Shown here in pieces: positions 1-40,545 of a stretch of DNA of 40,545 nucleotides (its first letter is position 1; every line of letters begins with the position of its first letter). Source of the DNA: Acidimicrobiales bacterium (lineage in GTDB: Bacteria > Actinomycetota > Acidimicrobiia > Acidimicrobiales > Aldehydirespiratoraceae); contig JAKMFW010000048.1 in NCBI GenBank assembly GCA_022425325.1, forward strand, positions 1-40,545, written 5' to 3'. Under the pieces are notes generated by a model. That model had not been told where the DNA came from. It worked only from the letters and a program-made list of their open reading frames with translations, and did not search any database. The position numbers and the translations under genes are program-made.

Positions 1-116
1 CGCCATCTTCGTTCCCGGGCCCACCGCCCGTCCCGGCGTCCCCCACGGCCCGGGTGACGTCAATCGAGCTCCAGCCGTAGCCGGGACGGGCGGTGGGCCC
101 GGGAACGAAGATGGCG
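1..116. repeat. 37-bp perfect inverted repeat
   Basis: Bases 1–37 are an exact reverse complement of 80–116, with a 42-nt spacer. The left arm begins at the first base of the window, so the true repeat may be longer. As RNA it would be a very stable stem-loop. The last 7 nt of the right arm (110–116) are also the first 7 nt of a second hairpin (110–148), so the two structures exclude each other. No transposase or gene is visible with it. It may be a terminator or attenuator of an upstream gene, a palindromic repeat element, or an assembly fold-back. Confidence 0.8.
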
Positions 117-148
117 ACACTCGGCATCCGATGCCGGGTGTCGCCATC
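110..148. terminator. Terminator-like hairpin
   Basis: Arms 110–120 and 138–148 pair over 11 bp. A T·G wobble (121/137) and a further 6-bp stem (122–127 with 131–136) follow, closed by a CCG loop. A CGTTTTCGCC tail lies just downstream (about 154–163). The same tail follows the tRNA-Phe terminator at 19583–19611. The likely role is to end a transcript entering from the left of the window. Confidence 0.55.
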
Positions 149-211
149 TCGTCGTTTTCGCCGTGCCGGGGGCACAGTCGCCCCGACGCCCTCGCTCATG
201 GTGACGCCCGC

Positions 212-228
212 TAGCGTTTTCCGCGGAG
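212..228 (+). promoter_or_regulatory. Promoter -10 and RBS of the thioredoxin gene
   Basis: TAGCGT at 212–217 fits the TANNNT -10 form seen across the window. It predicts a start of transcription near 223–224. GGAG at 225–228 lies 6 nt before the GTG at 235 and supports that start. The predicted leader is only about 11 nt. Confidence 0.5.
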
Positions 229-234
229 CTTTCC

Positions 235-795
235 GTGTCTGATTCCCCCGCCTTTCGTCCGATCCGTCGCCCCGTCATCCTTGGCGTCGCCGGCCTGATG
301 ATGTTCGTGAGCGCCTGCGGAGGCGGCGACGACGTCGCCCGGCTCACCAATGAGCCGATACCGCTCGAAGACCTCCAGAACGACGACGCGATCGGATCCG
401 ATGTCGACATCGACTTCACGACCTTCGACGGATCCACATCGAACTTCGCCGCCTACGCCGGTACGCCACTGGTCGTGAATTTCTTCTCTCGCACCTGTGC
501 GCCATGCGTGACGGAAATGCCGGAGTTCGAGGCGGTCTTCCAGGCGTTCGATGGTGCCGTCGCCTTTGTCGGGATCTCCACCGACGCCCGCTTCGACGAC
601 GCCGAACTGATCGTCGAGCAAACCGGCGTCACCTACGACCTCGGCTGGGACCCGAACGCCGACGTGTTCGAACGGTTCGGCGGCTTCGCCATGCCGACCA
701 CCGTGTTCGTCGACGCCGCAGGAGTGGTTCGTGAGACCTGGTCGGGTGTGCTCACCGCCACCGAGTTGACCGCCAAAATCGAGGACCTCGCCTGA
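235..795 (+). CDS. Thioredoxin-like lipoprotein (TlpA/ResA type)
   Basis: This is a 186-aa membrane-anchored thiol-disulfide oxidoreductase, probably acting outside the membrane on apocytochrome c or other secreted thiols. Visible features are a basic N-terminus, a hydrophobic stretch, and a lipobox ending VSAC with Cys28 as lipidation site. A thioredoxin fold follows with the active site C88-A-P-C91 and a cis-proline in FAMPTT. The GTG start is favoured by GGAG 6 nt upstream. The stop overlaps the start of the ccdA-like gene by one base (TGATG), so the two are translationally coupled. CcdA-type proteins pass electrons to such thioredoxins, so the pair is probably a cytochrome c maturation or redox module. 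That fits the fused cytochrome c in the oxidase encoded further right. The exact substrate is not evident. Confidence 0.88.
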   Translation: MSDSPAFRPIRRPVILGVAGLMMFVSACGGGDDVARLTNEPIPLEDLQNDDAIGSDVDIDFTTFDGSTSNFAAYAGTPLVVNFFSRTCAPCVTEMPEFEAVFQAFDGAVAFVGISTDARFDDAELIVEQTGVTYDLGWDPNADVFERFGGFAMPTTVFVDAAGVVRETWSGVLTATELTAKIEDLA

Positions 796-1913
796 TGAGC
801 ATCGAAGCGCTGGCGTTCCCGTTCAGTGTCGGCATGTTGGCGGCGTTCAACCCTTGCGGATTCGCGATGTTGCCCACCTATATCGGCTACTTCATCGGCA
901 CCGGCGAGACCGAACAGCCCACGAGGGTGCGGGCGATCACCCGTGGCCTGTGGGTCGGTTCGATGCTGACACTGGGCTTCGTTGCGGTCTTCGGTGGGCT
1001 CGGGATTCTGATCTCGTTGTTCCTGAGCCAGGGCACGGTGGTCGAGTACCTCGGCTACGTCACGGTTGCGCTCGGTGTTGCACTTATCTCGATGGGGATC
1101 GCCATGTTCACCGGCAGGCAGATCATGGTGAACATCCCGAAGCTGAACAAGGGCGCGGACAGTCGCGAGAGCAGCTCGATGTTCCTCTTCGGCGTCTCGT
1201 ATGCCGTCGTCTCGCTGAGCTGCACGATCGGCTTGTTCATCTCGGCCGTATCGAACGCCTTCACGACCGACGGCTTCGTTCAGGGAGTCGGAAGCTTCCT
1301 CGCCTACAGCCTCGGTATGGGCACCATCATTCTCTTCCTCACCGTGAGCCTCGCCCGGGCGAAGAACAATGTCGCCACCAACATGCGGCGGCTCCTGCCG
1401 TTCATGGGCACGGTCTCCGGCATCGTTCTCGTCATCGCCGGCATCTACCTGATCGACTACGGCGTCTGGGAGATCCGAATCCAAGAAGATCTCGGGGCTC
1501 CAAATCTGCTGGTCGACCAGTTCGAGACCTTCCAGGCCGCGGTTTCCAACTGGATCGTCGACGCCACCCCAGAACGCATCGGCGTGCTCACCGTCGTGCT
1601 GATCGCCGGGCTGTACCTCCTGGCCTGGTTCGAGGACAACCCTGGCGATCGACTTCGACAAGGGTCGCTCGCCGTCGTATGGGGGGCGGTCGTACTCTTC
1701 CTCGAGGCCTTCAACAGCTTCGACTTCCTGATCGCCCCGATCGGACGCTTCGTGGCGAACTGGCCGTTCCGCATCGGCAACTGGTTCACCGATCCGCTCC
1801 GCGGCGGCGTCCCTCTCGAGGTGTTTTTCGTGGCCGTGATCGCCCTGTGGGCATACCGCAAAGCCGACAACTACCGTCGCTCCCGTGCTGCGGTCACTGC
1901 TGGAGCGTCCTGA
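795..1913 (+). CDS. ccdA: CcdA/DsbD-family thiol transporter
   Basis: This 372-aa polytopic membrane protein should carry reducing equivalents from cytoplasmic thioredoxin across the membrane. The two conserved cysteines of the family are present: C21 in FNPCGFAMLP and C143 in SLSCTIGLF, each at the start of a half of the six-helix core. CcdA proteins are usually about 220–250 aa. This one carries roughly 120 extra residues with about three more hydrophobic segments (near 260–280, 290–305 and 340–355). The start codon overlaps the stop of the upstream thioredoxin lipoprotein. The next gene begins inside the last 29 nt of this one. The partner thioredoxin supports a role in cytochrome c maturation. 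The function of the C-terminal extension is unknown. Confidence 0.87.
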   Translation: MSIEALAFPFSVGMLAAFNPCGFAMLPTYIGYFIGTGETEQPTRVRAITRGLWVGSMLTLGFVAVFGGLGILISLFLSQGTVVEYLGYVTVALGVALISMGIAMFTGRQIMVNIPKLNKGADSRESSSMFLFGVSYAVVSLSCTIGLFISAVSNAFTTDGFVQGVGSFLAYSLGMGTIILFLTVSLARAKNNVATNMRRLLPFMGTVSGIVLVIAGIYLIDYGVWEIRIQEDLGAPNLLVDQFETFQAAVSNWIVDATPERIGVLTVVLIAGLYLLAWFEDNPGDRLRQGSLAVVWGAVVLFLEAFNSFDFLIAPIGRFVANWPFRIGNWFTDPLRGGVPLEVFFVAVIALWAYRKADNYRRSRAAVTAGAS

Positions 1914-2490
1914 GGTCACCGAGATCTGCGAGCTGCGAGGCTCGTTTGGTCTCATGGCGTTCCACGGCGGAAACCTCGAACGCACCACCGACATCATCGC
2001 CGCCGAGGTCGCCGAGCGAACCGGATCGTCCTACTACGGCGTGATCCAGGCCGCTCCGTTCCGCCAGCACATTCCCAGCACCAAGTTTGACCCGACCGAG
2101 AGCGATGCGCTCGCCTCGTTCGTCGGGCACGTCGACACGGTCATCGCCGTGCACGGCTACGGCCGCGACGATCACTTCTGGGACGTACTGCTCGGCGGAC
2201 GCAACCGAGAACTCGCGACACATCTGGCCGGTCACCTCCGCGCCGAGCTCGACGAGCGCTTCGGCGTGCTCGACGTCGTCGATGAGATCCCCGGTGGCCT
2301 TCGGGGTCAGCACGAACGCAATCCGGTGAACCTGCCGATCAACGCCGGTGTGCAGATGGAACTGCCCCCGACCATTCGGTGGAACAAGGAAGCGATGAAC
2401 TGGAGCGACCACGAGGGCACGCCTCGGGCTCCCCAGGTCGATGCGTTGATCGAGACGTTGGTCGTCGCCGTCGAAACCTGGCAGGACTGA
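1885..2490 (+). CDS. Poly-gamma-glutamate hydrolase-like protein
   Basis: This 201-aa protein resembles the PghP/DUF867 family of zinc-dependent hydrolases that cleave gamma-linked polyglutamate. Supporting motifs are AFHGGNLERTTD near residue 24 (the family's HGG..E signature), VIAVHGYG near residue 89, and a C-terminal NPVN...GVQMEL segment. No signal peptide is visible, so it appears cytoplasmic. The GTG start gives a 29-nt overlap with ccdA. A later ATG at 1954 would remove the residues before HGG and seems less likely. Its stop forms the palindrome TGATCA with the stop of pdxH on the other strand. The family is best known from phages of gamma-PGA producers. Its substrate here is unknown. 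Confidence 0.75.
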   Translation: MLRSLLERPEVTEICELRGSFGLMAFHGGNLERTTDIIAAEVAERTGSSYYGVIQAAPFRQHIPSTKFDPTESDALASFVGHVDTVIAVHGYGRDDHFWDVLLGGRNRELATHLAGHLRAELDERFGVLDVVDEIPGGLRGQHERNPVNLPINAGVQMELPPTIRWNKEAMNWSDHEGTPRAPQVDALIETLVVAVETWQD

Positions 2491-3123
2491 TCAGGGCGAC
2501 TGGCGCTCGATCACCCAGCCGTCGCCCTCGAGCCGGTAGCGGATGCGATCGTGAAGGCGGCTCGGCCGTCCCTGCCAGAACTCGATCTGGTGAGGACGAA
2601 CGAGATACCCACCCCAGTGCGGTGGGCGCGGAACCTCGTCGGGGAACCGCGCCGAGAACTCGCGCACCGCAGCGTCGAGCGTCTCGCGGGACGGGATCAC
2701 CGACGACTGATCGCTCGCCCAGGCCCCGAGCTGGCTGCCGCGCGGACGGCCCGCAAAGTACGCGTCCGACTCAGCCTCGGGGACGTGTTCGGCCGAACCG
2801 ACGATGTGGACCTGACGCTCGAGGTCGTGCCAGACGAAGCTCATCGCGGCACGGTTGGTCGCGTCCAGCGCCCTGCCCTTCGTGGAAGTCCGATTTGTGT
2901 AGAAGACGAAGCCTCGATCGTCGATACCGCGCAGGAGCACGGCTCGGCTCGACGGCCAGCCGGAAGCGTCGACCGTGCTCACGACCACGACCCCGGGATC
3001 GCGGGGACCGGTGGCCGCCCACTCGTTGAACCAAGTCCGAAACTGCACGATCGGGTCCGGATCGACATCGGCAAGGTCGAGGCCCGCCTGCTCGTACTGG
3101 TGACGGATCGACTCCAGGTTCAT
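2491..3123 (-). CDS. pdxH: Pyridoxamine 5'-phosphate oxidase
   Basis: This 210-aa FMN enzyme oxidises pyridoxine or pyridoxamine 5'-phosphate to pyridoxal 5'-phosphate in the cytoplasm. The sequence has the family order: FMN-binding [11 protein letters not shown] (about 58–68), [13 protein letters not shown] (75–87), the [12 protein letters not shown] segment, and the C-terminal [16 protein letters not shown] substrate/FMN motif. Length is normal. The ATG at 3123 lies exactly 6 nt after a TAGAGT -10 box on this strand (3135–3130), so the mRNA should be leaderless. The gene is divergent from crcB, and the two -10 boxes overlap. PLP made here would serve the nearby dehydratase, though it is a general cofactor. 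Confidence 0.96.
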
Positions 3124-3129
3124 GGCCAG

Positions 3130-3139
3130 ACTCTACGGT
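3130..3139. promoter_or_regulatory. Overlapping divergent leaderless -10 boxes (pdxH / crcB1)
   Basis: Minus-strand TAGAGT (3135–3130) lies 6 nt before the pdxH ATG at 3123. Plus-strand TACGGT (3134–3139) lies 6 nt before the crcB1 ATG at 3146. The hexamers share the TA at 3134–3135. Both predicted +1 positions are the A of the start codon. Confidence 0.7.
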
Positions 3140-3145
3140 GCAGTC

Positions 3146-3493
3146 ATGGATCGAGTCGTACCCGCCGTCCTTGCCGGCGGTGCCGCCGGTGCAGCAGGTC
3201 GGTGGGCGATCGGTGAGTTCGGCTGGTCGTCCGCCACGACCCTGCTGGTGGTCAACACCATCGGCTGTTTCGCGCTGGGAATCGTCATTGCGGCCCTTCC
3301 CGAGCGCGAGCATCCGATCCGCTTGGCCTTGGGGGTCGGTGTGTGCGGTGGCCTCACGACCTTCTCGGGGCTCGCCGTCGACCTCGCCGTGCGACTCGAC
3401 GCAGGCGATGTCGGCGAGGCAGTGGCGATGGGGGTGCTCAGCCTTGGGCTCGGCCTGGTCGCGTTTCTCGGTGGGCGGACGGTGCCGGCGTGA
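3146..3493 (+). CDS. crcB1: Fluoride channel subunit CrcB (first copy)
   Basis: This 115-aa four-helix membrane protein belongs to the Fluc/CrcB family, which exports fluoride as dimers. Family motifs are visible: GGAAGAAGRW near the N-terminus, NTIGCFALGI in the second helix, and GGLTTFSGL around the channel break. I chose the ATG at 3146 because TACGGT sits at exactly the leaderless spacing. An upstream in-frame ATG at 3122 would add 8 residues and overlap the pdxH start codon. The second copy begins inside this gene's stop codon. Two unequal adjacent copies usually form a heterodimer. No leader exists for a fluoride riboswitch. Confidence 0.9.
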   Translation: MDRVVPAVLAGGAAGAAGRWAIGEFGWSSATTLLVVNTIGCFALGIVIAALPEREHPIRLALGVGVCGGLTTFSGLAVDLAVRLDAGDVGEAVAMGVLSLGLGLVAFLGGRTVPA

Positions 3494-3813
3494 TCGCTGT
3501 GCTGTTCGTCATCACCGCCGCAGCCGGCACGCTGCTTCGCTGGCAGGCGTCGATGTCCGTGCCCATCCGGGCGATCGCGACGTTTGCCGTGAACATCGGT
3601 GGTGCGTTCGCGCTTGGACTGCTCTCCACCGCCAGCGCCGACTCGCAGCTCATCGGTGGCGTGGCGGGCATCGGGGCGCTCACGACCTTTTCGACATTCG
3701 TGGCCGAACTCTTCGAGATCCACCAGATCGACCGGGGGTGGGCGTGGCGCTACGGGGCCGCAACCTTCGTGTTCGGCGTGGCCGCAGCCTGGATCGGATT
3801 GACGCTCGCCTAG
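3490..3813 (+). CDS. crcB2: Fluoride channel subunit CrcB (second copy)
   Basis: This 107-aa CrcB-family protein starts at GTG 3490, which overlaps the TGA of the first copy (GTGA), so the two are translationally coupled. Motifs AAGTLLRW, FAVNIGGAFALG and GALTTFSTF match the family, and four hydrophobic helices are evident. The sequence is clearly different from the first copy, which suggests an obligate antiparallel heterodimer rather than a dual-topology homodimer. That is inference. The stop codon TAG shares the palindrome CTAG (3810–3813) with the stop of the convergent dehydratase gene. Confidence 0.9.
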   Translation: MIAVLFVITAAAGTLLRWQASMSVPIRAIATFAVNIGGAFALGLLSTASADSQLIGGVAGIGALTTFSTFVAELFEIHQIDRGWAWRYGAATFVFGVAAAWIGLTLA

Positions 3814-4778
3814 CGGTTGGCCATCGCCAACATCGCCTCGAGCGACGTTGCACCGACGTTGGCACCACAGCTGACGGCGACGACACGAGTACCGGGGTTC
3901 GTGTCGGCGAACTGTGTGGCGGCCGCAAGCGCCACCCCGGCAGCCCCCTCGACCAGATGGTGATGATCGTCGATCATCGAGGCAACCGCCCGAGCGATCT
4001 CGAGTTCGCTGATGTCGACCCACCTGTCGACGAGCGCACGACAGATGTCGAACGTGATCGTGTCGTCCTCGAGCCCTCCGGCCGTGCCATCAGAGAACGT
4101 CGGCTCGAAGTGCGGGGTGATGATCTCGCCGGCATCGATCGACGCAGCCATCGCCCGATCGTTCGCCGCTGACGCACCGATCACGAGCGTCGAGGGCGAC
4201 GATGCCTTGACCCATGTCGCGATACCGGAGATGAGTCCGCCACCGCCGACCGACACCACCACAGCATCGGGGGTCGCGCCGTCCTCGAGGATTTCTTTCC
4301 CGATCGTTCCCTGCCCGGCAATGATGCGCGGGTCGTTGTACGGGGAGACGTAGGTGATGCCTCGCTCCTCGGCAGCTCGTCGCGCCGCCATCTCGGCACG
4401 GCTGGTATCGGTGCCCTCCACGAGCACGATCTCCGCGCCAAGGCGACGGATCTGCGAGATCTTCGACGGAGCGGCGGCCTCCGGAAGATAGATCGTGCAC
4501 GCAAAGCCCCGGCTGGCCGCTGCGGTAGCGACACCAATGCCGTGGTTGCCTGACGACGCAGTGATCACCCCTTCAACCGCAAGGTCGGGGGACAACGAGT
4601 GCACCACATTGGCCGAACCTCGAACCTTGAAACTGCCCGTTCGCTGCAGGTGCTCGCACTTGATGGCGATGTCGGCCCCGTGCCGCTCCGACAGCGGGTC
4701 CGAGGTCAGCAGTGGGGTGCGCAGGACATGCGGCTCGATGCGGTTCGCCGCCTCGTCGATGGTCGTGGGATCGATCAC
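3810..4778 (-). CDS. Threonine/hydroxyaspartate dehydratase-family PLP enzyme
   Basis: This 322-aa fold-type II PLP enzyme belongs to the threonine dehydratase/serine racemase family. Lys51 in GSFKVRGSAN should hold PLP. SGNHG(IGVATAA) and the glycine loop SVGGGGLISG bind substrate and phosphate. There is no C-terminal ACT regulatory domain, so it is not the biosynthetic IlvA type. The GTG start at 4778 has GGAGG 6 nt upstream and overlaps the stop of the ornithine-cyclodeaminase-family gene (GTGA). A longer frame to 4838 would run far into that gene and was rejected. Dehydratase plus cyclodeaminase-family pairs are known as EutB/EutC (hydroxyectoine use) and BhcB/BhcD (beta-hydroxyaspartate cycle). 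Simple threonine or serine deamination is the alternative. Confidence 0.85.
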   Translation of the reverse strand: MIDPTTIDEAANRIEPHVLRTPLLTSDPLSERHGADIAIKCEHLQRTGSFKVRGSANVVHSLSPDLAVEGVITASSGNHGIGVATAAASRGFACTIYLPEAAAPSKISQIRRLGAEIVLVEGTDTSRAEMAARRAAEERGITYVSPYNDPRIIAGQGTIGKEILEDGATPDAVVVSVGGGGLISGIATWVKASSPSTLVIGASAANDRAMAASIDAGEIITPHFEPTFSDGTAGGLEDDTITFDICRALVDRWVDISELEIARAVASMIDDHHHLVEGAAGVALAAATQFADTNPGTRVVAVSCGANVGATSLEAMLAMANR

Positions 4779-5674
4779 GATGTTCCTCCGGTCATCACAA
4801 GTTGGGCCATGGCGGCGTCCTGGATGCCGAGACCACAATGATCAGAGACGCTGATCTGTTTGTCCGAGGCGCGGCCCGGCGAACGGCCGGTCAGGACATC
4901 GCCGAGATTCACCGCCCGTTCGGCAGCCTCGGCGAGATGGGCGAGCTCGCCGACACGACCCGCGATCGACACATCGTCGGCAACGAGCAGGTCGGCGCCG
5001 AGCAGCACATCATCGGCCAGCTCTCGTTTGCCCAGGAGGTCGGATCCCATAGCGATGACGTGGGTGCCGGGCGAGAGCATCTCGAACGTGACCAAGGGTT
5101 CACGGCTCGGTGTACAGCAGATCACGATGTCCGCGCCGCGCACCGCCTCGACAACCGTGTCGGCAGCGACGGCGTCATGCTCTGCGGCAAACCTCTGTCG
5201 GGTCTCCGGACTGCGACTCCAGACGGTGACCGACTCGATGCCGAGGGCCTCGCGCAGCGCGGCAACCTGAAACGCAGCCTGAAAACCACCGCCGAGAATC
5301 GTCAGCGTGCGGGAGTCGGGCCGAGCGAGTGCCCGGGCACTCACCGCAGACGCTGCCGCAGTGCGGATCTCCGTGAGCCAGCCACCATCGTCGAGAATTG
5401 CAGCCGGCGCACCGGTGGCGGCGTCGAGGACCGCCGTGAAGCCGGAGTTGCCGCCTTCAGGGAACGCACCTGCGGCGGCCTTGAAGGCGAGATACGGCCC
5501 ACCGAGATGGGCCCCTTTCACGTGGAGTTCGCCTCCGTTGGCGAGGTGCATGGCGAACTCGTCGGGTGCCACGACGTCACCGTCGGCCAGGGCGCAGAAC
5601 GCATCGTGCACGGCACCTCGCGCAGCAGCGAGGCTCACCCGCGAGCGAACGGTGTCGGCATCCAGGACCTTCAT
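4775..5674 (-). CDS. Ornithine cyclodeaminase / imine reductase-family protein
   Basis: This 299-aa protein belongs to the ornithine cyclodeaminase/mu-crystallin family, which includes alanine dehydrogenases and iminosuccinate reductases. A substrate-binding N-terminal half (FKAAAG, GFTAVLDAATGAP, EIRTAAASAVS) is followed by a Rossmann nucleotide site, ILGGGFQAAFQ. GTHVIAMGSD lies further on. The ATG at 5674 has CATACT exactly 6 nt upstream, predicting a leaderless mRNA, so an upstream ATG at 5773 was rejected. It overlaps the dehydratase gene by 4 nt, so the two enzymes probably act together. In the BhcB/BhcD pairing this protein would reduce iminosuccinate to aspartate. Specificity cannot be read from the sequence alone. 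Confidence 0.83.
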   Translation of the reverse strand: MKVLDADTVRSRVSLAAARGAVHDAFCALADGDVVAPDEFAMHLANGGELHVKGAHLGGPYLAFKAAAGAFPEGGNSGFTAVLDAATGAPAAILDDGGWLTEIRTAAASAVSARALARPDSRTLTILGGGFQAAFQVAALREALGIESVTVWSRSPETRQRFAAEHDAVAADTVVEAVRGADIVICCTPSREPLVTFEMLSPGTHVIAMGSDLLGKRELADDVLLGADLLVADDVSIAGRVGELAHLAEAAERAVNLGDVLTGRSPGRASDKQISVSDHCGLGIQDAAMAQLVMTGGTS

Positions 5675-5680
5675 CGGCCC

Positions 5681-5686
5681 AGTATG
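5681..5686 (-). promoter_or_regulatory. Leaderless -10 box of the cyclodeaminase-family gene
   Basis: The minus strand reads CATACT, a one-base variant of TATACT, ending 6 nt before the ATG at 5674. It overlaps the end region of the upstream methyltransferase gene. Confidence 0.5.
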
Positions 5687-5690
5687 TCGC

Positions 5691-6323
5691 TCACGCCCGC
5701 TGCACCGCAGCCCAGAGACCCGACCCGGCACGACCGGCTGTCGCAGTCCATGAGCCCGGCAGTGCGTCGACAACCGCTTCTGGGCTCAGGTGGATCGGAG
5801 TCTCGTGCCCGAGCGTGTTGATCCAAAGCAGGCCACCGCCCGGGCGCAGGACCCGATCCACCTCCGCCGGGAAGAGCAACATGTTCACGAGGACGAGGAG
5901 ATCAGCTGCGTCGTCGCGAAAGGGCAGCATCGAGGCATCGGCCTGCACCTTCGGAGCGAGGTCCGGCTGATGGTGCAGCATCGCCATCGACAGATCGAGA
6001 GCGACGACGTCGTCGAACCGCTCAATGAGATGCCCGGTGCCGAGGCCGGTGCCCGAGCCGAGCTCGATCACCCTGTCGCCTGCGAGCCCGCCACGATCGA
6101 GCGCGTCGAGGATCGAGGCCTCACGCTCCGGGGCCGCGCGACTCGACCACTCGGCGGCCATGCCGTCGAAGAGTTCTCGAACCTTCTCGCGACGCGAGAA
6201 ATCCCACGCCGCATCGAAGGCGACCGTCTCGGTCACCTCACGCATCGGCGACACCGAGCCGAAGACAGGCAGGTCGGTGACCGTGCCCTCCGCATCGGGA
6301 AGCCAGGTCACCGATCCCGGCAT
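5691..6323 (-). CDS. Class I SAM-dependent methyltransferase
   Basis: This 210-aa protein has a Rossmann-type methyltransferase fold. Motif I is VIELGSGTGLGTG (about residues 86–98), the acidic post-I residue is in VVALDLS, the motif II-like region is ADASMLPFRDD, and DRVLRPGGGLLWI follows. About 80 residues precede motif I. The substrate is not recognisable. The ATG shares one base with the stop of serS (TGATG), so translation is coupled to serS. A 16-nt gap with its own promoter separates it from the next gene. The link to seryl-tRNA synthetase may be only operonic. Confidence 0.8.
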   Translation of the reverse strand: MPGSVTWLPDAEGTVTDLPVFGSVSPMREVTETVAFDAAWDFSRREKVRELFDGMAAEWSSRAAPEREASILDALDRGGLAGDRVIELGSGTGLGTGHLIERFDDVVALDLSMAMLHHQPDLAPKVQADASMLPFRDDAADLLVLVNMLLFPAEVDRVLRPGGGLLWINTLGHETPIHLSPEAVVDALPGSWTATAGRAGSGLWAAVQRA

Positions 6324-7612
6324 CAGGCCGGAACCGGAATCTCGGTGACGCCACCCATGTACGGCCGCAGCGCTTCAGGAATCTTCACTGAGCCGTCGGG
6401 TTGCCGGTAGGTCTCGACGATGCCCGCCCAGACCCGCGGCACGGCGAGGCCCGACCCGTTCAGCGAGTGCACGAACTGGGTGCCCTTCTCGCCCTCAGGC
6501 CGGTACCGGATGTTGGCCCGCCGGGCCTGATAGTCGGTGCACCAGCTGACAGAACTGACCTCGAGCCAACGGTCGGCGCCCGGCGCAAACACCTCGATGT
6601 CGTAGGTACGAGCACCGGCGCCGCTGATGTCGCCGCACGCAAGGTCGAGCACGCGATGGGCGAGGCCGAGGTCACGGATCGCGTTCTCAGCCCGCTCGAG
6701 GATCTCCATGTGCATCGCCTGCGCCTGATCGGGCGTGCAGAACGCGTAGAGCTCGACCTTGTCAAACTCGTGGACGCGCAGCAGGCCCCGGGTGTCGCGG
6801 CCGGCCGACCCGGCCTCGCGGCGGTAGCAACTGGTGTGGGCCATGAGCCGCATCGGCAACTCGGACTCGTCGAGCACCTCGCCGGCGACCATCGACGTGA
6901 GCGGCACCTCGGCCGTGGGAATCGCCCAGAGGTCATCTCGTTCGAGGTGGTACGCGTCATCGCTGAACTTCGGAAGATGGCCGGTGCCGATCATCGTGTC
7001 GGTCTTCACGACCGTCGGCGGGCGAATCTGCTCGAAGGCGTCGCGATTGCGATCGAGCCCGTAATTGATAAGCGCGCTCAAGAGATGCGCACCGGCGCCC
7101 CGATACATGGCGAACATCGAACCAGACATCTTCACCGCGCGATCGACATCGAGAATGCCGAGTTGTTCACCGACCTCCCAATGGGGGACCTTCTGATGTT
7201 CGGCATAGCCATCCGGATCGTGGCCTTCGACGCGCACGACGATGTTGTCGTCTTCGGTAAGGCCGTCAGGGGCGTCCGGGGCCGGCATGTTCGCAATGTG
7301 GAGCAGCTGCTGGCGAAGGGCGGCCTGGAGTTCGTCGGCCTCGGCGGCCAGCGACTTCTCCCGCTCGCCGAGCGCCTTGCTCTCGTCTTGCAGCGCGCTC
7401 GCCTCATCGCCCTTGCCGTCGCGATGCAGCGCCCCGACCTCTTTCGACAGGGCATTGACCCGGCTCCGGATGTCGTCGCGTTCGGTACCGACCGCCCGAA
7501 CACTGGCATCGAGTTCGACCGCACGATCGATCCCCGAGGTGTCATCGCCTCGGCGAGCGATCGCCGCTTTCACGGCGTCCGGGTCGGTGCGCAGCAGCTT
7601 GATGTCGAGCAT
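6323..7612 (-). CDS. serS: Seryl-tRNA synthetase
   Basis: This 429-aa class II synthetase charges tRNA-Ser. The N-terminal 30–105 region is the helical-hairpin tRNA-binding arm rich in heptads. Class II motif 2 is seen in CYRREAGSAGRDTRGL with the following HEFDKVELY. Motif 3 corresponds to the GSGLAVPR region near the C-terminus. WEVGEQLGILD and the serine-site TAEVPLTSM are also typical. The ATG at 7612 begins MLDIKLLRTDP, the usual start of bacterial SerRS. TACCGT lies exactly 6 nt upstream, which supports a leaderless transcript. A longer frame upstream is not conserved and was rejected. Confidence 0.97.
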   Translation of the reverse strand: MLDIKLLRTDPDAVKAAIARRGDDTSGIDRAVELDASVRAVGTERDDIRSRVNALSKEVGALHRDGKGDEASALQDESKALGEREKSLAAEADELQAALRQQLLHIANMPAPDAPDGLTEDDNIVVRVEGHDPDGYAEHQKVPHWEVGEQLGILDVDRAVKMSGSMFAMYRGAGAHLLSALINYGLDRNRDAFEQIRPPTVVKTDTMIGTGHLPKFSDDAYHLERDDLWAIPTAEVPLTSMVAGEVLDESELPMRLMAHTSCYRREAGSAGRDTRGLLRVHEFDKVELYAFCTPDQAQAMHMEILERAENAIRDLGLAHRVLDLACGDISGAGARTYDIEVFAPGADRWLEVSSVSWCTDYQARRANIRYRPEGEKGTQFVHSLNGSGLAVPRVWAGIVETYRQPDGSVKIPEALRPYMGGVTEIPVPA

Positions 7613-7618
7613 GGTCAG

Positions 7619-7624
7619 ACGGTA
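7619..7624 (-). promoter_or_regulatory. Leaderless -10 box of serS
   Basis: The minus strand reads TACCGT, ending 6 nt before the serS ATG at 7612. No T-box or other leader can exist if transcription starts here. Confidence 0.6.
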
Positions 7625-7669
7625 TCGCCCGCAGGACCCGGCAGCGCTTGTTTCACCGGGGTCCGGGCC

Positions 7670-7687
7670 CGCCGAGCCGACTCGGCG
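7670..7687. repeat. Small perfect hairpin in serS–7771 intergenic region
   Basis: CGCCGAG (7670–7676) pairs with CTCGGCG (7681–7687) around a CCGA loop. No T-run follows. It lies about 85 nt before the next plus-strand gene and could be in its leader. The rest of 7613–7770 shows only the serS promoter and the RBS at 7760–7764. Confidence 0.4.
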
Positions 7688-7770
7688 TCTGCCTGCGAAT
7701 CGACATCGACAAGAATTTCGCAATGGCCCGCGACAAGGGTTGCGCAGCCAAACCACTACGGAGGAACACC

Positions 7771-8082
7771 ATGCTCATCACCCAGATCACCACGTGGGAA
7801 GGAACCCCGGCCGCCATCGAGGCGGTCGTGGCCGGATCTCGGGAGGCGGCTCCGATCCATGAGGGACTTGGAGCGAAAAACCCACGTCTCATGCGCTCGG
7901 TCTCGGGCGGCGACGTCCACCAGGTCGAGTACATGATCGACTTCGACTCGTTCGAAGCACAGGGCAAGTTCTCCGACGCCATCGTCGATGGTGAGTGGTG
8001 GACGGGCATGATGCAGGCCGTTGCAGCCGCCTATCCCGATCTCCGCAACGGTGGGACGCGCCTGACGTACAACGCCATCTGA
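7771..8082 (+). CDS. Small protein, dimeric alpha/beta-barrel-like
   Basis: This is a 103-aa protein I do not recognise by name. The ATG at 7771 is favoured by GGAGG 6 nt upstream (7760–7764). The frame is open further upstream, but that part is not supported by an RBS. The order strand–long helix–strand–strand–helix–strand (LITQITTWEG, AAIEAVVAGSREAAPIHE, RLMRSVSGG, HQVEYMIDF, WTGMMQAVAAAYP, GGTRLTYNAI) resembles Dabb/ABM/NIPSNAP-type ferredoxin-like proteins, which act as monooxygenases or are structural. No cysteine or clear catalytic residue stands out. It appears monocistronic between serS and the convergent ctaG. Confidence 0.65.
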   Translation: MLITQITTWEGTPAAIEAVVAGSREAAPIHEGLGAKNPRLMRSVSGGDVHQVEYMIDFDSFEAQGKFSDAIVDGEWWTGMMQAVAAAYPDLRNGGTRLTYNAI

Positions 8083-8097
8083 GCGGCGGGTCGGTTC

Positions 8098-8997
8098 CTA
8101 ACGAGGCTCGACGGGCGGCTCACCGGCGTCGGCGAACCGCTGCTCGACGTCGTCAAACGTGAGCCGCCGGTTATGACGGTCACGCCGGGCCTGCTCTTCG
8201 GCTCGTGCGTTGTTCGCAGCGAGACGGAAGAAGCGAACGGCGATGATCGTCCAGAGGTAGAAACCACCGATGACCTTCATGACCGCACCTGCGGCCTGCT
8301 GGTCTTCAACCGGCGAGATGCCCCACAGCGCATCGTCGGTCTCGTAGGCCTCGTAGACGACGCCCTCAGCAAAGGTCAGCCAACCGGCCGGCACCGTGGG
8401 AACAATCGACATGAGGAAGAGGTAGAGCATCTTCCCGGGCTCGCCCATCTGGAGTTCCTTGAGCGGGCCAACGACTGGGAACCACATGAGCAACGCCGAC
8501 GCGAACACCAGCAGGTGAATCGTGTAATGGAACGGGCCGTTGTCCGACGACAGATTCACCACGGCGCCCCAGTGGGTAAGGATCTGTAGCGCGTTGAAGA
8601 TGGTGCCTGCAACGATCGGCTTGGTGAGCACCCGCAGAATCCGCTGGGGCGTGCCGTCGTCAAGAACGACGAGGCGGGCCAGCCACGCCGGCATCGCCAA
8701 CAGGAGCAATGGCGGAATGATGAAGCTGATCAGCAGGTGCTGCAGCATGTGAACGAAGTACAGGTGCTCCTCAGCGATGTCGTGCATCGGCCAGTCGGCG
8801 GCGAGCCACAACATGGCCACACCGACAATGAAGAACCGCTTCTGGCTGACCGTGGTGACCGGCTCCCCTGCCGGCACCGCGAGTGGTCCGATGTTTCGAA
8901 CCGAATAGACCCCCAAGCCGATGATCGCAGCCACCAGCAACCACACTTCCGGGTGGAACTCGTAGTCCCACGCGCTCGCAGCGAGTAGGGAGGTCAT
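8098..8997 (-). CDS. ctaG: Cytochrome c oxidase assembly factor CtaG (caa3 type)
   Basis: This 299-aa polytopic membrane protein belongs to the caa3_CtaG family, needed to form active caa3 oxidase and thought to help insert CuA/CuB copper. About seven hydrophobic helices are seen. The family's histidine-rich segment DWPMHDIAEEH...FVHMLQHLL is at about 69–90, a good candidate copper-binding site. The C-terminus is a charged cytoplasmic-looking tail. It is the last gene of the oxidase operon, 4 nt after ctaF. It is unrelated to Cox11, despite the shared name. Confidence 0.9.
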   Translation of the reverse strand: MTSLLAASAWDYEFHPEVWLLVAAIIGLGVYSVRNIGPLAVPAGEPVTTVSQKRFFIVGVAMLWLAADWPMHDIAEEHLYFVHMLQHLLISFIIPPLLLLAMPAWLARLVVLDDGTPQRILRVLTKPIVAGTIFNALQILTHWGAVVNLSSDNGPFHYTIHLLVFASALLMWFPVVGPLKELQMGEPGKMLYLFLMSIVPTVPAGWLTFAEGVVYEAYETDDALWGISPVEDQQAAGAVMKVIGGFYLWTIIAVRFFRLAANNARAEEQARRDRHNRRLTFDDVEQRFADAGEPPVEPR

Positions 8998-9001
8998 GGC
9001 G

Positions 9002-9343
9002 TTATCCGAACACGTTGAACGCCAAGAGGGTCACGATGTACACCGCCGTGGCGAGGAGCACCCCGGCGAAGAAGGACTGCTGCAGAACCGGCTTGTCCTG
9101 CTTCAGGTGCATGAACACCCGGGCAACCAGCCAGCCCTTAAAGATCATCATCGTGAACAACGACGTGAGCAGGATCCAGCGAGTCTCGAAGAAGGTGAAG
9201 ACCGACTCGAAGTAGGTCGCAACCTCGGCCGCGGTGACCACGGCAAGGATGATGGCGACCTTGACGTACTCCCAGTCGGAGGGGTGATGATCGTCGTGGG
9301 CCTCGTCGCGGGTCTCGACGGCCACTTCGGTGGTTTCGCTCAT
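9002..9343 (-). CDS. ctaF: Cytochrome c oxidase subunit IV (prokaryotic type)
   Basis: This 113-aa protein has three hydrophobic helices, of the COX4_pro/CtaF type. The N-terminus carries the acidic/histidine patch EAHDDHHPSD before WEYVKVAIILAVVTAAEV. The second and third helices include LLTSLFTMMIFKGWLVA and FAGVLLATAVYIVTLLA. I chose ATG 9343, which has GGAG 8 nt upstream. A GTG three codons earlier overlaps the ctaE stop but leaves no space for the RBS. It sits between ctaE and ctaG and is likely a small structural or assembly subunit. CtaD also has a two-helix C-terminal extension, so the complex has both. Confidence 0.85.
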   Translation of the reverse strand: MSETTEVAVETRDEAHDDHHPSDWEYVKVAIILAVVTAAEVATYFESVFTFFETRWILLTSLFTMMIFKGWLVARVFMHLKQDKPVLQQSFFAGVLLATAVYIVTLLAFNVFG

Positions 9344-9348
9344 GTCGC

Positions 9349-9972
9349 TCACTCCGGCGGGATCAGGTAGATGACGGTGAAGATGAAGATCCAGACGAGA
9401 TCGACGAAGTGCCAGTAGAGGCCGACGATCTCGACGGTCTCGCTGTTCTTGCCGGTCAGCTTGCCTTGGTTGGCAGCGACCCATAGCGACATCAGCATGA
9501 TGATGCCGATGCTCACGTGGGCCCCGTGGAATCCGGTGAGGGTGTAGAAGGCTGACGCCGCCGGGTTGGTGGTGTAGCCGAGGCCCTCCTCGTAGAAGGC
9601 GGTGAACTCGTAGGCCTGGCCACCCATGAAGACGGCACCGAGCATGGCTGTGACAAGCAGCCACGCCTTGCCCCGGTCGAGGTCGTTGCGACCAAACGCC
9701 GAGAGGGCGAGCACCATCGTGAGCGAGCTCATGAGGAGCACGAACGACGAGACCGACGTGAACGGGATATCGAACAGATCGGTCGGCAGGACCTCACCAT
9801 TGCCCCGCGTCTTGTAGATCAGGTAGGTCGAGATGAGCGCACCGAACAGCAGACACTCCGTCGACAAGAACAGCCACATCGCCAACTTGTTGTTGGAGAT
9901 GCCCGTGTTCGTGGCGTGGGGATCGTGGGCGTCGTGATGGGTATCGGTGGCCGGGGCCGTTGCGGTCGCCAT
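9349..9972 (-). CDS. ctaE: Cytochrome c oxidase subunit III
   Basis: This 207-aa, roughly five-helix subunit III has the conserved signatures: LAMWLFLSTECLLFG at the N-terminal helix, the glutamate in GGQAYEF, the TGFHGAHVSIG motif, and the C-terminal GLYWHFVDLVWIF. The N-terminus has a histidine/aspartate cluster, DTHHDAHDPH. Its ATG shares a base with the stop of ctaD (TGATG), so translation is coupled. It stabilises subunit I and proton uptake in the oxidase. A degenerate paralogue that has lost the GFHGAHV motif is encoded upstream at 14012–14602. Confidence 0.95.
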   Translation of the reverse strand: MATATAPATDTHHDAHDPHATNTGISNNKLAMWLFLSTECLLFGALISTYLIYKTRGNGEVLPTDLFDIPFTSVSSFVLLMSSLTMVLALSAFGRNDLDRGKAWLLVTAMLGAVFMGGQAYEFTAFYEEGLGYTTNPAASAFYTLTGFHGAHVSIGIIMLMSLWVAANQGKLTGKNSETVEIVGLYWHFVDLVWIFIFTVIYLIPPE

Positions 9973-11978
9973 CAGCCCTCTCCCTCTGTGTGGTCGCCGG
10001 CGGCGCCGACCGTGGCGAGTTCGCCATCGGGGTCGTCACCGTCGTGGTGGTCGTCGTGGCCGTGGCCGTCGGCGTCCGGATCATCGACCGGCTCCAACAC
10101 CCAGGCGTAGATGGCGCCGCCGGTGAGCAGGCCGCCCACCACACAGAGCCACAGGTTGAAGATGACGCCGTAGCCGATGAGCGGCAGGCCGATGGCCAGC
10201 ACAAGTGGCCAGAACGACGGCGACGGGAGGTGCACGCCGACGGCGTCGCCCTTCTGCGCCGCGTCCTCTGCAGAGGAGATACGAACGACCGAGCCGTCGT
10301 CTTCGATGTTGTACTTGCGGAACCACCAGTCGTCCTGCGACTCGACAACCGGGATCTCGTCGAAGTTGTGTTCCGGAGTCGGCGACGGGATCGACCACTC
10401 GAGGCTGCGGGCATCCCACGGATCGGGACCGGGGGCCGGCAGGTTCGGAGCTTCCTTCTTGGACTTGTAGACGTTCCAGAGGAAGAACAGCACCGACGCA
10501 CCGAGAATGTAGGAGCCGATCGTGGCGACGAGGTTCCAGAACTCGAAACCGAAGCCCGACGAATAGGTGTTGATGCGGCGGCTCATGCCCTGCAGGCCGA
10601 GCACGTGCATCGGGCCGAACGTCAGGTTGAAGCCGATGAGCATGGTCCAGAAGTGGATCTTGCCGCGGCGCTCGTCGAGGAGATGACCGAACACCTTCGG
10701 CCACCAGAAGTACACACCGGCGAACAGGCCGAGGACACCGCCGCCGAAGATCACATAGTGGAAGTGCGCAACGATGTAGTAGGTGTCGGTCTGCTGGGTG
10801 TCAGCCGGGGCGAGTGAGTGGGTGACACCCGACAGGCCGCCGATGGTGAACATCGTGACGGTGCCGACGGCGAACAGCATCGCCGTGGAGAAGTTGAGCT
10901 TGCCGCCCCACATCGTGGCGAGCCAGTTCAGGATCTTCACACCGGTTGGCACCGCGATGAACATCGTCGCCATCGAGAAGGCGAAGACCGAGATCGGACC
11001 GATGCCGGACACGAACATGTGGTGGGCCCACACGCCCCAGCCCATGAAACCGATCGCAATGCCGGAGAACACCATGAACGAGTACCCGAAAATGGGCTTC
11101 CGGCTAAACGCCGGGATCACCTCGGAGATGATGCCGAAACTCGGGAGGATGATGATGTACACCTCGGGGTGACCAAAGATCCAGAAGAGGTGCTGCCATA
11201 GCAACGGGTCGGCGCCTGCTTCAGGGTCGAAGAATTGCGAGTCGAACTGGCGGTCGAACAGCAGCAACAGAAGCGCCACGGTGATGACCGGCAGGGCGAA
11301 GGCCAACAAGAACTGCGTGACCAGGAGCATCCAGGTCAACACCGGCATGCGGAACAGACTCATGCCCGGAGCCCGCATGTTGAGACACGTCACCGCCAGG
11401 TTGACCGCCGACACCAACGAGGCGATACCGGTGATCAACAGGCCGATGACGTAGAAGTCGACACCGTTGGTCGGCGAGAAGGTGATGCCGCTGTTGGGTG
11501 AGTAGCAGAACCAACCACAGTCGGCGCCGCCGCCGCCGACGATCCACGACGTGTTCAGGAAAATCGCTCCGGAGAGCCAGACCCAGAACGAGAGCGCGTT
11601 CAGGCGAGGGAAGGCGACATCGCGGGCGCCGATCTGCAACGGGATCAGATAGTTGGCGAACGCTGCCGCAGACGGCATGACAAACAAGAAGATCATCGTG
11701 ACGCCGTGCATCGTGAAGATCTGGTTGTAGACATCGGCGCTCAGGAAACCGCTCTCCGGGAAGGCCAGCTGGGTGCGGATAAGCAGCGCTTCAAGGCCAC
11801 CGAGAAGGAAGAAGAACATCGCGGCAACGCCGTACATGATGCCGATCTTCTTGTGGTCGACCGTGCTGACCCAGTCCTTCCAACTGCCGTTGGCCTGGGG
11901 TCGGGTCAGGACGCCGAGCGGCCGCTCTGCGTGCTGCTCACCACTGGTGAGGGCAAGAGGTTCTTCGATGATCGCCAT
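9972..11978 (-). CDS. ctaD: Cytochrome c oxidase subunit I
   Basis: This 668-aa catalytic subunit has all metal ligands: H91 and H407 for haem a, H405 for haem a3, and H270, H319 and H320 for CuB. Tyr274 (in GHPEVY) can form the His-Tyr cross-link. Glu272 of the same motif, Asp120 (GARD) and Lys348 (TGVKILNW) give D- and K-channel residues, so it is an A1-type proton-pumping oxidase. After the twelve-helix core comes a soluble segment (DPWDARSLEWS...), two further helices (about 600–640), and a tail rich in His and Asp (GHGHDDHHDGDD). It starts 3 nt after ctaC with GGAG in front. The same operon encodes a paralogue lacking every ligand. Confidence 0.97.
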   Translation of the reverse strand: MAIIEEPLALTSGEQHAERPLGVLTRPQANGSWKDWVSTVDHKKIGIMYGVAAMFFFLLGGLEALLIRTQLAFPESGFLSADVYNQIFTMHGVTMIFLFVMPSAAAFANYLIPLQIGARDVAFPRLNALSFWVWLSGAIFLNTSWIVGGGGADCGWFCYSPNSGITFSPTNGVDFYVIGLLITGIASLVSAVNLAVTCLNMRAPGMSLFRMPVLTWMLLVTQFLLAFALPVITVALLLLLFDRQFDSQFFDPEAGADPLLWQHLFWIFGHPEVYIIILPSFGIISEVIPAFSRKPIFGYSFMVFSGIAIGFMGWGVWAHHMFVSGIGPISVFAFSMATMFIAVPTGVKILNWLATMWGGKLNFSTAMLFAVGTVTMFTIGGLSGVTHSLAPADTQQTDTYYIVAHFHYVIFGGGVLGLFAGVYFWWPKVFGHLLDERRGKIHFWTMLIGFNLTFGPMHVLGLQGMSRRINTYSSGFGFEFWNLVATIGSYILGASVLFFLWNVYKSKKEAPNLPAPGPDPWDARSLEWSIPSPTPEHNFDEIPVVESQDDWWFRKYNIEDDGSVVRISSAEDAAQKGDAVGVHLPSPSFWPLVLAIGLPLIGYGVIFNLWLCVVGGLLTGGAIYAWVLEPVDDPDADGHGHDDHHDGDDPDGELATVGAAGDHTEGEG

Positions 11979-11981
11979 GGC

Positions 11982-13208
11982 TCACTCCACCTCCGTCGCC
12001 GCCAGGATCTCGGCCGACGGCTTCTGGCCGAGGGTTTCGAGATAGGCGACGAGATCGCTAATCGTTCGTTCGGACAGACCCAGATTGGGCATGCCTCGGG
12101 GCAATTCACCATCGGGAAGCCCGTTGGCGTAGTTCTCCTTCACGACTTCGGGGGCTCGCAGCCACTGCGAGATGTCGTCGCGGTTCCACTCGCCATCCTC
12201 GGTGTAGGTGTTGAGGATGCCGCCGGCGAAAGTCGTGCGGCTGGCGAAATGGGTGAGGTTCGGCGCGGCCTGCGAGACCACGGCAGCGGCGATGTCCTCA
12301 TCGCCATTGAAACCCTCGACCAGGTGGCACGAGGAGCAGTTGGCGAGGAATGCCGTAGCGCCGCGCGAGACGGGATCGTCGGGATCCTCCGGCGGCGCAC
12401 TCTGCGGAACCATCTGCTCATCGATCCAGTTCTGGAAGTCGGCATCGTCCATCGCAATGGTCTGCATCCGCATCTTCGCATGCGACAGGCCACAGAACTC
12501 GGTGCACTGACCGAAGTAGACGCCAGGCTCATCGGCGGAGATCTCCCACGGAGCAAAGAAGCCCGGGCGGGCGTCGCGCTTGCCGTTGAGCGCTGGGATC
12601 CAGAACGAGTGGATTACGTCACGGGACGTGACGAGCAGCTCGACCTCTTGACCGGTCGGGATCACCATCTGTCCGGCCGTCACGATGTCGGCCGGCGGAA
12701 GGTTGCGGGGATCGTCGAGGAAGTCGGCATCGACGTCCTCGGTGAAGTAGTAGCGGAACTCCCACCACCACTGCTGGCCGACCACGACGATCTTCGGCTC
12801 CCAACTGGTCGAGTCGCCCTCGACCTCGACCTCATAGGCGTTGGCCTCGGTCTCGTTGAGGGAGAAGTGCGCCACGGTGGTGAGCACGGCCACGACGACC
12901 ATGATGATCGCCGGGACGATGGTCCAGCCGATCTCCAGGGTGTTGTTGTGCGAAATCTGCTCAGGGAATTCGTCGTCGCCGTCGTAGCTCTTCACCCGCT
13001 GCTTCTTCGCCATGTAGACCACGGCGCCAAGCACGAGGACGCCGATCACCCCGGCGATGACCAGCACCCGGTCGAGCAAGGTGTCGATGTCGCGGGCGTT
13101 GTCGCTCTGCGGCTGCAGCGTGTCGAGTTCGGCGTCGCCGGCGCAGCCGGCTGTGATCAGGCCGATCAGGGCAACAGCGCCCAAAAGGCGCGTGCGGGAA
13201 TCACTCAC
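11982..13208 (-). CDS. ctaC: Cytochrome c oxidase subunit II with fused cytochrome c
   Basis: This 408-aa lipoprotein accepts electrons for the oxidase. The lipobox ends ITAGC with Cys22. Two membrane helices follow (about 47–66 and 95–113). The CuA domain has H200 and the C235-E237-C239-H243-M246 ligand set. A class I cytochrome c domain is fused at the C-terminus, with CSSCH at 291–295 and probable Met373. This fusion defines a caa3-type enzyme. The GTG at 13208 lies 6 nt after GGGAG and overlaps the previous gene's stop by 8 nt. A longer upstream frame was rejected because it runs into that gene. CcdA and thioredoxin at 235–1913 could serve its haem attachment. Confidence 0.95.
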   Translation of the reverse strand: MSDSRTRLLGAVALIGLITAGCAGDAELDTLQPQSDNARDIDTLLDRVLVIAGVIGVLVLGAVVYMAKKQRVKSYDGDDEFPEQISHNNTLEIGWTIVPAIIMVVVAVLTTVAHFSLNETEANAYEVEVEGDSTSWEPKIVVVGQQWWWEFRYYFTEDVDADFLDDPRNLPPADIVTAGQMVIPTGQEVELLVTSRDVIHSFWIPALNGKRDARPGFFAPWEISADEPGVYFGQCTEFCGLSHAKMRMQTIAMDDADFQNWIDEQMVPQSAPPEDPDDPVSRGATAFLANCSSCHLVEGFNGDEDIAAAVVSQAAPNLTHFASRTTFAGGILNTYTEDGEWNRDDISQWLRAPEVVKENYANGLPDGELPRGMPNLGLSERTISDLVAYLETLGQKPSAEILAATEVE

Positions 13209-14004
13209 TGGCTTCTCCCTCTTCCGAATGGTCTTCACCGTGCTCCTCACCATGGTCGTCACCGTGATGTTCAAAGTCGCGCTGACCGTCGACTGCGGTG
13301 ACGATGCCACCGGCGATGACGGCGACGCCGACCGCAAGCACGAGGCCTGCGATGACGTTCTTGTTCATCTTGGGCCGGGCCGCATAGAGGATGCCCAGTC
13401 CGAAGATGATGACTGCGATCAAACCGGCCCAGACGACAGCGCCGAGCTTGGTTGCGTTCAGGAAGATCCGGCTGGCGGCGAGCGCCATGACTGCGACGCC
13501 GAGGGCGCCGGCGACGGGGATCTCGAAGGGTGCCATGATGCGATCGCGCAGGGCCTTGTTGGCCTCGGCGTCGCCGGTGGCGCGATCGGCCCAGGCGTCC
13601 ATGGTCCACTCGATCGCAACGAGGGAGCAGATCACCAGGCCGAGGACGAAGACGGCCGAGCCGAGCACGAGACCGAGCACCATCGCAGCGCCACCGAAGG
13701 CACCGATGACGGGCCAGAAGCTGCCCGTGACGGGCGTGGTCGGCGCAATGGCCTCGACGCCCATGTAGTGGGACTGGGCGGCCGGGTCGGCGTCGCGGAA
13801 GGCGACGATGATGCCCGCAAAGCAGGCGGACGCAAAGGCGCCACCGATGAGGACCAGGTAGCCGACATGGTCGCCCACGCCGCCCTTCCAGCCGAGCGTG
13901 ACCGGACCGACGTGCTCACCGCCAGTCGAGTACCCGTAGGCGACTGCGCCGATGGTGAGGGCGATGGTGAGTCCGAAGAAGAACTTGAAGCCCGTGGTGA
14001 ACAT
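13201..14004 (-). CDS. Unrecognised seven-helix membrane protein with His/Asp/Glu tail
   Basis: This is a 267-aa protein I cannot assign to a family. About seven hydrophobic segments are visible, near 5–24, 48–70, 95–113, 115–133, 165–185, 190–211 and 216–237. The soluble tail from about 244 is unusually rich in His, Asp and Glu (EHHGDDHGEEHGEDH), a plausible metal-binding patch. It lies inside the oxidase operon, between a degenerate subunit III and ctaC, and overlaps ctaC by 8 nt, so it should be made with the oxidase. The ATG at 14004 follows GGGATCAG. Upstream frame residues look antisense-like and were not used. Possible roles include a structural subunit, an assembly factor or copper handling. 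None is proven. Confidence 0.75.
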   Translation of the reverse strand: MFTTGFKFFFGLTIALTIGAVAYGYSTGGEHVGPVTLGWKGGVGDHVGYLVLIGGAFASACFAGIIVAFRDADPAAQSHYMGVEAIAPTTPVTGSFWPVIGAFGGAAMVLGLVLGSAVFVLGLVICSLVAIEWTMDAWADRATGDAEANKALRDRIMAPFEIPVAGALGVAVMALAASRIFLNATKLGAVVWAGLIAVIIFGLGILYAARPKMNKNVIAGLVLAVGVAVIAGGIVTAVDGQRDFEHHGDDHGEEHGEDHSEEGEASE

Positions 14005-14011
14005 CTGATCC

Positions 14012-14602
14012 CTACTTGGTGACGAAGATGGCGATCCAGGTGACCCAGTACATGACGGAGACCGCATGCCAGAACATGGCAGCAGCGGCGACGCCGTCGT
14101 CCTGGGAAGGACCGAACTGACCGAACAGTGCCCGCATCGTGGTGAGGGCGAGGAAGACGACCGCACCGATCAAGAAGACGATGTAGGTGCCGGTCATGAC
14201 AAAGAACAGGAACTGGCCTTGGGTGCCGGCCAGCGCGAACCCGGTGTCGTTGATGATGAACCAAAGCTGGTTGAACACCGCCGCCCCGAACATGCCGGTG
14301 AGCGCAAGTGCGATGTAGGCGTTGGGGCGGTCGTCGTTGCGGATTGCCTGCACAGCCCACTGGACCGTGAAGGCGGCGAGCACGAGGGTCCAGAAGATCC
14401 AGCCCGACGGGCCGAGTTCGATGACACCCTCCGGGAACCATTCCTCTCCGGCGTCACGGGCGTCGGCCCGCTCGCTGACATAGACGGCGAGCACGCCGAA
14501 GTAGGTCATGAGGGCGGCGCCGCTGGCGAACATGGTGCCGACGAGCACCGTGCGGGGCCGGCGGATTGCGGGAGCGGCGAGCTGGGTGGTGGTGGCGGTC
14601 AT
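14012..14602 (-). CDS. Degenerate cytochrome oxidase subunit III paralogue
   Basis: This 196-aa, five-helix protein aligns with subunit III in length, helix order and the C-terminal FWHAVSVMYWVTW (YWHFVDLVWIF in CtaE). Diagnostic residues are lost. The TGFHGAHVSIG motif reads TGTYIVFLIGA, and the conserved glutamate region GGQAYEF reads NQLWFII. The ATG shares a base with the stop of the subunit I paralogue (TGATG), so the two are co-translated. It is therefore probably the partner of the ligand-less subunit I rather than a second working subunit III. The frame is intact and codon use is like its neighbours, so it is not a pseudogene in the mutational sense. Confidence 0.78.
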   Translation of the reverse strand: MTATTTQLAAPAIRRPRTVLVGTMFASGAALMTYFGVLAVYVSERADARDAGEEWFPEGVIELGPSGWIFWTLVLAAFTVQWAVQAIRNDDRPNAYIALALTGMFGAAVFNQLWFIINDTGFALAGTQGQFLFFVMTGTYIVFLIGAVVFLALTTMRALFGQFGPSQDDGVAAAAMFWHAVSVMYWVTWIAIFVTK

Positions 14603-16236
14603 CAGGACTCCCCTCCCTCGTCGCCGGGCGTCTCGTCAAGCAGCGGTGCCTCCGAGCGGACTCGGGCGGGCGGCTCGGCGAAGTTGCCGGCGGGCGGCGG
14701 CGTGGCGGTGGCCCACTCGAGGGTGTGGCCGCCCCACGGGTCGTCGTCGGCCTCGCCCGGCTTGACGTAGGCCAGGGCGATCGCACCGAGTGCGCCGAGG
14801 ACGCCGAGCAGCACGACGATCGAGCCGACCATCGACAGGACGATCATGGCGTCGCCGAGGCTGTCGTCAGCAGACGCCAGCAGCACGTCGGGGGTGTCGA
14901 CGAACCCGGCGATCATGTCGGTGGCACCGAGCAGGACACCACCGAGCAAGAGAACGGTCATGGCGCCAAGCCCCTGGATCCCGGAGAAGAGGCGACCGTC
15001 GGTCTTCGGGGCCCAGAACCACCAGCCGCCGAGCGCTCCGAGAATGGCGGCGACCGCAACGAGGTTGAGCACACCGGTATCGGCGGTGGTGCCGATGAGG
15101 TCGAGTGGGTCGATGACGCGCAGCGCGCCAGCGGCGGTGGCGGCCAAGAAGAGCAGCATTGAGCCGAGCGCACCGACCATGTGGGCGGGCGGAATGCCAA
15201 CCGGCGCTTCGCCGGCGACGAGCGTGGCGCCGTTGCCGCCGAGCGAGGCGAGCACGGGAACGAGGGCAGCAACACCGAAGGCGATGTACACCAGCGTGTC
15301 GCGCTCATCGCCGAAGAACGGCTGCGACCAGCCGCCGATGGCGAGCAGGCCGGCAAGGCCGATGAGGATCATCATCGCCTCGTGGCTGACCTGGCGGCCC
15401 TTGGCGACGACCGGGATGATCGAGCCGGCGACACCGAGAACAGGAACGGCGGCGGCGTACACGGCGGGCTGGTCGAGAATCCATGCCAGCTGGGCGTACA
15501 CGTCGAAGCTGGGGTTGGGTGCGCCGACGAAGAGGCCGGCGCCGCCGGAGAGGTCGATGTAGAGGATCGCGATGTTGGCGATGGCGACCGGGAGGGTGAG
15601 GACCCAGACACTGCCGGCGACGAGCATCGACCAGGCGAACAGCGGGACCTTGGTGAGACCCATGCCCGAGGTGCGCAACGACACCACGGTGGTGGCGACA
15701 CAGATGGTGCCGAGGATGATCGACACCATCACCATGCCGGTGCCGAGGAGGGTGAGTCGGATGGCGTCGGCTTCGTCGCCCGAAACGCCGTCGAGCGCAC
15801 CCCAGCCACCACCGGAGAGAACCGAGATGACGGTGATCAGCGAGCCGAGCACATAGCCCCACGCCGCAGCGAGCGCCGCTCGGGGGAAGGCGATGTTGGT
15901 GCTGCCGACCTGCATCGGGGTGATGACGGTGGCGAGACCGACGAACAGCGGGATTGCGACCATCAGCACGATGCCGAAGCGATACAGCGACCACATCTGG
16001 AAGTAGCTGTTCACCCCGCCGAACACGTCGATCGCATCGGCATCAAGCCGCTCGAAAGAGATCAGGACACCGATCACGGAGAAGAAGAGGAGCGACAGGG
16101 CGCCGAAGCGCAGCCAGATTCGGCCAATCGCCTTGTGATCGCTGGTGGTCAGCCAGTCGTACAGTCCGCCGACCGCGGGAAGCGGCGCAGCACTGGACTC
16201 GGCCGCCTCCGAAGGCGGTGACTCAGTCATCGTCAT
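14602..16236 (-). CDS. Ligand-less paralogue of cytochrome oxidase subunit I
   Basis: This 544-aa polytopic protein aligns with CtaD from the N-terminus (DWLTTSDHKAIGRIW against DWVSTVDHKKIGIMY) through QVGSTNIAFPR, LRTSGMGLTKVPLFAW and WWFWAPKTDGR to the C-terminal DPWGGHTLEW...NFAEPP. All six haem/copper histidines are replaced: Y85, Q256, Q305, P306, G388 and L390 stand where CtaD has H91, H270, H319, H320, H405 and H407. The D- and E-channel residues are N114 and A258. The cross-link tyrosine is kept (Y260). It cannot be a working oxidase. The intact frame, first place in the operon and coupled neighbours argue for a retained structural or assembly role. Confidence 0.85.
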   Translation of the reverse strand: MTMTESPPSEAAESSAAPLPAVGGLYDWLTTSDHKAIGRIWLRFGALSLLFFSVIGVLISFERLDADAIDVFGGVNSYFQMWSLYRFGIVLMVAIPLFVGLATVITPMQVGSTNIAFPRAALAAAWGYVLGSLITVISVLSGGGWGALDGVSGDEADAIRLTLLGTGMVMVSIILGTICVATTVVSLRTSGMGLTKVPLFAWSMLVAGSVWVLTLPVAIANIAILYIDLSGGAGLFVGAPNPSFDVYAQLAWILDQPAVYAAAVPVLGVAGSIIPVVAKGRQVSHEAMMILIGLAGLLAIGGWSQPFFGDERDTLVYIAFGVAALVPVLASLGGNGATLVAGEAPVGIPPAHMVGALGSMLLFLAATAAGALRVIDPLDLIGTTADTGVLNLVAVAAILGALGGWWFWAPKTDGRLFSGIQGLGAMTVLLLGGVLLGATDMIAGFVDTPDVLLASADDSLGDAMIVLSMVGSIVVLLGVLGALGAIALAYVKPGEADDDPWGGHTLEWATATPPPAGNFAEPPARVRSEAPLLDETPGDEGGES

Positions 16237-16380
16237 GGGTTCTGCAATCCTCTACGGCGAGGGCCCCTGCCCTCATCGCTGAAATGTTTTTGGCGCGCGT
16301 CCGGACAGCTCGGACACGAACCCGGCAGAGCCTATAGGTGTCCGCCGCCCGGAGCGGAAACCCAGCGCAAGGAAATGCGA

Positions 16381-16411
16381 CGCGATCTCGCGCCGTTTGG
16401 CGCGATCTCGC
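16381..16411. repeat. Direct repeat CGCGATCTCGC, 20-nt period
   Basis: CGCGATCTCGC occurs at 16381–16391 and again at 16401–16411. Between and within the copies CGCGCC (16389–16394) can pair with GGCGCG (16399–16404) around GTTT. The spacing of about two helical turns suits a protein binding on one face of DNA. It lies upstream of the oxidase operon and downstream of ctaB. Confidence 0.5.
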
Positions 16412-16425
16412 TCCTTTTTGCGCAA

Positions 16426-16441
16426 CCCGAACCGGTTCGGG
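16426..16441. promoter_or_regulatory. 16-bp perfect palindrome, candidate operator
   Basis: CCCGAACCGGTTCGGG reads the same on both strands. It lies 27 nt past the ctaB stop and about 190 nt before the oxidase operon. With no loop it is better suited to binding a dimeric protein than to being a terminator, and no U-tract follows in either direction. Confidence 0.4.
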
Positions 16442-16467
16442 GTCGGATGAACGGCCGCGGCGCCTGC

Positions 16468-17364
16468 CTAGAGGCCGTTTCGCACCATGACATCGACCGC
16501 CATGGCGCCGAAAAGCAGGGTCACATAGGTGATCGACCAACCGAAGAGCGCCATCGCCAGTTTCGGTTGCGGATCTCGGTACACCTTCACCGCGAGGCCG
16601 AGGAACACGGCGCCGGTGACAATGGCGACGCCGACATAGATGGCCCCCATGTCAGCGACCGGAGCGAACGCAAGCGTCAGACCCCACAGCAACACGGTGT
16701 AGAGGATGATGCGCGTGGCGGTGGTCCTGAGCGATTTCACCGCCGGCAGCATCGGCACGTCGGCTGCCTGGTAATCGTCTCGGTAGCGAATCGCCAGGGC
16801 CCAGAAGTGCGGTGGGGTCCAGTAGAAGATAATGGCGAAGAGCACGACCGGCGGCCAGTCAAGCGTGTTGGTGACCGCCGACCAGCCCACGAGCACGGGC
16901 ACCGCCCCAGCCGCACCGCCGATGACGATGTTGGCCGTGGAGTTGCGCTTCAGCCAGAGGCTGTACACGAAGACGTAGAACAGGGTGGCACTGACGGCGA
17001 GGCAAGCCGACAACAGGTTGACGGTGGCCAACAGCCACAGGAAGGCGACGATCTCGACACCGAAGGCGAACACGAGCGCTTGGCGCGGCGTGACCTCACC
17101 GGTGACGAGCGGGCGATCCTTGGTGCGCTCCATCAGTGCATCGATGTCACGATCGATGTACATGTTGAAGGCGTGGGCGCCGCCGGCGGCGAGCGTGCCG
17201 CCGAAGACCGTGGCGAAGATCAACCACAGCGATGGCAGGCCGCCCTCGGCGACGATCATGGTCGGCACCGTGGTGACGAGCAGCAACTCGACGATCCGCA
17301 GTTTCATCAGGGCGATGAACGCAAGGATCTTCGGGCGCGTCGGCGCGTGGGCGGTTGCGGACAC
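16468..17364 (-). CDS. ctaB: Protohaem IX farnesyltransferase (haem O synthase)
   Basis: This 298-aa UbiA-family membrane enzyme attaches a farnesyl group to haem B to make haem O, the precursor of haem A for the caa3 oxidase. The first Asp-rich motif, NMYIDRDIDALMERTKDRPL, is at about 67–86. The second conserved loop, YRDDYQAADVPMLP, is at about 193–206, and KRNS and the WTPPHFWALA signature lie between. About nine helices are evident. The GTG start at 17364 has TAGCCT exactly 6 nt upstream, predicting a leaderless transcript. It is divergent from ctaA, which performs the next step. Confidence 0.96.
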   Translation of the reverse strand: MSATAHAPTRPKILAFIALMKLRIVELLLVTTVPTMIVAEGGLPSLWLIFATVFGGTLAAGGAHAFNMYIDRDIDALMERTKDRPLVTGEVTPRQALVFAFGVEIVAFLWLLATVNLLSACLAVSATLFYVFVYSLWLKRNSTANIVIGGAAGAVPVLVGWSAVTNTLDWPPVVLFAIIFYWTPPHFWALAIRYRDDYQAADVPMLPAVKSLRTTATRIILYTVLLWGLTLAFAPVADMGAIYVGVAIVTGAVFLGLAVKVYRDPQPKLAMALFGWSITYVTLLFGAMAVDVMVRNGL

Positions 17365-17370
17365 GCCCTC

Positions 17371-17414
17371 AGGCTACGGCCGCTGAGGCAACTCCAACCA
17401 GCTGGCCCTAACGT
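17371..17414. promoter_or_regulatory. Divergent leaderless promoters of ctaB and ctaA
   Basis: The minus strand reads TAGCCT (17376–17371), 6 nt before the ctaB GTG. The plus strand reads TAACGT (17409–17414), 7 nt before the ctaA ATG at 17422. The 32 nt between the boxes is the only room for shared control of haem A synthesis. Confidence 0.6.
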
Positions 17415-17421
17415 CTTGGGC

Positions 17422-18345
17422 ATGTTCCGTGGTGCGATTTCGCCCGAGCGCTACGTCCAGCTCGCCCGAGGCGCACTCTGGTCTCTGACTGTCATCGTGA
17501 TCACCGGGGCGGCCGTCCGACTCACCGGTTCCGGCCTCGGCTGCTCAGACTGGCCGACCTGCGAAGAGGACCAGCTCGTCGCTTCGCTTGAACACCACGC
17601 GCTCATCGAATTCGGGAACCGTCTCTTCACCGGGGTCGTCACGATCGCCGTGGTGCTCGCCGTCCTCGGGTCGATTCGCCGCGGCCCGAAACGACGCGAC
17701 CTGATCTGGTGGTCATGGGGACTCGTCGCCGGCGTGGTCGCCCAGATCCTGCTCGGGGCGATGCTCGTGCTCACCCACCTCGATCCGCGTTTCACGATGG
17801 GGCACTTCATCTTGTCGATGGTGCTGTTGTGGAACGCGGCGGTGCTGATCGAGAAGGCCAAGACCGATATCGCCAACCCGGCACCGCTCTGGATGGGCGC
17901 ACCGTCGGATCACGACCGTCCGATCCGCAACGCGAGCCGCACCCTCTTCGTCTTCGGCTCAATCCTGCTCGTCACCGGCACGATCGTCACCGGGTCGGGC
18001 CCGCACTCCGGCAGTGACGACGAACTCGTCGCCGACCGCCTCCCGTTCCTTGTCCGAGACGTGACTCGCATTCACTCGATCACGGCGTTCACGGTGCTCG
18101 CCGTGGTGCTGGTGATCATCCGCCGAGCCCATCAGGCCGAGAAGTTCGCGTTGCGTGAGCAAGCGATGCGGCTCATGACCCTGCTGGTCGCTCAAGGCGC
18201 AGTCGGCTACTGGCAGTACTTCACCGGCGTTCCGGTCCAGCTCGTGGCGGTCCACATCACCCTCGCCTCGATCACCTGGATCCAGCTCGTGCGCCTTGCG
18301 TGGCAGGTCGAACAGGTGCCGGCGCGCGATCGTGTTCTCGTATGA
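17422..18345 (+). CDS. ctaA: Haem A synthase
   Basis: This 307-aa, eight-helix membrane enzyme oxidises the C8 methyl of haem O to a formyl group, giving haem A for the oxidase. The conserved loop TGSGLGCSDWPTC carries Cys41 and Cys47. Glu63 lies in IEFGNR, where Bacillus CtaA has a Glu-x-x-His-Arg arrangement. The two histidines just before it (H58, H59) may replace that ligand. Other conserved histidines are in LTHLDPRFTMGHF, RIHSITAF and VAVHITLA. The ATG at 17422 fits the leaderless -10. A much longer upstream frame is antisense to ctaB and was rejected. The stop overlaps the clpS start (ATGA). Confidence 0.94.
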   Translation: MFRGAISPERYVQLARGALWSLTVIVITGAAVRLTGSGLGCSDWPTCEEDQLVASLEHHALIEFGNRLFTGVVTIAVVLAVLGSIRRGPKRRDLIWWSWGLVAGVVAQILLGAMLVLTHLDPRFTMGHFILSMVLLWNAAVLIEKAKTDIANPAPLWMGAPSDHDRPIRNASRTLFVFGSILLVTGTIVTGSGPHSGSDDELVADRLPFLVRDVTRIHSITAFTVLAVVLVIIRRAHQAEKFALREQAMRLMTLLVAQGAVGYWQYFTGVPVQLVAVHITLASITWIQLVRLAWQVEQVPARDRVLV

Positions 18346-18629
18346 CGGCCCCGCTCACCACGCCAGGCACCGACACCGCGGACGACGTGGCGTTCGATCA
18401 CCCGTGGAAGGTGATCGTCTGGGATGACCCGATCAATCTCATGTCGTACGTGACCTTCGTGTTCCGGAAGGTCTTCGGCTACTCCAAGGACAAAGCGGAG
18501 CAGTTGATGATGCAGGTGCACGTGGAGGGCCGCGCGGTCGTGTCGTCCGGCGCTCGCGAGAAGGCCGAGCTCGACGTCTTCCGGCTCCACGAGCACGGTC
18601 TGTGGGCCACGCTCGAACAGGACCAGTGA
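18342..18629 (+). CDS. clpS: ATP-dependent Clp protease adaptor ClpS
   Basis: This 95-aa protein delivers N-degron substrates to ClpAP/ClpCP. After a flexible N-terminus of about 20 residues comes the ClpS core. PWKVIVWDDPINLMSYV includes the N-degron pocket region, then FRKVFGYSKDKAEQLMMQVH, and AVVSSGAREKAELDVFRLHEHGL. The start overlaps the ctaA stop by 4 nt. The following DUF2017 gene overlaps its stop by one base. This clpS–DUF2017 order is common in actinobacteria. Confidence 0.94.
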   Translation: MTAPLTTPGTDTADDVAFDHPWKVIVWDDPINLMSYVTFVFRKVFGYSKDKAEQLMMQVHVEGRAVVSSGAREKAELDVFRLHEHGLWATLEQDQ

Positions 18630-19117
18630 TGGCGGCCTTCTTTCGTCGTCGTTTCCGTTGGAAGAACGGCCAGGTCGTCGTCGAACTGCCCGACGACGAG
18701 CAGGACATGCTTCGCCACGTCCTGCCTCAGCTGCGCGAACTGGTGATGGGCGAGACCGACCCTGCCCTGCGTCGGCTGTCGCCACCGGCCCGACCCGACG
18801 ACCCTGATGCCGAGGCGTTCTACCGCCAGATGGTCACCGACGAGCTCCTGGTGTCGCGGCTCGAGGCGATCGAGGTCGTCGAGGAAGGCATCGCCGGCAC
18901 GGTCCTCGACGACGCCGGGATCGACTCGTGGATGCACAGCCTCAACGCTCTCCGTCTCGTGCTCGGTGAGCGGCTCGACGTCGACGTGATCGGCCACGAC
19001 GTCCTTCACGACCTGGACCCCGACGACGATCGGGTGCCGATCGTGGCACTGTACGAGTGGCTCGGCTGGCTCCTCGAACAGTTGGTCGACGCTGCGATGA
19101 ATAGCCTCGACGACTGA
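18629..19117 (+). CDS. DUF2017 family protein
   Basis: This 162-aa cytoplasmic protein of unknown function is found next to clpS in actinobacteria. The N-terminus is basic (FFRRRFRWKNGQ), followed by ELPDDEQDMLRHVLPQLRELV. Acidic, mostly helical sequence follows, with DPDAEAFYRQMVTDELL and a C-terminal IVALYEWLGWLLEQLVDAA. No catalytic motif is apparent. The ATG shares a base with the clpS stop (TGATG), so the two proteins are probably made in step. A link to Clp proteolysis is inferred from position only. Confidence 0.85.
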   Translation: MAAFFRRRFRWKNGQVVVELPDDEQDMLRHVLPQLRELVMGETDPALRRLSPPARPDDPDAEAFYRQMVTDELLVSRLEAIEVVEEGIAGTVLDDAGIDSWMHSLNALRLVLGERLDVDVIGHDVLHDLDPDDDRVPIVALYEWLGWLLEQLVDAAMNSLDD

Positions 19118-19160
19118 CAAATCCCGCTTCTCTCAGCCGCCAGAACCCGCCGGAACCCCG

Positions 19161-19217
19161 TAGACTTCCCAGTCGGTCGGTCCGCCGACCATGAACCGTC
19201 GGCTCCGGCCGATGGTT
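19161..19217 (+). promoter_or_regulatory. Candidate tRNA operon promoter and leader hairpin
   Basis: TAGACT (19161–19166) fits the -10 form. A 9-bp hairpin (19194–19202 with 19209–19217, one G·T pair) lies between it and tRNA-Glu and may be trimmed from the precursor. No clear -35 was found. Confidence 0.4.
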
Positions 19218-19242
19218 CCGCCCCCGGCCCGCCGGGAGGCAG

Positions 19243-19315
19243 GCCCCATTCGTCCAGCGGCCTAGGACGCCGGCCTTTCACGCCGGTAACACGGGTTCGA
19301 ATCCCGTATGGGGTG
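19243..19315 (+). tRNA. tRNA-Glu (UUC)
   Basis: This is a 73-nt cloverleaf. The acceptor GCCCCAT pairs with ATGGGGT (with G1·U72). The D stem is GTCC/GGAC, the anticodon stem CCGGC/GCCGG around CTTTCAC, and the T arm ACGGG-TTCGAAT-CCCGT. The anticodon is TTC. The 3' CCA is not encoded (GCGA follows). Confidence 0.95.
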
Positions 19316-19388
19316 CGAGACGGTTGCAGGTTGTCATCGCGATGAACGACCTCTACCGTTCCCATTTCGTTCGGTCCGCCGAGCGAGG

Positions 19389-19463
19389 GGTCCTGTAGAT
19401 CAGTTTGGAGTGATCGCCACCCTGTCAAGGTGGAGGCCGCGGGTTCAAATCCCGTCAGGACCG
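19389..19463 (+). tRNA. tRNA-Asp (GUC)
   Basis: This is a 75-nt cloverleaf with acceptor GGTCCTG/CAGGACC and discriminator G. The anticodon stem CCACC/GGTGG encloses CTGTCAA, giving anticodon GTC. The T loop is TTCAAAT. CCA is not encoded. Confidence 0.95.
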
Positions 19464-19499
19464 CACATGCGCCTTGCGGAGATGCAGTGCGCACCCAGA

Positions 19500-19575
19500 G
19501 GTCGGGTAGCTCAGTTGGCAGAGCGACCGCCTGAAAAGCGGTAGGTCACCGGATCGACGCCGGTCCCGACCACCA
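19500..19575 (+). tRNA. tRNA-Phe (GAA) with unusual A54
   Basis: This is a 76-nt gene including an encoded CCA. The acceptor GGTCGGG pairs with CCCGACC. The D stem is GCTC/GAGC, the anticodon stem ACCGC/GCGGT encloses CTGAAAA (anticodon GAA), and the T stem is ACCGG/CCGGT. The T loop reads ATCGACG, so position 54 (19553) is A instead of the nearly invariant T. All stems are intact. Confidence 0.94.
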
Positions 19576-19582
19576 TTCGAAC

Positions 19583-19618
19583 ATCACCCCGGCCGATTCG
19601 GTCGGGGTGATGGCGTTT
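19583..19618 (+). terminator. Rho-independent terminator after tRNA cluster
   Basis: A 12-bp stem (19583–19594 with 19600–19611, one G·T pair) has a GATTC loop and is followed by GGCGTTTT. It ends the tRNA transcript. It may also act on the convergent flavoprotein gene that stops at 19625. Confidence 0.85.
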
Positions 19619-19624
19619 TCGCCC

Positions 19625-21754
19625 TCAGAACGCAGCGGCGGTGTGCCACCCGGCGTGGATCGCCCCTTCGAGGTAGCCGACCCCGCCTGCATCACCGATC
19701 ACGATCGGCTCGAAGCCGGCTTCCGTGAAGGCCTCGGCCACACCGAGATCGCCGTCGACGAGTTGAGCGATCACGACCGTGTCGGCAGCCGCTCCTGTGT
19801 CACCTTCGTCGGTCGACCAGGTGACGCTGTCGGCTCCGATCTCGATGTCGCGGGCTCCGGTGACGAGCGCGACGCCGTGATCACGGAGATCACCGAGCAC
19901 CCGCCAACGCCGAGGGTGGGCCATCTCGAGTGCGAGTTTGTCGCCCTCCTCGAGCACGGTGACCTTCCGATCGCGTTCCATCAAGAACTCGGCGAGTTCG
20001 GCGCCGACGAGACCACCGCCGATGATCACCACCCGCTTCCCCACCGGCATGTATTGCTCGGTGAGTTTGGCAAGGATCCCCGGATCGTCGATCAAGCCGA
20101 CCCGACGACCGATGCCGAGCGCGAGGCGAACTGGCAACGGAAGCTTCTTTGCCGCCCCGGTGGCACCGGCGCCGGTGAGCAACTCGCGAAGGTCGTCGCC
20201 GTCGAAGACATGTGAGCGGTCGGCCCCAGGCAACGTCGAGCGCGTGCGGGCCGCCCCGGTAGCCACAACGACATGATCGGGCGAGAGCGCAGCAACCGCC
20301 TCGGGGGTTGCGGTCGTGGCGGTGCGGACGTCGACCGCCAGGCGCTGCATCTCGTGCTCGTACCACCTGAGCAGCCGAAGGTTGGGTTCGTAGAGCAGCG
20401 CCGCGAACCGCAACGCGCCACCGATGTTGCGCGCCGCTTCGAAGACGGTGACGTCGTGTCCTCGCAGGGTCGCGACGCGAGCGACTTCGAGTCCGGCGGG
20501 CCCGCCGCCGACGACCACGATCTTCTTCGGCGTCTCGGCCGGCGTGGACTCGACGGCGCCGAGTTCGGACTCACGGGCGAGCACGGGGTTCACTGCGCAC
20601 TTCACCCGACGGTCGAAGAAGGGTTGGGCGACGCAGACGTAACAGTTGATGCAGGGCCGGATCTCCTCGACCCGGTTCTCCCGGACCTTGCGTCCTGTTT
20701 CGGGGTCGGCGAGCATCTGCCGCCCCATCGCGACGATGTCGGTCTTGCCGTGACCGATCATCTGATCGCCGGTGCTCGGCCGGATCCGCCCGACGGCGAT
20801 CACCGGGACCGGCAGCGCCTCGGTGAGGCGGCCACTCAGCGCCGAGTGCTTCGCTTCCTGGTCGAGGATCATGCCGTCGGTGAACGCCTGGCCCGAGGTC
20901 ATGTCCCCGTAGGCGGACAGGTGGATGGCGTCGGCACCGGCTTCGACCGCAAGTCGGGCGGTGATCTCGCACTCGCCGAAGGTGATGCCGTCGGGTGTTC
21001 GGTACTCGAGCGCATCGAGGCGTACCCAGACCGGGAAATCTCCACCGGTGCGCGATTTCGCTTCGGTGACGACCTCGCACAGGAACCGGGCCCGGTTCTC
21101 GATCGGACCGCCGTATTCGTCGTCGCGCCGGTTCCACTGGCGCGACAAGAACCCGGAGAGGAGGTAGCCGTGAGCGCCGTGAATCTCGACGGCGTCGAAC
21201 CCGGCCGCTTGGGCGCGGACGACCGCATCGCCGAGCTGTTCGGTGATCGCTGCGATCTCGTCGGTGGTCATGGCGCGGAACTGCGGCTTCATGTCGGCGC
21301 CACCCGACGCGGCCGCCATGGCCATCAGTTCGTCGATCGACAGGTCGTTGATCATGTCGAGCGAGCCGTGCCACTCGGGCAACGACGGCACATAGACCGG
21401 GTCGCCGTTGGCGACATCGACCCGGCTGATCTTGCCGTGGTGCACCAACTGCACGGCGATCTTCGCGCCATGGCGATGGACAGCGTCGGTGAGCTTGCGC
21501 AGCGCCGGGATGTAGCGGTCGTCCGACATCGCCAACTGGTGGACCGAGTTGGCGCCATGTGGGTAGGCAAAGGCTGCGACCTCGGTGATGAGGAGTCCGG
21601 CACCGCCGGCGGCCCGTGCCTCGTAGTAGGCGATGACCTCGTCGTTGGCCATGCCGTCGTCACCGACGATCTCAACGCCCATCGGCGCCATGGCGATGCG
21701 GTTGGCCACCGTCATCGAACCGATCTTCACGGGCGCGAGGAGATGCTCGGTCAT
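19625..21754 (-). CDS. NADH:flavin oxidoreductase / 2,4-dienoyl-CoA reductase-like
   Basis: This 709-aa multidomain flavoprotein is of the FadH/trimethylamine-dehydrogenase group. Residues 1–360 form an Old Yellow Enzyme TIM barrel with FMN, with QLVHHGKISR, IHGAHGYLLSGFLS at 191–204 and RDDEYGG. A [4Fe-4S] site follows with C368, C371, C374 and C386. The C-terminal half has FAD-binding VVVGGGPAGLE and NAD(P)-binding VIIGGGLVGAELAEF. Such enzymes reduce 2,4-dienoyl-CoA or related enones, and exact substrates vary. The ATG at 21754 is 8 nt from TACGGT. A TTG two codons earlier is the alternative start. Confidence 0.88.
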   Translation of the reverse strand: MTEHLLAPVKIGSMTVANRIAMAPMGVEIVGDDGMANDEVIAYYEARAAGGAGLLITEVAAFAYPHGANSVHQLAMSDDRYIPALRKLTDAVHRHGAKIAVQLVHHGKISRVDVANGDPVYVPSLPEWHGSLDMINDLSIDELMAMAAASGGADMKPQFRAMTTDEIAAITEQLGDAVVRAQAAGFDAVEIHGAHGYLLSGFLSRQWNRRDDEYGGPIENRARFLCEVVTEAKSRTGGDFPVWVRLDALEYRTPDGITFGECEITARLAVEAGADAIHLSAYGDMTSGQAFTDGMILDQEAKHSALSGRLTEALPVPVIAVGRIRPSTGDQMIGHGKTDIVAMGRQMLADPETGRKVRENRVEEIRPCINCYVCVAQPFFDRRVKCAVNPVLARESELGAVESTPAETPKKIVVVGGGPAGLEVARVATLRGHDVTVFEAARNIGGALRFAALLYEPNLRLLRWYEHEMQRLAVDVRTATTATPEAVAALSPDHVVVATGAARTRSTLPGADRSHVFDGDDLRELLTGAGATGAAKKLPLPVRLALGIGRRVGLIDDPGILAKLTEQYMPVGKRVVIIGGGLVGAELAEFLMERDRKVTVLEEGDKLALEMAHPRRWRVLGDLRDHGVALVTGARDIEIGADSVTWSTDEGDTGAAADTVVIAQLVDGDLGVAEAFTEAGFEPIVIGDAGGVGYLEGAIHAGWHTAAAF

Positions 21755-21762
21755 CGCCAAGG

Positions 21763-21768
21763 ACCGTA
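21763..21768 (-). promoter_or_regulatory. Near-leaderless -10 box of the flavoprotein gene
   Basis: The minus strand reads TACGGT, 8 nt before the ATG at 21754. No RBS is visible between them. Confidence 0.5.
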
Positions 21769-21799
21769 GCGAACCCCGCCAGATGGCCGCGAAATCACG

Positions 21800-23203
21800 T
21801 CAGGAACGGATGGCGCCGTCGATCACTGCGGCGTTCGCAACAGCGGCCGCGACAGCGGGTGCCACCGTGAGGTCGAACACCGAGGGCACGACGAAGTTCG
21901 GCGTGAGATCGTCCTCGTCGACAGTGGCGGCGATTGCGTGTGCGGCCGCGACCTTCATCGACTCGGTGATGCTGTGGGCACCGACGTCGAAGGCACCGCG
22001 GAAGATGCCGGGGAACGCCAGCACATTGTTGATCTGGTTCGGGAAGTCACTCCGGCCGGTGGCCATGACCGCGGCGAGCCCGTCGGCCGCCTCGGGACGA
22101 ATCTCCGGATCGGGATTGGCCATCGCGAAAACGATCGGATTGGGCGCCATCTTGCGCAGGTCGCTTGCGTCGATCAGGTCGGGGGCGGACACGCCGATGA
22201 AGACGTCCGCACCTTCGAGCATGTCTTGGAGGGTCCCGGCTTTGCGGTCGGGGTTGGTGTGGTCGGCGAACCACTCCTTCGCGAAGTTCAGTCGGTCGCG
22301 GCCCGAGTAGATCGAACCGGTGGAGTCGACACCGATGAGTTCGCCGTACCCGGCGTCGCGCAGGATCTTTCCGATGGCGAGCCCCGCAGCGCCCATGCCG
22401 GAGATCACCACCGAGCAGTCCTCCGGCTTCTTGTCGATGAGCTTGAGGCTGTTGGTGAGACCGGCAAGGGTCACCACCGCCGTGCCGTGCTGGTCATCGT
22501 GGAAGACCGGGATGTCGAGACGTTTCTTCAGGGTGTCCTCGATGGTGAAGCACGCCGGTGCGGCGATGTCCTCGAGGTTGATGCCACCGAAGGTCGGGGC
22601 GATTCGCTCGACGGTCTCGATGATCTCGTCGGGGTCTTTCGTGTCGAGGCAGATCGGGAAACCATCGACGCCGGCGAACTCCTTGAACAGCAGCGCCTTG
22701 CCCTCCATCACCGGCATGGCGGCTTCGGGACCGATGTCGCCGAGGCCGAGCACCGCGGTGCCGTCGCTGACGATGGCGACCGTGTTCTTCTTGATCGTGT
22801 ACTCGTGGGCTTTCGCCACGTCGTCATGGATGGCCATACATACGCGGGCGACGCCAGGGGTGTACGCCATGGCGAGATCGTGGGCGTCGGCGACGCCGCA
22901 CAGCGGTAGCACCTCGATCTTGCCGCCTTCGTGGATGCGGAAGGTACGGTCCCACCATTCGACCACGGTGACACCCGCCAAGGTGTTGGCCACGTCGACG
23001 AGTTTGCGACCGTGAGCCTCGTCACGGGCGTGGATGTCGATGGCGCGCGAGACGCTGGGGCCCTTGGCTTCGAAGCCGGTTGCGCCGGCGATGTTGCCGC
23101 CGGCTTCGCCGATCGCGACGGCGAAACGGCCGAGGGTGCCGGGAACGTTGTCGAGAACGATCTTCAACCCGATGGAATAGGCGGCGGTCGGGACCTTGCT
23201 CAT
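21800..23203 (-). CDS. NAD-dependent malic enzyme with N-terminal ACT domain
   Basis: This 467-aa enzyme oxidatively decarboxylates malate to pyruvate. Residues 1–85 look like an ACT regulatory domain (SIGLKIVLDNVPGTLGRFAVAIGEAGGNI). The malic enzyme core follows with AYTPGVARVC, GTAVLGLGDIGPEAAMPVMEGKA split across the active site, the metal-site FHDDQHGTA, the Rossmann motif SGMGAAGLAIGK, and FAMANPDPEI. The ATG at 23203 is 8 nt from TAGCGT. The longer frame to 23329 lacks support. An ACT domain suggests allosteric control by an amino acid, but the ligand is unknown. Confidence 0.93.
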   Translation of the reverse strand: MSKVPTAAYSIGLKIVLDNVPGTLGRFAVAIGEAGGNIAGATGFEAKGPSVSRAIDIHARDEAHGRKLVDVANTLAGVTVVEWWDRTFRIHEGGKIEVLPLCGVADAHDLAMAYTPGVARVCMAIHDDVAKAHEYTIKKNTVAIVSDGTAVLGLGDIGPEAAMPVMEGKALLFKEFAGVDGFPICLDTKDPDEIIETVERIAPTFGGINLEDIAAPACFTIEDTLKKRLDIPVFHDDQHGTAVVTLAGLTNSLKLIDKKPEDCSVVISGMGAAGLAIGKILRDAGYGELIGVDSTGSIYSGRDRLNFAKEWFADHTNPDRKAGTLQDMLEGADVFIGVSAPDLIDASDLRKMAPNPIVFAMANPDPEIRPEAADGLAAVMATGRSDFPNQINNVLAFPGIFRGAFDVGAHSITESMKVAAAHAIAATVDEDDLTPNFVVPSVFDLTVAPAVAAAVANAAVIDGAIRS

Positions 23204-23211
23204 GGCCCGCG

Positions 23212-23217
23212 ACGCTA
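23212..23217 (-). promoter_or_regulatory. Near-leaderless -10 box of malic enzyme
   Basis: The minus strand reads TAGCGT, 8 nt before the ATG at 23203. It shares the divergent region 23204–23352 with the next gene's promoter. Confidence 0.5.
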
Positions 23218-23339
23218 GCGGGGCCGCCGGTCCCAACCCCCATGCAGCCGTCGGCCGGCCTTCCGGGCTCGCCGACGCGGAGGAGCGGGCTTCGGCGCCA
23301 TCCCGCAACTCGGAGTCATCCCTGAACAACGTTTAGCGC

Positions 23340-23345
23340 TACCCT
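23340..23345 (+). promoter_or_regulatory. Leaderless -10 box of the 23353 gene
   Basis: TACCCT lies 7 nt before the ATG at 23353. Another TAGCGC lies just upstream. Confidence 0.5.
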
Positions 23346-23352
23346 CAACCGC

Positions 23353-23760
23353 ATGGCACCACGACCTGGGGAGATGACCGTCGAGCACAAGGCTGCTCTG
23401 GCAGAGGGCCGGGCTCAGGGGAGCGCCGTACGTGCCTACCTTGAGGCCCTCGAGAACCACAAGCCGAAGCGCGGCCGCAAACGCACACCGGCGACCATTC
23501 GGGCACGGCTTGCGACGATCGATTCGAACCTCAAAACCGCCGACCCGATGAGCCGGCTCCAGATGATTCAGGAGCGCATGGATCTCGCGACCGAACTCGA
23601 GGCAGCCGAACGGCCGGTCGACCTCAGCGCCCTCGAGGATCGATTCGTCGCCGTGGCCAAGGCCTACAGCGAACGCAAGGGCATCTCCTACGCCGCATGG
23701 AAGGAGTTCGGGGTTCCCACTCCGCTCCTCAAGCGGGCCGGCATCACCCGCGGAAGCTGA
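23353..23760 (+). CDS. Small conserved basic protein of unknown function
   Basis: This is a 135-aa, mostly helical protein that I do not recognise as a named family. A basic patch, KPKRGRKRTPATIRARLATI, spans about 38–57. An acidic helical middle follows (IQERMDLATELEAAERPVDL). The C-terminal segment, SERKGISYAAWKEFGVPTPLLKRAGI, has the look of a helix-turn-helix or Lsr2-like DNA-contact motif. A nucleic-acid role is possible but unproven. The start is supported by the leaderless -10. Its TGA and the stop of purB form the palindrome TGATCA. Confidence 0.7.
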   Translation: MAPRPGEMTVEHKAALAEGRAQGSAVRAYLEALENHKPKRGRKRTPATIRARLATIDSNLKTADPMSRLQMIQERMDLATELEAAERPVDLSALEDRFVAVAKAYSERKGISYAAWKEFGVPTPLLKRAGITRGS

Positions 23761-25185
23761 TCAAACCCGGACCTCGGCAGCGGCTGACGCCGCCTCGGGG
23801 TGCACAGCCAGGACGGCTTTGGCGCGGGCGACCACTCGCCCCACCTGCGCGATGGCCGTGCCGGTGAACTCCTGCGGATTCGCAAGCAACGCCTCGATCT
23901 CATCGCGGTCGAGCGGCATCAGCGAATCATCGGCGAGACGCTCGACGAGCGACGCGTACTCGCCACCATCACGCCGATCGAGAGCGGCGGCCACGGCGTG
24001 TTCCTTGACCAACTCGTGCGCCGCTTCACGGCCGAGCCCTCCATCGACCGCAGCGGTCAGTATTCGGGTGGTGGCGAGGAAGGGAAGGTCGCGGCGCAGC
24101 TCGGCTTCGACGACCGCCGGGAAGACCCCGAACTCGTCGAACACGCTGAGCGCGGTCTGGATGAGGCCGTCGGCGGCCATGAACGCATCGGGCAACATGA
24201 CCCGCCGCACGACGGAGCAACTCACGTCGCCCTCGTTCCACTGACGGCCGGCCAAGCCCGCCGCCATCGTGAGATGGCCGTCGATCACGAGCTTGAGACC
24301 GTTGACCCGTTCTGCGCTTCGGGCGTTCATCTTGTGCGGCATCGCCGAGGAGCCGACCTGGCCCGGGCGGAAGCCCTCGGTCGCCAACTCGTGACCAGCC
24401 ATGAGACGAAGCGTGGTGGTCGCGCTCGACGGAGCCGACACGGCCTGCGCAATCGCCGACACGACATCGAGGTCGAGCGAACGGGGATACACCTGGCCGA
24501 CAGAGTCGAGCACCCGCGAGAAACCGAGGTGTTCGGCAACCGCCTGCTCGAGCTCGTCGACCCGATCAGGATTCCCGAGCAGATCGAGTTGGTCGAGACG
24601 AGTGCCGACCGGACCCTTCAAACCGCGGAGTGGGTAGCGAACAAGGAGTTCCTCGACCCGCTCGAACCCGATCATCGTCTCTTCCGCAACATCGGCAAAC
24701 CGCTTGCCGAGGGTGGTGGCCTGCGCGGCGACGTTGTGGGTGCGGGCGACCATCACCTCGCCTGCGTGGCGCTCGGCGAGCGACGAGAAGCGGGCAAGGA
24801 GGGCGACGAGACGGTCGCGCACGATCTCGAGCGATCGCCGGACCTGGAGTTGCTCGACGTTCTCGGTGAGATCACGCGAGGTCATTCCCCGGTGGATGTG
24901 TTCGTGACCGGCCAACGCGCAGAACTCGTCGATGCGGGCCTTGACGTCGTGGCGGGTGACCGACTCGCGCTCAGCGATCGACGCCAGGTCGACCTGGTCC
25001 TTGACCGCCTCGTAGGCCTCGATTGCCTCGTCAGGTACCGCGACGCCGAGTCGCTGCTGCGCCCGCATCACGGCGATCCACAGTTCGCGCTCGAGCACGA
25101 CCTTGCGCTCGGGCGACCAGACCTCGTTCATCGCTTCGCTCGCGTAGCGAGCCGAGAGCACGTTCACCATGGGATCTGTCGTCAC
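23761..25185 (-). CDS. purB: Adenylosuccinate lyase
   Basis: This 474-aa enzyme removes fumarate in two steps of purine synthesis (SAICAR to AICAR, adenylosuccinate to AMP). The superfamily signature GSSAMPHKMN is at 278–287. The catalytic histidine region ARTHNVAAQ includes H150, and MTSRDLTEN is at 101–109. Length is normal. The GTG at 25185 is used. An ATG at 25170 five codons later is a possible alternative, and neither has a strong RBS. It lies 87 nt downstream of purA, so the two are probably co-transcribed. Confidence 0.95.
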   Translation of the reverse strand: MTTDPMVNVLSARYASEAMNEVWSPERKVVLERELWIAVMRAQQRLGVAVPDEAIEAYEAVKDQVDLASIAERESVTRHDVKARIDEFCALAGHEHIHRGMTSRDLTENVEQLQVRRSLEIVRDRLVALLARFSSLAERHAGEVMVARTHNVAAQATTLGKRFADVAEETMIGFERVEELLVRYPLRGLKGPVGTRLDQLDLLGNPDRVDELEQAVAEHLGFSRVLDSVGQVYPRSLDLDVVSAIAQAVSAPSSATTTLRLMAGHELATEGFRPGQVGSSAMPHKMNARSAERVNGLKLVIDGHLTMAAGLAGRQWNEGDVSCSVVRRVMLPDAFMAADGLIQTALSVFDEFGVFPAVVEAELRRDLPFLATTRILTAAVDGGLGREAAHELVKEHAVAAALDRRDGGEYASLVERLADDSLMPLDRDEIEALLANPQEFTGTAIAQVGRVVARAKAVLAVHPEAASAAAEVRV

Positions 25186-25272
25186 GGCCTCACCGTTCCC
25201 TTCCGTTCAGGAGTCTTCAAGAACCCGGGCTGATCGAGCGGCAAAACACGCTGGTCGACCATGCCCACAGGG

Positions 25273-26553
25273 TCAGGCAGCTCGATCGAGAAACTGTTCG
25301 CGACCCGGGCCCACGCCGACGAGCCGAATCGGCACACCGATCTGCTGCTCGAGGAAGGTGATGTAGTCGGCTGCCGCCACCGGCAGGTCGTCGGGACGGG
25401 TGACGTTACTGATGTCGGTCTTCCAGCCAGGCAGGGTCTCGTAGACCGGAACGGCCTTGTGGAGGTCCGACTGGTGGTACGGCAGATGATCATGCCGGAC
25501 GCCGTCGATCTCGTAGGCGACACAGACCTTGACCTCGTCGAGCTGATCGAGCACGTCGAGTTTCGTGAGCGCGATCTCCGACAGTGAGTTGATGCGGGCG
25601 GCATGGCGCATCATCACGGCATCGAACCAGCCGGGGCGACGGCGACGGCCCGTGTTGGTCCCGTACTCGTGTCCGACATCGACAAGGTGGTCGCCGACCT
25701 CGTCGAACAACTCGGTCGGGAACGGACCGGAACCGACTCGCGTGACGTACGCCTTCGCGATGCCGATGATGCGTTCGATGTCGCGCGGGCCGACACCGGC
25801 GCCGGTGCACGCGCCGCCGGACACCGGGTTGGACGAGGTGACGAACGGGTACGTGCCGTGGTCGAGATCGAGGAAGGTCGCCTGCGCCCCTTCGAGGAGG
25901 ATGTGCTGGCCGGCCTCGAGTGCGTTGTGCACGATCGAAATGGCGTCGCCGATGTGCGGGATGACCCGCGGCGCGCACGTCTCGAGGTACTCGGCGGCGA
26001 TCTCGTCGGGGTCGACCGGCTGCTGATCGAAGACCTTGGTGAGCACCTGGTTGGTGTAGCCGAGGACAACCCCGAGCTTGGCCCGGAAGATCTTGGGATC
26101 GGTGAGATCCTGGACCCGCAGGCCGACACGCATCGCCTTGTCGGCGTATGCCGGGCCGATGCCCCGCTTGGTCGTGCCGAGCTTGGCGTCGCCGAGGTTG
26201 CGTTCGTGTAGGGCGTCGAGCTCTTGGTGGTACGGCATGATCAGATGGGCGTTGCCGGAGACCCTGAGGGTCGACGTGTCGACGCCTCGGGACTCGAGCA
26301 TGTCCATCTCACTGATCAACACTCGGGGATCGACGACCACACCATTGCCGATCACCGGCGTGATGTGGTCGTAGAGCACTCCACTCGGGACGAGCTGGAG
26401 GGCGAAACTCTCGCCATCGACCACGAGGGTGTGGCCGGCGTTGTGGCCACCCTGGTAGCGGACGACCAGTTCCATCTCCTTGGCGACGAGGTCGGTGAAC
26501 TTGCCCTTCCCCTCGTCTCCCCATTGAGTACCGACGACAACGGTCGCGGGCAC
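25273..26553 (-). CDS. purA: Adenylosuccinate synthetase
   Basis: This 426-aa enzyme couples IMP and aspartate using GTP to form adenylosuccinate. The N-terminal GTP loop [13 protein letters not shown] (9–21) and GGHNAGHT are diagnostic, with KRGIGPAY and TTTNRR-like [14 protein letters not shown] further on. The GTG at 26553 has AGGAG 6 nt upstream. A -10 TAGCCT at 26595–26590 predicts a short leader, where CCTCTCG and CGAGAGG (26562–26568, 26585–26591) could pair across the RBS. purB follows as the next pathway step. Confidence 0.97.
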
Positions 26554-26561
26554 GGCGCACT

Positions 26562-26595
26562 CCTCTCGCGGATTTGCGTTACCACGAGAGGCTAA
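26562..26595 (-). promoter_or_regulatory. purA promoter and RBS-overlapping inverted repeat
   Basis: The minus strand reads TAGCCT (26595–26590). The inverted repeat CCTCTCG/CGAGAGG (26562–26568 and 26585–26591) includes part of the purA ribosome-binding site on its 3' arm. The predicted transcript starts near 26583, so only part of the outer arm may be in the RNA. Confidence 0.4.
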
Positions 26596-26655
26596 CGGAA
26601 CCGAGGCGCCTTGAGCAGCCCTTTTGTCATCGACGGCGACCCGCCCACGTTGCGG

Positions 26656-29250
<2,595 letters not shown>

Positions 29251-29289
29251 GGGGGAACCTCCGGGTGCCGGTTTGGCGAGGCCAGCAAA

Positions 29290-29310
29290 CTTGAGTGCCT
29301 TTGACTCAAC
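29290..29310 (-). promoter_or_regulatory. HAIR operator of clpB (HspR site)
   Basis: CTTGAGT-N7-ACTCAAC matches the known HAIR consensus CTTGAGT-N7-ACTCAAG at 13 of 14 positions. It lies 40–60 nt upstream of the clpB ATG. hspR is encoded 1.2 kb upstream. Confidence 0.9.
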
Positions 29311-29399
29311 TTTGCTCGGGGCTGATGTATTCCAGATCCGGGGGGATTGTTCGTCGAGGTGAACAGCGCCGTGGCGTTCGTGACCGATCGCGTGTGGTG

Positions 29400-30461
29400 T
29401 CAGGCGCGGACGGCGAGCAGGGCCGAGGCGACGTCCTCCCAGCAACTCGACGAGGCCACAGCCCCCGAGGCGAGTTCATCGAGTCGGTCCGCAGCGGCGA
29501 GCACCGCATCGGCCACAGACACCGCATCGACGGCGTCGGCGACCACCCCGTTGACACCATGCTCGATGGCCTCCGGGAGGCCACCGACCGGGGTCACGAC
29601 CATCGGTCGGCCGGCGGCGAACGCCAACGGGGCGATACCCGACACCGTCGCACTCCGATACGGGGCGACCACGAGGTGGTGCTCGGCGAGGATGGGACCG
29701 ATCTCCTCATCGGGCACATAACCGACCCGCAACTCGACCACGTCGGCGAGCATCCTCGTCGCAAGATCCTCACGCATCGGCGCAGGATCCTCCCAGAAGT
29801 CACCTGCGATCGTGAGGCGGAGATCGACACCGCGGCGGCGCAATTCCGCAACCGCATCGATCGCCAGATCGGCTCCCTTGTAGGCCCGGACGAAGCCGAG
29901 GAAGAGCAGACGCAGCGGCGGACGATCCGGCATCGGCTCGGCGCCGATCGCCAGGTTCGGCGGATGTGGTGTCACCGCAATGCGTTCGAGTCTGGTGCGC
30001 GCACGCATCACGGCCGCAGCGGTCTCGGCGTGGACGACCGATCCCTCACAGCGACGCATCACCATTCGCAGCAACGGCCGCGCGAGAGGCATGCGTTCGT
30101 GGGGCTCGGGATTGTGCACGAAGGCGACAGCCGAACGGCCCGCAACCCGAAGCAGCACCCACAACGCGACGGCATGGAACGGCGTGACCCATGGGAACAC
30201 GATCAGGTCAGCAGACCGACACCGGCGCCCTGCGAGGACCCAGCCGAGCGGGTTCCACCACCGCAACCGAAATCGCACCTGCCCATCACGCCGTGGCACC
30301 GACGGCAGCTCGCCCTTGAACAGGGGCGCCGGGTACAACGACTGCCACGACTCGACCACGACCTCATGCCCGAGACGCTCGAACGCCTCGACCGTGCACG
30401 ACCCGTGTTGCGCGATACCGCCGCGATGAGGCGGAACGGGGCCGACGTAGGCGATGCGCAC
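29400..30461 (-). CDS. Glycosyltransferase family 4-like protein
   Basis: This 353-aa protein has the GT-B fold of group 1 glycosyltransferases. The N-terminal [19 protein letters not shown] resembles the acceptor-domain glycine-rich loop. [19 protein letters not shown] marks the donor domain. [25 protein letters not shown] and [13 protein letters not shown] are the E-x7-type nucleotide-sugar region, although the first acidic residue is not obvious. Donor and acceptor are unknown. The GTG at 30461 is 7 nt from TAGCCT, so it has its own leaderless promoter. It sits between hspR and clpB but lacks its own HAIR site, so heat-shock control is doubtful. Confidence 0.86.
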
Positions 30462-30468
30462 GACGGCG

Positions 30469-30474
30469 AGGCTA
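30469..30474 (-). promoter_or_regulatory. Leaderless -10 box of the glycosyltransferase gene
   Basis: The minus strand reads TAGCCT, 7 nt before the GTG at 30461. It lies between this gene and the hspR stop. Confidence 0.55.
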
Positions 30475-30481
30475 CTTGCGG

Positions 30482-30865
30482 TCAGCCACCGCGCTTGTAG
30501 ATGGTGATGCTCTGCGCTTGATGCAGCGGCACGAGATCACGCCGGTGCTCGCGGTGTGCTTCGGCAACGGCGTCGACAGTCTGCTGTCGTGCGGCGCCGA
30601 GTTTCGCATCGAGCTCGGCGACTCGGGCTTCGAGCTCCAATACCCGTTTCACGCCGGCGAGGTTCATGCCCTCGGTGGTGAGTTCCTGGATGCGGCTGAG
30701 CAGGGCGATGTCGGCATCGCTGTACCGACGACTTCCACCACCGGTGCGCGACGGTTCGACGAGCCCCTTGCGCTCGTAGATGCGCAAGGTCTGAGGATGC
30801 ATCCCCGCCAGTTCGGCGGCGACCGAGATGACGTACACCGCCCGATTGAAACGTTCGTTGTCCAT
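30482..30865 (-). CDS. hspR: Heat-shock repressor HspR (MerR family)
   Basis: This 127-aa repressor binds HAIR sites and is tuned by DnaK. The MerR-type winged helix is clear: YVISVAAELAGMHPQTLRIYERKGLVEPSRTGGGSR across 11–46, split over helix-turn-helix and wing. A coiled-coil follows (LELEARVAELDAKLGAA). I chose ATG 30865 because GGGAGAGGA lies just before it. A GTG at 30892 overlapping the dnaJ stop is the alternative. It is the last gene of dnaK-grpE-dnaJ-hspR, the classic autoregulated actinobacterial order. Both HAIR sites in the window are its likely targets. Confidence 0.94.
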   Translation of the reverse strand: MDNERFNRAVYVISVAAELAGMHPQTLRIYERKGLVEPSRTGGGSRRYSDADIALLSRIQELTTEGMNLAGVKRVLELEARVAELDAKLGAARQQTVDAVAEAHREHRRDLVPLHQAQSITIYKRGG

Positions 30866-30888
30866 TCGTTCCTCTCCCCTGTCGATGT

Positions 30889-31803
30889 TCACACGCCCAG
30901 GTGGGTGCGGGGTGAATCGTCGCTTGCGGCGGCGAACGCCTCGACCGCCGCTTTCTGTTCGTCCGAGAGCGCCTCGGGCACGGCGACGACGGCGGTGACC
31001 AACAGATCACCCGACCCGCCCTTGCCGCGCAGACGGAAAGTTTTGCCCGAGGAGGTGCCCGGCGGAATGCGCATCTTCACGGGACCTGCGTCGAGGGTCG
31101 GCACCGAGATGTCGGCGCCGAGGGTGGCTTCGGCGAAGGTGATCGGCACCTCGAGCGTGAGGTCGTTGCCGACCCGACCAAACAAGTGGTGGTCGCGAAC
31201 GGTGACCTTGATGAAGAGGTCGCCGGGCGGGCCACCCAACCGGCCGGGCGAACCGCGGCCCTTCAGCCGGATCTTCTTGCCGGTCGTAACGCCGGCCGGA
31301 ATCCGCGCCTTGATGTCGCGCGGACCCTCGCCGCTGTTGAGATGGATCGTCGTCTCGATGCCGTTGACCGCGTCCTCGAAGTCGAGGGCGAGATCGGCCT
31401 CGACATCGGCGCCACGCTGGGGTCGCTGCTGGGCACTGCGGAACCCGGGCGGAGTGCCACCGCCACGACCGAAGAAACCGCCGAGCAGATCGCTGAGATC
31501 GTCGAACCCGACGTTGAACCCGCCGGGGCCGGAGCCGCCACCGCCGAAGCCGCCGGCCATCGGGCCGAGACGCCGGACTTCGTCGTAACGCTTGCGCTTT
31601 TCCTCGTCGCCGACGACGTCGTAGGCCGCCGAGACTTCCTTGAAGCGCTCCTCCGCTGCGGTGTCACCCGGGTTCTTGTCCGGGTGCAGCTCTCGGGCGA
31701 GCTTGCGGTACGCCTTGGTGATGTCCTTGTCGGAGGCGTTCTCGGCGACGCCAAGCACCTTGTAGAAGTCCTTCTCGAACCATTCACGCTGGGGTTCGGC
31801 CAT
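30889..31803 (-). CDS. DnaJ-family co-chaperone without zinc finger
   Basis: This 304-aa J-protein stimulates DnaK. The J domain covers about 9–75, with HPD at 40–42. A Gly/Phe-rich linker follows (GGFGGGGSGPGGF, GGFFGRGGG), then two beta-rich substrate-binding domains. No CxxCxGxG repeats are present, so it is a type II (CbpA/DnaJ2-like) protein. Actinobacterial dnaK operons often carry the zinc-finger type, so its presence here is notable. The ATG at 31803 has AGGAGG 6 nt upstream. It lies 55 nt after grpE. Confidence 0.94.
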   Translation of the reverse strand: MAEPQREWFEKDFYKVLGVAENASDKDITKAYRKLARELHPDKNPGDTAAEERFKEVSAAYDVVGDEEKRKRYDEVRRLGPMAGGFGGGGSGPGGFNVGFDDLSDLLGGFFGRGGGTPPGFRSAQQRPQRGADVEADLALDFEDAVNGIETTIHLNSGEGPRDIKARIPAGVTTGKKIRLKGRGSPGRLGGPPGDLFIKVTVRDHHLFGRVGNDLTLEVPITFAEATLGADISVPTLDAGPVKMRIPPGTSSGKTFRLRGKGGSGDLLVTAVVAVPEALSDEQKAAVEAFAAASDDSPRTHLGV

Positions 31804-31858
31804 CGCCTGCCTCCTTTCGTCTCACTCGTTGACGTTCATCGGTCGATCCGCGGATGGA

Positions 31859-32388
31859 TCAACCCTTCACCTTCACCATCGCCGCCCGCAGGACCCGACC
31901 ATTCCAGGCGTATCCCGTGCGCAGAACTTGGGCGACGATCGGGCCGTCCTGGCCGTCGTCGCCGGGCTCGCTCATCGCGGCCTCGTGCAGATTCGGATCG
32001 AACGGAGCCTCGACCTCGGCGATTACCTGCAGGCCGGCTCGTTCGAGCTCGCCCCGCAACTGACCAGCGATTGGTTCCACACCCTCAACTCCCTGCTGAG
32101 CCGCTGCGTCGCACGCATCGAGCACCGGCAGGAGCGCCTCGGCGACTCGCGAACCGGCCTGGGCTGCAAAGTCCGAGTTGCGCTTCTCGGTTTGCTTGCG
32201 GAAGTTCTGGAACTCGGCGGACACCCGCTGCAGATCGGCAAGGTGCTGATCGCGCTCGGCGGTTACGGCCTCGAGCGCGGCGACCAGATCCTCGACCGTC
32301 ACCGGCGCGTCGGCTTCGGCTGTGTCGGCCAGCGCCTCAGCGGCACCATCCTCCACATCGGCAGCCGGCGCGTCGTTGGTCTCATCGC

Positions 32389-32392
<4 letters not shown>
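31859..32392 (-). CDS. grpE: Nucleotide exchange factor GrpE
   Basis: This 177-aa dimeric factor releases ADP from DnaK. After an acidic disordered N-terminus comes a long helix ([22 protein letters not shown] then [12 protein letters not shown]). The beta-domain ends with [11 protein letters not shown] and [20 protein letters not shown], the GrpE signature. The GTG at 32392 overlaps the dnaK stop by 4 nt (GTGA) and has no clear RBS, so it depends on translational coupling. Confidence 0.95.
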
Positions 32393-34224
<1,832 letters not shown>

Positions 34225-34299
34225 GCAGGTGCTCCTTTATTCGCTGCGACGTCGCCGCAGATCACGTGCCTGCGTGGTGTCGCAGACGGTTTTCGGGAG

Positions 34300-34322
34300 G
34301 CCGGGTGGCGGAGCCACCCGGC
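34300..34322. repeat. Perfect 10-bp hairpin in the dnaK leader
   Basis: GCCGGGTGGC (34300–34309) pairs with GCCACCCGGC (34313–34322) around a 3-nt loop. It lies between the predicted dnaK start of transcription and the ATG, about 75 nt before the start codon. No U-tract follows on the coding strand. It may stabilise the 5' end of the mRNA. Confidence 0.6.
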
Positions 34323-34390
34323 GGGTTGTGGTTGGGGGATTCGGACAGTTCAACCGGGCAAGGCAGGGATGCATTCCCAATCGATCCGAA

Positions 34391-34415
34391 AAGTTGAGCG
34401 CGAGTGTATCAACTT
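34391..34415 (-). promoter_or_regulatory. HAIR-like operator overlapping the dnaK -10
   Basis: AAGTTGA (34391–34397) and TCAACTT (34409–34415) form an inverted repeat with N11, the same half-site family as the clpB HAIR. On the minus strand the spacer contains TACACT (34408–34403), a good -10. HspR binding would cover it. The predicted leader is about 170 nt. Apart from this site, the leader hairpin and the tandem amt hairpins, I see nothing else in 34225–34620. Confidence 0.7.
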
Positions 34416-34575
34416 TCCTCGGCCCTCAACCTGCGCCCGTGACTGCCTGAGATTCTGACGTCGATCAACGGCACATCGTCTGAGAAGAAGCACCCCGGAC
34501 GCGGCAACGCCGGCCCCGACGACCCTCCAGGGGGGGAGTAGTCGAATCGTCGGAACCGGCGATGCCGTGGATTCA

Positions 34576-34611
34576 GAACCCATTTCTGGGTTCGACTGCG
34601 CAGAAGCGCAG
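34576..34611 (-). terminator. Tandem hairpins after the ammonium transporter
   Basis: CTGCGC/GCGCAG (34596–34601 with 34606–34611, 4-nt loop) comes first after the stop at 34621. GAACCCA/TGGGTTC (34576–34582 with 34587–34593, 4-nt loop) comes next. Neither has a clear U-tract. Together they probably end the amt transcript before the dnaK promoter. Confidence 0.55.
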
Positions 34612-34620
34612 GGTGAGGGA

Positions 34621-35991
34621 TCAGCCGCCGCCGACCGCTTCGAGGCCGTAGCCAGACGAGCCGTGCTCAGCGACGTCGAGGCCGGTGACCTCTTCCTCTT
34701 CGGAGACTCGCAGGCCCAACGTGGCCTTGAGAGCGCCGAACAGGATGAAGGAGGTGATGCCGACCCAAGCGATCACGATCGCCACCATGACAAACTGCAT
34801 GGCGAGCTGGTCGAAGCCACCGCCGTAGATGAGGCCTGCGTCCTCACGGCCGAGGAACGCATCGTCGTACTTAGCGAAGAGGCCGATCGAGAGCGTGCCC
34901 CAGATGCCGCAGGTGCCGTGCACCGAGATGGCGCCCACCGGATCGTCGATCTTGATCTTGTCGAAGGCAAGGACCGAGAAGACGACGATCACGCCGCCGA
35001 CGAGACCGATGACCAAGGCGAAGACCGGGGTTACCGTGCCCACCGGGGCGGTGATGGACACCAAGCCGGCAAGCGCCCCGTTGCCCGCCATCGCCACGTC
35101 GGCCACACCCGTCTTGATCCAGATGATGGCGGTAGCGCCGATCACGCCAGCCGCTGCGGCGATCAAGGTGTTCATGGCAAGGAACGGCACAAACTCGTCG
35201 GCGGCAAGTTCTGAGCCGGCGTTGAAGCCGAACCAACCGAACCAGAGAATGAAGACACCGATCACGGCGTAACCGACGTTGTGGCCGGGGATTGCCCGGG
35301 GCTTTCCGTCCTCGCCGTACTTGCCGATTCGGGGACCGATCAGGTAGGCACCGACAAGGGCTGCGACACCACCAGTGAGGTGAACGATCGTCGAGCCGGC
35401 GAAGTCCGAGTAGACCGCGTCGCCGATCGACATCTGGGCGATAAGGCCACCACCCCAGGTCCAGTGCACCACGACCGGGTAGATGATGGCGGTCATGACG
35501 GCTGCGAATACGAGGTAGGTCGTGAACTTGGTGCGCTCAGCCATGGCGCCAGAGGCGATCGTCACGGCGGTGGCGGCAAAGACGACCTGGAAGAAGAAGT
35601 TCGTGGCCGGGGTGAGGCCGGCGCCCAGATCAAACAGGACCTCGGGGTCGGCTGACTCCTGGAAGAAGAGATCGCCGAAGCCGCCCAACCAGTCGCTGCC
35701 GCCAGAGCCATAGGCGATCGTGTAACCGACAACGAAGAACATCGTCACGCCAATGGCCATGTCGGCGAGGTTCTTCGCCATGATGTTGGCGAGGTTCTTC
35801 GCCCGGGTGAGGCCTGCTTCGACAAAGGCGAAGCCCGCCTGCATCAGGAAGACCAGCGCGCCGGCGATGACGAGCCAAAGATTGTCCACCACGGCCTGCG
35901 GGGCGGAGTCGAGGTCCTGAGCGGAGACTGGCGACGCCCACAACAGCGTGGTCGCCCCCAACGTCGCGCCCGCAACGGATTTCTTGAGCAT
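34621..35991 (-). CDS. amt: Ammonium transporter (Amt/AmtB)
   Basis: This 456-aa, eleven-helix transporter takes up ammonium. The N-terminus is a cleavable signal peptide (SPVSAQDL). The twin pore histidines are in VVVHWTWGGG and SVHGTCGIWG. GFAFVEAGLTRAKN and FGWFGFNAGSEL are typical. The cytoplasmic tail EEEEVTGLDVAEHGSSGY is the conserved PII (GlnK) contact region. The ATG at 35991 has AAAGGA 7 nt upstream. A longer frame starting at 36021 lacks support. A GlnR-like regulator gene lies immediately upstream on the same strand. No glnK or glnD gene is seen next to it. Confidence 0.96.
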   Translation of the reverse strand: MLKKSVAGATLGATTLLWASPVSAQDLDSAPQAVVDNLWLVIAGALVFLMQAGFAFVEAGLTRAKNLANIMAKNLADMAIGVTMFFVVGYTIAYGSGGSDWLGGFGDLFFQESADPEVLFDLGAGLTPATNFFFQVVFAATAVTIASGAMAERTKFTTYLVFAAVMTAIIYPVVVHWTWGGGLIAQMSIGDAVYSDFAGSTIVHLTGGVAALVGAYLIGPRIGKYGEDGKPRAIPGHNVGYAVIGVFILWFGWFGFNAGSELAADEFVPFLAMNTLIAAAAGVIGATAIIWIKTGVADVAMAGNGALAGLVSITAPVGTVTPVFALVIGLVGGVIVVFSVLAFDKIKIDDPVGAISVHGTCGIWGTLSIGLFAKYDDAFLGREDAGLIYGGGFDQLAMQFVMVAIVIAWVGITSFILFGALKATLGLRVSEEEEVTGLDVAEHGSSGYGLEAVGGG

Positions 35992-36019
35992 TACAGATTC
36001 CTTTCTCGGATTGCCACGC

Positions 36020-36062
36020 AAGCTAAGGACCCGGGTTTTCCGGTCAGTTTTCGGTGTGTTAC
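36020..36062 (-). promoter_or_regulatory. amt promoter with candidate GlnR box
   Basis: The minus strand reads GTAAC (36062–36058), then AAAAC (36051–36047) and AAAAC (36039–36035), 11 and 12 nt apart. This resembles the actinobacterial GlnR pattern gTnAC-n6-GaAAC. A -10 TAGCTT (36025–36020) follows. The boxes fall at about -22 to -49 and replace a -35 element, as expected for an activator. The most upstream box overlaps the end of the regulator gene. Confidence 0.5.
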
Positions 36063-36571
36063 CCGTTTGCCGCGAGTTGCTGACCGGAATCTGACGGTGC
36101 GTCCATCAGGTAGCCGCGGCCGCGCACGGTGCGAATGTGGAGCCCCACCTCGGCCACCCGACGCCGCACGCGAGAGATGTGCACGTCGAGCGCATTTCGC
36201 AGCGGCGCCTCGCCGGGCCAGACCGCTTCCGTCAGGTCTCGCCGCGACACGACCGCGCCGAAGCGCTTCATCAGCGCCTCGACCACGCGTGCCTCGACCG
36301 GCGACAGCGGAACCGCTTCGCCTTGGAACCGCAGCACACCTTCACTGGAGAGCGCAGGACGATGACGGGCCTCGGCTCGACGGGCGAGCGTGTCGACTCG
36401 GATGCGCACATCGGCCTGGTCGGCCGGCAGTCGAACCCAATCTTCCAGTTCGTCGGTCGGCTCCGGCGGGACGACATCGGCATCGACCACGACAAGCCTC
36501 GGCATCCCCTCGGCACGAAGGGATTGCAGTTGCTCTCGAGCAGCGGGCCATCGAACGAGTCGCACGTCCAT
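36059..36571 (-). CDS. Compact winged-helix regulator, GlnR-like
   Basis: This 170-aa OmpR/PhoB-type regulator has a typical C-terminal DNA-binding domain (about 78–156): VPLSPVEARVVEALMKRFGAVVSR, DLTEAVWPG, then NALDVHISRVRRRV and IRTVRGRGYLM. The N-terminal 70 residues look like a shortened receiver (RLVVVDADVV, WVRLPADQADVRIRVDTL) with too few residues for a full CheY fold, so classical phosphorylation is unlikely. GlnR proteins also have atypical receivers but are usually over 220 aa. The ATG at 36571 is 6 nt from TACCTT, so it is leaderless. Its place before amt suggests nitrogen control. That is inference. Confidence 0.8.
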   Translation of the reverse strand: MDVRLVRWPAAREQLQSLRAEGMPRLVVVDADVVPPEPTDELEDWVRLPADQADVRIRVDTLARRAEARHRPALSSEGVLRFQGEAVPLSPVEARVVEALMKRFGAVVSRRDLTEAVWPGEAPLRNALDVHISRVRRRVAEVGLHIRTVRGRGYLMDAPSDSGQQLAANG

Positions 36572-36577
36572 GGGCCG

Positions 36578-36583
36578 AAGGTA
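36578..36583 (-). promoter_or_regulatory. Leaderless -10 box of the winged-helix regulator
   Basis: The minus strand reads TACCTT, 6 nt before the ATG at 36571. Confidence 0.55.
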
Positions 36584-36765
36584 GAACGCGCCGATTTCAT
36601 CAATGTTTCGGCGATGTGAAAGCGAACCCGATCACAACCGGCGAAAGATGAACCCGGCGGAATGCCCAACCAGAACCGGTGAGTTCACGGTGTGCGTCCG
36701 AGGGCCTCACCTCCTCAATCTGAATCCAACTCGTGCCGAGTGCGCGCCGGAAACGTCGACAGGGG

Positions 36766-36771
36766 TAGATT
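36766..36771 (+). promoter_or_regulatory. -10 box of the iron-sulfur reductase gene
   Basis: TAGATT ends 9 nt before the ATG at 36781, predicting a leader of about 2–3 nt. No RBS is visible. Confidence 0.5.
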
Positions 36772-36780
36772 TCGCACGTC

Positions 36781-39057
36781 ATGAGTTCGCGCCTGAAGCC
36801 CCATCACATCGTCCGGATCATCGGTGTCGGTGTCGCCCTGTTCACGTTCGGGTCCTATCTGGCCCCGTTCGTCTTCGAGTTTGACGAGGCGTCCGACGTC
36901 ACCCGCAAGGTGTTCGGCAACGTCCCTGCCGGCGTGAAGCTGGCCTTCTACACCACGATCCCCATGCTGATTGTCTACGGCGGATGGGTCGCCTCGTACC
37001 GGGTGAAGAACTGGGAGCGGGGTCGGCCCGACAACCGTCGCACCACCCTGAAGAACGCCAAGCGACGCGCCGGCGACTTCCGCGCCGGCGTCTACATGCA
37101 GACCCTGCTGCGCGAACCGGGCGCTGGCGTCATGCACGCCATGATCTACTTCGGCTTCCTCATTCTGCTCGGTGTCACCACCGTGCTCGAGGTCAACCAC
37201 CAGTTGCCGACCGACCTCAAGTTCCTGCACGGCAACGTGTATCGGGCCTACGCCTTCATTGGCGACAGTGCCGGCCTGATCTTCACGATCGGCATCGTGT
37301 GGGCGATCATCCGTCGTTACGGCCCGTTCAACTGGCGCCCGTACCGCATCCGCATCAAGAGCAAGCCCGAACACGCCGTCATCCTCGGCACGTTCCTCGC
37401 CATTTCGATCACCGGCTACGGCGCCGAGATGTTCCGCATCGCCCTCGAGGGCATGCCCGACTACGAGCGCTGGAGCTTCATCGGTTACCCGCTCGCCACA
37501 CTGGTCGAGAACAACGCAAGCCTGGCCGGATGGCACCAGTTCTGGTGGATCGCCCACGTCATCAGCTTCATCGCCTTCCTCGTCATCCTCCCGACGACGA
37601 TGCTTCGCCACATGTTCACGTCGCCGCTGAACATGTACCTAAAGGACCGCGATCGCCCGAAGGGCGCGATGAAGCCGATGCCGAACCTCGTCGAGGGCGA
37701 CACTGAGCTCGAAACCTTCGGCGCCAGCGTCATCGAAGACTTCACCTGGAAGCAGTTGCTCGACACCGACGCGTGCACGATGTGCGGTCGCTGCACCTCC
37801 GTGTGCCCGGCCCACGCCACCGGCAAGCCGCTCGATCCGCGCGAGATCGTGCTCAAGACCGGCGAGGTCATGGCCCGCACCGGCGATCCCGCCGTCTCGC
37901 CACCGATCGGTGTCGACAGCGAGATCACCGTGCCCGCCAACTGGATGTTCGATCGCGTCAGCCAGGAAGAGCTCTGGAGCTGCACCTCCTGCAAGGCCTG
38001 CGACGAGATCTGCCCGGTCAACATCGAAATCCTCGACAAGATCCTCGACATGCGTCGCTACCTGACGCTCATGGATTCCGATTTCCCGTCCGAACTCGGC
38101 CAGGCGTACCGGTCGATGGAGAACTCCTCCAACCCGTGGGGCATGTCGCAAGGTGAGCGAGCCGACTGGACGCAAGGTGTGGAGGGCATCGAGATCGTCG
38201 AGGGTGGCGACCCGCTCGAGGCTGAGTACCTCTACTGGGTCGGCTGCGCCGGCTCGTTCGACGACAAGAACAAGAAGGTCACCCAGTCGATGGCGAAGCT
38301 CATGCAGCGCGCCGACGTCGACTTCGCCATCCTCGGCCCGTCCGAGGCCTGCACCGGCGATTCCGCCCGCCGCTCCGGCAACGAGTACCTGTTCCAGATG
38401 CTCGCAACCCAGAACGTCGAGACCCTCAACTCGATGGGCGTGAAGAAGATCGTCACCCAGTGCCCGCACTGCTTCAACACCCTCGCCAACGAGTACCCCC
38501 AGCTCGGCGGCCACTACGAGGTCGTGCACCACTCGCAGTTCCTCGAGTGGCTCGTCGACCAAGGACGCCTCGACCTCACGAGTGCTGAGCTCGACGAGCG
38601 CGTCGTCTACCACGACTCCTGCTACCTCGGCCGCCACAACGACGTCTACATGGCGCCGCGAAAGGTGTTGGGTTCGCTCGGCGGGATCCAGCTTGTCGAG
38701 GCCGAGCGCAACGGCACCAAGGGCATGTGCTGCGGCGCCGGCGGAGCTCGCATGTGGATGGAAGAGGACATCGGCGACAAGGTCAACGACGTCCGGGCCA
38801 AGGAGCTGGTGGAGACCGGTGCCGACCGGGTCGCGGTCGCTTGCCCGTTCTGCTACGTGATGATGGACGACGGCGTGAAGGCTGCCGGCAAGGAAGAGGA
38901 CGAAGTCCGCGTCGCCGACATCGCCATCACGGTGCTCGAGGCCATCGAGACCGGTGAGGCCAAGTCGCAGGCGGCGTCGCTTGCGTCCCAGACCGAGCTC
39001 GCTTCGCTCTCGCTGCAGCGCCCGTCGGACGATGGCGGCGTCACCACCCAGGACTGA
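36781..39057 (+). CDS. etfD: Membrane iron-sulfur ETF:menaquinone oxidoreductase (EtfD-like)
   Basis: This 758-aa protein matches the layout of mycobacterial EtfD (Rv0338c), which passes electrons from electron-transfer flavoprotein in beta-oxidation to menaquinone. Residues 1–290 form a NarI-like membrane domain with about six helices and several histidines. Two ferredoxin-type [4Fe-4S] sites follow, with cysteines 332, 335, 338, 342 and 401, 404, 407, 411. Two heterodisulfide-reductase CCG domains follow (YWVGCAGSFDD to VTQCPHCF, and YHDSCYLGRH to GMCCGAGGARMW and ACPFCY). No etfAB genes are in the window. The flavoprotein at 19625–21754 hints at lipid catabolism, but the link is indirect. 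Confidence 0.9.
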   Translation: MSSRLKPHHIVRIIGVGVALFTFGSYLAPFVFEFDEASDVTRKVFGNVPAGVKLAFYTTIPMLIVYGGWVASYRVKNWERGRPDNRRTTLKNAKRRAGDFRAGVYMQTLLREPGAGVMHAMIYFGFLILLGVTTVLEVNHQLPTDLKFLHGNVYRAYAFIGDSAGLIFTIGIVWAIIRRYGPFNWRPYRIRIKSKPEHAVILGTFLAISITGYGAEMFRIALEGMPDYERWSFIGYPLATLVENNASLAGWHQFWWIAHVISFIAFLVILPTTMLRHMFTSPLNMYLKDRDRPKGAMKPMPNLVEGDTELETFGASVIEDFTWKQLLDTDACTMCGRCTSVCPAHATGKPLDPREIVLKTGEVMARTGDPAVSPPIGVDSEITVPANWMFDRVSQEELWSCTSCKACDEICPVNIEILDKILDMRRYLTLMDSDFPSELGQAYRSMENSSNPWGMSQGERADWTQGVEGIEIVEGGDPLEAEYLYWVGCAGSFDDKNKKVTQSMAKLMQRADVDFAILGPSEACTGDSARRSGNEYLFQMLATQNVETLNSMGVKKIVTQCPHCFNTLANEYPQLGGHYEVVHHSQFLEWLVDQGRLDLTSAELDERVVYHDSCYLGRHNDVYMAPRKVLGSLGGIQLVEAERNGTKGMCCGAGGARMWMEEDIGDKVNDVRAKELVETGADRVAVACPFCYVMMDDGVKAAGKEEDEVRVADIAITVLEAIETGEAKSQAASLASQTELASLSLQRPSDDGGVTTQD

Positions 39058-39070
39058 TCCGCACCGCCGA

Positions 39071-39076
39071 TAACCT
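39071..39076 (+). promoter_or_regulatory. -10 box of pabA/trpG
   Basis: TAACCT ends 8 nt before the GTG at 39085, giving a nearly leaderless mRNA. It lies in the 27-nt gap after the upstream stop. Confidence 0.45.
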
Positions 39077-39084
39077 CAGCGACC

Positions 39085-39669
39085 GTGACGGACTCGCCGA
39101 CCATCCTCGTCATCGACAACTACGACTCGTTCGTCTACATCCTCGTGCAGTACCTCGGGGAGCTCGGCGCGAGTCCGGTGGTGCGACGTCATGATGAGAT
39201 CGACCTCGACGGCATCTGGGCGCTCGACCCCGACGGCATGCTCATCTCTCCTGGTCCCGGCAACCCCGACGACTCGGGCGTGAGTATGGACATCTTGACC
39301 AACCTGACGACCGACACGCCGATCTTCGGCGTGTGCCTCGGTATGCAGTGCATGGGGCAGGCCTTCGGTGGCGAGGTGGTACGAGCGCCACAGGTCATGC
39401 ACGGCAAGACCTCGATGATCCGCCACCGCGATGTCGGCGTGTTCCGCGGTCTCCCGAACCCGGTCGAGGCAACCCGCTATCACTCGCTGATCGTCGAGCG
39501 CGACGCCCTGCCTGACGCACTCGAGATCACCGCAGAGACCGACGACGGCCTGATCATGGGCCTGCGGCACCGCGAGCGCGACATCGAGGGTGTGCAGTTC
39601 CATCCCGAGTCAGTCCTGACCAGCGCCGGGCACGCACTGATCACCAACTTCATCGACCGCTGCCGCTGA
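39085..39669 (+). CDS. pabA: Aminodeoxychorismate/anthranilate synthase glutaminase subunit
   Basis: This 194-aa class I glutamine amidotransferase supplies ammonia for p-aminobenzoate or anthranilate synthesis. The catalytic triad is Cys84 (FGVCLGMQ), His173 and Glu175 (QFHPESVLT). ILVIDNYDSFVY and SPGPGNPDDSG are standard. The PabA and TrpG roles cannot be separated from the sequence. No partner synthase subunit is nearby. In mycobacteria the orthologue (Rv0013) lies convergent to pknB (Rv0014c), as here, which supports orthology. The start is GTG. Confidence 0.93.
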   Translation: MTDSPTILVIDNYDSFVYILVQYLGELGASPVVRRHDEIDLDGIWALDPDGMLISPGPGNPDDSGVSMDILTNLTTDTPIFGVCLGMQCMGQAFGGEVVRAPQVMHGKTSMIRHRDVGVFRGLPNPVEATRYHSLIVERDALPDALEITAETDDGLIMGLRHRERDIEGVQFHPESVLTSAGHALITNFIDRCR

Positions 39670-39690
39670 GACGCCGGTCGAGCGTCGGAA

Positions 39691-40545
39691 TCAGTCGCCG
39701 TCGGCCGTTGTGGTCGGAGGGGGCGTCGTCGTAGTCGTCGTCGTCGTTGTCGTCGTCGTAGTCGTCGTCGTCTCCGGTGCGGCTTGACCGACGGTGATGG
39801 TGACAACCAGACCGATCTCGACCTCTTCGAACGGTGCCGGATCCTGCGCCATCACACGACCATCACTCGGCGAACCGGCAGGCACCTGCTCAAAGATGAC
39901 AGCCGCATCAAGCAACTCATCACGCAGAATCTGGATCGCAGTTTCGGCGAAGAGATCCGTCACCGCCGGCACTGTCACCGTCGGCAGACCCGTCGACACC
40001 ACAATCGAAACCTGCGAACCAACAGCGGCGAGCTGATCCGCAGCAGGCTCCGTACGGATCACCTTGCCCTCTTCAATCTCCTCACTCGCCTCTTCAACCT
40101 GAGAAGGATTGACGATAAAGCCCGCCTCTCGCAGCGCATTCGTCGCCGCGATCACATCAAGACCTTCAACATCGGGCACCGGCATCACTTCCGGACCCGT
40201 CGAAACCGTGATCTCCACCGTGCTGCCAGGGGCAAGCACCGAACCCGGCGACGGACTCTGACTGATAATCGTCCCCGCGTCCTGAGGACTCGCCGCCGTG
40301 ACCTCGGTAACGACGTACTGGAACTCCTGCAACGTCGCCACCGCCTCCTCACGAAGACTGCCGATCACACTCGGAACCGTGTCCGCCGTGCCAGAACTCA
40401 CCCGAAGCGTCACCACCGAATTGGGCTCGACCCGCTCACCCGAAGGCGGAACCTGAGCAAACACCTGGTTCACCGGCACCTCATCGTTGGTCTCAAACTC
40501 AACATCAGGCTGAGCCAACCCAGCCTCAAGCAAAAGCTCACGAGC
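39691..40545 (-). CDS. pknB: PASTA-repeat C-terminus of probable Ser/Thr kinase PknB (partial)
   Basis: The last 284 residues are in the window and the frame stays open at the right edge. About four PASTA units of 65–70 residues can be seen. They end at VTLRVSSG, VEITVSTG, VSIVVSTG and VVTITVG, each with a P-x-V/G turn such as VPSVIGS, VPDVEGL or VPAVTDL. These extracellular domains sense muropeptides or lipid II in PknB. After the last unit comes a run of 16 Thr, then PPPTTTADGD. No kinase domain is in view. The identity rests on the PASTA tandem and the neighbouring pabA. A PASTA penicillin-binding protein is the alternative. Confidence 0.85.
   Translation of the reverse strand, partial: ARELLLEAGLAQPDVEFETNDEVPVNQVFAQVPPSGERVEPNSVVTLRVSSGTADTVPSVIGSLREEAVATLQEFQYVVTEVTAASPQDAGTIISQSPSPGSVLAPGSTVEITVSTGPEVMPVPDVEGLDVIAATNALREAGFIVNPSQVEEASEEIEEGKVIRTEPAADQLAAVGSQVSIVVSTGLPTVTVPAVTDLFAETAIQILRDELLDAAVIFEQVPAGSPSDGRVMAQDPAPFEEVEIGLVVTITVGQAAPETTTTTTTTTTTTTTTTPPPTTTADGD
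39724..39771 (-). repeat. Trinucleotide repeat encoding 16 threonines
   Basis: Sixteen consecutive Thr codons lie in the pknB-like gene: thirteen ACG, two ACT and one ACA. Near-identical triplets make the tract prone to slippage by whole codons. The product is an extracellular Thr-rich tail, possibly O-glycosylated. Confidence 0.9.

Follow-up and report, generated by a model that had tools for sequence, protein, structure and literature searches.

Few membrane enzymes have been studied as thoroughly as subunit I of cytochrome oxidase (COX1), the histidines of which are taken as diagnostic. In the window (the whole 40,545-nucleotide stretch of Acidimicrobiales DNA that was analysed) the genes for an active caa3 oxidase are accompanied by a second COX1-family gene, psD, the product of which carries no metal ligand. 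The locus raises a testable question: what benefit would a cytochrome oxidase draw from an inactive twin? The retention of such a copy suggests a partner for the oxidase, structural or in assembly, that is made from its own dead subunit I.

Gene organization

The window comes from a genome of 2.6 Mb that is 95% complete. On the minus strand the gene order is ctaB, psD, psE, X, ctaC, ctaD, ctaE, a COX4_pro gene and ctaG; psD, psE and X are referred to together as the cassette.

16468..17364, minus strand: CtaB, haem O synthase, upstream of psD (UbiA family PF01040, 217 bits; named from context)
14602..16236, minus strand: pseudo-subunit I (psD), a COX1 paralogue without any metal ligand (PF00115, 113.1 bits; ligand columns YQQPVN)
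14012..14602, minus strand: pseudo-subunit III (psE), a COX3 paralogue (PF00510, 35.6 bits; cut-off 23.8)
13201..14004, minus strand: X, subunit-IV (CtaF)-like, with a His/Asp/Glu-rich C-terminal tail (weak PF12270 in some relatives; fold model)
11982..13208, minus strand: CtaC, active subunit II (CuA) with a fused cytochrome c (PF00116, PF02790, PF00034)
9972..11978, minus strand: CtaD, active subunit I with six ligand histidines (PF00115, 523 bits; TIGR02891, 690.7 bits, above the cut-off)
9349..9972, minus strand: CtaE, active subunit III (PF00510, 63 bits)
9002..9352, minus strand: small COX4_pro subunit, its GTG start deduced from the junction (PF03626, 30 bits on 9002..9349)
8098..8997, minus strand: CtaG (Caa3_CtaG), copper assembly protein (PF09678, 139.4 bits at 8218-8856)

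A gap of 231 bases separates ctaB from psD. The ATG of psE overlaps the psD stop by one base (junction TGATG), and ctaC, with a GTG start deduced from the sequence of the junction, begins within the end of X. Start/stop overlaps are also found at ctaD/ctaE and ctaE/COX4, and these junctions suggest a set of genes that may be translationally coupled. Divergent from ctaB, the last part of a plus-strand open reading frame (16375-18345) resembles haem A synthase, CtaA, by eye.

Two COX1-family matches, psD and CtaD, are present in the genome, so that caa3 is the sole haem-copper oxidase detected and psD is not a spare oxidase. The genome also gave one match to a bc-type cytochrome b, read through one stop, and no match to cytochrome bd or SCO1. 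The C-terminal extension of CtaD (residues 579-629) matches the subunit IV family PF12270 with 27.1 bits versus 26.9, and part of subunit IV appears to be fused to active subunit I in the window.

Ligand loss and predicted fold of psD

The psD protein has 544 residues and an ATG start. A sequence-only reading had proposed that it aligns over its full length with the CtaD encoded 2.6 kb downstream, and this is borne out (BLASTP, 23% identity over 553 columns); the motifs DHK, QVG..AFPR, SGM, FW.PK and DPW..LEW are likewise seen in the alignments. The match to PF00115 (2e-32, 113.1 bits, cut-off 34.8) spans profile positions 2-407 of 436. Against the NCBIfam model TIGR02891 (CtaD_CoxA), for which the cut-off is 670.75 bits, psD scores 193.3 and the CtaD of the window 690.7. 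The AlphaFold (AF2) model (pLDDT 92.4, pTM 0.93) is a confident COX1 fold with 12 main membrane helices, and a Foldseek comparison with the PDB returned COX1-type chains as the best matches (7q21_D, E 1.1e-21, TM 0.83). Superposed on 6adq_F, the model gives VIA Z 40.5 and an rmsd of 3.1 over 499 residues.

Relative to CtaD, the helix II histidine is replaced by Tyr, that of helix VI by Gln, the His-His pair of helix VII by Gln-Pro and the two histidines of helix X by Val and Asn. The low-spin haem pair (helices II and X) is therefore represented by Tyr and Asn, the haem a3 position by Val and the three CuB positions by Gln, Gln and Pro. The sequence-only reading had placed Gly and Leu at helix X; this is a register difference that leaves the conclusion of ligand loss unchanged, as no histidine stands at any ligand position. 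The proton channels are altered as well: the D-channel Asp is Asn and the residue equivalent to Glu286 is Ala, in agreement with what had been read for the D- and E-channel acids, and the K-channel Lys is Ser. With its catalytic residues gone, its predicted fold kept and purifying selection acting on its gene (see below), psD appears to be a pseudoenzyme.

The accompanying proteins psE and X

psE falls below the cut-off of the family NF050119 (E 3.8e-12, 46.8 bits, cut-off 190). X is harder to place. PF12270, the actinobacterial subunit IV family, matches four of 21 X relatives at E<=0.1 (best 0.0014) and does not match the X of the window. Modelled alone, X has seven long helices at medium confidence (pTM 0.52), and its fold matches are weak; the best two, at E 0.4 and 0.53, are to chains of 139 residues from mycobacterial bcc:aa3 supercomplexes, which we take to be CtaF. 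When an X profile is compared with genomes outside the order, its N-terminal half hits short frames as well as the ends of frames the size of CtaD, and its C-terminal half hits different frames, of about 220-610 residues. We term X subunit-IV-like because of the PF12270 matches in relatives, these N-half matches and the weak fold matches. Judged by the families represented, the cassette would mirror subunits I, III and IV, without subunit II.

A cupredoxin family, PF13473, was matched in five of the 21 X proteins, in some relatives within the C-terminal part; the X of the window has neither a cupredoxin profile match nor a type-1 copper motif. The tails of X vary widely among relatives. Those of L055, L135, L136 and L137 are long, similar to each other and without a copper motif; a degenerate cupredoxin, considered by eye for these four, found no support in the profile comparison (E of 1.7 or worse).

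Distribution and conservation of the locus

We searched for relatives at two levels. With the psD protein a match was obtained in 60 of 61 genomes, the source genome included and canonical CtaD counted; one genome of the same family as the window (G016) gave no match to psD in this search. The best psD matches share 58-99% identity within the genus and 39-61% within the family. X, the cleaner marker, gave hits at E<=1e-30 in 128 of the 198 genomes searched in the order, and these nearly always cover most of the profile (the match is partial in G037, G060 and G353); no match at this threshold was found in the other 70. In samples of 149 genomes from the class and 149 from the phylum, the X matches listed outside the order are weak and part-length, the best reaching 97 bits.

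From 80 fetched regions and the window we collected 77 second copies of subunit I; the regions were picked for hits, so that 77 is no measure of prevalence. Regions L070-L072 have no second copy, and in L139 X is present and no second copy was found. All 77 cassettes have ctaB in the fetched locus, 74 have ctaC and 65 a canonical CtaD; no CtaD was called in the other 12, of which ten extend less than 2.5 kb beyond X. The remaining two, L115 and L142, have an interval of about 4.7 kb between X and ctaC, and ctaC is near the end of the stretch. In L115 this interval (1357-6053) reads by eye like a zinc/manganese-type ABC importer with metal-binding protein, ATPase and permease. L068 (2422-2868, minus strand; genome G060) is an operon exception, with an X gene broken by a stop and no ctaC within 2.4 kb. 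Among the canonical CtaD rows, 66 of 70 show HHHHHH at the ligand columns; two rows end early and two others read HHTT-- and -RHHHH.

At close range the cassette genes are under purifying selection. Compared with L073 (99% identity) and L075 (96% identity), dN/dS is 0.045 and 0.100 for psD, 0.016 and 0.032 for psE, 0.038 and 0.071 for X, and 0.051 and 0.042 for CtaD. L074, which is without X, ctaC and ctaE, gives 0.086 for psD; L033 and L076 were set aside (dN/dS 0.143 across 489 codons, the identities exceeding 1, probably from masked bases). At longer range psD evolves much faster than CtaD: in L036, L037 and L042 it shares 57-62% identity, versus 83-88% for CtaD, with dN/dS of 0.28-0.45 versus 0.09-0.15 and dS near saturation. 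By these values psD is constrained, though less tightly than CtaD. The protein search of 61 genomes found no internal stop in any psD match above 154 bits. With dN/dS of 0.045 and 0.10, values not near 1, and relatives in genus, family and order, psD is not a decaying pseudogene, and the retained pseudo-enzyme proposed by the sequence-only reading stands, none of the three outcomes named there as refuting it having been observed. The retention of psD in these loci is in part built in, since they were picked for having the cassette.

The pattern of conservation is uneven. Measured against CtaD, conservation in the second copies is highest, with ratios of 0.50-0.75, in TM1-TM5, TM12, the C-terminal tail and loops 2-3, 4-5 and 10-11. 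The ratios drop to 0.34-0.44 for TM6-TM11 and are lowest, at 0.26-0.31, for loops 6-7, 7-8 and 11-12; the catalytic bundle (TM6-TM11) has decayed further. In established oxidase structures TM3-TM6 face subunit III, and subunit II lies close to TM8-TM9. Given these placements, the pattern agrees with an I'-III' contact that has been kept and with the loss of the catalytic and subunit-II side.

Loss of cofactor sites among the second copies

None of the 77 second copies has the helix VI CuB histidine or the K-channel Lys. The D-channel Asp is found in two, and a histidine at one helix VII position in two; no CuB site is present in any of the 77. The low-spin haem pair, by contrast, is kept in 21 copies and all three haem histidines in ten, and some of the haem-keeping copies, for example that of L057, show FGRPE where FGHPE would be expected. 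CuB and the K channel were seemingly lost first and the haem sites later, in several lines that have kept the protein.

A type-1 copper pattern at the end of X was recognized in 16 loci, 14 of which have the haem pair. This set is defined by the sequence pattern H..C..H..M and most of the 16 are known from the pattern alone; the Pfam family PF13473 confirmed it in the X proteins of L057 (44.5 bits) and L116 (34.2 bits; cut-off 27). Across the 77 loci, 14 have both haem pair and cupredoxin, seven the haem pair only, two the cupredoxin only and 54 neither (Fisher p 1.3e-8). A coupled loss of the two features was not supported by an independent-pairs test (four pairs, with the cupredoxin differing in none). 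We also discarded the idea that a fused cytochrome c replaced the cupredoxin: CtaC has CxxCH in 14 of the 16 cupredoxin-motif loci, and the two exceptions are L061, where CtaC is missing from the stretch, and L117, with a short CtaC at the stretch end.

One arrangement of this kind is that of L057, where a COX1 paralogue (3420-5048, plus strand) keeps the haem a and a3 ligands and has Arg in place of the helix VI CuB histidine; next to it (5635-6633, plus strand) lies a subunit-IV-like protein bearing a type-1 copper motif. L056, L058, L062, L130, L138, L143 and L144 are arranged similarly. Paralogue and copper-motif X together are possibly an uncharacterised redox complex.

In a tree of 118 rows built with a quick method, the second copies form one side of a branch (SH-aLRT 100) and sit on a long stem relative to the canonical CtaDs. 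In an outgroup-rooted CtaD tree, also quick and with several weak forks, the haem-and-cupredoxin forms lie at the first split. Dollo counting on that tree gives about eight losses of the haem pair in loci still holding the protein and one loss of the cupredoxin; the counts cover cassette-selected loci and exclude lines that lost the whole cassette. Parsimony allowing regain on an unrooted tree gives five changes for the haem pair. The second-copy tree, which includes loci absent from the CtaD tree, implies more than one cupredoxin loss, since the cupredoxin-less L069 and L118 are nested among cupredoxin-bearing rows. L122 has a very long branch; neither the rooted tree nor the covariation test described below includes it. 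We looked outside the order for a second-copy relative that still bears its ligands and found none among the 30 upper loci of the phylum scan, 27 of them outside the order, at which all 30 COX1 proteins had six histidines.

Proposed role of the cassette

Three functions had been offered for psD by the sequence-only reading, namely scaffold, docking partner or assembly platform. The place of psD in a set of three paralogous subunits (I', III' and the IV'-like X), the haem ligands and cupredoxin of relatives and the reach of the cassette go beyond that reading. The choice among them, and with it complex formation and the role of the module, is something we infer. The homology of psD to COX1, its loss of ligands and proton-channel residues, the close-range purifying selection, the wide occurrence in the order and the linkage to ctaB and ctaC are the observations to be accommodated. 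In this species, the sequences are best explained by a module that has no subunit II of its own and no redox function.

The reading that we prefer, with a probability of about 0.47, is that a non-catalytic I'-III'-IV' module acts as a structural protomer partnering the active caa3 oxidase. psD, psE and X would form a membrane module, and I'-III'-IV' would be a stoichiometric part of caa3, docked against the active I-II-III protomer to give a half-dead heterodimer or a supercomplex spacer. The value of the module would lie in the I'/III' surface, lipid packing and the cytoplasmic tails, not in chemistry. The overlapping genes and covarying distances point to such a stoichiometric partner of CtaCDE. 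Over 61 loci, distances covary with those of CtaD beyond what is shared with CtaB (partial r 0.75 for psD, 0.81 for psE and 0.84 for X, with 0.72 for CtaC-CtaD), perhaps as a shared-tree signal, the test having no unlinked control and all 12 pairs lying at the floor p of 0.002.

The trees suggest a history for the structural protomer. Copied oxidase subunits would first have lost CuB and proton pumping; early lineages would have retained the low-spin haem and a type-1 copper domain, and the cofactors would then have been lost stepwise. A bolder version, which we put forward tentatively and would sooner bet against, holds that much of the order has an asymmetric oxidase in which a live caa3 protomer is permanently joined to a dead I'-III'-IV' duplicate, the early-branching forms being a COX1-fold complex with haem a and without CuB, fed by a type-1 copper domain on the subunit-IV-like protein. 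If this is true, the lineage preserves the steps from an enzyme to a structural subunit.

An assembly role is the strongest competitor, unlikely in our estimate yet deserving of attention. I'-III'-X would be a transient scaffold for building CtaC and CtaD. The His-rich tail of X (in early lineages its cupredoxin) would deliver copper to CuA, and the COX1-like body would accept haem A or serve as a template for its insertion. ctaB accompanies all 77 cassettes, and SCO1, unmatched in the genome of the window, shows a matching trend in the order: Sco (SCO1, PF02630) is matched in 47 of the 128 cassette-bearing genomes versus 51 of the 70 others (Fisher p 1.5e-6, uncorrected for kinship). An assembly role would account equally well for the position beside ctaB and for Sco being less frequent in cassette genomes. 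The His/Asp/Glu-rich tail of X in the window points the same way, copper chaperones with His-rich tails being described in PMC9145763, as do the metal-importer-like genes between X and ctaC in L115. On the other hand, the window has a CtaG, 47 cassette genomes have Sco as well and the genomes without a cassette may simply rely on other oxidases. A full set of I', III' and IV' seems excessive for a chaperone, and the tails of X are highly variable among relatives.

A redox or sensing role for the cassette of the window, with a cofactor or ligand that it still binds (a quinone, haem via other residues or a metal on X), is improbable. Redox function is probable in some relatives, since ten of the 77 copies keep all three haem histidines, and 14 of the 21 with the low-spin pair are accompanied by a type-1 copper X. 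Within the family of the window, however, the pair is found in none of 21 rows, seven of which read YQQPVN, the X of the window has no copper motif and the D, E and K channel residues of psD are lost. That psD is a recent duplicate decaying without function is almost certainly wrong: all catalytic residues are lost and it evolves faster than CtaD, but the low dN/dS, the matches free of stops, the wide presence, the linkage to ctaB and ctaC and the confident fold already contradict it.

Comparison with known systems

psD shares with the catalytic A-family subunit I (CtaD/CoxA; PF00115, TIGR02891) its fold, the AFPR, GM and DPW..LEW motifs and its operon; it differs in having no ligands for haem a, haem a3 or CuB and no D or K channel. 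Among the actinobacterial CtaE and CtaF (PF00510, PF12270), psE is related to subunit III although it lies below the NF050119 cut-off, and the N-terminal half of X resembles subunit IV, whereas X also comprises further helices with a tail or cupredoxin and, in the window, has no PF12270 match. We know of no COX1 paralogue among the assembly factors Sco, PCuAC, CtaG and Surf1. With these factors (PMC9145763) the cassette shares a possible role and the gene neighbourhood.

FoxAB of the Fox cluster is described as the heme copper oxidase for O2 reduction (PMC10654088). In the sulfocyanin- or rusticyanin-linked oxidases of iron oxidisers and in the Fox cluster, a cupredoxin accompanies a COX1-type protein, and the haem-keeping cassettes share this feature; the second COX1 copy described here differs from the FoxAB oxidase in having no CuB (PMC10654088). 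The literature searched, from which most subscription journals and preprints were absent, yielded no dead partner copy of subunit I, and the available portions of PMC9145763, PMC8239418, PMC10654088 and PMC12008989 describe no such protein.

A long-conserved COX1 paralogue without ligand histidines shows that the presence of a COX1-family gene does not by itself imply an oxidase, and surveys that tally such genes would overcount the oxidases of these bacteria. The second copies also form a natural series of intermediates from a redox protein to an apparent scaffold. Dead paralogues that serve as partner subunits are a known principle; for COX1 no such paralogous partner is known to us. Parallels are offered by CydA/CydB and the D1/D2 proteins of the photosystem, with folds that differ from that of COX1, in which a paralogue keeps its fold, differs in its cofactors and stays in the complex.
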